The translations under genes were made by a program, and so were the position numbers. The notes under the pieces are model-generated. The model was not told where the DNA came from and searched no databases. It saw only the letters and a program-made list of their open reading frames with translations. From assembly GCF_002775205.1 (NCBI RefSeq), contig NC_036455.1:5370501-5434500 (forward strand): a stretch of DNA of 64,000 nucleotides. The letters are read 5' to 3'. This DNA comes from Xiphophorus maculatus (lineage: Eukaryota > Chordata > Actinopteri > Cyprinodontiformes > Poeciliidae). Of this stretch, positions 1 through 64,000 are shown one piece after another (position 1 is the first letter of the stretch; each line of letters begins with the position of its first letter).

Positions 1-629
1 ATACTGCCCCCATGTGGAGGCTGGAGGGAATGGTAAAATAAAAACTATGTTTTACAGATTCTAACATATATTTTCCTAAATTACAAATACCTTTATTCCA
101 TTATTAATAAGATTCAAAATGCCAAGAAATAAAATAAATCAAAACCAAAATTTAAAGATAAAATCACCATTTTATATTTTATTTCTCAGATATGAACGTA
201 AGAAGAACTGGAAATAATTACGGATGTTTTGCTTCTGAACTAAAACCACTTCTTCCATCCCTTTTTGGTTCAGCCAGAGCACGAGAAGCAGCCAGTGAAC
301 AAGTTTTAACTTGTTTCGTTCAGGTGTTGAAAAACGGCAAATGATAGTGACTCAAAACAATCCACATTCCTGTAGCTCAACTGCTTCATGCAAGTTGTAA
401 AGACAGCTCCATATCATGTTAGTGTAAAAAATGAACACTTGTTATCTTTTTAATATTGTCTACGTACTTTTATGTTGTTCTGTATGCTTGAAATGGTACC
501 AATAATTGACCTACCACTTATTTTGTTTTTTAAAAATTCCCCCTTAAGGTAGGTTTATTATGACAATGTATTTGGACCATTATGGACAGAAGGGAAAAAA
601 AGTAAATAAAAAAACTCTACATTTCCACC

Positions 630-1200
630 AGAAAGCGCAGAAATTTTTAATTAATCTCAGGAAAAAAAAACAAGAAAATTTCTGAGCTCCAAAGTCAAAA
701 ATTTGCAAGAAACAACTTCCTTGAAAAAATATATATTTTCTAAGTTTGGAAAGCTGAACATTTAACTGTTAAATTTTTGGAAATTAAAAAAAAAAAGAAA
801 AAAAAAACATTTTAGTTTGAAAGCCGAAAATTTGATTTTTATAAATTTCCTGATGTTCATAAATTGACAATTTTCGATTTTCCAAACTCTGAAATTTCCA
901 AGAAAAAAAACTAGGAGTTTTCCAAATTTGGAAAGCTGAAAATTTGACTTTTATCAATTTTCTGACTTTTAAAAGTTGACTATTTTCCACTATCCAAACT
1001 CAAACATTTCCAAATTCTTTCAAGAGATATAGATCTTAAAATTTCAGATTTTTTTTTCCAAGCATATTTTTGACTTTAAAGCCCACAAATTCCCAAATTT
1101 TATTCCAGAAAATTTCAGAGATTAATCTGAAAATGTGAGCTTTTTTGGCAGAAATGTATTCCTCCTTTTTTTCCTGTCTTAATACGCCACTGTAGTTTAT
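630..1200. repeat. A/T-rich degenerate repeat (AGATTAATCTCAGAAATT family)
   Basis: The stretch is low in complexity and repeats variants of AAATTTCTGAGATTAATCTC and TTCCAAATTTGGAAAGCTGA. Related blocks occur near 42890-43100, 48280-48600 and 59890-60420, so this is a dispersed repeat. No coding exon of cdcp1 was recognised here, although the missing 3' exons must lie to the left. Confidence 0.5.
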
Positions 1201-1387
1201 TTCCTCCATTGAAATAATGGAAAGCTGGATTTTCCTCAGTGTGAGGCCCCATAAAAACAAATACATTTTAAGTTTTTCACACCTTTTTAACAGGAGAACA
1301 ATTAATGTACATCTCCTGTAAAGATGTTTCCAAGGCAGGATCAATATATTTACAGACATTTCATTCCTAGAGCATAAATTATTTCAC

Positions 1388-4300
1388 CTTTGATCTCCGG
1401 GCTGACGCTGACATTGAGCAAAGGCTCATTAGACCTGACGTCTCGCGGCGTAGCTGTGATGGAGATGTTGGAGTGAACTTGGAGTTTCTGGATCACACCA
1501 TTGGAGCAGAAGTCTCCGATAAAAGAGCCGTCGTTCTCGGCGACGCGCAGCACAGATGACGGATCGCACTCCTGCCCGGGCAGAGACTGCCGGAGGCTCC
1601 CTGTGGGAGACACCAGGTCCAGCGTGGCTTCATGTGGGATGGTGAAGAGCCACGAAAAGCTGTGGAGGGGGATCGGCAAGCAGGAATCCAACGTGGGAAC
1701 AGAGAGGGGCGTCGAAGTGCACAACGATGCATCTGCACAAGCTGCAATGAGAAGGAAGAAAATCTGTTCAAGAGAATAACTTGCAGCAAATATCCAGAGA
1801 GACAGACGTTGTTTTAATCTATGCCTTTCTTAAACAGTAAAGTCTTATTTAATTAACGTAAAACACATCACTACACACCAAATTATCTACTTAAAGCATT
1901 AATTTCTGTTAATTTTAAGTATTGAACTGCAAAACCACACAAAATATTATCAAGTATTTCTGGTCTAGTTTCTAGTGCAAAGATCTTTATAAGACAAATT
2001 TTACTTAAAAATTACGTTTGAGCAAGATATATGAGCTTGTTTTAAATCAATAATTCTTTAAAATTTATGAAAAAGTGCTAGTTCCACTTCTAACATAGGG
2101 AAAAAGTATTACAAGAAGTAAAAACTGAGAAAAAATAATGTTAAAACAAATAATCATGCTCCATGACATGTAATTTTACATAATTTGTGTGAATAAAAAA
2201 CAGGTAGAAAATACAAAATTTTCAGATTTTCTCATATTCATCGCCCAGATAAACTCTTAAATTATTCCCACACTGAAGGACACCTTAATCCACATTCTCA
2301 TCCTTGAATCTACAATTATTTATACATTTTTAATAACAACAAGGTCATTATTTCCTTTTTCCTTCAACACCAGTTAGAGAGACAACGGGTAAAGGATGGA
2401 AGAAAATTGCTGCAGTTAAAATTAAGTATTGCTTTGTTTATTAATCATATTAGCTTTTGGTATTTTTGCCAATTTTATAATTGTTATTATTTTTAGTAAA
2501 CTTAATTTCTATTTCATCATTTATCTACCTGTGATGCTTGTTTTGTGAAGCACTTTGGTCAGTTGATTCTGTTGTAAATGTGCTAAATAAATAAACTTCA
2601 TTATTTCCTTTTTGAACAGAGAAATAAGCTTGTTATGAATTAACCTGCTAGATTAACTGGTACTTTTTAAAAATATATTTTATCTATTTGTATCTTTTGC
2701 AGTGACCGAAAGCAAAAAGCTCTTCCTAAACTTTAGAAATTGATTTTTTTTTTTACCAATGACTTTGCTCGCAGTCAGGCGAAGGTCCTCACTTGGACAG
2801 TCAAGGAAGGAGAGTTTGGCCGTTTCTCCTTTTGCCACATTTATCGTCTTTGTCTCCACAGAGTCCTTTCTCATCTCACAGAGAGGGTCAGAGCCCACCT
2901 TCTCAATCTGCACAGACACTTCCTGTTTGGTTAAATCCACCGTACAGAGAACTAGAAGAAAACAAAAAGCAGGCGTCAGATTTTAAACTCGACCAAACAT
3001 GATGATCCAAGTCAGATTGCTCCCAGATCTCACCTGGATGGCCGCTTCTTATCACAGAGACTGTGTAGCGCAGGCTGAGTCCCGGCAGCGTTTGGTTTGT
3101 TTTGCAGTTCTTCAGAGTCAAATTAAACCCGCCCTGCTGGTGCTGAGGCTGCGGATCCGTCAGAGCTGTTCTGGTCGGCTTCATGCCCTCCTTCTGATAC
3201 TCCACCACCACCACCTCGCCTTCGTTCAGACACTCTGGGGCCGAGTGTTCACTGAACTGAACTGAGTAGTTGTGCATGCCGGGAATGCTGAACTCCCACA
3301 GGATCTGCTCGTCATCCGGGAACTCTTTGGGATAGTTGGGCGTGATGATCTCGGTGTCTGACACGCCGCGGGGCAGATTGACTTTCACTATGGCCGTCGC
3401 TGGAGAAACACAAACATGAAGAGTTGAGTTGGGAACCATTTAAAGTAGCGGTGCACCGACTGCAGTTTACTGACCGATCGCCGATCTTTGAAAAGCCGAT
3501 CCAGATTTTCCCCAATACCAATTTTTCTGTCTAAAATGTTGCTAAATATAGCAAGAAAGTCACTGAGTTGGTAACAACGGAGTTACTATTGTTAACTGTA
3601 AACGTTCGGGGAGGAGAGTGGTTGATTTGTAGACCTTTACTGAAGTAGATGAGACCGGCTTCACATGCAACTATCGGCAATCGCCCAAAATAAAGGAAAG
3701 TATCGCTGATAAATGGGCTGGCCAGTAAATTGGTTTATTCCTAATTTAAAGTTATTAAGACAGGATTTATAAACGTCACATGACAATGATAGAAAACTTG
3801 TACCTTCTGTTGCACTGCAAAAAACTAATCTTACCAAGTGTTTTTTGTCTAGTTTCTACTGAACAAATTGTCTTATTTGAAATAAGACAATCAACTTACA
3901 TGTAACTTTTCAGCAAGATCATCAATTACTTGATATTGATGAAATAGTACTAGAACTAGTTGATAGGAAAAAAGTGTTGATCATCAATAATAAAGAATTA
4001 TTGATTTAAATCAGGAGCATCAAACTCATTTTCATTTTGGGCCAAATCTAAAATCTAAATGTTCTTAAAAGGCCGGTTGTGCCAGAATGTGTTGATAAAA
4101 CCCATTAAATTGTTAAATTATCAATAAATAGCCGTTTTATCATTCACTAAGTGGTTCTTAAAGTTAAATAATATTGAACATCTATTCACACTGATCAGTC
4201 CATCCAGGATCTTATGATTGTTTTTGTGTTTTTTCTGCAATTAAAATCACGGATTTTGTGGTGCTAATTTAGAAATATTTGTAAAAAAAAAAAAAAAAAA

Positions 4301-7300
4301 GTACAATATTTGTGTTAATGTATAATAATAAATGTGACTTTTTATTAATTCCCGTATCGATCACAGACTATAACATGACATAATGTAAGGCTGAAGCAAC
4401 AGTCACTTCAACTCAATGTTTTTGGCCAATTTTGAGAAAAAATCTCACTAAAATCTGAAAAAAAATCTGTTGATTTTGTGTGAATTTTGCTGATTTATGA
4501 AAGACTGGAGGGACTTGTAGATGTAATTTGGAGTCTAGAGGACCTAATAATAAAGCTACAGCGAGCCAGATTTGGCCCCCGGGCCTTGAGTTTGACACAT
4601 GACTTAAAACAAGCTCCTGTATGTTGCTCAAACGTTACTTGTGTAGTTAGTTTACAAACTATTATGGACTAGAAACTACACCAAAAATACTTTTTTGCAG
4701 TGTAATGATTAGATTTACATAATATATTCACCTTCTCACCAAAATTGGAAAGCCTTAATTTACGATTCTTAGCCAAGAAAGCATCATTACATTTTCCAGA
4801 ACAACCTGATCCAATTCATCACATCCAGCACCAAAGGCTACAGCAACAGCAAATTTATTTTATGCAAATAAATTGGATTTTATTTGGTAAAACGCCTTTA
4901 GACAACATTTGTTTGTATTGGTGCTGGATTGCAAAAGCACATCGGTGCTTTTATGCAATATTATTAAACAAGCCACTTTGTAAGAGTATTACCTTCTGAC
5001 TTGGGTCCAACTTTTAGTTGGAAGTCCAAAGGGTCCAGCGTCACATCCGACGGCACCGTCAGCGTCACACGGCCCTTGAACTGACCCAGTACTGAGGTCA
5101 CCGTGCCGCCTTTGCAGAAAGTGCCGATGGTTGCCGGGGCAGCGCGGTGGAGATAGAGGATGACGGAGTATGTGTGGCCATCTGGACACGTCCCCTCGTT
5201 GGGAATCTGTCGCAATCCAGTTCCTGGAAAGTCCAGGTGGAAAGCCTGAGTGGATTCAACCTTTATGTCCCAGGTGAAGGTCCGGTTGAAGTTGGGAAAA
5301 AACTCCTTCTGGGCTTGGATGGTGTTGCCTAAGCAGGAAGTCTTTGAGCAGTCTGATGACAAAGCAGAGAAACAAAATATGGATTCATTTTGTTGTTTTA
5401 TTTTTTCAGAACAGGAGTGAATAAGTATGGAGCCCCCTAGAGGACACGGGGAAAAATGTTTCTTCTGCGTCACCTTGCAAAAGTTTAGCATTCCCTCGCA
5501 ACGTGTTGCCATCTCTTTCATCCCTTCCAAGATATAAACAGAAACTTTCCGTAAGAAGGAAAGAAATAAAAAAACAACCAAACTATCTGGACTATCTCTG
5601 AGTTATTATCACGGGACAATAAAGTCATCTGACTGATTTTATTGTGTCTTTTTGTCTGAATGGTTAATAAAGGGATGTTTTCATGTGCAGTTCCATCTCT
5701 ACACAATCAGACATAAACATGCAGTAAGTAAATCAAGTTTTTGCACCAAAGAGTTAAGAATATATTAACACGTTTTCACTGAGGCTCTTTAAATATATAT
5801 ATTTGAAATTTTAAATGGACATTTGTGACTGTATACAAAATAGATCAGGGTTTATTGGCTTATTGCGAGGGAACGCAAAAGACTAATTCTTCCCCAGGTC
5901 CCCTGGCGTGAGGCGTAAATATTTACACCTGAAGTAAATAAACTGGATTTTTTTATATGAGAATGGAGATGTTAGGAGTTTTAACAGGTAAAAAAGGCAG
6001 CAATTATCTTAAAGTCCTGGAAACGGTTTTTAATAATCAGCAAGACACGCAGGAGCGTATCCATTACTTAAAATATAAACAAAATCCTAATTATGATGGG
6101 TAATTACGACGTCTGCTGCTTTAACTTGAAAAAAAAAAAACAAAGTTAAGGCTCTCAGATAGTTAAAATATTTCATATGTGGCTTCTCTACTGATGAATA
6201 TTTTTATTTTCATACCAATACCTCTGTTTATCTCCACTGCGAAGACATTTTGCGGGTGAAGACAAGTAAATTCCACCGAAGCGTTGCGAGGATTTTTCAG
6301 TCTGGTTGGAGATTTGCAGTTTTTTTGGGACGCCTCCATTACGCAGCTCTGACAGTCTGACTCCTTGACCTCCTTCGTGATGATGAGGTTTGTGTTAGGG
6401 TCAGAGGTCACATACATGGATCTTCCACCTGAAAAACAGACATGAAGAATCCGTTAAAGCATGTAGAATGGAAAATGTTGATTTCTTTCAAAATAACATT
6501 TATGGTTACTACAACAGAGATTAGGGACATACTAGGAAAACATTACAATAATAAAGTTAAAATAATTGGATAATAAAATCATAATATGAGAATAAATCCA
6601 TAATATTACAAGAATAAAGACAAAATCACTGGAAAATATAAATGCCAATGGGACTAATAAAGTTAATTAATACACTTTATTGTATTAGATCCGTCTATCT
6701 CATACAAGTATAAAGTCAAAATAATATGAGAATAAAATCTAAATATGGAAATAAAATTACAATATTACGAGAATAATGTTGAAATATTATGAGAATAAAG
6801 TCTGAAGAATTTGAGAATAAAGTTGTAACATGAGAAGTAATATTATGAGAATAAAATAAAAATAAAAATTGAGAATAAAATCAAAGTATGGGAATAAAAT
6901 TACAATGAAAATAATGTCAAAATAATACAAGAACAAAGTCATAATATTATGAGAATAAAGTCAAACTATGACTATTCTCAGAGTATTATGAATTTAATCT
7001 CGTATTATTTCTACTTTATTCTCATTATTGTGACTAAATTCTAGTAATTTTATTATTTTCTAATACTCCTTGTATTCTGTCATAGGCTCCTTTATTAAAT
7101 GTTGTTAAACTATTGTCTCACGTCTCGGTGCTGCTGTCGAACTGAACACGGTCCGGCCCAGTTCTCCTCCTTTGGACACGTCCACCGTCACAGCCGTGTT
7201 TCCAAACAGCTCCAGTTGAGACGCTGTCCCGTCTTTGCAATAACTGCTGGTTCCCCTCTGTCCATCGGTCCTCGTGGTGTTGACCGTGTACTGAATACCA

Positions 7301-10300
7301 TCCCCACAATTCTCTGACGCAGATTTTTCCTTCAGTCCAGGAAACTCTAAAGTTAAAACAGTTCTGTCTGGAACAGTAACGTCCCACGTTAGGGTTTTTT
7401 TGAAGCCCTTGAAGAGATCCAGATCCATTTCGGCCGAAGCCGGAGTGCAGGAAGTCTGAGTGCATTCTGAGAGAAAGCAGAAAAGAAAAACCGATCAGCA
7501 ATATCAGTTAGCTTAGCTTAGCCAAACTAAGTTTCATAAAGATCTAGAGCAGAGTGTCAAACTTATTTTGGTTTTGGGCCAAGTTAAGATCCTAAATGCT
7601 ATTAGAGGGCCAGAATGTATTGATAAAACCCGTCAAAATTTTAATAAATTCTTAAAATTAAATAATGTTGAACATCTTTTCAGTCCCTCCAGAATTTAAC
7701 GATTGTTTCTGTGATTTTCTTTGCAATGAAAATCAAAGTGTTTGTGGTACTAATTTGGAAATATTTTCACTTATGTATGATGGTAAATTTGACTTTTTAT
7801 AAAGATCATGGATTATAATCTGACATCAATTAATGTTGAGGCAGCTGTTTAGTACAAGTTGGAAAGTTTTTGACAATTGTTAAGAAAAATCTGCTATAAA
7901 CTGCATTCGTGGAAAAAAAAATGTGGGGATTTGTTGATTTTGCATGAATTTCTACAATAAATCTCAAGAAACTGAAGGGACTGATTGATATAATTTGGCA
8001 ATAAACAGATAAAAACTGCACTGATTTGATTGATTACATTATATTTGAAAGTGTTTAGTCTAGAATCTAAAGGGCCACATAAAAAGCTACGGCGGGCCAG
8101 ATTTGGCCCACGGGCCTGGAGTTTGACACCTGTGATTTAGAGGGAGTACATTTTTACCTATTTTTGTTGTCATCGTCATGGTGAACACATCTTCAGGTTT
8201 CAGGCATCTGAACTCCAGAGGGAGTTTTTCTGCACTTTTTAGAGTCTTTTCTGTTGCGTGGCAGTCAGGACTGGCGCCGCTGGTGACACACACTTCACAC
8301 TCAACCTTCCCAGGATCCCGGGTCAGAACCACAGTGGAAGCGGGACCAATAGTGACGGTCATTGCTCGCTCTTGTAAAGAGATTCAAAACAAATCAAAAG
8401 CAGTTAATTAATGCTAATCACTTTGTAAGCTCTGCATAAAAAAGGCTCCGGATGCATTAGACCGTATTTTACTGTTTCATTAAGCCTACACTGTAAAAAC
8501 ACAAAATATTACCAAGTATTATTGGTCTAGTTTCTAGTGCCAATATCTTAGTGCACTTGAAATAAGACACACTAACTTAAAAGCAGCTTTTCAGCAAGAT
8601 ATAGAAGCTTGTTTTAAGTAAATAATGCTTTAATATTTATTTTAAAAATACTTGTTGTATTGGCAGATAAATTAATTGCTTTGTTTTTCAAGTTTGCTAA
8701 GATATTTGCAGTAGAAACTAGACCAAAAAATAGATTTTGTGCTTTTGCACTGCAGTAGGTTGGGTGACCCTCTGACCTCTAAATCTAAGTTGTAATCTTG
8801 ATTATGTGAATTATTCAGTTTTTCTTTCAAACGGTCACTGCTGAAATTATTTAATGTGAGAAAAATAAATCCTATGAATGCTGACGGCTAAGTATAGAGC
8901 CACAATAATCACCAGCAACACAGGTTTTTCCAAAGTTAGCCACATGCTAATCATCGAGTACAGTCATAACATTTTCCTATAACCAAATTATGTTCAGCGT
9001 AGCACTGTGTAAAGTCTGACACTGAAAAATCTCCATTCGTATGGGCGGATAGATCTACCATATTCTTCTCAATGTGTATCCTCAAAACAAACTGGTAATT
9101 CTGGCCCTGGTAACATGCACTAATAACATGCCATCCGTCGCCGGGCTGTTGCAGTAGAATAACTCAGTTTAATAAATAAAACCTGGAGATGTAGGTATGA
9201 TTAATTTAGTGCAGTGCGCCACAGCAAAGGGAAAAATAACGCAGAAAAACCGTTAAACAACGACTCTTTTCCCCTCGCTCTCAGTGTATGCTACGTTGCA
9301 CAGAGAGCGTAGCCGACGCTGAGGGAAACACTCCAACATTCAGTCTGTTCAAGTATTATATTTTTAGGCTTTATGTTTATTTTGTGATTATTAGTAAGTG
9401 ATTGCCGTGACAAATTAGCTACTGCTGCTATTAGCTAATCTAAAATTGTAGTGGTTGATTAGCTTATCTAAATACCTGCTCAGCAAAAGCACCAACTCTG
9501 CCAGAGTTGGTGTTTAGGTTGCTTTTTTATTTATTTTGTAACTGAACCAAAACAAACAGAATTCCACATCACATCTACATGTTATGGTTGTCATAGTCAA
9601 GCTAGCATGACTGACCTGCTTCCCTCGCCACTGTTATCTTTTCTTTGACTTTTTATCTAGTTGTCCTAATGTTGACAATTAATAGCTAGGCACTGAGTCC
9701 CTTTTTCATTTAAATATGAAGTGTACATTTAAGATTTAGAACGTTATATTGATAATTTAACAGCTAGAACTAATGGTAGTCATCGTCGGCCAGCAGCTTT
9801 TGGAGACGGGAGTTGGGGGCGGGACCTTACATGTGTGACATCACGCTGCAAGGGATCCATAGGTCCATAAGGCAATGGGACATTACTGTATACCGAAACT
9901 ATTTTCCCCTAAGATCAGCTATGGAATCAACGTTTCGCTGAAATATCTGTAAAGAAGAGCTGGAACAGTTCTTACTCATTGGTGCAGCCAAGGCTTGAAA
10001 CAGGACAGACTCCACCTGTGTGTTTGGTTTGGCTTCCAGGGACACCACGGCCTGATCGGACAGGTCCAGTTGGGTCTCGCTGCCACCCCCACAGTATTGA
10101 GTCGGGACTTCTTTGCTGGTTTCAGATGTGACCACTGAATACTGCCGTCCATCACTGCAAGGGTGTGGAGTCCTAGATAGTCCATTCCCCAGGACCTTCA
10201 GACTCACGAGGGTCTTTTCAGGCGCCTTCAGCTTCCAGGTGAAGGTTCTGGAGAACTCCGACAGGAGGGACGACTGAACTTCTACCGTCGCTGGTTTGCA

Positions 10301-13300
10301 AGCATCTTTTGTACATTCTGTAAAGTGGTTTAGAAAAATGCGAAAGGCACAATAGTTAAACTTGTTAAATTGTGGTGCTAGAATAGCAACAATTATTGTT
10401 CTGACCATCAAGCAAATGAAAAAGTAGCACATTCTGCAGATTTTTCATTTAACCACTTCAAAATTTTAATACAATATTAGAAATGCATTAAAAGATGCAA
10501 ATAATTGAATTCCTTTTTTAAGTAATAATATAAACTTTTTTTTAATACCGTAGCATTCCTTTGATAAATCTGAACCAGGTGAAGCTAAACCTTTGCCACT
10601 TGAGGAGTTTTGACTAAAATGTATTTAGAACCAAATGTGTTTTTATCTTAAATGCAAAATGTACAACTTGTTTGTACAGTTTTGATTTAATTATTGCTCT
10701 GAATGTTGTTGTTTTTTCAGCAAATGATCATTTTAAGATTCTTTAAACTCCAATTAATGATTAATCAATCACTAAATTAGTTGATGATTATTTCAATAGA
10801 AAAATCCTGCAAAAAAGTGAAATTTATCCCAAGAAAAAAAAACATTCCTGATATGCTTTTTGGTAAAGTTCACAATTGTTTCTCACGTTTACATAAGCAG
10901 CGATAACATTATAATCTCCTCTTCCTGTTGACTGAAATTTCACAACATTTAGTCTTGTATATTCTTGTTTATTATTTGCATAAACCTTAGTCCAGCAATA
11001 ATCAAAATACCTGCACAAATCTATTTCCGCACAAACCTTTTCTTAAATTATTAAAAAGGACAAAACCAATAGAACAAATAAATTAACAATGTACTCTGGG
11101 ATTAAATTGTGCTTAAACTTACCAATTAAACTGGTGATTGTTACATTGTACGACTGTTCGACGGGTTGGGGGCATTTAAACAGCAGCTTCACCTCCTTTT
11201 CAGGCTCTAATTTAAGAGAAAGTTGGCAGGAAGTCTGACTGTCGTTGACGCCACTGATGGTGCAGACGGTGCAATCAGGCTGCTGGCTGGAAACGGTGAC
11301 ATCTGAACCTTTGTTTGGCTTCACCGTGGTTTGAAGGGACTCTGAGGAAAACATTACAGAAACTGATTGAAAACATATAAATAAACACAAAATCTGAAAA
11401 CACAATGCCAAAAAAATCAGTAAGCATGTCAAACGCTGCAGTTCATGACAGAACGATTAGAAACGGACTGAACAAGTATTTCTTGTTTGGTAGTTACCTG
11501 ATAGGCGGGGTCAGCCGTACATGAATCAATTAATTGTTTGTATTTTGCAATATATCTGGTTACAACCCAAATAGTAAACATGGTAAACCATAACCCATTA
11601 ACTTTAGATAAGTTTACTTCATGTTTTATTTATTTTCTTTCCCATTCACAATCATGCATTTAGACTTTTGTTTTTAGAGACAGTGATTACGCTCGACTGA
11701 CTTTCCTGTTTGGATCTCTGAGTCAGAAAGATAAACTCACATCAACCTGGGCTTAGACTTGATATTGTGAAACTCAGTGTTTCAAAATTATAGACAATTA
11801 TTATAACGGTAAGAGTGGATTCAGTGGTTCAAGGATACAGCATTTAAAAAGGAAATGGTACAGAAAATAGAGCTACAGGATGTTGATTGACAGCGCTAAG
11901 ACCCTCCTCTTCTTGGCTCTGATTGGTTGTTTCTGGTTGGTGCATTTTTTTTTAAACATTTCAAAAGCAGCTCAGGGAGAAGATTGATCTTTTCACAGAT
12001 CATCTGTCTCATAACATGCTGTCACGACATGGTGACAGTTTTAATAAATATGTAAAAAACATTTTTTCTTTATAAAGGTTACATACTGCAGCTTTAATTA
12101 GTAACAACATTGATAATAGCAGTAATTATTTATCATATTGATATGAAGTGATGACCAGATTCTTAAATTTTATACTGTTTTTATGTTTGGACATGGCTTG
12201 ATCTTTGTGTTTAAACCATTCCACAGCTTCACGTACCGATATATACCAAAGCTTTTGTATATCGGCATATTGCCTGTCGCAATAAATAAACAAGCTTAAT
12301 AATTTCCATTTTCATGATTTCTTTCTACCATAATTGGATGACAAACTCTTCAGTCTGGTGCTTTGGTCTCAACTATCCCCTTTAAAAAAAAGACAAATAA
12401 TTATTAAGGATTTTGAACATATCACATTTTGTACTTCCATCTATGTTCTAAAAACAACCCAAGCGCTTACAAAAAAGAAAAAAAACACAAAAACATACAG
12501 CTGTTAGGGGAATAAGTTCATATTTTTGGTAAAAGGAGCCATTTTAAAAAAACCTCCAAACTGGGGGCATTGGGCCGTTTCCTAGCAACCCCAGCCAAGC
12601 AAAACCCCTGTTACCTAGCAACCACACTGAGCTCCAGAACGTTTGGTCAGCTTGTTTAACAATGGCTTTTTTAAAGAGCAATTTTGTTTACAGAGACTTA
12701 ATGATTCATTTTATTTGTTGTTTGTTGTTTTGTTTGTTTATTTTGGACATTATTTAAAATGTCTTCCAGTTTCAGTGTTAAATGTTCATTAAAATGTGGA
12801 GTTTATTGATATTTGAGAATGAGTTCTCGCATTATTACGCCATTACCATTATGTTACACAGAAATGGTCTCAAAACAACAATGTTATCGTTTATCGCAAT
12901 AACTTCTGGGACAATTCTCAGCTAAATCTGTTATTGTGACGAAGATTCAGACTCGGCTACCTGAGAAACTGATAGTCATCCAGGAAATGACTGCTTCACC
13001 TTATGGCTGGTAAAGTTGGCTAGGAGAGATTGCTGGTGACACATGAGCAAACACTGTTGCCAGGCACACCTATCCAACCGACAGAAACGATAAACCAGAG
13101 CGCGTTAATTAGAGTAAATCATGAGTCATAGTAAACAAAATAATTAATTTCATTTCTATTTGAAAACCTACATCTATAGTTTTGCACCAAGCAGATTGTT
13201 AAGCATCCATCTGGCCTAAACTTTATGGATTACTTTATGGATTATATTCCACAGGAACTAAGTAACATTCCTCTTCAATCGGCTTTGTGTTGACATGACT

Positions 13301-15679
13301 GCATTGCATCACACACAAAAACTTATGGGCTGCACAGCCACCGCTTGTTCTTCCACATCCCAGAGGCATTTATCTAGATTCCCTCAACCAGCCTGGCGGT
13401 CAGCATTATCTTTTTGACTTGGCAACAGGACTGAGATAGAAGATCATCTATAACACATTAGTTTTGTAGATAAAACTCGAAGAGTTTACTGAAAGCAGGT
13501 TGGAGTCGTGCTTTAAAGAAATGCTGCAGTGGTTTTAGAGGAGGATCCAAACGAGGTTCTCCCTCCGATGGAAGTGAGAGTTTCCAAGCAAACATGAAAA
13601 CTTTCATTCCAGTTATTTTACAGTTTTCTTTGGAAATTTTGTCCATTACGAAAACAGAAAAAAATGGAGAATGAACTAGCTTTTTTGTATAATTTTTATC
13701 TTACAAAAAGACTTTTCAGCAAAATATACAAGCTTGTTTTAAGTCAATAATTCCTTAATATTGATGAAAAATAACTGGTGAATTATTCCACTTATAACAA
13801 GACATTTTTCCCATGTTAGAAGTGAAACAGTAAACAGAGTAAAACTTGTAATTGTATCAATATTAATGAGTTATTGACTTAGAATATCTTTTTGACAAAT
13901 TACTTGCGTGTAAGAAATTTGCCCTATAACTGAACCAAAAATACTTTGCAAGGTTTTGTCTTTTTGCAGTTCTGATCTGAACAGGACAATACCACAAAGG
14001 CTAAACACAGCTTTTCGTTAGCAATGCAGGAGTCGGGACCTTTTAGCAGTAAACAATGGTAAATATTTGATCATTTTTATCTATAAATCATAGAAATAAT
14101 CATAAAGCTCCTCGACAGAGCTAAGTGCAGTTTCTAGAAAGACGACAGTTTATATCCAAACACTGCATGTAATAAAACACCCACCAGAATCATACTCCAG
14201 CAGCAGATTGTTGGTTAATCATTAATGAATGAAGTCATGCCTCCAGGAAGGAGGCTCCATTAACGCCTCAAAGCTTTTGAAAACAGAAAGCTAAATATAA
14301 GAGCTGAGCAGCTCTGCTCACACTTATGTTGTGTTTTCCATTTCTTAACGTATTCCCATCATAAATGAGGATGCATTAATGTTCTTTGCTACTCCAGCCA
14401 TAAAGTCATGGATGATTCAAGCTGAGCTCATCTCCAGCAAGTGACCCAAAAAGGTGAAACTAAGCAAAATGGTGAAGTTAGCATCAGATTTGAACCTGAA
14501 TAAAGGGCTATTCTGCTGCATTTAACAAATTTATCAAACATTTGATCCACTAATGAATACATACTCTAAAAATTACAGTTTTCTGATTTGTGAAAGCTTT
14601 ATTTGGTTTATAAAAAGTTTTAAAAAAAAAACAAAAACAAACTTTTTTTAGCCTGAAATCCCCTTACATGACATCTAGACAATCTTCACAGCTTTACATT
14701 ATTCACACAGGATATAAAACAGTGTTTTATTTCATAAAAATGAATAGAATAACACTTTTACAAATGCCCATTTATATTCTCTATAGTCTGCAATTAATTT
14801 AGAAAAATTATGTTAACATTTGGACTATTAAAGTTGTCTAATGTTCAGTCTGGATGGATAATAAAAGGCTTCAAATGTCTGCATTTGCTGGTGTTTTAAG
14901 ACATGATCAAAGGTATTAAAAATCACAAACTGGATTTTATATAATCTGTCATTAATGTGAAATGATTTTGTCTGGATTTCACATGAATGGTGGCTTATTT
15001 TTCAAGATTGACTCCATGTAAAGTAATGTCAGCGCAGAAAAGGCCTTTTAATAATAAAACTTTAAAAGTTACAATCTATACTTTGTCAGGTGTGTAAAAA
15101 TAATAGTGTAAAGGTTATGTCTGGTTTAGTTTTTAAAGCCAGACCTAATGTAAAATGATTTCAGGCCAAAATGAAAGTTTTACGGTTATACTTTTTAGTT
15201 TTTAATAGTAATTCATCTACCTGGGATCTTCAACTCTTAAATTTGCTCTTCAGAAGCTGAATAAAGGTCAGATTCAGGAATGAAGACAATGATACTAAAT
15301 ATCAGACTGCATTCCAAAAACGTATGTAATAAAAATAAAATAATCTGTTTACAGCATTTTATTAGAGCCTGTCAAACATCATTAAATGAGTTGGAATAGC
15401 CCTTTAGTCACACACCGTGCTGTGAATCAAACACGAACTTCAGCGTCATGAATGAAAGTTTGTCTTAAACAATAAGGGCGTTTTGCAGCGCATATATTAC
15501 ATTTTACACATTTTAACCCTCTTAAACATTAACATAAGACGTTAAACACGAACACGAGTCTGTAACAAATTAATATTTCCAGCTGCCAGATGCGTTTTCC
15601 CCTCACCTGATGAGTCCAAAGATGACACAAATAACAGCGCCAGGAGAGCGCATGCTCCACAAAAACGCATATTGACCAT
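1388..15679 (-). CDS. cdcp1: CUB domain-containing protein 1-like (cdcp1), 3' part outside window
   Basis: CDCP1 is a type I membrane glycoprotein with CUB-like extracellular modules that acts in adhesion and Src-family signalling. Coding exons read in transcript order are 15679-15607 (signal peptide), 11341-11123, 10317-9976, 8370-8158, 7466-7122, 6428-6216, 5352-4993, 3399-3034, 2951-2757 and 1741-1388. Every junction is GT-AG and phase 1, giving 869 codons with no stop. Short modules (195-219 bp, Cys-rich) alternate with long ones (342-360 bp) carrying RTFTW, KTLTW or HSFSW and a C-DG-Y pattern, as in human CDCP1. Exon 3399-3034 is a CUB module (ITPNYPKEFPDDE). Compared with human, as recalled, there are two extra short-long pairs before the first CUB. 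The last visible exon ends at donor GTGAAA (1387-1382). The second CUB, membrane segment and tyrosine-rich tail are not seen and presumably lie left of base 1. The family call is firm; which paralogue it is remains open. Confidence 0.85.
1926..2110. mobile_element. palindromic MITE copy (CACTGCAAAAACACAAAAT family), partial
   Basis: It begins ACTGCAAAACCACACAAAAT and carries the family core words GGTCTAGTTTCTAGTGC, AGCAAGATATA and GCTTGTTTTAA. Only one arm is preserved. It lies in a cdcp1 intron. Confidence 0.65.
3450..3760. repeat. dispersed GGTGCACCGA repeat, copy 1
   Basis: It begins GCGGTGCACCGACTGCAGTT and contains the words GCCGATC, CCAATACCAAT and AATGTTGCTAAATATAGCAA. These also occur in the same order at about 38548-38915. 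The shared order supports a dispersed transposon-derived repeat. No coding capacity was seen. Confidence 0.6.
3812..4706. mobile_element. palindromic MITE split by a hAT-like insertion
   Basis: The left arm (3812-4007) starts CACTGCAAAAAACTAATCTT. The right arm (4612-4706) ends CTTTTTTGCAGTG, complementary to the start. Between them lies a hAT-like element. The arms are those of the family seen complete at 37118-37515. Confidence 0.65.
4008..4611. mobile_element. hAT-like non-autonomous element (GTGTCAAACTC family)
   Basis: Its ends are roughly inverted: AGCATCAAACTCATTTTC at the left and GGCCTTGAGTTTGACACAT at the right. Flanks TGATTTAA and TGACTTAA look like a decayed 8-bp target duplication, the size typical of hAT elements. 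Copies recur at 7548-8133, 30661-30990 and 49722-50292. No transposase is encoded. Confidence 0.6.
6545..7060. repeat. degenerate ATTATGAGAATAAAGTC tandem array
   Basis: About 500 bp of imperfect units such as TATTATGAGAATAAAGTC and TACAAGAATAAAG fill the cdcp1 intron between exons 6428-6216 and 7466-7122. Near the right end the orientation appears reversed (TTATTCTCATTATTGTGAC). Copies vary too much to set an exact unit length. Confidence 0.6.
7548..8133. mobile_element. hAT-like non-autonomous element (GTGTCAAACTC family)
   Basis: It starts near AGTGTCAAACTTATTTTGG and ends GGCCTGGAGTTTGACACCTG, forming terminal inverted repeats of the same family as 4008-4611. It lies just downstream, on the minus-strand transcript, of cdcp1 exon 8370-8158. 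No open transposase frame is present. Confidence 0.65.
8487..8757. mobile_element. palindromic MITE copy
   Basis: The left end CTACACTGTAAAAACACAAA is complementary to the right end TTTTGTGCTTTTGCACTGCAG. The core holds TTTCTAGTGC and TTGAAATAAGACA. The preceding AAGC is shared with the copy at 37118. Confidence 0.7.
12440..12800 (-). repeat. dispersed repeat with paired X-box-like sites, copy 1
   Basis: On the minus strand this copy carries GTTGCTAGGTAAC (12622-12610) and GTTGCTAGGAAAC (12589-12577). The words CTGACCAAACGTTCTGGAGCT and the phrase around TGGAAGACATTTTAAAT are shared with copies near 29330-29660 and 52880-53700. The paired sites resemble RFX-family X-boxes; function is not shown. 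Confidence 0.6.
13680..13975. mobile_element. palindromic MITE copy, diverged
   Basis: It holds the family words AAGCTTGTTTTAAGTCAATAA, TTAATATTGATGAAAAA and, in opposite orientation, ATACTTTGCAAGGTTTTGTC. The termini are degraded. Confidence 0.55.
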
Positions 15680-15960
15680 ATGGAAATCCTTCCGATTAAA
15701 AATAATAATAAAATATTTTAAAAGAAACTAATCCAGACTCGCTTTTCAGACAAGCGAATGCATTATTTTACGGTCACTTTCCAACCGCAGCGGAGGCGCT
15801 GACAGCTACTTCCTGCTCCGGGTTTCTTGCGCAGGAGCGGAGGGCGTGGCCCCACAGGTGGGTTACCTGTTCCAACTTGACGCCGCGAGGAATCCTGCCC
15901 AGCCGTTGAGCAAAACTAAAAGAACCACGGGAGACTCACTCCACGCGTGGGATGAGAGTA
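15680..15960 (-). promoter_or_regulatory. probable cdcp1 promoter and 5' UTR
   Basis: This is a locally GC- and CpG-rich stretch just upstream of the cdcp1 signal-peptide exon. It contains E-box-like CAGGTG and CACCTG-type words around 15855 and a GCGCAGGAGCGG block near 15830. No clear TATA box fixes the start of transcription, so the limits are approximate. The role is inferred from position and base composition only. Confidence 0.4.
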
Positions 15961-18507
15961 AAAGTCATGTGCAGTGAGTGTGGCACAATGGGCGCCCTAT
16001 TTATAAGCAGCCAAACATGCCAACAGATGGCTGGCATGAGGCCGTGGATCCCCGACATGAGGCGTGGGACGGGCGTGGACGCTCCGGAATAAGTCCAGGG
16101 TGTTTATTTATTTAATTGTGTTAGAATATTACAGGAAAACAACAACAAACTTAGCTGCAGGGAGCTTATAGAGGAGGCGGTATCTGTTGAAACAGGCAAA
16201 TGAGTGAGGAGAAAAGGTTGTCATGTAAAAATGAATGCATGCTTGGTCAGGTGGATGTTTTTTTTTTGTTGTTTTTTTTTCCCACAGTGCAGCGACAGTA
16301 AATGTGTGATTTCCTTTGGAGGCCCAACACTCCCAGAGCTGCAGAGGCCTGCTCCTGCCGCCACATGCCTCACAACGCAGACATTCCTGCTCAGAAACAT
16401 ACCTGAGGGCTGGACCACGTTCAGACACACTGGGTTGGTTTTTAATCTGCCAAACCCTCATTTTATCTCTCACTTTGAATTTTCATTCAAATTCAACACA
16501 GTTAAAGCCTCTTAATCCAGTTTTAAACGTCAAATTAACACAGCAGCTCAAAAAGAGTCAAAGTTTCGCCACATTTTCTACGTTTTCACAGATGTTTTAA
16601 GTTCAAGTCAACCTGTTGGTGTTTACATTAAAACAAACAAATAGGCTTTTTTTTTTTTTGCCGAACCAGTCTGACGGCATGCAGAGTGGGCGTTGTGCTG
16701 CTGTTTCTCCTCTTAACAAGAGGCCCTCAGAGAAGAGTCAGCAGCTGTCAAACTTCCCCTCCCGTCCCATGAAACTGACCCCGAACCGCCACACATGTTG
16801 CTGCTGCCGCTGCCGGGGGTTTCAGGGCCGTTTTGTTTCCTGCAGGGAGAATTATTAACGTTAACTGGGAAGCACTGGGGAGCACTGGGAAGCACTGGGA
16901 AGTGTTGCAGACCCATGAGAAATGAGAATATATGAATAGGAGCTAATTAAAAACAACATTTTTGACATGAGGACCGTCTGGACTGTTAGAATAAAGTCAG
17001 AATCAGTAAATCTACTGTAGCAGCTTGAATTTATTAAAGAAAAAATATTCGGTTACGATGAAGATTTGGACAGTCCACATGGAGGCAGTAACGCATTAGT
17101 TCAGAGAAAATGTTTTCATGTTCAGTGTTTTGCATGTGCAGAACAGCTGCAGAGAATCACAAAGGATTATTTTCTGTTTGTAACGACAGGTTGATTAATT
17201 ACTGCAGCATTTATTCTAATTTATTTCAATTTGTTTACAAATCCACTTCACAAGAGTGAAGTCCAGTTCAGACCCAGTTGTAGAAAAACCAGATTGGCTC
17301 AAATTCAGTTCAAATTAGTTCAATTCATTTAATTAAAATCAATCGATTCCCAGGATCCAGTTGCATGTTTTTAAGTTTAAATTTACTCTGGACTCATTTA
17401 TAGATTTATATTCACATACGCACTTGCTTTTATTTCATTTTTGTTCATTTTATTTTATATCTACTTATAATTTAACACTTGCGTTACAAATTTTATATCA
17501 CAAATAGTGAAATTTTTATTAATATTCAACACTTTGGACAGCTTGTCAACAAATAAGCAATTTCCCTTTATCATTCTAACTTCAGTATAATAAAATAAGA
17601 CAAAACAATAATACTTTATTGATCCCCTAAGGAGGGAAAATATTATTAATTCAATCTGTTATAGTATTTAGTTCAATTACATCACAATTCAGTCAAACTG
17701 AATAATTTATTACAAAAGTTATAAAACTTTAACAAAACTCAAGAATCAAGTCGACTTTAGAATAGAATAAATATCTATAAGCAACATAAATATCTGCATA
17801 TTAATAAAGTACCAATAAAGATGAAATACAAATAAAATCAAACAGAAACAGAACATGGTCATGTGTGAAAAGTGTGATTATTGTCATTGTGTGTATAAAT
17901 GTTACTCTGACTTCCATCAGAACCAGAACCAGGCTCAGGATTAGCAGCAGACCAAGCAGGAAGCAGACATGGAAAACATGGCCGCTCTGCTCAGAGTTAT
18001 TTTCATGTAGAGTTTAATCACAGAGCTGGTGGCAGACCGTCCTCCATCAGGTTTTATCTACAGAAACAGAAGCTCTTAGTCAGGTGTGTTTTACCTGGAG
18101 GGGAAAAGCAAAGCATACAGATTTAATAGGAGCAAAAGTATAAATTATGAATGAATGGAGAGCAGTAGGAGAAAATAACAAAGTAAATAGTGTGTCTTAT
18201 GGCCTATAGCAGAGAAACAATTAGCATGATTACAAAAATCCTAACTATTCGCTTGATGAAAATATGAACTTTTAGCACGAATGTAATATGAAACGAAGTA
18301 AATATTTGTAAATATTTGTATGATGAAGCTTCAAATCTGACAGTCTAAGGAGTTTTGACTGTTTATAAATGCCCTAAGAAGAGCTGTACTGTTAATATTT
18401 TGTTTACTGTACAATAACAATAAATCTAATCTAATATTTATGGTAGCCTTTTATAAATTATTAAGTGATTTGAAAAAGTTACAATTATTGAATAATTTCT
18501 AACCATT
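15961..18507. other. intergenic region between divergent cdcp1 and LIM gene
   Basis: No exon is supported here. I see a 10-bp tandem GGGAAGCACT run at about 16867-16905 and a TTTATTGATCCCCTAAGGA word near 17610 typical of fish LINE or SINE tails. The remainder is AT-rich. Short open frames at 16200-16900 show no family resemblance or splice support. Confidence 0.5.
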
Positions 18508-18560
18508 ATGGATGGATGGATGGATGGATGGATGGATGGATGGATGGATGGATGGATGGA
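18508..18560. repeat. (GGAT)n microsatellite
   Basis: About 13 uninterrupted GGAT tetranucleotides. Such runs are the usual 3' ends of Rex3-type LINEs in fish, but no LINE coding remnant is visible beside this one. Confidence 0.9.
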
Positions 18561-18764
18561 CTTTAAACTCAGTGTTCTCTGTGGGTTCTCCTGGAGGTTT
18601 CATGTTTCTCTCCACTGTCGCCTCATGCTTGCTCATAATAAGCTCAACCACTTCCTGCTTCTTTACACAGATAAACTTTGAACTTTTGACGTTATAAACT
18701 TAATTTAATTCTGTGGCCACAAGCTAAATGTGTATAATTTGATTCTAATAAATCCAGATGATGT

Positions 18765-19005
18765 GACCTCCTTGATTTTCTTGTATATTTCTGGATTTAA
18801 GTTTCCTGCCTGTCCTGTGAAGCGCCTCTCTCTCTCTTCCTGCCAGTTGTCGCTGTCCGTTGCCACCCAGAGAGCAGCCACCGTCGGGGAGTCGGGGCAT
18901 CTGCAGCTTGTTGCCCTCCAAGAGGCAACAACAGTAAACCAGAGATCAGCTCCCCTTACAGCTGTCTGTAAATTTAGACTGTCAGAACCAGACACTGGAG
19001 GAGAC
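18765..19005 (+). promoter_or_regulatory. putative 5' UTR of the LIM gene
   Basis: This stretch is richer in GC than the DNA around it and directly precedes the ATG at 19006. It has a pyrimidine run (TCTCTCTCTTCC) near 18830. No TATA box or long pre-LIM reading frame is evident, so the start of transcription is uncertain. The role is inferred from position. Confidence 0.35.
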
Positions 19006-21975
19006 ATGGAGCCCAGACTTTGCCTTGGTGAGGATGATGGTTTGCATTTTTATCTGCTTTGTTCTGTTTGGTTCTTTATCTGACATCTGGGTCGTGTGTG
19101 ATGTGACTTTAGGAAGCTGCACTAGATGTGGGGAAGCCGTGTTCGCTGCTGGAGGAGCCTGCAAGGCCATGGGACATTTATTCCACAACACATGCTTCAC
19201 CTGCAGCGTCTGCAGTGAGTCGCCTGGTTTATAGACGTTAAGGAACCTCAGCAAGACCAAAAGTGTCAGATTTACAGTGTCGGTGTTAAAAATACGGTGT
19301 TAATTTAACACTTGTTTAGTGAGATTCAGTGATATTTGTTAAATTCAACTCTATAGGAGTTGAATTACCTCTTCCAGATTAATGCTTAATGCAGGGTTTT
19401 TAGAAAATTACAATATTGTTTTAAACCATTTCTAGTGTCTTTACATATACAGGTCTGGAAAAATAAAGATCTTACTGCACTGAACCCCATTGAAAACCTC
19501 CTGGTTATTCCACCAAATATGGATTTCTGAGTTAAAACATTAGTATTGTTGTTTCTAAATGAATATGAACTTGTTTTCTTTGCACTATTTGAGCTCTGAA
19601 AGCTCTGCGTCTTTTTCCATTTCTCATTTTCTACAAATAAATACTAAATTTTCGCTTGAAATTTCAGAGACATTGTTGGGTCTATTTTAGTTCCCAACCT
19701 GCAAGGAATCGGCCAAAAACACAAGTTACTTTTCTGCAGAAGAGGGAAGAGAAGCCAGACAGTCAAACAACAGTCTGGGGTCAACTCCGCCGGCTCTCAG
19801 TCCTCAGCCGGCTTTTATTATGATAACAAAAAACGGGTTTGGGTTTCTTCACACAGTCACACAGGCAAGAGTCTTCTACCACAGACTATTCTGGGACATC
19901 CTGTGATTACACCCTTACAACGACACCAGGCTGACCCGTTTAAATCAGTTTCAGCAGCCAGTTTGATAAAACAAGAAGAGTGTGTAAGCGTTTCTAATCT
20001 CCAAGCAAACATCCAAAGAACAGTTAATAATGTGCCATAAAAGAAAATGAGCCAAAGTTAAAAACACGAAAGTATAATAATATGAAAACATAACCTTTCA
20101 GATAAACTCGTAATTTAAATGAACTTGGATAATAATTTTTCCGACAGACATGTTGAATAAAAGAACGATGTTCATTTTACTCAAACATGAACCTATAAAG
20201 AGTAAAATCAGAGAAACTGACCATTTTTTTCCAGAGCTGTATATTTAATCAGGTTTCATTGTATTCTTTCAAAAATAATTATTTGGGAAAACTTTGAAAG
20301 CTCTTCATAAACCCCAAATAAATACAGATCAAGATCAGAAAGAAGACAAAGAATATATAAAATACTATATTATTTATTAAAATATAATATAATCTGACTC
20401 CTAATTTAATACCATAAACAAGCAAAGCTGGACTCTACATATCAATACAAGAGGAATGACTCGAGATATTTACACAACCTGGTTTACATTTTAAACTCCA
20501 CTTCCAAATTGTCTGTAAACAAAGTGATGTTATGTGTAAACACTTTCTGGATGTTCACATCTCTGCAGCCCAACCTGGATAAACCGTCTATAATAAAATG
20601 AAAAACAAAAACCAGTCTGGTTGCATGTAATGCTCACAATAAATTTGGATAAATTAACTACACAGCAGGTTCTGATGACATGTGGAAACAGGTTTTTACT
20701 TTAAATCGCCTGGATTTCCCACCAACGCCATTAGATTGGTGTTTTCTGGTTGCTACACTGCAAAAACACAACTTTTTGTTGGTGTAGTGTTTAGTGCAAA
20801 TTGAAATAAAACGAAATAAATTCTTACAAGTGACATTTCAGCAAAATATAGGATCTTGTTTTAAGCCAATAATTCCTTCATATTGATGGAAAAAGTTATA
20901 TGTATAAGTGAAATAATCTGCTTTTTCATCAATGTTAAGGAATTATTGACTTAAGCCAAACTCCTTTATTTGGTAAAAAAGCTATTTCTAATGTTAGTTT
21001 TGTTTTATTTCAAGTGAACTAAGATATTTAAACTAACAAATAGAGAAAAAATACTTTAAAAGGCGTATTTGTCATGTTTATGCTGATTTGACTTGATCTA
21101 ATGACTCAAAATTTGATAAAATGAGAATATAAAAACATATAAAGCTTAAAAGAAATCACATTTTCAGTGATATATTCACTTTTCTCATATTGATCTGTTT
21201 CATGTATTTTATGTCAGACAAACAGCTCACAGGACAGCCGTTTTTCACCGTGTCAGGACACATCTACTGTGAGGAGGATTTTTTGGTAAGTATCGATTTG
21301 ATGGTTGCTCTTAATATATGAAATAGCTCCAGTTCTCATTATTTTGTTAGTTTGTTTTTTGCAGTTCTCTGGAGTTCACCCATCTGAAGAAACCTGTTAC
21401 AGTTGCGGAAGTTCAATCACAGATTTGGCAAGCATTTACTTGTTTACCTGCATGAGTTCAGCTCTTTGTAAACCTTCATGAAGTTCTGAGTAACAGAACT
21501 GAAGCTACACATTCAGGTTCTGCAGGCCCGGGGGAAACCATACCACCCGACCTGTTTTCGCTGTGTGGTCTGCAGACAGGAGCTGCAGGGTCAGGCCTTC
21601 GCTGTGGACTCAGACTGCAGGGTTTACTGTGTCACCGACTATCACAGGTGACATTGCGACAACAATAGACCCAGCCCGGTTCTGGTTCTGATTACAATGA
21701 GAACGGGGGCGTCTCCAAACAAAGAGATTTTCAGTTTCACTGAGACTTTTTCGTGGTTTCAGGGTCCAGTCTCCCCGCTGTGGTGCCTGCAGGATGCCGA
21801 TACTGCCTACAGAGGTGAAGTCCAACTTCAGTTAACCTGAGTTTCAGACTTTACTCATTTTACTCATGTTTTCCTTGTCCAATCGTTTCAGGGATCTGCA
21901 GAGTCAATTCGAGTGGCATCATGTAACAAGTACTATCATGTAGAGTGCTACAGCGGTGAGGTCAGCCTTATTTAA
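19006..21975 (+). CDS. LIM-only protein of the Ajuba/LIMD1/WTIP family, truncated in LIM3
   Basis: Ajuba-family proteins are scaffolds with a long pre-LIM region followed by three LIM domains. Here the exons are 19006-19027, 19113-19214, 21218-21285, 21365-21427, 21517-21647, 21763-21814 and 21892-21975. They join in one frame to give 173 residues. LIM1 starts [22 protein letters not shown]2 contains [11 protein letters not shown] then [17 protein letters not shown]3 has [13 protein letters not shown] and YYHVEC, then ends CYSGEVSLI with TAA. Only the first zinc finger of LIM3 is complete: where relatives have Cys after ECY-x this gene has Gly, and the usual last exon is absent. The pre-LIM region is replaced by seven codons from a start in a good Kozak context (GACATGG). 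The intron after 21427 has a GC donor. Proximity to cdcp1 suggests a limd1 relative; expression is unproven. Confidence 0.7.
19450..20245. mobile_element. Tc1-like MITE (ACAGCTCTGGAAAAA ends), interrupted
   Basis: It starts TACAGGTCTGGAAAAATAA and ends TTTTTTCCAGAGCTGTATA. The same element lies uninterrupted and inverted at 43472-43832, and aligning the two shows foreign DNA at 19674-20146. The ends match a TIR common in teleost Tc1-type elements. It lies within the LIM gene's second intron. Confidence 0.7.
19674..20146. mobile_element. solo LTR-like insertion with 5-bp target duplication
   Basis: This 473-bp segment begins TGTTGG and ends CCGACA, so it has TG...CA termini with a 5-of-6 inverted match. 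It is flanked on both sides by GACAT (19669-19673 and 20147-20151). Removing it and one GACAT approximately restores the host MITE as seen at 43472-43832. These are the marks of a solo LTR left after recombination between two LTRs. No internal retroelement genes remain, so the family cannot be named. Confidence 0.7.
20753..21062. mobile_element. palindromic MITE copy
   Basis: The left end is GCTACACTGCAAAAACACAA. The arm words AGGATCTTGTTTTAAGCCAATAA and, inverted, TTATTGACTTAAGCCAAAC are visible. The right terminus is eroded. It sits just upstream of LIM exon 21218-21285. Confidence 0.65.
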
Positions 21976-22021
21976 TGGAGATGAGGGAATTATTGTGATA
22001 TTTTATACAACGTATCATTCA

Positions 22022-22027
22022 AATAAA
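22022..22027 (+). terminator. poly(A) signal AATAAA of the LIM gene
   Basis: A canonical AATAAA lies 47 bp after the TAA at 21973-21975, followed by T-rich sequence. It fits a truncated gene ending in what would be an intron in relatives. Confidence 0.5.
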
Positions 22028-22029
22028 AT

Positions 22030-22840
22030 CTTTGGTTTTCTGATTTCTCACTTTCCCAGTCATTTATTTCTGTTATATAGCAGAAAATATGAATTCAAAT
22101 TCATGTTTTTCATGAGTCCACTTTGCAAATTTAAATTAGCCGGAGCCAGCCCAATGCATAAGCAAACTGGGTTCCTTGTTTGTTTCAAATGTTAGTAAAT
22201 AGCACATTTAAAACCATTTTAAATCAGCAACTATTTGGTTGATAGCATGAACCAGATGAAAATATTATGTCACTTTACTTGTTATGTAAAATCTGTATAT
22301 GATCAGATTTGCGGTTACCAGATGCTGATTTACAGATTTCTAGATTTGTTTGTAAGATGTAATTAGTTTGATATATGTTAATGATGTCATGATTTACTGT
22401 TTCTGGTTGTTTGTTTCTGCTACATGAGTTAGATTTTCTTCACTCAAGTAGTGAAGTTTGGGTTGAATTCATTTTGTTTCAGTTGAAGAAAACATTTTTT
22501 TTTTAATGTTTTCCACTTAGGCAAGTTAAAGTAAATAACTTAGATGCCCCACATTTATTTCACTGATAAACTAACTCAACAAAACGTTTGAACGTAGAAA
22601 AACATTTTTGTCCTATTTGGAACCCCATACACAACTCAGCACATCACAAGTTTTTAATAACTTGTAATAACATTTCTGATTTGCTTTAGCAATAAACTTG
22701 CGGAAGAGAATACTAACACTTAATAAATGATATTAAATACTGTGTATGCAACCGTCCTTTAATAACAGAATATTTACTTCTCAACATTACTGCTGAAACA
22801 AGTTTGGCATTAAAATGCCAGGCTTATGCGAACAACAGCG
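22030..22840. other. intergenic between LIM gene and nurim
   Basis: I searched this stretch for the missing last Ajuba-family exon (expected pattern C-x2-C, then a histidine and cysteine pair) and saw none. It is AT-rich and without recognised repeats. Confidence 0.5.
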
Positions 22841-22918
22841 CCATCGTGTGTTAATAATCCGTATTGACAGCAAGTTTTCTCCCGGAACTGTGAACATGAC
22901 AGAGCAGCGCTGATTGAA

Positions 22919-25900
22919 ATGGCGTCAGTCACAGCCCGTAGCTGGGCTCTCTGCGCGGTCTCTCTCTTAAATCTGCTCTTTGTGTTCATTTCTGGGGCGG
23001 ACTTCATTCGCTTCGTGTCGTTCCGACCCATTTATCACAACATTACAGGGGAGACGACGCTCTGCCAAGGTAAGCTCTCATAAAACTAGAGGCGGCCAGA
23101 AAAAGTTATCACTTGAGGAAGTTGTTTACAGTCACGATGGGCGTGAAGGTTTTGTAGTCATTCAACTGTTTGCAACATTTAAAATTGCGACTACAACGGA
23201 ACTTCTGCAGTGCGTATGACGTATGGCGGAATTTTGTGAGGTGAAGTTAGCGCCCGGCTAGCTCTACTTCGCTCACGTTAGTCGGTGTTTCTCCTCCAAT
23301 GGCGCTTGCCCCTCTCCATTCTCACATTGAACGGTTTAGCCAATGTCGTACCGCCTCATAATGGACCGAGCCTATCAATGTCCGCGCTCACAATGGAAAT
23401 CGGCCAATCACCGTGGCGACATGCGAACCTATCAATGTCCGCGCTCACAATGGAAATCGGCCAATCACCGTGGCGACATGCGAACCTATCAATGTCCGCG
23501 CTCACAATGGAAATCGGCCAATCACCGTGGCGACATGCGAACCTATCAATGTCCGCGCTCACAATGGAAATCGGCCAATCACCGTGAGCCCTCCCTCTCT
23601 CAGACGCCCTCACGCCCCCCACCACCACAAACAAAACAAATTTCGAATTTTATTTTTAAAAATAAAAACCGTTGGAAGATTCTGAAAGTCAGATGTCAGT
23701 AGCCTAGCTTCGTTGAAGAAGGATTCGTCATCACATCATTGATCTCTCGACCTAAACGATCTTGCTGTGAGTACCCATTAATATTGTTTATTGTCTGTTG
23801 TCGTTCAAACAGATTTCGTATTTATAATTGTACATCAGCTAAAATAATATATTGTGGGTTAAATAAAAGGGCGACATAATGATGTCATGTTCTGAGTGCA
23901 AGAGTAAGGACACATTTTATTTTATAATATAGTAGTAACATTTTAAGTTAAAATGTAAATGCATACATAGATATCAACCTATATATAGACCAACCTCGAT
24001 CGATCGATCGAGGGTTATAGTTTTTTTTTTTTACCTCATCATAATTAGCACAGAAAACTATGGCTTTGATTTTACTTTTAAATGCTTTTATGTCATACCC
24101 ATTGTTAGTTGTGCACAAAGTGCATCATTAGTTTATGGAATTTGATTCTGCTAATTCCCAATGTTATCTTCAGATGAGCACCAAGCCAAAGAGCCACAAA
24201 GGTATGGGGGATGGGGAGTGGATGGCAAGGCTTAAGGCATTTGCCAGCACTGGGGTTTGGCCTTCCAATGCAGGGAATAGACCAGCCCCAAGGCAGAAGA
24301 AATGGCATGATATCTATCAGAAGGTAAAGTGAAGTCACTGTTTCATTCACTTGTGTGTGTAGATATGTTTATAAAAAAGGACAGACTTGAGTAGCTGTCA
24401 TTAATAAGATTATGTTACACTGTTTCAGATAGAAAAATGCCCCATGCAAGTTCGGGGACAGACCACCCTTTTTGGAGCGTCTGTCACTTGTGACTGTGGC
24501 TTTCACACTGTTAAAGTAAGCTGGTTTAAAATAATATCTAATAACAATCACTTCTTAGTCAAATTTGAAGCTATGTCTTGTCTCTTGCAATTCTGGTGAA
24601 TGGTGACTTTTATACTTAAAATATCTTTGTTTTGGTAGCCTGCACTGCAGCCTCCTTCTGCACCTCCTTCTTTGACCCCACAGTCTGTGGGTTCACAATC
24701 TAATTCTGGAGATACAGCAACAGCCACCCGCTGTTTCCTGAGGTCCCCTCCATCTTTGTCAAGGGTAAATGTTCTTGTTTGTTTGCTCAATACTTTATAT
24801 TATTGATTCTGTCTTGGCAACAAACTATAATAGTTTTTGAACAAAACATTTTCTTGTGCTTATTTTGATGTAGTGATTTATAAAGTATATACTTCACATG
24901 ATTGTACATTTCTCGTTATTTCTCGTTAGGCAGTCAGCTGCCTCCACCCAGCCTGCTGCCTCCACCCTGTCTGCTGCCTCCACTCTGTCTGCTCCCTCCA
25001 CCCAGCCAGCTCCCTCCACCCAGCCAGCTCCCTCCACCCAGCCAGCTCCCTCCACCCTGTCTGCTGCCTCCACCCAGCCTGGCATTGCTGAGCCTATGTC
25101 AGAGGTGGGCATTCATAGTAAGCTGTAGAATTGAAGAAAAATTTAATAAAACTTCAAATAACTTCAACATTATTTATGTTTTCTCAGGGTTTAGATGAGG
25201 CCGGTGTACCAGGCCTGGACAAAGTTGACAGCTTGGCTGAGTATCTGGTGGAGCTAAGGAGCAAAACCTCACTGGTGCTGACCAACCAGGAGGTCAGTAA
25301 CATGCATTGTTGCTTGCTGCAGACATGCACACGCCTTTCACCTCACTTGCATATTGTTGTCCTAATGTAAAATTGTTTTATTTTCCTGTTTAGGTGAGCT
25401 GCATTGTTGCTCTGTGGCAGAACCTGCTGGAGTTTGATAAACAGAGAACGGTATTTGCTGCAAGACATCAAGAAAGATTGAACACTGGGAGGTTTCGGTC
25501 CCCCAAGAAGAGGCAAGAATTTACTCCTGGGGTTGAGAGTGTAAAGAGGCATGCTCTAACCACTCCAGCCCCATCTGCCCAATGGCCAGACTGCTGCCGC
25601 TTGGTGGAGACCATCTTTGTCCGACTGTGCAATATCCATCGTAGTCCAAAGAAAAGAGGAGCAGGCACAGTCTCCAGGTGCAGCCCCTGCTCAACCTGGT
25701 AGAGAACCTCGAAAATTGACTCGCAAAGTTTTGCACAACACATGCAAAAAATGCGGGCAGTTTAGAATAGCTGAAACAGGACACAGCCAATATAGAGGGC
25801 AAATTTACTGTCCCTCTAATGAAAGTCTCACTAAAGAGCAGTGGCTGGAACAAATTAAAAAGAAAAAATAAACATTTTCTTTATTTTAAATAACTTCACT

Positions 25901-28900
25901 GTATATAAGTTTTATTTAGTTCATAGTGTGTTTATTTTGTTTTGGGTTAATGATACAGATATTTATTCTTATTGTCATTGTGTACACAAAGTAATTCAAC
26001 AAACCATACAGTAAAAGGATTTAAGTCCTTCAGCAAACCACAAATTTCTTGGTTAAGAAAAAGAAATGGGAGACTTCAATGGAAATGTGTTGCATCCAAA
26101 TGCTACAATGTTTTGGGACTAACTAAAAATGTTTAATTCACTGTCTTAATTGTTGAATAAATATTTGGTTCTTTTAAACCGATAAGGTCTATGGTCTTTT
26201 GTGAGTAAATATTAGCTGCTTCAAATTCTGAATTATTGGTAATTTAAGCATACACTAGAAAAAAGATATCATTCACTTCACTCAAAGTACTTTAGGAAAG
26301 ACACTTGCAATTTTAGTTTCAGTCACTGTTTTGTGGGAAAAATGAAAATAAGCACTGGGTATGATTAAGGACATTAAAATATACATCAAGTATATAGTAT
26401 ACAGTATAATTTAACACATTAATTTGAATATATCAGAATAAAAAAGCAAAATTAATTAAGCAATTCAAAGTTTTAAAAAGAAAGCCTTTTATGACAAGTG
26501 TTGGGTTTTAGTTTACAGTACTACACTATCTGTACAAAAAAGCATTTAAAATGTTTTCAAGATACAAAAAAACAGCCGTTACTTCATAACACTTAAACAT
26601 TAATTGTGGGAAATCTTTTCACTAAAACATAGTATGGCGACTGGTGGGATCGAACTCGCGACTCTGGGATCGGCCTCACTCTTCCCCTTTCTTCTCCCCT
26701 CCCTTTCTTCCCCCTTCCTTCCTTTCTTCCCCCCCCCCAAGCAGACTATTGTTCCCCAACTTTGGCGCAGTCGGTAGAGCATGAGACTCTTAATCTCAGG
26801 GTCGTGGGTTCGAGCCCCACGTTGGGCGGTTCAAATTTTTGTCGTTTTCGAAAAGTGTCCTACTTGTGAAGCTTAGTATTGGTTAAGTTTAGTTAAGTTA
26901 ATAGTTTCCAATGTCACAGAGTCATTTTTGTACCAAAGATTGTTATTTAAATCATTATACATAATGTTGGTTCACTCAGTGTCAAAATGAGACACATTTC
27001 AAACTGACCATCATGATTCACAGTGCTGTGAAGATGAGTTAGACTTAGACTTAGACTGACTTTATTGTCATTTTGCATGCACAGGGTGCATACAGAACGA
27101 AATTTCGTTGCATACAGCTCAGGATAATGTTTTGAGTTCCCTAAGTGACTACAAAATTTACCTTTCAATGTATTTAATTTATTGTGGAGAAAAGCTATCC
27201 AAACCCAAAATGGCCCTATGTGGAAAATTATTATTTCATAAACCTAATAGCAAGTTGTGCCTGTATGAGCAAAATCTGTCATTTTTGTGAAGCACTTCGC
27301 TCAGCAACACTGTAGAAAATTAGTCTGAGCAACTATAAAACATTTATTTTATTGCCATCAACTAAAATGTCCCCATACACTGACTGACTTTTTCTTTTTT
27401 TATGTTATTGAATGTTAAAGTCTACCTTCATAATTCTTGTTATTTTCTGTTCCTTGATTGTATATTGAAACTGTTTTATTGCCTGCCACCAAAGCCCGAT
27501 TTACAAGGATGTGGGCCGTTGGGCTGCTGCCCAGTTTTGGTGCCCTATACACTAAGTAAAAATTATTTTATAATGTAAATTGCAGTACAATAATAGGTAC
27601 TCCTATTGTATGTTGTTCCCAAAGAAATCCACTATAATTTCATCATTTTTAAACACTTGAATATTGTTTATAATCATAAAAATCTCAAAATATTACCTCA
27701 ACTCATCTTTGGGTTTTATATAAAGCACAGTGTTATAAAAACAAAAAATAAAATCATTTTTAGGCCTCCCCCAAAAGTTTGGCGCTTGGGCCACTGCCCC
27801 TCTAAGCCCCTCCTAAAGTCTGGCCCTGCCGATCAATAACTAGATTTAAATAATTACTTCAATAACTGCTCTTTCTTGACTGTTTGTTGATTTGTGTCCA
27901 CTAAGACTCCGTCCCCTGGCCCGTGGCCTTGAAGGACAGTTCTGTGCTCTGGGCTCTTGTTGTGGATCTGTCCTTGCTGGCTCTCTTCGTTGCCCAGCAC
28001 AGCCTGATGGCCTGGGCTCCGGTCAAACGGGCCCTGCAGACGGTGCTGGGGCCCCTGAACAGGACAGCTTACTGCTTCACTACTGCACTCGCCCTCCAGG
28101 TACAACAGCACTCCCAAAATCAGTGAAATATAAAACGTTTTCCACAGAGAACATGTTTCCTGTTGTTTTATTAATGATCAAAAACTTGTTGAATCCCAGC
28201 TTTTATTTTATTTTGTGAAAATTCATATTAATGCCTGTAGTGATGCCAAGATTTAAGAAATATTTTTGAAATTATTTATAAGTTACCATTCAGAATATTT
28301 TAGGTACAGACACATGAGTTACAGTTTTGTTATTATTTTTATTTTAATTAAAATCTTGATGCATGACTTCATGTCCTCTCTTAGTTTTTTATTATTTGTA
28401 TTATATTTGTAGTTTTTTATTATATTTTATATTCTTAGTTTTGATTTTTATAGTTTTTTGTCATATTTTTATTACATTAATTTTGTTTATTATGTTGAAA
28501 ACTGCAAAACATTTTGTAGTTTTTGTTTCGTTAAGTAAGCTGTGCTGATTTGCCTTTTTTGTGCGGATCTTTTTTGTAAACGTTTACTTCTTTTGATGTT
28601 TCATTTTTTTAAGCTCCTTTTGAACATTTCCAGTCTATGTACAGTTGTTTAATATTTTTAAAACTCTTTTTTGTAAGTTTTGTTAATAGTTTATAGCACA
28701 CTTGTTCTGTCATATGTTTATTTTGTGTAGCTAGTCTAAACAATTTAACTTTAATCAATTTAGTTTGCATCGTTTTTATTTTTTCTGTGTTGTTTATGCA
28801 AACTCAGTTCAAATCCAGTAATCCTTTGGTGATATATATGTTTTATATTTTCCACATGTTTCAGTAGTAATTTTTTATTCTTTCTGTTAGATCCTGATGC

Positions 28901-30368
28901 ATCACTGGCAGCCAGTGACTGGCGCCCCCTGTCTGTGGTCAGTGCGCCATGCACCCTGGAGTGTCTGGTTCCCTCTGCTCTGCTTTGCGTTGCACTTCCT
29001 CTGCTGGGCCATCATCTGCAGCATCCTCGTTATTTTTGATTATCCAGAACTGCTGGGTATTAAACAGGTAGGAAAGTTAAGAGGGGATAGATTTGTGTTT
29101 TTAAATGTGATCTGAATGAGTTAAATTCATGTTATGTTACTGGTATGTGACATTTCATTGTAAAATACCGTCACACTAACTACAAAATGCGTTTATTTAA
29201 TTTTGAATTCTACCTAAAAATAAAGCAAAACACATTTGGGTGTTAGCATTACTTTTTTTCTGACTTCAGAAGTAGAAACTTTAGTGTATTTTTTTTATTA
29301 TTATTTATAAGTTTGGGTGAGGAAATTATTGAGCATATGTTTATGTTTACTGAGATCCCCATTGGTGGTAAAACAAGCTGACCAAACGTTCTGGAGCTCC
29401 GTTGAGTTGCTAGGTAACGGGGCTCGCTGGGGTTGCTAGGAAACGGTGCAGCGCCCGTAGATTGTAACTTTACAGAGGTTTTTAAAACGACACATTTTGC
29501 AAACAACAAAAAACATTAACTTGTTTCCAAACAGCTTTATGTTTTGGCTTTTTTGTAAGTGTTTTGGCTGTTTTTTAAATATATTTTAAATATCCAACAT
29601 TAATAAACAAAGCAACAGAAACAAAAACTAAAATTAATAATGAAGTTATAAAATTGTCCTTCAATAAAAAGGGCTAGTAGACAACAAAGCTTCAGAGTGA
29701 AGACTTTTATCATCCAGTTTTTGGTAGAAAAACGATAAATCATGCAAGTGGAAAATCTTGAACTTGCAGTCTGTGTCGTTTTAAATCGCTTTTAAAACAA
29801 ATTTTTATTTGTTGGAATTTAATTGAGGGCTGATACTGTAACTTTTCTGTTGTGATGTTTTATTTGGATTTTATTAACTTTTTTCTCTCTCCCTTCTCAT
29901 CCACTCATTTTACCGTGTTATCGTTTTTGTGCAGCACTTTGGTGCAGTTTTGAACCCGTTTATAAAATGCTATATAAATACATTTGACATTGACCTTCAG
30001 TTAATTGATTTATTGTTTTTTGCAGCAGGCCTAATAATGATAAAATCTTCTCCTCCTAGGTGTATTATGAGTGCCTGGGTTTGGGGGACCCTTGGGCCCA
30101 GAAACCAGCTCCGGCTCAGCGCCTGCTGTCCCACCTCCGCCACCCCGTCTGCCTGGAGCTGGCCGTCATCCTGTGGCTGCTGCCGGCCTTTTCCCTGGAC
30201 AGGCTCCTGCTGGCCGGCACCCTGTCGGCCTACGTCGGCCTGGCGCACTCTCTGGACAAACAGGATTTAGCCTACCTGTGCGCCCAGCTTAAAGGCAAGG
30301 TGTGGCTCTTAGCGGAGCCGCAGTGCGGCGGCGTGGAGCAGAACGGCAGCAAGGAGAAGGAGGGTTAA
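22919..30368 (+). CDS. nrm: nurim, inner nuclear membrane protein
   Basis: Nurim is a multi-pass inner-nuclear-membrane protein related to the isoprenylcysteine methyltransferase-type fold; its activity is unsettled. Exons are 22919-23069, 27906-28099, 28891-29067 and 30060-30368, all GT-AG, totalling 276 residues (human about 262). The first hydrophobic segment is followed by GADFIRFVSFRP (human has GVEFVRFTSLRP). Exon 2 has LFVAQHSLMAW, exon 3 ends FDYPELLGIKQ, and exon 4 has LSHLRHPVCLEL and YVGLAHSLDKQDL, all diagnostic. The start ATG (22919) lies in GAAATGG and gives an immediate N-terminal membrane segment. Intron 1 is 4.8 kb and contains a nested gene. Phostensin follows on the same strand, as in the human NRM-PPP1R18 pair. 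Confidence 0.95.
23210..23769 (+). promoter_or_regulatory. CpG-rich CCAAT-box promoter and 5' exon of the nested gene
   Basis: A CpG-rich block holds CCAAT words in CTCCAATGGCG (23295), AGCCAATGTCG (23338) and once in each of four 57-bp repeats. It is followed by a probable noncoding exon ending CTTGCT at about 23766 with donor GTGAGTACCC. Regularly spaced CCAAT boxes are typical of NF-Y promoters. That it drives the exons starting at 24174 is inferred from order and orientation. Confidence 0.5.
23372..23586. repeat. 57-bp tandem repeat, 3.8 near-identical copies
   Basis: Units start at 23372, 23429, 23486 and 23543 (last one 44 bp), each beginning CTATCAATGTCCGCGCTCAC and containing CGGCCAATCACCG. 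Copies look identical, suggesting recent expansion. As 57 is a multiple of three and the unit has few stops, several frames stay open on both strands; these are shadows, not proteins. Confidence 0.9.
24174..25871 (+). CDS. nested multi-exon gene of unknown function (transposon-like family), last part frameshifted
   Basis: In-frame exons with good splice sites are 24174-24323 (starts MSTKPKSHKGMGDGEW directly after an acceptor), 24429-24515 (CDCGFHTVK), 24639-24764, 24934-25104 (Ala-Ser-Thr-Pro repeats), 25188-25292 (LAEYLVELRSKTSLVL) and 25394-25702 (LWQNLLEFDKQR; QWPDCCRLVETIFVRLC). All junctions are phase 0. The last exon then hits a stop (25700-25702). The next frame, to 25871, encodes a Cys-rich tail: CKKCGQFRIAETGHSQYRG, then YCPSNESL and a Lys-rich end. 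From memory, a multi-copy fish family has the same order with a longer middle, so this copy looks internally deleted and frameshifted. I do not know its function. AATAAA at 25867-25872 overlaps the final stop. Confidence 0.55.
25880..26630. other. nurim intron 1, no gene seen
   Basis: AT-rich sequence after the nested gene. No splice-supported exon or recognised repeat. Confidence 0.5.
26636..26672 (-). other. tRNA-like 3' fragment on the minus strand
   Basis: Read on the minus strand, GCGAGTTCGATCCCACCAG resembles a tRNA T-arm with B box (GAGTTCGATCC) and the 3' side of an acceptor stem. The 5' half of a tRNA is not evident. It lies about 80 bp from the tRNA-Lys-like sequence on the other strand. 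Confidence 0.4.
26754..26828 (+). tRNA. tRNA-Lys(CTT)-like, slightly degenerate
   Basis: From the D-loop (AGTCGGTAGAGC) to the 3' end it matches vertebrate tRNA-Lys with anticodon CTT in GACTCTTAATC. The A box TGGCGCAGTCGG (26763-26774), B box GGTTCGAGCCC (26807-26817) and a T5 terminator (26836-26840) are present. The 5' half is altered: position 1 is C, so it mispairs with C72; two extra bases precede the D-stem; and the D-stem has one mismatch. It may be a decayed gene or a tRNA-derived repeat. It lies in nurim intron 1. Confidence 0.7.
27035..27122. mobile_element. fragment of a common fish retroelement
   Basis: The words GACTTTATTGTCATTTTGCA and CAGAACGAAATTTCGTTGCA are widespread in fish genomes as remnants of a non-LTR or SINE-type repeat. 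Only about 90 bp remain, so the family is not certain. Confidence 0.5.
29330..29660 (+). repeat. dispersed repeat with paired X-box-like sites, copy 2
   Basis: It carries GTTGCTAGGTAAC (29406-29418) and GTTGCTAGGAAAC (29432-29444), preceded by AACAAGCTGACCAAACGTTC. It lies in nurim intron 3. See copies near 12440 and 52880. Confidence 0.65.
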
Positions 30369-31640
30369 AGGATCCAAAGCTGCCTTCATGTTACAACTAC
30401 TACTGACATATTTGTTTTTACCACATAGTAGGTTTTTAAAAGGTGAATTATTCTTGGAAAACTGTCTTGATGAGATTTCACGCTGTATTTTAGTGCTGGA
30501 TGAAAGAAGAAGAGAAAGTCTGGGTGCATTTCTGATACTATGAATATATTTCTCTGACTGACTTGAACAAAGTGAGTTAAAACTTCATGTCTGGATTATA
30601 CAGGGTGACCAGTGCTTTTGTCTACTTTCAATTCACAGTACTGTAATAGTTTTATTTAGACCACAAGTGTCAAACTCGAGGCACGTGGGCCGAATCTGGG
30701 CCATCGTAGCCGTTTATGCGGCCCTCCAGACTCTATAAACGGCCACAAAAACAGAACTTCAAGAAATCAAATTAGGATTTTTTGTATCGTGCCAAATTAC
30801 ATCAATGTGAAAAGATGTTAAATATTAATTCATTTTAAGAGCCACTTATTGAATATGCAGAGTTTTTTAATGTATAATTTTATTTGTACATTCTGCCAGA
30901 AGGAAACTCATAATCTGGATGTAATTAGAGAACCACAATCAGAACTTTCAGTATTTTGTACTCTACATTAAATACATTAACCTTGGATGTTTTTTTAAGC
31001 ATTTATTTCTCTCTTTCACAGATACTTTTATGTTTTACTGTGTTTCTAAATAGGTTACCAAGGTAACAGACTCAAATCTGTTCCCCAGATCAGTGTTTTT
31101 TTTTGTTTAATCCTGGCTCTCAGGGCCGATCGGCCTGCAGGTTTCAGCTCTTTCCCTGCTGCCACCTGATGAAAATAAGTGGGACGTATCATGCAGAATT
31201 CACATGTTGTACATTTTCTACTTCAATCTGTGTCTCTAATGTGTCTAAAAACCAGTCAGGTTTTGGCAATAAGTTAATGTTTTGGGTCATTTTTTCGAAA
31301 AAAAAGTTTTGCTGTTTTGACTCGAAGCCATAAAACAATCAAACTTTTAAACAATGCTGTTCTTGTTAACATGATGTAGAATTTATCTCTGTTTGCTTTT
31401 ACATCTTATTTATTCATCACATTTCAATTAAAAGAGAAGAAAAGTTTCATCCCCAATTTTAGCACGCTTTATTTTTGTTTTTGTACAAATCTACCTGTTA
31501 ATCTTTTTTTTTAATTATTATTTTTATTTTATTTATTTTTATGTGGACGGCCCCCCAGGTCTGGGACCAAAATTAAATTCTTCTTAGGGCCTCCTACAGC
31601 TTTGCGCCGCCTCTGCCAGTGAAGCTGATCTTCCAGCAGT
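30369..31640. other. nurim 3' region and nurim-phostensin spacer
   Basis: The nurim 3' UTR begins here; no unambiguous AATAAA was found close to the stop, so its end is unknown. A hAT-like fragment (30661-30990) follows. A 31540-31625 segment (GGACGGCCCCCCAGGTCTGG) resembles a short repeat near 27480-27830. No further exon was seen. Confidence 0.45.
30661..30990. mobile_element. hAT-like element fragment (GTGTCAAACTC family)
   Basis: It starts CAAGTGTCAAACTCGAGGC and contains the family words GGCCCTCCAGACTCTA and CATTTTAAGAGCCACTTATTG. The far terminus was not identified. Confidence 0.5.
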
Positions 31641-32080
31641 AGATTTGCGCTTTGGTAAATCTGGCCGCTCCGCTCCCTCCTCCTCTTCCTCTTCCTCATC
31701 ATCCTCCCCAGTCGGTCCTCCCGGGCGGAGAGATGGGCAGAGGGAGGGGGTCAGGAGCCGGGCAGACGGCTCTGCTCTTTAAACTCCTTTTCTTAGTTCC
31801 CACAATATGGTGTGTGCTACTAAACTCTCCTGACGGAACTGACTGCAGTTATCGGATTAGAGCGCTGCAGTTCTGGAGCTGGAGACGGACGGAGCGGCCG
31901 TCGATCGCGCCTTTAGGCAAAGTCAACTTTCCGAGTGACTTCGCGGGACTGCATGCATTTTAAACGAAGCGTTTGAAAGGCTTGATTCTTTCTTTCTTTT
32001 TTATTTATTCGCTCTTGGGGAGATTAAGGCGAAACGGAGCGCATTGGATCCGCTAAATCTTTGCGCGAACGTCGTTGTCT
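31640..32080 (+). promoter_or_regulatory. phostensin promoter and noncoding exon 1
   Basis: The block is GC- and CpG-rich relative to its surroundings and ends with a clean donor (GTTGTCT, then GTAAGTATTT at 32081). The matching acceptor TACAG ends at 32235, 71 bp before the start codon. The upstream limit is approximate. Confidence 0.55.
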
Positions 32081-32306
32081 GTAAGTATTTTCTCGCAAAA
32101 GCAGAATCAAAGTTATTTAAATCCCAAACAATATCGCAAACTACTAGTATTATTAGATGTTTTATCGTTATTAGACATGTTAGTGAAACAAAACTGGATT
32201 TTCTGCTAATATTTTTTATTTTTTTTAAATTACAGATAATTCCTTAAATCTCCCGGGAGAGAGGTTTCGCCCACTTTGGCCAAAGAGGTGCACATTTCTT
32301 TCTGTT

Positions 32307-35300
32307 ATGTCTGTTTCCTCTCTGCCAGAATGGAAGCAGCTTCTTCTGGAGAGAAAGAGGAGAGAGGAGGAGCAGCGAGAGAAAAGAGAAAAGGAGGAGG
32401 AGGAGAAGCTGGCCAGCATGCCCGCCTGGAAACGAGGGATCATCCAGCGGAGGAAGGCCAAGCAGGAGAGTTTAGGTGACAGGGACAGAGACATCTGCCT
32501 GCTCCAGGTGGATGCCAGAACTCCCTCTGACTGCCTGAGTGACACTGACAGCTCGATTACGGTCAATCTGGGAAGTGAGACATCGCTCAGTCCGGATCCT
32601 GGGATGTGGCTGGATGCAGAGCCCAAACCTGGAAGCCAGGTGTCGATGGAAACCATTGTTCCAGTCCACGAGAATCCATTTATTCGTACCCAAAGTGTGT
32701 GGAGAAAAGGCAAAGATCTTGAGGCGGCAAATGAGGTGGAGGGAAAACTCTGCGTCAGGTCGCAAGAAGTGGAGGTGAGCAGAGGACGAGATATCGAGCT
32801 GAAAATAGAAAGGTTTAGGGATTTGAGTGAAGGGTGGGAGAAAGAGAAGAGCAGGGAGAAGAGTCTAGGAAAAGAAAAGGAGAACAACCAAGAAGGATGC
32901 GAGAAAGACAAACAACAGTGGAAAGACTCAGTGAAAGAGCAGGAGCTCCTTAAGGGGAAAAAAGAAACAGAGGAAAAAGATGTCGTTCAACCATCTGGTC
33001 AGTTTTCACCGGTTCTTCCTTGCCTTCGAACCATCCGAGCCGACAACATCATCATCATCGAACAGGACCGAAAAGGCAGCGATGAAAGAAGGGCAAGATG
33101 GAGGGAGGCAGAAAGAGAGATGTCCGAGGAGGACCAGCAGGGGAAAAGAGGGATGAAGATGGACCTGAGGGAGATCCTGGCAGGAGGAGGGAGCGTGACG
33201 GAGATCCGAGCTTCTGAAGTTCTGATCATCAAGCCGTCGGTCAGCGTCGAAGAGCGGACAGAAGGGGGAGGAAAGACTAGAGAGGATGGAGAAGGGAAGA
33301 GCAGCTTGGATTTAACCAGAGATACAAAATCAGAAATGTCCTGGCTGAGAGAAAAAGAGAAGGATAAACCCTGGGGTCAGGCGACTGTGATCAATAAAGA
33401 CGAGGGAGGAGACAGCTGTGATGATAACGTGTTTATTGAGAAGGGAGGAAGGGTCAGCAAGCTGCTCAGTAAGTTCGGAGAGCATCCAAAGCCTCCATCT
33501 CGGTCCAAAAGTTCGGATAACTTCCTCCAATCAGGGAGGAGAAAATACTCTGGAGACCAAGATGATCGACAGTCTGAGGAGAGAAAAGCAAACGGAAAGA
33601 ACATGCTGATGAAAAACATCCCTAAACGCTCCTTCAGCTTCTCGGATCGAGTCATTGGTGCTGTTGAAAACGGGTTATTAGACGTAGGTGGTCAAGAGAG
33701 GATTCATCAAGACAAAAATGCTGCTCCTTGGGTGGATGTAGTAGGGGTAGCAAAGCTCAAACTGAGCTGCAAGGAGCGCTTTGGAAAGCAAAGAAATGTA
33801 AAAGCTGAGGATGAAAAAGGAGAAAATCAGAAGAAAAACGATACAGAAATATGGAAGAAACATAGAAGTGAGCTGAAGAAAGTTGAGCCTGTCAATAAGA
33901 GAGCTGCAGAGAAAGTATTGGACGCTGATGGAGACAAGGGGTTCACGGTGGCATCGGTCAAAAACACAGAGGGAATATCGTTTGCGAGAAGAGTGCCAAT
34001 CAGACAAGACGGTAGAGCAAGAGCAGAAAGAGACGCTAGGAAAGAGAAAAGTTTGGAAAAAGATTCAGAAGCAGACGATGGACTGGAAAGAAAAGTGCAA
34101 ACCGAAAGTGATTATGTTGGTGCTTCTTTGGAAGTGTCACCCAATCCCAGTGAAGCTCCTGACAGTCAATGCAAACATAATTCAGCTTTCACAGAGTGCT
34201 CCAGTTTGCTCTCCATGGTCCCAGATCGGATCCCCCACCGAGGACCAGAGTGGAGCGGCACAGGACCTCAAGGCCCTTACCTCATGCACTCCAGTTTACC
34301 CCAACAAAACGAGGAACTTATCAGAAAAATAGAAAAAGTAGGGGACACAACTATCTACATAAACGATAAGGAGGAAAGACGTTACTCTGCTGCACGTGAA
34401 GAGGATCTTCAAACAGGAAGTCATTCTGGACCAGAGAGAGAGATTCCTAGATCTCCAAAACGGATCCCACCTCTTGAGGTTCAAATCCCAAGGACTGTGT
34501 TTTATGTTGCCGAAGAGATGGCGGAGAGAAAAGACAGCGAGTGTCGGAGCGCGGACGGACAAGACTGGGAAGGAGGTCAGAGGGTGGAAAGGAGGGACAG
34601 CTGGAGGATCAGAAAACCTTTGAGCCGGATCGAGTCCCTCCGAGAGAAGATCAGGCAGAGAGAGCTGGATAAGCAAAGAGAAAGAGAGGCCCGGGTGGGA
34701 GATGGGTGTGAAGCTGCTGATGTCTGTGACGCTCCAGCAGCTGAGGACAGGTACGAGATGAGAGGAAGTGAGGTAAAGAAAGAGTGGCAAGCTGTGGCGG
34801 TTCAGACAAGGTCGGCTGAGCCAGAGAGTGTAAAGGGAGAAGCAGCAGAGCAGACATGCTCGGGTGTGTATGACGTCAGACGGGAAGTCGGTGTGTTGAA
34901 AACCAGCCCTCAGCTTCCTGTTTCTGTCCTCAGTTCACAAGACAGCAGCAGAGAGGAAGTGGCAGGCGAGCGCTCGGCTTCTGCCTCTGAAGGCTCCCAG
35001 ATTTCCGAGGATGAAGCTGACCCCCTGAAACATGTAGAGCCGCACCTGGAGCAGCACAGGGCCCAATACGAGAGCGCAGAAGAGGAAGACGAAGAAGAGG
35101 AGGAGGAAGACAGGGAGTTCTCCGAGGAGGAGTTGGAGAAATATACAACTTCTACAGATTCTATAGGATCTCTCTCTCCTTCGCCGCCTCATCCCAACTC
35201 TCTAGCAGCCATGAGTCGGATCTACAACCTGGACACTGTTGGCTCAAGAACTGGCTTATATCTGAGGGACAGGACAGTAGACATCCCATCTTCTGTACAC

Positions 35301-38300
35301 CTTGTTAAAGTGAAGCCGTTTATTTCAAGCTCCCAGCAGGGGGATAGCAAAAGCAAAGCAGGTGACGACATCCGTGGGGTCCAGACGATACAGCAACAGA
35401 TCGAGCAGTTTCAGCTGAAAGAGCAGGAAGTGCTGAAGTCATCTGCAAATACTCCTGCAAAGGAAAGAGAAGCAAAAATACAGCAGAATCCCAAAAAAGA
35501 GTTAAAGTTGCAGGTGAAAGAAGCTGAAGAAACACCAGCACTCAACCCCAAGAAGTCTCCTCAACATCTTTGTTCCCCAACATCTCAGCAGAAGCAAACT
35601 ATCACCATCAACTCCTCATTTTCAAGAACCCAATCACCTGACAACTCCCTGAAACCTACAAACTGTGCTCCGACTCCAGCCTCCTCGCCATGCTCGCCAT
35701 CTCCTGCCAACTCCCCCAGCGTCTCCCCGTCTCCCAGCGCCTCGCCCAAGCTCTTCACCATCAAGAGTGCTTCTGGGGGCCACGTAAAGAGAGGCGCCAC
35801 CATCACAATCACCCCCAGAAAGCCTGCCGGAGGAGGAGCCACGGGGTCGGTGGCGAGGCCCGGAACAGCGGTACCAGCATCAGCATCAGCATCAGCAGGG
35901 TCGGCTAAAGTCCCACCCCAGCAAGCGATGAGCCCCACTGTGGATGAGCCTACCAAGAAGTATCCAACGGCGGAGGAAATTGAGGTGATTGGTGGATATC
36001 AGAATCTGGAGAGGTCCTGTCTGGTCAAGAGTAAAGTGACACCAAAGAGGGTAAGTTTTAGTCTTTAAGTCATATAAAATGGAAGAGCAGCACTCTCTCC
36101 CAAACATATTTACCCAAATATACAGAAGTATATTTAAGTTTGAGTTTAAATTCTCGCCAAAATCAAAGTTTATCACTTTCTGACTTCTCTTGTTGTCAGT
36201 TAGAAAACCTTTTCACTAGGACAGGGGTGTCCAAACTTTTTGCCAATTGGGGCAAAATTGGAGACTCAAAGTAATCGCAGGCCCAAAAAACAACCTAAAA
36301 TCAAGCAATCAACACTTGGAAGCAATTTTTATGATGGTGTATTGGGTCCATTATAGGTAGAAAAACAGGATTAAATTTCTCCCAAAGACTCAGAAATTTT
36401 GTGATATAATTTTCATGTTTTTGTAAAATCTAATCTAAAAGTTTGGTTTTTTTCTAACAAATTTCTGAGATTTTTTTGCAGAAATGTACTATTTACTACT
36501 ACTTTAATTTTGCATGTTTGCTGTATTGACATTATCTTTTCAGTTTTTAAAAATATTTGGGTCCTTTTCTTTCAAAATGTCAGCTATATTTACCCAAGCT
36601 TAAGTAGGAATAAAAGCTGATTGGGGTGCAGCTTTTCAATAAAAGTCTCTGGATGAACTTGGCTTAACCTTTTATTAAAACTTTGCTAGAAAAAGACGAA
36701 TACTTTGTGTTGTATTTTATATTTTCTCGTGTAAGAAAATCATGTTGGCAACCATTTTTGCCCTGATTACAAATTAAAAGTCTCTATCTGCATCTACAGG
36801 CCAAATTTGTATAATTTTTGAACTGCAGCTTGGGGCCGCATAAAATCAGACCAAGGGCCACAAATGACCCACGGGCCACACTTTGGAGACCTCTGCACTA
36901 GGAGAACATCCCCTTTGATCGAGAAGTGTTATCACGGAGAAGGAGCTAAGCCAGTTAAAGCCTTATGAAGCACGACATCTTGATTCTGAGCCATAAACCC
37001 TGGAGCGATCTCCTGCTCCACCTGTGCTCTACTTCCCCCCTATGACATTTAACTTTTATTGCTTTTTGTGTTTTATTGTTTTAAATAAACACACTGAGCA
37101 TGGCACAAAAGCAGATTGAAGCCTACACTGCAAAAACACAAAATATTACCAAGTAATTTCGGTCCAGTTTCTAGCACACTTGAAATAAGACAAAACTAAC
37201 TTAAAAGTAACTTTTTAGCAAGATATAAAGGCTGATTTTAAGTAAATAATTCTTTAATATTGATGGAAAAAGTGCTCGTTTCATTGGTTGATAGATTAAT
37301 TTAGAAATGTTTTGTTATAAGTTTTACAATCTGCCATTGGAACTAGTAATTTTTCATCAATATTAAGGAATTGTTTGCTTAAAACAAGCCTATAACTTTC
37401 TAAAAAGTTACTTTTAAGTTAGTTTTGTCTTATTTCAAGTGTACAAAGATATTTGCTTTATAAACTAGACTAAAAATACTTGGTAAAATTTTGTGTTTTT
37501 GCAGTGTAGGCTTCAGTGGAGGCAGAAAAGCTGCATAGGAAACCACAATGAAGGGCAAAATGTCTTCCCTTTCTTCAGTTTTATTAATTTCGTGTACCTG
37601 CTTGAATGACGATATTTTCTGAGTGAATTCATGCAGGATCACTTCACAGGAACACTTTACTTCACCAATAATTCACTGTACAAAGTTAATTTAACAGCCT
37701 TCTTTCTTCTTTTAACTTTCATATGTAGGAAAATGCAAGAAAGAGTCAAAAGTAAATATTTTCACCATACTGTGAAGATCACTCTTGCTCTTTTTGGACA
37801 TTTCCAGCCTTTTTTAGATAACTCAAGTCGCTGTTTCGGTGTTTTAGCACTTCTAAGCTGCTTGAAATTTCCCCCGTAGACTGCTTCCTCCTCCTCCTGT
37901 AACTGTTGAGTCAGCCTTTGCTGCCTCTCGCACAAATCACTCTTTGTGTGCTCTTGGCTCTGACCCTAGCGGGGGCTTCGGGTCATTAGACTGCAGGTCC
38001 GTCTTTGAGCATGTTGTCCCTCCGAGTGTTTCAGATGACAGGCGGCCAAGTTTTAGTTGGATGTGCATGATTTGGTGAGGAAAATAGACAGTGTTTGAAG
38101 ATCAGGTTGGTATTCGGGTGGCATTGAGAAGCGGTAAAGACAAGATGGCAATTTGTTGATAGCTGTTGTGAGAAGATTAAAGTCTTTTTCTTTGGTCTGA
38201 CAGAAACTCCCTGTCACGCTGTGTGTCTTTACTCGTTTCCTCTTTCAGATGTCTGAGCTTCTCTAAAAAAAAGTATAAGGTTGACAAAACGGAAGAGATG

Positions 38301-41300
38301 TGGAGTCCACTTTTAAATCCCCAAACTCTTGTTTTAAGGACTTCTTTAAGGACTCTCTGTGACTAAAACTTAAGGTTGACTTCGTACTCAGATGTTTATC
38401 TACAGATTAAAAATTTAGTCACGTAACTGCACAAATTTAAGGGAAAGAGAACATGGGTAAATGCAAAAATCAGTTTTAAAATGATGATTTCAAGTCAAGT
38501 TAAGTTTATTTTCATAGCACATTTCAGTAACAGGGCATTTCAAAGAAATGATGCACCAAGTTTTTGCGGGTTGCCGATGACCGATGTTTAAAAACGTGAT
38601 CTGCCTATTTCGATTTTGGCCGATACCAATGTTTTTTTGTCTCAAATGTTGCTAAATATAGCAACAAAGTGGCTGAGTTGGCAAGGGTGGGATGACCTTT
38701 GTTAACTGAAAACATGCAGACATGACCTGGTGGGCCGGTCTGTCAGTCAAGCCTCTCTCACTGTAGAGCAGAAGAGAACAGTGAGAACATTTTTAGACCT
38801 TGGCACAGGTAGATAAGATCAGGGGATAAGATTGGCTTTACATGCCAATCACGATCTCTCAGAATTAATGAAATTGCCTGATAAACCGGCTGGCCGATAA
38901 ATCGTGCAATAAAACCATAATACAATGACCCATTATTAAACCAGCAACAAACATTATGTCAAATGCAATAATCAAAATCAACAAGCTGCGCTGTCGGCTG
39001 CACAAACAGACAAGGATAGAAACCAAACTTGTCGTTTTGTTGTATAGCTTTTAATGGGGAAAGATGGCGGCGATAGATAGCAGCCGTTAATCATAACGAC
39101 TAGCAGCTGTTAATAATAATGACTGCCACCCTCGGTGTTACAGCGGATTTGTATCGACACTTTTTACAAGGTAATAAGACTGACGTTAATTTATTTTATA
39201 ATTAAGTATGATTAAAATATAGCAAATATTGTATTATGGAGAAGCTACGCGGCTAGCCGTAACCATGGAAACACTGCCGCGCCGTCATGTAGCCTAGCAT
39301 GTACGAAAAAACAAACTGGTTAGCTTCTCGTCTTATGTGTTTTTAATGCTGCTCCGGTTTAAGGGAAACGCCGTTTATGACATAGTGACATAAATCATGT
39401 GGTGTGAATTCAGGCAAAGCCGATAATTAGATCAACACGTCAGGAAGGAGGAGGTACCGGTCGGTTTCTAAGCTAGCTGCTTCCAACTGTTGTAACTAGC
39501 GCCGTGTATGAGCAGCAACCAGGTGTGTTACGTTCACAGACAAATTAGCTCGACTCGAACAAGTAAAAGCCACGAATAAACTGGCAAAAACAACTTGGGA
39601 AAACTCAGTTCAGTACTCCCATCCCTCACTTCCGGTCTACCATGGCCTCTTTCAATGATTTAGTGATGCAGTTACAAACCAACAGAAATGTAAAAGACTC
39701 GATGCCAGTTGAAACTCTTGGTGGTTGTTGTTGCGGCTCAACCACTACATTTAAGGGCGATTACTTTTTCACATAGGTTGAGGTCTGCTTGGTTTGCTTT
39801 TTTTTCCTTTAATAAATGAAATCATTTCAAAACTATCTTTTTCTTGATCACCTGAAACACTTAAATGTAGCAGAAACAGAAGCTATAAACACCTTCTAGC
39901 TTTTTGTCATGTAATTCAGCCTGTAAGGACTTATTCTCTTAGCTGCGGTAAGAGATGCCCACAAAGTGATTTTCTGACCACCTGCTGCTCTCACGTTGGT
40001 GCCTTTCAGACCGTTTGACGTCAGGCGTCCTTCCCTCCCCCCTCAACACCATCACACCACAGTAGGAGGGTGAACCGCCTGTGCTTCAACTGACTCAGTC
40101 TTTTCTTGGACTTTTGTACCTCAGATCTTGTGTAATATTACTAAACATAGACTCCTGCAGCCAAACTTCGTTGGGATTTTTTTTGTCCCTGTAATATTTA
40201 TTCTTCTGTCCCATGTATTGTTTGAATATTTTTTACCTCTGCATAGTCACACGACTGTTTTGCAAAAGGAAGTCGGTGTAGGAGGCAACCTCAAAGCTAC
40301 TCTTTGTCGCTAGTTTCGGCCTTGCATTGTTGTGCCTTTGAATTTAAATGCATGAACTTCCCTCTTCTCGGCTTCTTCTTTGGCTCTGCTCTCCTGCAGT
40401 GTTAGCCTGGGTTAATCAGGGTCAGGGATGCAGGATTAGCCTTCTGTGACTTAGTTTGACTCGGCCAGCCTCACTTGAGCAGAGCTCTTCTCTGCACTTC
40501 AGACGGCCACAGTTCAAGGTGAAGCAGCTCCATGCACACCTTGTCTGCACTTCTAAATGTACTTACTGCCCCATCCAGGCATCAGAGCTGAGCTTCTGTA
40601 ATTAAGTCTGTCGATGTGCCACCGCTTCCTTTTACACTGACTGCTTTGTAAACAAAATCCGCTGGGCTTTTTTTTTTTTTTTTAGAGAAAACCAGAACTT
40701 AACATTCAGTTTCTGCTTCCTAATTTGCGCCGCTCTACAGTCAACGACTGCATGGGGTGTTTGGAGTATTTCTGCTGTTTTAAGCCTCACGCTGTCAGTT
40801 GGCCTAACAGTCATAGTGTGTGCAAACGCCTCTCAGAGGCACACTGAAACTTTTTCCAGCACCTACACCCAGTCTGTCTTTGCAGGTTGAAGTTAGCATG
40901 TCTAAGAGGAAATAGGCCGAGTTGGAAGCCGTTTGCTTTCAGTTAGAAACATTTTTCCACAATAGGTGACGTTTGCAAGAATTTTAAGCTTTCACACCAA
41001 GTAAAACATTTAGTTCTGCTCTTTAAGTCAAATAAATTTAGGAAGTTCTAGATTTTGTGTGAGTTTGTGAAAGTTAAACTTCCAGTATTAAGTTGTGTTA
41101 ACTTTTTATTAATTTCCTCAAACCTCCAAGAACTGAATAAACTAGAGTTTTTAGGTTAGCACTTGAAAAAACTGAAAGAAGGAAAAGACACAATGCTTTC
41201 CCAGAATGCTTAGCGGCATGTTTTTGTATCCTGAGATGGAAATGCATTACATTGATCTGATTCTTGTGTTTTATTAAGGCAAATGTTTATTTTAATGCTT

Positions 41301-44300
41301 GAGGATAATGTCCTGTTCACACTAAATGTTTATGAGCAGAATTAATTATCAGATCAGAAATTTTATTCATGCAATTTGAAACAAGAATTTAAATTATTCT
41401 AAAGTAAAATAAGTAGCTATTTTAACGTGATATTGACTTGGTGAGGGAAGTTTTTTGTTGCACATTGTGAAATAATTATTTGGTTTAAATTGCAGCATTA
41501 AGTTAAAACTCGCAATTCAAGATGAATGAACTTAAAAAACAATGTTTAGACAACTTGTCTCTTGTCGTTAAATCAACTTCATGAACTTTAATTTCTGAGT
41601 TTAAACCAAAACAATTTAATTGTTTACTTAAATTGCATTTTTGAGGCAGCAGGTGGACTTTCATTTTCAAGTTAAATCACCTTCAAATGTTTTACAGTGT
41701 ATGAAAAAAACGAGTTTCTGTGTTTTTATTTTTTTTAAAAGGGGTTGTCAAATGTTAATTTAATTTATAAAGGGGAAAATGCTGTAAAACCCATCATGTC
41801 TCTTAGTGAAAATGTTTTTGTTCTCAATAGGTCAGGACTCTCATTAACATTTACACTATTTCTGAACAGCTAAGTAAAATTTAAAATTATTCATATCAAT
41901 GTAACGCATTTCCATCTCAGGATACAAAACACGCCGCTAAGCATTCTGGGAAATAGTTCCCACTCCTGTCTTTTTCTTCTTTCAGTTTTTTTAAGTGCTA
42001 ACCTAAAACATAAATGAAAAGTTAACACAACTTACTGTACTGAAAGTTTATCTGTCACTAACTCACACATTTAGGTTCAAAATCTAAAAGTCACAAAATT
42101 TATTTGACTTAAAGAGCAGAAGATAGTAGACACAACTAAATGCAGCTCAAGTGTTTTACAGTGCGACGTCACTCATTTATTTTTAGTGTAATACAATAAA
42201 ACCAAAATGTGTTGTCTTTTGCAGGGGAAGGTGTGTTTTGATGAAGACCAGCTGGAGCAGGTGTGTGAGTATCCTTCAGAGACCTTCATGCTGACGTTGA
42301 GCCCGCTCCCTTATGACCTTGAGAAAAAGGAGAAGGAGGCGCACAAGGACGATGGCGAAGGTGAGGGAGGAGGAGGAGGAGTTGTGCTGAAAAGCACGAA
42401 GAGCACAGGGACTGCGACAGGACCTCGCCTGAGAGTGGGTCAGTGTCACCCCCGTCTCCGAAGACATAAAGTTTAATGAATGTTCTCTGCATGTCTTACA
42501 GACGTCCTGAGAAATTATCTATCTATAGCGTTTGATTTCATTCATTTTAAAAAGTTGATGTTTCAGTCAAAATAAAGGGTTTTTCTTGGTGAAGCTACAG
42601 CTAAAGCACAGGTGGCCAAAGTACGGCCCGGGGGCCATTCGTGGCCCTTGAGCTGACTTTTGTGGCCCCAATAACTATTTAAAAAATTATACAAATTTAG
42701 AGTTTTAATTTGTAATCAGGGTAAAAGCCACATTGGCTGCAGCTTTTTTTTTTTTTTTTATTAAACTTGGCTAAATATAGCAAGTGTTTTGAAAGAAAGT
42801 GACCCAAATTCTGTTATTATTTCTGAAAATAAAATTAATTAATCTAACCCAAAAGAAACTGAAAACTAGATGTCTTTTAAAACAGCAAATATGCAGAAAG
42901 TACAACAGGGTAATTGTAGAGAAAAAAACTCATACATTTTGACATTAATCTCAGAAATTTTACTTAAAAAACTTGAAAATTTCCGAATTTCAAAAAAACA
43001 TTTATTTGACTTTTCAAATAATTTCCAATGTTTTTTTAGAAAATGTCTGAGATTAATAATTAAATTTCTGAAGTCTTTGGTGGAAATTTACTCCGCCTTT
43101 AATTTACTACACTATACTACACTGTCATAAAAATCATTTTCACCTTTTGGATCTACAATAGAAATTCATTTGGGAAAAAAATGGGTTACTTTAATTTAGG
43201 TTAGGATTTTTTTTTTTTTGTCCAGTCAATTTTGGCCCATGTGACAAAAAGTTTGGACACCCCTGAGATAGAGATTATAAATCACATTGGAAAAAACAGC
43301 AAACAAATGTTTTATAGCCATAAATCCTCACCACTACCTCATTTATTTGTACTATCGACCTTTAACCTGAACTGACTTCTCTTCCAATCTGAAAGTTGTG
43401 GGTCCGACTCCAGCTTCATGTTCTCCCCTGTTTCTAGGCACTTTACCACATTTTGCCTGCTGATCTGCATATACAGCTCTGGAAAAATCTAAAAGACCGA
43501 ATAAAATGATCAGTTTCTTTAATTTTATGTTTTACAGGACTATGTTTGAGTAAAATTAACATTGTTCTTTTATTCCATGAACTACTGACAACATGTCTCT
43601 GAAAGTCCAAGCAAAGAATTTTGTATTTATTTGCAGAAAATGAGAAATGGTCAAAATAACAAAACGATTCAGTGCTTTCAGACCTCAAATGATACAAAGA
43701 AAACAAGTTTACATCCATTTAGAAACAACAATAATAATGTTTTAACTCAGGAAGAGTTCAGAAGTCAATATTTGGTGGAATAACCAGGAGTTCAGTGCAA
43801 TGGGCTCTTCATTTTTTCCAGACCTCTATGTGTTTGAATACATGTGCAATTCGGTGAATGTGGCTCTAATATAAAAAGCTTTGAGTGATTAGCAGAAATG
43901 CACAACATAAATACGTCCACTTCGAATAAAACATGCTGCTAAATTGTTTACTGTTTAAACATAGTTGTGACATATAGTTGTTTTTTTGCAAAGACATCCT
44001 TATAAATATTCACCAAATTGCATAAAGCCACTGCTTTAAAATTTGTTTCTGTTGAAAGCACCAGTTGCTTTTGCAAGTATTTGGACTTTTTTAGCATGCT
44101 AGCTAGCATTGTAGTTTTCAGTTTGTTAATTCTTCATATGCTGTTAATTCCTCCAATGCCTTTAAAAGGTTATTATTCGTTATAAAATTGGTTAGTAAGA
44201 TCATTTAAAGTGAAAAAATGTCCAGGTTCATTTTCATCAGCATAGTTGGATCTGCTTGCTAGAATTGTTTTTGCTATTAAAGGTCTCCGTCTGTCTTTGA

Positions 44301-45145
44301 TTTACTTCAATGCTTCTCCCTACACTGTATTTCTTATCATTTAGAGTTTTTACTCATTCAGAAAAAATGTTTATAAGTGACTCAAAACATCTTCCTACAT
44401 TAGCCTACCTTTGACATGCTATGTAGCATTGTAGCTATCTGTTCACCAAAGATCTGAGAGAAATACTGTTGCCCCAAAAGGTCAAAACAATGTTTTAATC
44501 CCTCTTTATTACAGTTTATTAACCCTCAGATAACTTCCCTTTTATTTTTATAATCAACGTTTTAACTGGGTAAAAATATATATCTCAAGTGAATTTTACT
44601 TTAACATGCTAGTTAGCATTGTAGCAATCATTTTCCTAAAAATGTCAGAGGAATGCTACATTACCAAAGCTCTCAGCATCATTTTAGGTTTTATTTTATG
44701 TGCCTGTCAGTACATTATTTTATTACTTTTAATTTTTAAGTAGTATAATTATCTACTCTTACTATCAAGCTAGCATGACTTCCTTTAGCATGCTAGTTAG
44801 CATCAGTTTCAGAAACATGTTTTATTACCTTCCTGAATGTTTTTGCTGTTATTTAAACTCCTCTGATATTTGAATGGTTTGTTGTGAAGGAGAAAATATA
44901 GATCAAAGAGATCTTATTTTCTAAAAATAAGGTAAACATTGTAACAGGTGAGCAATGTGGGCAAGCTCATTATAAAGAAGAAGAGTTAACCTGTACCTGT
45001 ATATTCCTGTAGACACAATTGGTCATTTATTAATGAAGAGTAATCCATCTTAAAATCTAATTGTATTCAAAACTTCAATATCTATTAAAGATTCACTTTA
45101 ATTTCCTTTCATCTCTGTCTTCCAGATGAGTCTTGCCCTCGGTAG
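32307..45145 (+). CDS. ppp1r18: phostensin (protein phosphatase 1 regulatory subunit 18)
   Basis: Phostensin binds actin filaments and targets protein phosphatase 1 to them. Coding exons are 32307-36050 (1248 codons in one exon), 42225-42438 and 45126-45145, giving 1325 residues; human is about 613. The N-terminus has LPEWKQLLLERKRREE and MPAWKRGIIQRRKAK, matching phostensin. VHENPFIRT lies near residue 120. The middle is highly charged, with an acidic Glu run at about residues 925-940. The conserved C-terminus has KKYPTAEEIEVIGGY, a PP1-docking RVxF-type motif KVCF (around residues 1250-1253), and ends VDESCPR, close to human VDESCRR. Exon 42225-42438 must use the donor in GTGG|GTCAGT to yield that ending. 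It sits directly after nurim, as in human. Confidence 0.93.
36222..36897. mobile_element. repeat with GGGGTGTCCAAACTTTTT ends, copy 1
   Basis: It starts CAGGGGTGTCCAAACTTTTT and ends in CGGGCCACACTTTGGAGACC, roughly inverted. Relatives lie at 42607-43268 and 49188-49712. The ends resemble hAT-type non-autonomous elements. No coding content. It is in phostensin intron 2. Confidence 0.6.
37118..37515. mobile_element. complete palindromic MITE
   Basis: The left end GAAGCCTACACTGCAAAAAC is the reverse complement of the right end GTTTTTGCAGTGTAGGCTTC. Both arms continue inward as a long imperfect palindrome (ATATTACCAAGTAA... and ...TACTTGGTAAAATT). This is the best-preserved of seven copies in the window. 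Confidence 0.8.
38548..38915. repeat. dispersed GGTGCACCGA repeat, copy 2
   Basis: It shares ordered words with 3450-3760, notably AATGTTGCTAAATATAGCAA and GCCGATACCAATG. It lies in phostensin intron 2. Confidence 0.55.
39050..39560 (+). promoter_or_regulatory. possible intronic CpG-containing promoter (AAGATGGCGGC)
   Basis: Inside phostensin intron 2, an otherwise AT-rich intron, a block has a YY1-type element AAGATGGCGGC (39060), several CpGs and a donor-like ACAAGGTAATAAG near 39165. It could be an alternative first exon for a short C-terminal phostensin isoform, or a transposon remnant. Composition and motif are the only evidence. Confidence 0.25.
40975..42166. mobile_element. 1.2-kb fold-back element with long inverted arms
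   Basis: Left and right parts are inverted copies. AGAATGCTTAGCGGCATG (about 41203) pairs with ACGCCGCTAAGCATTCTG (about 41932), and TATCCTGAGATGGAAATGCA pairs with GCATTTCCATCTCAGGATA. Outer parts also match: TTTAGTTCTGCTCTTTAAGTC with GACTTAAAGAGCAGAAG. Arms are about 270 bp around a 0.65-kb centre. It ends some 60 bp before phostensin exon 42225-42438. Confidence 0.75.
42607..43268. mobile_element. repeat with GGGGTGTCCAAACTTTTT ends, copy 2
   Basis: The right end AAAGTTTGGACACCCCTGAG is the inverse of the left end of copy 1 at 36222. The left part has GGCCCGGGGGCCATTCGTGG. It lies in phostensin intron 3 and includes an A/T-rich degenerate block. Confidence 0.6.
43472..43832. mobile_element. 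Tc1-like MITE (ACAGCTCTGGAAAAA ends), uninterrupted
   Basis: Ends are ACAGCTCTGGAAAAATCT and ATTTTTTCCAGACCTCTATG. It is the uninterrupted relative, in inverted orientation, of the element at 19450-20245 and was used to define the insertion there. Confidence 0.7.
44090..44830. repeat. cluster of AGCATGCTAGTTAGCAT palindromic words
   Basis: Four related words occur at about 44092, 44415, 44605 and 44788, each a variant of CATGCTAGTTAGCATTGTAG followed by a TTTTC or TTTCAG segment. A fifth, GCACGCTAGTTAGCATCGTAG, is at 48623. The shared downstream text CAGAGGAATGCT suggests diverged copies of one unit. Confidence 0.5.
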
Positions 45146-45892
45146 AAGCCAATCATCTTCACCAAAATTGCCCATGTGATGAGATCATCGACATTTTATC
45201 AAAAAATCATATAATTTTTTATCCTCTGTTGATTTATTGGTGTGTTGTATTCACTTTGGCATCTTTGCTTAATGTAGAATCGGTTCATTTAGGTTGAGGC
45301 ACATGGTTGTTTACTGTGGGAACATTTATTTTAAGGGACAGCTGTGAATGTTAAAGCACGGTACGTACATAAAAAGATGAAAATAAAAACTCAGGTGTGC
45401 ATTTCTGAGTGATGACGATCACTTATCTATGCAATAAGAACAAATAAAAAAAAGATTTTATTTTCCAGGTGATATATTTTATAGTTTCTTCTATATTTGT
45501 CTTTTAAATGTTAGTTTGCTCTGAAAAAAAAATAGACTTGAAGTGATTTTTATGTCATCTGGATTTATGTGCCTGCTGGATTAGCTCTTACAGATGACTT
45601 AAAGATTAATGTGATGTAATCTGATAGTTTGAAGCCTGTTTTGGTGCAATGTGTGACATGATTGGTCTATGAATATGGACTCTGTGAAAGGTTTTATTTT
45701 TGGTGTTTTTATTATGAATGGGACCTGATTGGATGTCAATGAGAGGAAGATTTTTGTTTCAACCCAGACACCAGATGCACTTCAGCTGATTTTGGACTTT
45801 TATTTTGCTTATTTAACCTAAATATTTCAATTGGTGCATGTGATGGTTTTCCTCTGATGGTTAAGGAAGCTGGCTTCAAAACAGAAAAAGCT

Positions 45893-45898
45893 AATAAA
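45893..45898 (+). terminator. poly(A) signal of phostensin
   Basis: AATAAA in GCTAATAAAGTG, about 750 bp after the stop codon and followed by a GT-rich downstream element and a (TTG)n run. An earlier AATAAA near 45383 is an alternative. Confidence 0.55.
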
Positions 45899-45929
45899 GT
45901 GTTATAAAACAGTTTGTGTCCTGTTTTTT

Positions 45930-45955
45930 TTGTTGTTGTTGTTGTTGTTTTTTGT
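45930..45955. repeat. (TTG)n microsatellite
   Basis: A short run of TTG triplets directly downstream of the phostensin poly(A) signal. Confidence 0.8.
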
Positions 45956-45959
45956 GCTT

Positions 45960-47029
45960 GTGGTTAAATAAATGTTTCTCAGCAGTTTCTGTTTTGAGTC
46001 AAAATTAAATTACTTTTCCCAGATGTTTTCCCAGATGTATTTTAGTTCTGGTTTCCTTTGAAAATATTGCGAAATGTTGAAATTATGAAACTGAAAACTA
46101 TTTTAATGTCGTTGGCTCTGTTTGTCAGCAGATGTCCCACAGTGTTATTTTCTATTTTTTCCCAAATGTTTTATTGATTCCACTACTGTAAAATATATAC
46201 AGTGAATAAAAACAAACAAAATTGAAACCCAAATAAAAAGATTTCTGTAATAATAAGGTCATCACTATAACCTCAAACTAAATACTTCTAATATTTTTAA
46301 GAATAAGTTTCCATTTGTATTCCATTGTACTATTTTTTAATTAACCTTTTATTCAAATCTAGAAATACTAAAAACAAAATATGTGATTATTTAAACTAAT
46401 CCTTAAATAAACTGCATGAAATGAATGAATGATTTAATTCTATCATATACAAAAAATTACAATTTTGTTAACATTTAATTCACTTTTATGTCAGAAGAAA
46501 TTATGTCAGTTTAATTGTTTACCGGTCCGCAGTTACAGAAAGTAATGACCTATTTTTATTTTAATATGTTGGTTTCACCATTTAAAATAAATCAGGTGCC
46601 ACTTTCACAAGCTATAGTTGACAGTGGCACAGGAAGTATGAAATAATCACATAAATACTACAAGAATTACAGATTATGCAAAGTTAAGTGGAATTTTAAG
46701 GACATAGTGGTGTTTTAAGGACAAAAATGTCAGTAAATCATATGAGTAACAGAAAAAATAACAAAATCAGGCAATAAAATTTTTCCAAATCATCTTCTTT
46801 TAACAGAAAAACTTATTAATTTTAACAAAAACTGCAGGTGTGCGTTTGTTTTTCTTTCAGTGGGAAGCGAATCCTGAAAATTTACCCAAGTAAGAGTAAT
46901 GATACTTTATATAAAGTTACTCAAGTATAGTACAGCGTAGTAAAAAATAATCCTAAAAGCACATTTTTTAAAATAGTTACTGACGTACATGTAATTGGGT
47001 AAATGTAGCTATTTACAACACATTTCCGC
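45960..47029. other. intergenic between phostensin and crat-like gene
   Basis: AT-rich. Around 46870-47010 a phrase (CAAGTAAGAGTAATGATACTT and AAGTTACTCAAGTATAGTAC) resembles a repeat also seen near 51280-51390 and 52120-52210. No exon was seen. Confidence 0.45.
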
Positions 47030-47466
47030 TCTTTAGCGAACCTGCTGTTTACTAGAGTTGGGGGCGCAACAGCGGCACCCTTTGCCCAGACACGGTACTG
47101 CGCCCTGCTTTGGCGGGTCGGTCACGTAGCTGTTTACGGAAACCTTTTTACGTCAGCACGTGCGCCTCAGCGGCGGCAGGCGGTAGTTATCTCCTAGCTT
47201 CTGTCCACTACGTGAGGCTCCGCATGCTCGCTGCCAAAGCGAACAACCACCGGAGAGAAGAGGCGGAGGGGGGACCGCGTTGTTTTCCGCCCCGAAAAAT
47301 CAACTTTTCTCAGAAAGTTGTGCGTCGAGCGATGAGGGCTGCCGTGCGTCTCCATGGCGGAGAAGTAGGAGGAGGTCAGGGCTTCATTTTGGCGATCTGA
47401 CGCCGCGCGGTCTGAGCTATATACGTCTGTGGACGTAAAGGAGAAGGTTCCTTTTTGTGGCCGCAC
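47030..47466 (+). promoter_or_regulatory. CpG-rich promoter and 5' UTR of the crat-like gene
   Basis: A strong local rise in GC and CpG runs from the AT-rich spacer into the first coding exon. Motifs include CACGTAGC and CCGCCCC. The open frames here (47110-47400) lack homology and are probably by-products of the composition. Confidence 0.5.
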
Positions 47467-50400
47467 ATGATCCTAGGAAATATGATTTTCAAGAATATTC
47501 ACCCGAGAACCTGCAGAGCGTGGCTGTCTTTGGTGAGTCTTTTGTTTTTGTCGAGTTGTTTTCGTGCTGTTTCTGTTAACATTCTCGCCTCGCAGAGTGA
47601 CAAAAAGGGGCTTTTCTACCAAAAACATTGCTGGTAATTAAATAACGAGTAGCGGATGTAGTTTCCACCATCATATCTTGTGCATTTCCTGCAGGGGCGC
47701 GATTTAATAACCTCTGGTCAAACTCCAGTGGAAGACCAACCAGGCGCTCAGTAAACAGAAAAACACGCTTCCCTGTTTCTTTTGTGCAGGTTTCCCCGAG
47801 GCAGGAACCGTGTTTCTACTCCACGGTGCCCCCGCAGCCGGTGCCCCCGCTGACCCAGACCCTGCAGGGCTATCTGAGGGCCCTGGAGCCCCTCCTGCCC
47901 CCGGAGGAGCTCAACCACACCCGCAGGATGGTGCAGGAGTTCGGGAGGCCCGGGGGCCTGGGACAGCAGCTGCAGGAGGGGCTGGAGAGGAGAGCCAGGC
48001 TCACCAAGAACTGGGTGTGTGTGAAGCAGGCACATGCTAAAGCTGGAAATGGGCGGATGCATCGCTGCTGTGGTTAAAAGCAAAAAAGACGCGGTCCAAA
48101 GTACATGTAAAACTCATAAGGGACATCTTTGGATATATTTAAACGAGTTAAAGACACATAAATAAACTAATTTACCCAAATAATAACCATGACGTGCTCA
48201 CAAGAACAAAAAGGACCAATTGGAGTCATCTGGTGACAGTTACAGAGCAACATTCAGTTTCATTCTGTAAATATTTTGCCCAATTTTCTAGAAAATGTAT
48301 GTCATTTTTACAAGAGCAAATTAAAGACTTCGTAGATAGAAAAAAAGGAGTAAATTTACGACAAACATCTAACCTAGACGTTTCTGAATGTGAAAAGTCA
48401 ATAATTTGGTGGATGAAGATTTCTGACATTTGAAGCTCAGAAATTTCCTCATTTTTTTCTAGAATTTTTCTCTTATTCATCTAAAAAATATTAGAGTTTT
48501 TTCCTAGCAAATTTAAAACTCAGAAATTTCCACGTTTTTCAAGATTTCTGAGATTAATACAAAAATATTTGAATTTTTTTAGCACATTTTCAACTTTTTA
48601 AACTCATAAAGTTTTACTTTGGCACGCTAGTTAGCATCGTAGCAATCGTTTTCCTGAAATTTTCAGAGGAATGCTTTGGTACCAAAACTCTAAAGTAATG
48701 AAAAAATGTTTAGAAAATGACAAAAAGTTTGAACTTTCTTTGTTGACCTGTGCGTGGGCCTTCCAGGTCTCAGACCTGTGGGTCCAGTGGGCGTACCTGG
48801 AGAGCAGGCAGCCCCTGGCGGTCCACTCCAACCCGGCCATCTCTCTGCCCCGCAGGGACTACAACGACTGGAGGAGCCAGCTGCTGTGAGTTCAGAAACG
48901 GATCACTACACTGTTGTTTCCTACAGTTTGACCCATAATGAGCAGTTAGAAGCTTGTCTGGAGAAGCTGTTTACTTGTGGCGTTCAGACTTCATTATCTG
49001 TGTTTGGTAGTCGAGCCGTTTGCTTTGTTTTCTGCTGGAGAAAAGTCAGATAGTGGAGGCGTCGCATATCAGGAGAGGATGTATTCTGTCTGATAAAAGT
49101 CAAACAGAAGAAGAACCAAAAAACTCTTTTCCTAAACTATTTATTTTATCTCATAGATTACATTGTTTTTATATGTAATGGTTAAACCAGGGATGTCCAA
49201 AGTGTGGCCTGGGGGCCGTTTGTTGCCCTCTGGATGGAGCTAATTTGTGATTAAATTGAGATTTTTACAGACAAATAAAATGTTCTTATGTTTGTTTGTT
49301 TAGATACAAGACAGCAATATTTATTTTACTAATATGTCTGTTGTTTTTTATGATACTTTGCTGAAATCAGCAACCAAACTCTGCCCAACCTTTGTTTAAA
49401 AAAAAAAAAAGGCTAATGAACCCTTAAAAAGTTTTGGAAAATATTTAATACAGCAACTGTGCAAGGCTCTGTTTGTATTTTGGTTCAACAATAATTTACA
49501 GATTTCCTTTTTCAAAAATTAGACTGCTTTGCTTAATTAGTAGATTTTGTTTATAATGCTTGTTATGGTTTTATTAAAATAGTTTAGAGATAAAAACAAC
49601 AAATGTCTTCAGAAATAAAACGTCATTTTTAATTTAAGAAAATGTAGTGCTCACGTTTTCTCAACTTAATAGTTTTTGCACTAATGGCAAAAAGTTTGGA
49701 CACCACTGGGTCAAACCCTATAAATCACGTGTCAAACTCAAGGTCCGGGGGCCAAATCTGGCCCACTGTAGTTTTTTATGTGGCCCTCCAGACTCCAAAT
49801 TACATCAACAAGTCCCTCCAGTTTCTCACAAATCTGTCAAATTCACACAAAATCAACAGATCAACACAGTTTTCCTGAGTTTTACTGCTAATTTTTTCTC
49901 AAAATTTTCAAAAACATTGAGTTAAAGTGACTGCTGCCTCAGTCTTCCTGGATGTCAAGTTAAAGTCTGTGATTAATACAGTAATTTATAAAAAAGTCAC
50001 ATTTAACATCACATATCGTAAAAATTCCTTACAAGTATTTCTAAATTAGCACCACAAAATCTGTGATTTTAATTACAGAAAAACACCAAAACAAGATCCT
50101 GGATGGACTGATCAGTGAGAAAATATGTTCAATATTATTTAATTTTAAGCAACACTTAGTGAATACTAAAACAGCTATTTATTGATAATTTACCAATTCA
50201 TTGGTTTTATCAACACATTCTGGTACAACTGGCCCTTTAAAAACATTCAGATTTTTGATTTGGCCCAAAATGAAAAACAGTTTTCAGCCCTGATTTAAAT
50301 CCATAACATAACGGTAATAATATATTCCTTTCTTCACAGGTTTGCATCTAAATTGATAGCAGCTGTTTTGGACTTCAGAGCCAAAGTGAACAAGTGAGTT

Positions 50401-53400
50401 TTACCTTTTACAATAACTTAGTGAAGACTCTGACACATTGAAGTGATTCCTCTCTGGACTGATTCCTTTCTGGAGTGATTCCTCTCTGGACTGATTCCTC
50501 ACTGGACTGATTCCTCTCTGGAGTGATTCCTCATTGGAGTGATTCCTCTTGCTCTGTTTACATGCTGCATTCGTCTTTTTGCCCTCTTGTTGTTGCCCTT
50601 CTTATGTTTCACACAGCTGGCGTCGCCGTGTGTTTGGCTGCCGTTTGATGATAATCTGTAGCTAAATTTACTTGGACTGACTAAGAGTATCTGCAGCTGA
50701 TCTCAAACCTCAGTGGATTAGAGGAGCAACCTGTTTACCTCCTGATATACATTAGTTATAGAAAGGATTTATTAATAGAATATATTTTTATTGTAGTTTA
50801 ATGAATTGTTTTTGCCTTATTTTTGTTTGCTCACTGCATGGACAGGCGACAATACCTTAAATTCATCATATCTTTTACTATTTGAAGTGAGAACTTCCAT
50901 ATAAGAATTTTGTTTCACCATTGTCACGAGAGATTTCAATTTTTGATGTTAAATTTTTAAAAAAAAATTGATATTTTTGCTATTTTATTTTATTTAACTT
51001 GTGTCTCGTTCTTTCTCCTGAAGTGGTTTTCTGATGGTTTTTTTATGAAAGCGGTGGGAATCCTGACAGCTGCTTGTGTTTGTGTTTCTCTCAGTGGGCA
51101 GCTGCCAGTGGAGTACATGCGAGGGAAGCCTCTGTGCATGGAGCTGTACCCGCTCCTCTTCTCCTCCAGCAGGATTCCCGGACCCAAACACGACTACGTC
51201 GCTCACTACAGCAACTCCCGACGCTCGCCGACCCACATCACTGTGGTCAGGAACTACCAGGTGGGCAGAGCTGGGGCGTGACTGGCATTACTTACTCAAT
51301 TACAGCTACTTCAGTAACGTTTTTGAGAAAACAAAAATCACTTTTAGGAGTGTTTTTGTTGCTCTGTAATTTTTACTTGAGTAATTTTACTATGAAGTAT
51401 CGCTGATCTTACTTGATTCATTATTTGTCCACTGAATGAAAAACAAACTAGTTTTAACCACAAAATTCACCATAAACAAAAACAAACCTGCAGTTTTTGT
51501 TAAAATTTTTTCATTGCAAAAACTCCAAATCTTACCAAGTATATTTAGTTTATTTTGTAGTTCAAATATCTTAGTACACTTGAAATAAAACAAAACTAAC
51601 TTAGAAATAACTTTAGCAAGATATAAAAGCTTGTGAGTAATTAATTCCTTAATACTGATGAAAAAGTGATGGTTACATTTTACTTATAACACATTTTCTC
51701 CATGTTTAATCTGCCAAATGAACTAGTATTTTTTTCATCAACATAAAGGAATTATTTACTTAAAATAAAAGTAAAAATATGAAAATAATAAAAGTAAAAA
51801 GTGCTTTTGAATTTGAAAATAAGCTTTTATACATTGCTGATAAGTTACTTGTTAAGTTAGTTTTGTCTTAATTCAAGTGTACTGAGTTATTTGAAGTAGA
51901 AACTAGACTTAAAATACTTAAGATTGTGTTTTTGTAGTGTTATTGAAAGAAACTGATCTGGAAAATTTTTATTTTGCCTTATTTTATTACCTTTTCTTTT
52001 AATAAATTATTGTCATTTTGGTCCTTTAAATGCCAAAATGTCCACATAACTTTATATTTTGGTCCGTCTGATGTAATTTTTAAATATTAAATGATTGATA
52101 ATTTAATCAGTTACTCAATTCTTGAGCAGACTTTTTACCAAATCCTTTTTTTACTCATACTTGAGTAATTTCTTGGATACTTTTTACTTGTACTTGAGTA
52201 AAAATATGTTGAAGTAGTTGGGAGGCGTCTCTATTTTTAACTATCGGTTTTCATCCGCAGCTCTGAGGTCATGTCCTGATTTTATTGCTACCTGTTTGGT
52301 TTCATGGTAGATTTTGTGTATTTGGCTCAGATGGATGAAAAATAACTCTGATGACCCAGAGAGGAAGGGATGTGTTACTTCCTGTTCAGGAGTTTAAGAG
52401 TCTTGATGACCTTTTGTGACAAAGGAGATACTGAACACAGCATGAGATTCTTCTGATGTTTCAAATAAGTCCAGGCTGGGCCAGAGCTGGAGGCTGAAAT
52501 CCCAACATCTCATGTGAAACATTTTTATCCAGAAGGTGCAGAGACCTGGACCCGGCCAGAACATTTTATTATTCTGGCTGACCTTTACACAAAGTGCTTC
52601 ACTGTCCAGTAGCTGTTTGCCAATCTGGTTTTAGTTTAATGAACTCTGTGCCTCAGTCGACTACAGAGAACCAAATTTATCACACCGGTTTTTTTTTTCT
52701 ATGTTCATGGAGCGACAAAGGTCAACTTTCAAACCCACCACAAAGGTCAGAGTTGAAGGTGCCTTTCAGATTTAGAGTAACTTCCTGTCTTTGTACTGAT
52801 GATCAGCATGAATGTCATGTTAATGAAGTCTTGGTTGTTTTGAGATCATTGTAATGCTATAATAGGCCTGTTAAGCTAGCAACGTTTGCTGGGTGATAAA
52901 TTGTTCTAGGAGTTATTGCTATAACAGATAATATTATATTGTAATGGTATAATATTAACATATAATGGTACGATAATGCAACCAATGATTATTCTGATGA
53001 TTAATTGATTAATCGGACACAAAAATTGGCATTGGGTTTTTTCAAGTAAGAAAAGAAACGTTTTGTTGTCTAAAATGAAATAACATGCCATATGTACCAT
53101 GTGAATATAAAGAATAAAATAAAAAATGCCACTTGAGGAGTTTTTGGTAGAACATATTTACGGACAAAAGTGTTTTTATTTTAAATTCAGAACGTACACG
53201 TACATATTTTGTACAAATTAAAAGCAAGTACGCCTTCTCAAAGATCAGTAAACTTTCATTTCTAACAAACATTTAACAATGAAACTGGAAGACATTTTAA
53301 ATATCCAAACTAAATGAAATGGATACTGTAAACAAAATTTCTCTTTAACAGCGATAAAACAAGCTGACCAAATGTACCAGAGGTCAGTTGGGTTGCTAGG

Positions 53401-56400
53401 TAACGGGGCTCGAGTTGCTAGGAAACGGCCCAGTGCCCACAGAATGTAACTTAACAGTTGGGAGGTTTTTGAAACTCATTTTATAAACACCAAAAAACAT
53501 AAACTTATTGCCTAAAACAGCTGTTTGTTTTTGTAAATGCCTGGGCTGTTTTTAGAAGCAGTTGAGACTCAAATGAAAGTACAAAAATATGATAAGCGCC
53601 CTTTTAATAAAGCAAAATCCTTAATTAAAAAGTTTTCAAAAACTTTTTAATAATCTCCTTACAGACAAGGAATGATGTAAATAAAAAGAAAATCCAATAA
53701 TTGTTGACTTAATCACTAAACATGGTGAGTCTATGTCTCCTCTATGTGATTTAACGGTTCATTTCCTGGTTCTAGTTCTTCCAGCTGGAGGTTTACAACA
53801 GCGACGGCTCGCGGATGACCGAGAGTCAGATTCACAGTCAGCTGCACAGAATCAGGTCTCAGTCCTGGAAGACGGACAAGGAGCCCATGGGCATCCTGAC
53901 CAGCGAGCACCGCCACACATGGGGCGAGGCGTACAACCGCCTGCTGAAAGGTTCGACCGCACATCATCACACTTTCCAAACAGTTCAGTGGTATTTAACT
54001 CTCAATCAAGGCTGTGGTTTAAAGTTGGACCACAAGAGATTACTGTATTTTTTGGGCTGTAAGCCGCTACTTTTTCCCCGCGCTTTGAGCCATGCGGCTT
54101 ATAGCCCTGTGCGGCTTTTCTGTGGATTTTTCTTCAACCACCAGGGGGCTCTTTAGCAGGAAGTGAATCATTGGAAGTCAAAGAAAGTTCTGATTTTCAT
54201 TTAGTACAAGCACATGCTAGCAGCAGGCACGACGGAGAAATGTTTTCAAACTCATACCCCCTCATCATGGAAACAACACGAAGAAGTTCATATGATGCAG
54301 CTTTTAAGTTGAGGGCTATCGATCTGGCGGTACAGATCGATCTGGCGGTACAGATCGATCTGGCGGTACAGATCGATCTGGCGGTACAGATCGATTGCTG
54401 CTGCATGTGAGCTCGGCGTGAACGAATCCATGGTTTGGCGTTGGAGACGGAGGCCTGCGTCCTTAGTAGCAGATTTATTAAGGGCGTCCTTGTGGAATGG
54501 AATGGACTGAGAGCGGCGGAGATACCTGGGGCTTATACATGTCGCTGGTATATAAGCTTTTTTTATATACTAGTTTTTTGTTTTTTTGTAGGTGCGGTTT
54601 ACATTGAGGCTCTATAGTCCGGAAAATACGGTAATCAAAACAGATCAAAATGAACAATTTGGAAACGAAGAGATATTTAATTTTTTTAATTAATCTGAAT
54701 TGTCTTGTGTTTGCATTTGGTAACAACACAAAATTGGACCATCTCATAGTTTTAGGGGAGAGTTTCCTACATATTCAACTTGTGGGAAACATTTGTTTGC
54801 TCTGTGACGCTGCAGCAAAAGGCCATATATGGATATTTTAATTTGACTTGTCTTAGAACCCTCCTCTGGTTTTCATACTGAATTCTTCATCTGTGATAAT
54901 TACCATAAAATGCAATTTCTTCTAGTTTTTTTTAAATTCACAAATAGATTTACAATTTACAAACTGTTTATGCAAGTATGTATATTATCATAAATGCGTA
55001 TCCTTGGTTTGAACAGTCTTAAATGCTTTAAATTTTTAATTAAGGCTGATTGAATGCAGTGTATTATTCCTCAATAGCAGTGAAATAATCCTACACAAGC
55101 TAAGCTTTGCTAGCATTAGCATGCTAAATCAAACCTTGGAAACCTTTTTAATTTTGAGAGCTCTTATTTTCCTGATAGCCACACTCTTTTCACAGTCTGA
55201 AAAAAATATTGCATAGCTCAAAAGCTAGCACAAACATAAAGTTTATTTTATTATTTTTTTATTTATGGTTTTGCTTATTTTTCTCTTTAGATCTATCTGA
55301 AAAAGCTGAAACATAATAAAATACTTCATAATTCAATTAAATAATTGTGCGTAGATGCTAAGGCTAACATTAGCGTGCTAAGGCCAGTGCTAGCTCATAC
55401 TGTAGTTTCCAGTGGCTTTGTTTTCTGAATATCAAGAGTTCTTTTTTTTTTTGGCTGAGCACAGACTTTCAGATTATGCAATCCTTAGAACTGCTGCAAC
55501 ACTCTGTCCAATCTGAATATGTTTTCTTTTTTTCTGCGGCTTCTACTTCATAAGCTAGAAGTGACAGATAACTACAGCAAAGACTATTTTATCTACATAT
55601 TATTGTTGATGATGTATGTAGATATTCAGGAGGAACAATTATTAATGAATGTATTAGCTTATTGATAATTTTGTCTGAAACATTTATTAATCTGCTGCAA
55701 CAAACAATGTTTCCATGTTGAGATTAATGTTAGCATGCTAATGTTAGCTTCCATTGCTAATTATTGGGACTGCAGATGCAGCAACTTTCTTCAGTTTCTT
55801 ATTCTGATTGAGAGAGATGGATGTTTTAGACATGCATTTTTGAATAAATGTAAAAAAAACATTTCTTGAATATTTTCTGTTTCTTTTTCTCTTTCTTTAG
55901 ACAAACTGAACCAGGAGTCGGTGCAGATGATTGAGACGGGTCTTTTCTCGCTGTGCTTGGATTCTCCCGTCATGAGGATATCGGATGAGAAGTATGTGCA
56001 CACGCTCGCATTCTCGGCTTTCTGTGTTTGCTGAACTTGTTGCGTAATCGTCTCTGCAGATATGATTGTGTCGCTTGTTGACGTTTGCTGCAGTGAGCAA
56101 TTGTCTTTTCCTGTGTTTGAACTGAAACTATTGTGAAACGCTGCGCTGTTTGCATTAGAGACCCTTAAGAATAATGTTTTTTTATTTTTATTTTATTCGA
56201 ATCTCATTCTTTTGGATTTTATCTTGCAGGTACGCCAGCCGTAAGGCGGCTCAGATTCTACATGGAGGCGGGACGTACTCCAACAGCGGCAACCGTTGGT
56301 TTGACAAAACTCTGCAGGTGTGTCTGGTCACCAGTAATGTAGCCACTTTGGAGAAGCTGATTGTATTTGACTCTGACCGGTATTTGTTTAAACAGTTTGT

Positions 56401-59400
56401 GGTGGGCGAGGACGGATCATGGGGCCTCCTGTACGAACAGGCCACAGCCGAGGGCCCGCCCATAGCCAGCCTGCTGCACCACATAGAGGAGTACTGGTGA
56501 GATAAAACGGTCTGGAAAATACTCCTACTATAACAAATACTACTATGCTGGATGAGCACCAGAGCTGGTGGACAAGCTTGTACACGAATGAAACGGCCTC
56601 AATAACTATAATCTGGTGTAAACAGGGTTTTAAAATGATTCAATCACTTTTAAATGGGTGCTTGAAATCCTTAGAAATGCTTGAATTCAAATAATGTTTT
56701 CAGAGTTTGTAAACTGCACAGCTTTGTAATAAAGTACAATCTAGCATTTGATTATAACCAGAATTTGGAAAGCAATCCTTTGTGATTTATTGTGTAACTG
56801 GAAAAAGTTTCTGTTATTAAAATTCGGGATTTATTTGAGTGTTTTGTTCTCAGACCAGTCAGGTGTGCTGGGAGTGTCTGAGTCATTTCAAAACATACAT
56901 TTTGTTAGATGTTTAGTTCACCTGGTCCCAGCAATGTAGAATGCTGCAAGATATTATTATAATAACAGTAATAAATTCATATAATAGTGGAATAAAACCA
57001 TTGTTTTTAGTTCATTTGTGTTGCTCTATCTCCTAAATTTGGTGCTGCAAAAATGTTAAAACTTATTTCATTTAATTTTCCTTTGGGATCAATAAAGTGT
57101 TTTTGAATTTGAGTTTGAATGTAATTAAAAATGGTTGAAAAATGTTCATAACAGCTTCATAATTTCTTCATAAATTATGAAGAAATTTATGAAGGATTCT
57201 TCATAAATCCTTCTTTATGAAGAATCCTTCATGTTCATGACAGATTTTATGCCACATCTCTTCAAATGAAGCGTCGCCAATATTTTCTGCTCATGAATAT
57301 TTTTCTGTTTGTCGGCAGTGAGATGCCCGACCCGAAGAGGGCGCCGCTCGTTCCTCTGCCGATGCCCAAGAAGCTTTACTTCCACATTGACCGGGACATC
57401 AAGAGGGACATCGAGCAGGCCAAGCAGAACCTCGACATGTGAGCGTGTTGTTTTTTTTTACCCAACCAGGCCCAACTTCCTCCTGCTGGATTTAGCAAAT
57501 CTAACGAGTAAAACGAAATGAGTCGATGTTTTCCTGACCACAGATTGAACTCAGAACCTTCGTGTTGAGCTGCATATTTTCAGAACGATCATAAATCATT
57601 CGTCTGCTCACTGCAGTGAGGAGAGAAAGTTTTATTTTCCTGCTGGATGAAAGAACATGACGGATATTTCCTCTGTTTGCTTCATCTGATCATAAACGCT
57701 ATGCAAAACTTTTTTAGCACATTTGAAATTAATTTCTTTAGCTCTGAACTGACAGATAAGTTCAGATGGAATATTTTCTTTTTATTATTCTTGGATTTTC
57801 ACAGATAAAGGGGAAAAAATATGTTGATTATTTTAGCAGCTGAAGCCAAAGCCTTGTTTTAGCATCAAAATCAACCATTAACAGGTAGAAAAATGGCAAA
57901 TATGAATAAAAAAACAAACACAAGAAGTTAAACTTTAAACATAAAATGTTATAATAAAACTAAAACATGAATTATGAGAGCAGGGATTATAAAATGTGGA
58001 TTAAAATTGGTGAAAGGTAAATCAAATCTGATCAATGCAGACATGTTTACTGGTGAAATTTTATTTTATTTCTTGAAGCTTTTTGGTTGTAATTTAAGTT
58101 TTATGTTATTAAATATAATGTTTAATAATATGACGTACTAATATAATTTAATATTTACATATTATGCCTTAATATTTATTATATTATAAATATTGTATTA
58201 AATTATATAATATGTCATTTATGATTTATTTTAATGTAATAATATTACATTTTATAATATTGCAAAAATATTTTTTGCAATATTTTAAATATTTTTTGCT
58301 GCTTAATTTCCCTTTGGGATTAATAAAGTATTTTTTAATTGAATTGAATTCAGGCCTCTTCTGGAATTTGATTAAGATATTTTCCCATTCTTAATAAGAA
58401 TGAGAAAAGATATTCAAATATTATATTTTAAATATATTTGTATTTCCATATACATACACTGTCACTCAGTGGTATTCAGACGACTGCTGCATAAATAGTT
58501 ACTGCAAATTCACAGTGAAATTAAGAATATTTGACTATTTGTAAACCTGGAAGTTGTGTGTTTTGCTCCTTTTATAACCAGATAAAATGATCTGATTATA
58601 ATCCTACAGAAGATTGCTGTAGAAGTTGTGATTAAATTATTGTTTATATTCTTTCAGTCTGATCAACGACCTCGACGTCCACGTCTTCAACTTCAAAAGG
58701 TTCGGCAAAGAGCTTCCTAAGAAGCACAACTTGAGTCCAAACTCTTTCATCCAGGTGGCTCTGCAGCTGTCCTACTTCAGGTCGGTACCAGGACCACCAT
58801 AAAAATACGATCACATTTATTTTAAAAAGCTTCTGATTTAAAACAAAAGTCTTACTAGCACCTGTTGGAGGTTTGTAGCAGCACCAAATGTAAGACCTAA
58901 ACAGAACCTGCTGCAGATGAGCTGCATAACCACTAGAGGGTGCTCTGCTGGGATTTTTGCAATAGACACTAAATACAAAAACACTTCACAAGATTTTGTG
59001 TTTTTTGCATTTTATGTAGAATACTGCTTCATTAATAACACAAATCAATGATGCTGAAACTGTCTTTTTTTTTAGTTCATTTGTATTGTGTTTATCTCCA
59101 AGGTTTGGTGCTGGAAAAGTTTGATAACGTGCCTTGAAAATGCTTGAAAAGTTCTTGAATTCCTCTGTGCGAACGCCGCGGTGTGTTTACCGTCTGTGAC
59201 GTTTTCCTGCAGAGTTCACAGCGAGGTTTGTCCTGCCTGCGACATCGCCTCACAGAGGATGTTCAGAGGAGGACGGACCGAGTACATCCGCTCGCCCACA
59301 AACCAGGCGCTCAAGTTCATCCTGGCCTTCGACGATCGGACCGTAGCGGTGAGGAAAGGTTTGCTGGAACTCGTCCGCGTCTTTCTGATTCTTTAGCTCT

Positions 59401-60759
59401 GACCCTTCATGTCTCTCTGCAGAGAGAAGCGAAGCTGGAGCTTCTCAGAGAAGCAGTGGACGCGTACTCAGAGCTGACCGCGCAGGTAAATGCCTCAAGA
59501 AGCTGCTTTCCTCAGCTTCTTGTGTGATCTGGAGTCTCAGTTGGTAATGTTTTTCTCCTGGTGCCGCTCAGGCTCTGAGAGGACACGGCATCGACCGCCA
59601 CCTGCTGGGGCTCAAGCTGCAGGCCATCGAGGAAGGACTCAGCATTCCCAAAATCTTCATGGACACGGCTTACGGCCTGGCCACGCACTGGAAGCTGCGG
59701 ACAGGACAGGTCTGTTCTCACACAGCTGGACGACGTTTGTAGATTTAAATGTTTTCATTTTATTCAGCATGTGTGTGTGTGGTATTTTTATTTCTCACTC
59801 ATTCGTTTGGGGAAAATCCAGCTTCAAGGTTGTTTAATTTACCATCAGTCACATTTTTTTCTGGATTTCCTTTTTGTACTGACTGTTTAGTCGCATTTAT
59901 TACGACGGCATATTAGGGCCACTGTTGATAGAAAAAAAGGAGCAAATTTCCACCAAAAAACTTTTTAGATTAATCTCAGAAATACATTTTCTAGAAAAAA
60001 CTTGGAAATTTCTGAGTTTCAAAAATAGAAAATTTTCTAGAAAAAATAATGCAGATATTTTGATATTAATCACCAAAATACATTTTCTACAAAAACATGG
60101 AAATCTCCTAGCTTGAAAAGTTGAAAATTTGATAGAAAAAAGTCTGAAAATTTTCCAGGTTTTTACTAGAAAATTTCTAAGATTAATCTAAAAATGTCTT
60201 ATTTTATTTCTGGCATTTTTTTAACTTTTGGAACTCAGAAATTTTGTAGTTTATTTTCTAGAAAATTTATTTCTGAGATTAATATAAAATGTTCTTGTTT
60301 CTAGAAAATTTCTGATACTTTTTTATGAAAATGTACCCATTTTTTTCTTATATCCATATAAGCCGTGTTACATTTTTTCTCAGAGCATTTTGAAACATTG
60401 AAATAAATCTATTATGAGTTATTCCAGCATCAGATAAATGTGGTTGATTTAAGTTAATAGGCTCACTTTTAGTTAATATTTGCCAACAGGTTTTGATGTG
60501 ATGGAAGATGTTTTACATTTATTTCGAGAACTAATCCTTTGTTTTGCGTCTGCAGGTTCCCACCAACACCGACAGCGTGATGTGTTTCGGGCCGCTCGTT
60601 CCCGACGGTTACGCCGTGTGCTACAACCCGCAGGCGGACCACGTCCACTTCGCCGTCACCGCCTTCAACTGCTGCGAGGAGACCAACGCAGAGACTATGG
60701 CTCGCACTCTGAAGGAAACGCTGTGCGACCTGCAGGAGCTGCTGCAGCCTACCGTGTAG
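47467..60759 (+). CDS. crat: carnitine O-acetyltransferase-like protein with catalytic His replaced by Gln
   Basis: CRAT transfers acetyl groups between CoA and carnitine. Exons 47467-47532, 47790-48014, 48767-48885, 50340-50393, 51095-51260, 53776-53950, 55901-55991, 56230-56317, 56396-56496, 57319-57438, 58658-58780, 59213-59348, 59423-59485, 59572-59709 and 60556-60759 give 622 residues with consistent phases; human is 626. Diagnostic matches: PGPKHDYVAHYSN, LHGGGTYSNSGNRWFDKTLQ, PLPMPKKL, DIEQAKQNLD, DRHLLGLKLQAIEE, GPLVPDGYAVCYNP. The N-terminus (Arg and hydrophobic residues, then CFYSTVPP) suits a mitochondrial presequence. The C-terminus LLQPTV lacks the human peroxisomal AKL-type signal. 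Where CRATs have YEHAAAEGPP this protein has YEQATAEGPP (Gln343, CAG at 56438-56440), which removes the general base. A Tyr-to-Cys and an SxS-to-AxT change hit positions recalled as carnitine contacts. It may be a pseudoenzyme or neofunctionalised paralogue; a sequencing error is possible but would have to explain several changes. Confidence 0.9.
49188..49712. mobile_element. repeat with GGGGTGTCCAAACTTTTT ends, copy 3
   Basis: Left end ACCAGGGATGTCCAAAGTGT; right end GCAAAAAGTTTGGACACCAC. It lies in the intron before crat-like exon 50340-50393, next to a hAT-like element. Confidence 0.6.
49722..50292. mobile_element. hAT-like non-autonomous element (GTGTCAAACTC family)
   Basis: It starts ACGTGTCAAACTCAAGGTCC and ends TTTGGCCCAAAATGAAAAAC, the reverse of the start of the copy at 4008. 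The internal phrase GGATGGACTGATCAGTG matches, inverted, ACTGATCAGTCCATCCAGG near 4190. Confidence 0.65.
50444..50547. repeat. 16-bp minisatellite (GATTCCTCTCTGGAST)n
   Basis: About six and a half imperfect 16-bp units in a crat-like intron, 50 bp after the donor of exon 50340-50393. Confidence 0.85.
51511..51942. mobile_element. palindromic MITE copy
   Basis: Left end ATTGCAAAAACTCCAAATCT; right end TTGTGTTTTTGTAGTGT. The arms contain TTGAAATAAAACAAAAC and its inverse. It lies in a crat-like intron. Confidence 0.65.
52880..53700 (+). repeat. dispersed repeat with paired X-box-like sites, copy 3
   Basis: It holds GTTGCTAGGTAAC (53392-53404) and GTTGCTAGGAAAC (53414-53426), plus AACTGGAAGACATTTTAAAT shared, inverted, with copy 1. 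It lies shortly upstream of crat-like exon 53776-53950. The outer limits are approximate. Confidence 0.6.
54041..54633 (+). mobile_element. pogo/Tigger-like non-autonomous element with an HTH remnant
   Basis: The ends TACTGTATTTTTTGGGCTGT and, inverted, TACCGTATTTTCCGGACTAT form terminal inverted repeats. Inside, a frame reads METTRRSSYDAAFKLRAIDL, the usual N-terminal helix-turn-helix of fish pogo-type transposases. An 18-bp repeat (four IDLAVQ units, about 54318-54393) follows. The next HTH segment (LGVNESMVWRWRRRP) is in another frame. The catalytic domain is absent, so the copy is dead. Confidence 0.75.
55085..55765. repeat. cluster of GCTAGCATTAGCATGCTAA words
   Basis: Variants of TTAGCATGCTAA and GCTAACATTAGC occur at about 55105, 55355 and 55728 in a crat-like intron. 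They are related to the cluster at 44090-44830. No larger unit could be defined. Confidence 0.4.
56318..56395 (+). other. 78-bp in-frame, stop-free intron
   Basis: Starts GTGTGT and ends TTAAACAG, precisely where CRATs read KTLQ then F. Its length is a multiple of three and the frame has no stop, so retention would insert 26 residues just before the active-site strand. Confidence 0.8.
59890..60420. repeat. A/T-rich AGATTAATCTCAGAAAT repeat
   Basis: Multiple imperfect units such as TTTTCTAGAAAAAACTTGGA and GAGATTAATATAAAA in the last crat-like intron. Related blocks lie at 630-1200, 42890-43100 and 48280-48600. Confidence 0.55.
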
Positions 60760-61932
60760 AGCTGCTGCAGCAACAAACACGATGAACCCTCCTTCCAATA
60801 AGGGAAAAGAAACTTTCTAAATGTTTTCTACGAGGCTCGTATCTCATTTATGCTTCTTGTTACTCTTCCATCGGCGCCTGAAGGCTGAACTCTGCGGCTC
60901 TGCTGTGCTTTTGATAATTTTTTTTACTGCTGATTTTTCTCGCTTTCAGTATGAAACTCTGATTAAACGCTGACTTCAAATGTGAAAGCGGAAACAAGCT
61001 ACCTGACACTCCAGCATTAACCAAAGCTCAACATCACTGCACTCCTCTTTTTGCGAGTTGGGAGACAGCCACCGGCCTTCCTGGTACTTTCCACCATAAA
61101 ACCACCGTTTGCTCTGTCAGCAGTTAATTTGATTTTTGTAGGTTTAAAAATGGACCAAAGGAGGTTATTATAAATGAAATGAAGGTTTCTTTTGCATCTG
61201 AGGTAAAAAATACTAATAAAAAATACACAGACCCTGTAACACGAAGCAGGATGTGCATCTTATTGGGGGAAACTTGCTGGTAAAACCTTTACAAATGTGA
61301 AAGCTCTGACTTTACATTTGTGTCTTCATCCATTTCTGTTTTAGGCTTTTCAATTATGGCTCTGATTGTAGATATGGGCAAGTTAAGGCGAGCAGCTATT
61401 TTCTTACTGCCATTTTCTGCCTTGCTTGGAAGTACATGTTCTCGTGTCTTTCCTAATTTGAAGAGTAAGTAATAGACAGGCTTCTGTGCCCAAGTCCTGG
61501 ATTACCAACTAAAAATTCATAGAAGTTGTGATCAGCTAAAAAAGTAAACGAGTAGATACGGAAATGCTTGTTTCTATAGGAATTGTTCCATTTTAAAACC
61601 TGGATTGATTCTCTGATGTGATAACTAGCATAACAATGGCATTAAAAGTAATTTCCATTGTTGAGATTAATTAACTTCAACTTGGGAATGTCCCTGTGGC
61701 TGTATCTTACATGTTGAGGTTTTCCCACTCGGATGGCTCTGCAGGCGTTTGTTTAAACCTGCAGGACTCCTTAATAAATAAAGAGTCTGATCACTTGACC
61801 TCAGTTTCTTTGTTTTGAGACAAAAAATATAACCAGCTACAGCAGCTTGTGTTTTTAATAATATTTGAACATATGAATATTTAGGATACTGAAGAATTCA
61901 AGTGATGTAAATTATTTAATTAATGTTAATTA
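60760..61932. other. 3' UTR and downstream region of the crat-like gene
   Basis: Candidate poly(A) signals are AATAAATAAA at 61773-61782, followed by GAGTCTGATC, and one near 61214. No exon was recognised. The 3' UTR end is therefore unsettled between about 61.2 and 61.8 kb. Confidence 0.45.
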
Positions 61933-62187
61933 GTGGATCCTCCTGGACGCCTCCCTGGTGAGGTGTTCCGGGCACGTCCCACCGGGAGGAGGCCCCGGGG
62001 AAGACCCAGGACACGCTGGAGGGACTATGTCTCTCGGCTGGCCTGGGAACGCCTCGGGATTCCCCCGGAGGAGCTAGAAGAAGTGGCTGGGGAGAGGGAA
62101 GTCTGGGCCTCCCTTCTGAAGCTGCTACCCCCGCGACCCGACCTCGGATAAGCGGAAGAAGATGGATGGATGGATGGATGGATGGAT
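61933..62187 (+). mobile_element. 5'-truncated Rex3/RTE-like LINE 3' end
   Basis: The frame ends with GRPRTRWRDYVSRLAWERLG and PPRPDLG, a C-terminus seen in many fish LINEs. The stop is followed after about ten bases by (GATG)n (62160-62187). A very short 3' UTR ending in GATG repeats is described for Rex3. The element is heavily 5'-truncated and inactive. Confidence 0.75.
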
Positions 62188-63100
62188 AGTGGATCGTTTG
62201 CGACCCTTTGATCCACAATTCAAAACTGTAGCAAATTCACTATTAATTTGAGATTTGTATCAACAATGTTCCTGTTTTCATTGATTACACTTTGCTAAAA
62301 TTAGCAGGCGTTGCCCAACATTTGCTGCCAAATGTTGAATAAATGAGAAATAAACAGAAAAAATCCAGCTTCAGATAAAAATTTACTGTTCCAACACCTT
62401 GTTTATATTTTTGGATCAACAATCATTTACAGATAACTTTTCTACAAAAATTAAACTACTTAGCTTTATTAAAATAAGGTAAATTTAGTGTACTATTATT
62501 TTTTGTGTGTCAAATATCACCATCAGAATCATAAATGTATACATAAAATATGCTGATCAATGTTCCACTGCATCATTGGAAACTTTAGCCTTGATTTAAA
62601 TGAACTCAGTGTTTCAGCAGTTTTCTGTACGTTTGTTCACGATTTGTGGTCGAGGTGATAGAAGGCTGACTTTGTAACTGTCTTTATGTGAATCTGCAGG
62701 TTCACGTCTGAGTCAATCACCACACCCAGATTTGTGGCCTGATCACCAGTTTCTAGCTCTAATAATCCAAAGATTGTAAATTCAATTTTGCTTCTGTTGA
62801 GCTGTAAAATGTTATGGCTCATTTGATTTGTACATCATCAAATCATCCATTTGATGTACAAATCATCTGTTCAGTCACGTTCAGCATCACCATTCAAGAA
62901 GATACTTGGAGGATTTGAGTTACAGGATTTGATTCGACCAAATAGAAGTAAATTATTTTCAATAGAGAAACAGTTTTTACCTGAATCGTGTTAGTGGTAT
63001 CTGTTATTGGCCCTAAGGGTATTAAAAAAGTTTTAAAAACTCACATTTAAATGTGAATGCGGACAGAAACGTGTTAAATTGGACAGCGTAAAGCGCTTTG
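62188..63100. other. spacer upstream of ppt2 with LINE remnants
   Basis: AT-rich apart from the minus-strand reverse-transcriptase remnant at 62637-62822 and a local palindrome near 62825-62865 (ATTTGTACATCATCAAATCA and CATTTGATGTACAAATC). No gene was seen. Confidence 0.45.
62637..62822 (-). pseudogene. LINE reverse-transcriptase fragment
   Basis: The minus-strand frame reads LQLNRSKIEF and then ATNLGVVIDSDVNLQIHIK, which resembles the stretch after the YADD motif in fish CR1/L2-type reverse transcriptases (LQLN-KTE ... LGV-DS-L). Only about 60 residues remain and the catalytic YADD is absent. Confidence 0.65.
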
Positions 63101-63109
63101 TTTACATCG

Positions 63110-63494
63110 AAACTCCACCTGATGCAACAAAATGGGGGCGGAGTCGCTTCGCTTAGCGCTGACTGGACGAGTCGAAGCCGGAAGTGACGTTCGCAGCGGC
63201 CGTTTCACCTTTAATTTAAAACCGGAACAAACAGATGAGGAAAGTCGATCGGCCGCTGAATGTTTTATCAGCTGTTTTCATGTGACTGTGAGGACAGACT
63301 GTGTGTTAAATAGGATTTATAAAGGGAACACGAACTGTGTGTTTATCTGGACCGCAGCTGGACACCAAACGAACTTCAAGATGATGCCTCAACATTAGCT
63401 AAACATCAAGATTTTTTATTTTTGCTTTTACCCAACGCGTCCTTATTTATGTAGAGGGAATTATTTTAGGGGCTATTAATACGTCTAAGTTTCA
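63110..63494 (+). promoter_or_regulatory. probable ppt2 promoter and 5' UTR
   Basis: A GC-rich block with a CRE-like TGACGT (about 63185) and GGGGGCGGAG (63133) precedes the ATG at 63495. An open frame at 63132-63398 has no recognisable homology. The boundaries are approximate. Confidence 0.4.
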
Positions 63495-63674
63495 ATGGCG
63501 GGGCCATCATTCGCTAGAACCAGGAGGAGAGTCAGCGAGGCGGCCGGGCTGATGTGGCCGCTGCTCGGTGCGTGTCTCTGGGCTGCCGTGGTCGGGTACA
63601 AGCCGGTGATCATCGTCCACGGATTGTTCGACAGTTCAGACGATTTTAAGAACTTACAGCGGTTCATTAATGAG
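63495..63674 (+). CDS. ppt2: palmitoyl-protein thioesterase 2-like, first exon (3' part outside window)
   Basis: PPT2 is a lysosomal thioesterase of the alpha/beta-hydrolase fold acting on acyl-CoA-type thioesters. This exon gives 60 residues: a basic N-terminus, a hydrophobic signal segment ([15 protein letters not shown]) and then [17 protein letters not shown], nearly identical to human PPT2 ([14 protein letters not shown]), ending with an INE conserved in PPT2. The His-Gly after the first strand belongs to the oxyanion-hole region; the catalytic Ser, Asp and His would be in later exons beyond the window. The exon seems to end at GAG followed by GCGAGT, a GC-type donor. The frame closes with a stop shortly after (63684-63686) if unspliced. 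Confidence 0.85.
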
Positions 63675-64000
63675 GCGAGTGGCTAAAAATGACGACAAAA
63701 TGAGTTATTCTGTTTACAGTCTGCATGCCTCGAAGATCAAATTTACCATATGTGACAATATGTACAGCATGTCTATTTTAAATTATTACTTTAGAAATAC
63801 AAGTGGTAATTTGTAGCTTTTAAAAGTGTAGTAAATCTTTAAAATGCAACATGTTGCTATTTATTCAGTATCAGAGCATCAATGCTATTATTTGCATTTA
63901 AAAACTGATCATTCTGGTATAAAGTGGCCCAACAAGTTCTACAAAGAAATCCGATAAATGCTGCACACCTTGCATTATTTCCTGCTGTGACTATTTTTTG

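Follow-up and report, generated by a model that had tools for sequence, protein, structure and literature searches.

The window, a stretch of 64,000 nucleotides from Xiphophorus maculatus (contig NC_036455.1, positions 5,370,501 to 5,434,500 of the forward strand), carries an intact gene of the carnitine acetyltransferase (CRAT) type in which the catalytic histidine, His343, is replaced by glutamine, together with changes at five further active-site positions. We consider it probable that the gene encodes a CRAT-fold protein that is under selection and lacks a working active site, an old duplicate with a non-catalytic mitochondrial role. In this family the catalytic His is regarded as universal, and even CPT1C, which has been called a pseudoenzyme, keeps it; if our reading is true, the gene would be a case in nature where binding has been uncoupled from catalysis in acetyl-CoA metabolism.

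The gene was modeled by hand splicing as 15 exons encoding 622 residues, with no internal stops and GT-AG borders at all 14 introns. The earlier note had described 15 exons splicing in frame, and this was confirmed by the splice model and, for the 13 junctions from exon 2 onward, by profile-guided spliced alignment using human CRAT, mouse CRAT and the window protein as guides. Pfam analysis of the protein identified PF00755 as the sole family (607.7 bits, profile positions 2-574 of 574), and a phmmer search of PDB sequences aligned query residues 35-619 with residues 14-598 of human CRAT (PDB ID: 1nm8) without a gap. Based on the gapless alignment and an offset of +21 in CRAT numbering, taken from an excerpt of PMC11852590, query numbers equal CRAT numbers. 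Full-length match to the Pfam profile and gapless alignment to solved CRAT structures identify the gene, judged by its sequence, as a member by descent of PF00755 and of its CRAT branch. The coding span and its parts are as follows; exons 2 to 14 derive from the splice model and spliced alignment, and exons 1 and 15 from the splice model.

47001-47700, no strand assigned: CpG-island-like stretch over exon 1, candidate promoter (GC 0.46-0.57, CpG observed/expected 1.03-1.12)
47467-60759, + strand: full coding region, crat-like gene, 622 aa (spliced translation, PF00755)
47467-47532, + strand: exon 1, Arg/Lys-rich N-terminal leader
47790-48014, + strand: exon 2
48767-48885, + strand: exon 3, W102 and Y107 kept
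50340-50393, + strand: exon 4
51095-51260, + strand: exon 5
53776-53950, + strand: exon 6
55901-55991, + strand: exon 7
55992-56229, + strand: intron 7 (junction comparison among five crat/chat models)
56230-56317, + strand: exon 8
56396-56496, + strand: exon 9, holds Gln343 and Glu347
57319-57438, + strand: exon 10
58658-58780, + strand: exon 11, K419 and K423 kept
59213-59348, + strand: exon 12, T465 kept
59423-59485, + strand: exon 13
59572-59709, + strand: exon 14, R518 kept
60556-60759, + strand: exon 15 and stop, C terminus LLQPTV

By eye, the arginine-rich leader encoded by exon 1 appears to be of mitochondrial type, and the C terminus, LLQPTV, lacks a peroxisomal SKL-type signal (PTS1); from these two features we infer a mitochondrial location. 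Comparison of five crat/chat models of this genome found the junction of intron 7 (299.2) to be absent from the other four, namely crat on contigs C8 and C12 and chat on contigs C10 and C22 (cratC8, cratC12, chatC10 and chatC22), and intron 7 may have been gained by the window gene. The exon that it splits is unsplit in both other crats (179 nt) and in both chats. Intron 8 (56318-56395) comprises 78 bases that are in frame and free of stops and could be read as coding, yet its position is common to both crats and both chats, and it was therefore kept as an intron. A near-perfect tandem repeat (18-base unit, 4.3 copies) is present inside intron 6 at 54318-54395.

The codons of interest within the active site lie in exons 9, 11, 12 and 14:

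56438-56440, + strand: CAG, Gln343, replacing the catalytic His (codon, translation, CRAT alignment)
58707-58709, + strand: AAA, K419 kept (codon count)
58719-58721, + strand: AAG, K423 kept (codon count)
58740-58742, + strand: AAC, Asn430, replacing Asp (CRAT alignment)
59238-59240, + strand: TGC, Cys452, replacing Tyr (CRAT alignment)
59241-59243, + strand: GAC, Asp453, replacing Glu (CRAT alignment)
59698-59706, + strand: CGG ACA GGA, Arg552-Thr553-Gly554, in place of Ser-Thr-Ser (CRAT alignment)

As previously reported from the letters alone, positions 56438-56440 read CAG on the + strand, giving Gln343 within the motif YEQATAEGPP, and Glu347, four residues later, is retained. The claim in the earlier note that the gene bears no other lesion holds for stops and frameshifts and fails for the active site, where alignment to CRAT reveals D430N, Y452C, E453D, S552R and S554G in addition to H343Q. 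Retained are K419, K423, W102, Y107, E347, T465, R518, T553, M564 and F566. We take Y452 to be the ligand of the carnitine carboxylate, and T465, R518, S552 and S554 to contribute to carnitine and oxyanion binding, with Ser554 as the oxyanion residue. On these presumed roles the carnitine ligands are disrupted by Y452C, S552R and S554G, with T465, R518 and T553 left in place. An excerpt of PMC11852590 reports that H343, K419, K423, D430 and E453 are shared by carnitine acyltransferases and choline acetyltransferase (ChAT) as conserved residues, and describes H343 as the general base, D430 as binding the pantothenic arm of CoA and E453 as hydrogen-bonded to D430, with mutation of D430 or E453 able to lower activity. 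Three of these five residues are changed in the window gene: the catalytic His343 of a functional carnitine O-acetyltransferase is Gln, and the D430-E453 pair at the CoA arm is N430 and D453. Both lysines that bind the 3'-phosphate of CoA, K419 and K423, are present. Catalytic residues are thus gone from an otherwise intact homolog, as in a pseudoenzyme, and the protein very likely lacks normal CRAT activity, a prediction that does not rest on one codon because five further active-site changes accompany it.

To place these changes among the other family members of the fish, PF00755 was searched for in the assembly that contains the window (101 contigs, 704 Mb in total), and 76 of 89 candidates were scored. 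At least 81 exon-level matches were obtained, grouped into at least 12 loci including the window. By alignment these comprise cpt2 (C9), four cpt1 genes (C2 twice, C10 and C16), crot (C3), chat on C10 and C22, crat on C8 and C12, a locus joined to an asparaginase domain (L022, on C16) and the window gene. All 11 other family loci found encode His343 and Asp430, the alignment of L022 being weak, and 10 of the 11 encode Tyr452 and Glu453, the exception being the same weakly aligned L022 (His and Thr). Ser554 is present in all eight alignable loci (L016 and L022 are uncovered there and L020 is misaligned). The earlier note had proposed a search for a separate canonical crat in the same genome, and two were found: cratC8 and cratC12 keep H343, D430, Y452, E453 and S554, which disposes of a missing canonical crat as an explanation. 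Identity to human CRAT is 54% for the window gene, 65% for cratC8 and 70% for cratC12. The canonical cratC12 (L012, C12:25531500-25541400) itself carries K419R and S552Y, which may shift its affinity for CoA or carnitine; position 552 is therefore weak evidence.

We considered whether the replacement of His343 could be an error of assembly or base calling in an ordinary crat gene. CAG is a single base from CAC, but the five other active-site codons that differ are spread over exons 11, 12 and 14, and the identity of the window gene to human CRAT falls below that of the other two crats; we give this explanation almost no weight, and discarded an error in one codon as a full account of the gene. 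A hidden alternative exon encoding His was sought by tblastn of the region at E values up to 1, and none was found. No second crat exon set was found in the window region or on contig C13 among the 76 of 89 candidates scored in the PF00755 search, and a fish-contamination scan of 84,980 prokaryote genomes found no contaminant copy.

Residual or altered acyltransfer, with Gln343 or a network of water molecules standing in for His, could draw on the retained E347, T465, R518, W102, Y107 and CoA lysines. The same His-to-Gln change in fly choline acetyltransferase reportedly abolished activity, which counts against this possibility. The residue lost is, moreover, the general base according to the excerpt of PMC11852590, and D430, E453, Y452 and S554 are changed too, so that we regard residual activity as very unlikely.

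Another suggestion of the earlier note was a new chemistry, for which the positive evidence is limited to the new Cys at 452. One could envisage that Cys452, beside Asp453 in an emptied carnitine/acyl pocket, accepts or hydrolyzes an acyl group from CoA: 10 of the 11 other loci have Tyr where this gene has Cys, and K419, K423, M564 and F566 are kept. However, the conserved base at 343 is gone, and Ser554, presumably the oxyanion residue, has become Gly. CPT1C offers an argument on each side, as excerpts of PMC6092487 describe it as a family member able to act as a thioesterase, and its activity as dependent on its His470. We judge such a chemistry highly improbable.

Conservation across the family was used to gauge constraint on the window gene. 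Twelve other family sequences (L022 excluded) have 54 invariant columns, counting those with at least nine letters, and the window gene departs at nine of them: L35V, Q172L, H343Q, D430N, A440S, Y452C, E453D, G575A and I585V. Leave-one-out counts were 1/55 for cratC8, 1/55 for cratC12, and 2/56 and 0/54 for the chats, with cpt2 (16/70) and crot (12/65) departing more often than the window gene; none of these departures in other genes falls at 343, 430, 452 or 453. The difference between the window gene and either crat is significant (Fisher P 0.008). Within these 54 columns, active-site residues named in the literature were lost at three of four positions compared with six of the other 50 (hypergeometric P 0.012, on small numbers).

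A codon model was fitted to the five crat/chat genes of this genome on the tree ((C8,C12),window,(chats)). An ω of 1 over the whole window branch was rejected (2ΔlnL 49.7), with the branch length at its bound and dS saturated, which makes the ω value itself unreliable; a separate ω for the window branch was not significantly better than one ω for all (2ΔlnL 2.3). At this saturation of dS, a recent relaxation of the gene keeps some probability. In a simulation of neutral substitution starting from the window coding sequence, none of 2000 runs was still free of stops by the time that five marked residues had changed. Where the window gene differs at sites invariant in CRAT, the substitutions are conservative, with a mean BLOSUM62 score of 0.49 versus -0.59 for random single-base changes. 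Of 191 sites conserved in human CRAT, cratC8 and the chats, the window gene departs at 39 and cratC12 at 18; the same count for cratC8, with cratC12 placed in the reference group, is 16/189. The rate for the window gene is about twice that of its crat paralogs, indicating that some general relaxation is present. Identity to human CRAT within five residues of the six altered sites, the sites themselves omitted, is 24/41 (0.585), compared with 294/538 (0.546) elsewhere; neighboring residues are no more diverged than the rest, which argues against wider erosion of the active site. An apparent relaxation specific to the active site, based on 51% versus 72% identity near the six positions, disappeared once those positions were omitted.

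These data bear on the proposal that the gene is a dead enzyme lately freed from selection and on its way to becoming a pseudogene, with no new role. The raised departure at conserved sites, the lower Pfam score (607.7 bits versus 676.6 and 686.9 for the two canonical crats) and the presence of canonical crat genes to do the work all point in that direction. Against it, 622 codons and 14 introns have been kept without a stop, frameshift or broken splice site, no neutral run preserved the frame for long enough, neutrality over the whole branch was rejected (with dS saturated), and a CpG-island-like promoter stretch covers exon 1. Recent decay is on this evidence unlikely, and the gene has likely been retained by selection. 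The earlier reading of the gene as a pseudoenzyme gains support from the joint change of six active-site positions in an intact gene of a genome that has two canonical crats.

The chromosomal setting of the three crats speaks to their origin. The crat gene on C8 lies ∼4 kb from ptpa, the sole PTPA locus found, on a contig that also carries a Miga gene, and its protein ends in SKL; for the gene on C12, the examined crat stretch lies no more than 10 kb from a gene of the IER family (PF05760, 421 bits), and the protein lacks SKL. PTPA and IER5L are neighbors of human CRAT, and with ptpa on C8 and an IER gene on C12 the two genes look like a teleost pair. In zebrafish, according to an excerpt of PMC8919083, Crata carries a PTS1 and Cratb lacks one. 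The window gene, unlike this pair, adjoins a phostensin-type gene (PF13914, PF13916), which lies upstream and is itself preceded by nurim-like exons. The former includes a 1266-aa open frame at 32268-36065 (+ strand), encoding a PP1 regulator of the phostensin/taperin type that carries Phostensin_N and Phostensin domains, with further exons recognized by eye to about 45.1 kb. The exons at about 26500-30300 (+ strand), which gave no Pfam match, resemble those of nurim. A second phostensin-type gene is found on C8 at 4.7 Mb, and atat1 lies 19.8 Mb from the window on the same contig. A flotillin search gave no match in the genome and was uninformative, since fish have flotillins. In the bat MHC the order ATAT1, DHX16, PPP1R18, NRM, MDC1, TUBB, FLOT1, IER3 is given in an excerpted table (PMC4753418), and CRAT is absent among the entries that the excerpt covers. 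Together, the phostensin and nurim-like neighbors, atat1 and the bat MHC order suggest that the window gene belongs to an MHC-type paralogon, as a sister of CRAT of 2R age.

In the best tree the window gene falls outside human, mouse, C8 and C12 CRAT, with support of 59-67, and an AU test keeps eight of the 10 topologies tested for its placement. With identities of just 51 and 55% to cratC8 and cratC12, the gene was rejected as a recent copy of either. The gene is probably an old third crat, which would trace back to an ancient duplicate, probably of 2R age, in an MHC-type neighborhood and not to the teleost crata/cratb pair.

Relative to human CRAT (1nm8), the window protein is gapless over 585 residues and 54% identical, with the CoA lysines, T465 and R518 kept, and differs by H343Q, D430N, Y452C, E453D, S552R and S554G. 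It shares with the teleost crata/cratb proteins (cratC8/cratC12) the fold and its gene all modeled intron positions bar intron 7, and differs from them in lacking the canonical H343, D430, Y452, E453 and S554 and, in the case of cratC8, the terminal SKL. The nearest precedent for a non-classical family member is CPT1C, termed a pseudoenzyme in the abstract of PMC5934389, for which acyltransfer is described as lost or very low and a non-classical role has been proposed. The two differ in that CPT1C retains His470, on which its reported effect depends (excerpt of PMC6092487), whereas the window protein has no such His. Among the titles and abstracts listed, none described a carnitine acetyltransferase without its His, which is no proof of absence. 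One of the three crat genes of this fish is probably without activity, and annotation of fish crat genes should accordingly not presume it.

In the reading we favor, of a third fish crat with a complete choline/carnitine acyltransferase fold and an active site that does not work, the protein would be unable to move acetyl between CoA and carnitine and would be kept by selection for a non-catalytic mitochondrial role. The most likely such role would be the binding of CoA or a short acyl-CoA, whether for sensing, for buffering or as a partner protein. Of the sensors suggested in the earlier note, one for acyl-carnitine is disfavored by Y452C, S552R and S554G, which fall in what we take to be the carnitine/acyl pocket, and a CoA sensor is compatible with the retained K419 and K423. 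CoA binding itself is a reasonable possibility that we put forward tentatively. A more elaborate scenario appears doubtful as a whole: a 2R duplicate of the CRAT region, retained in fish beside ppp1r18/nrm and lost in mammals, whose product would be a non-catalytic mitochondrial CoA/acyl-CoA sensor, reading or buffering the acetyl-CoA/CoA ratio set by the two active paralogs.

Degraded ligand residues are also seen in L022 (C16:18745500-18751500, - strand), likewise a PF00755 member of this genome, which shows Y452H and E453T in a weak alignment. It differs from the window gene in keeping His343 in that alignment and in being fused in frame to an asparaginase domain. The single open frame holds a divergent Carn_acyltransf domain (68 bits) and an Asparaginase_2 domain (272 bits), an unusual combination for a fish gene. 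Elsewhere in the window, several CDCP1-type CUB-domain exons (PF23668, PF23665) at 1353-11456 (- strand) represent one or more cdcp1-like genes, and a near-perfect tandem repeat with a 57-base unit in 3.9 copies occupies 23367-23586.
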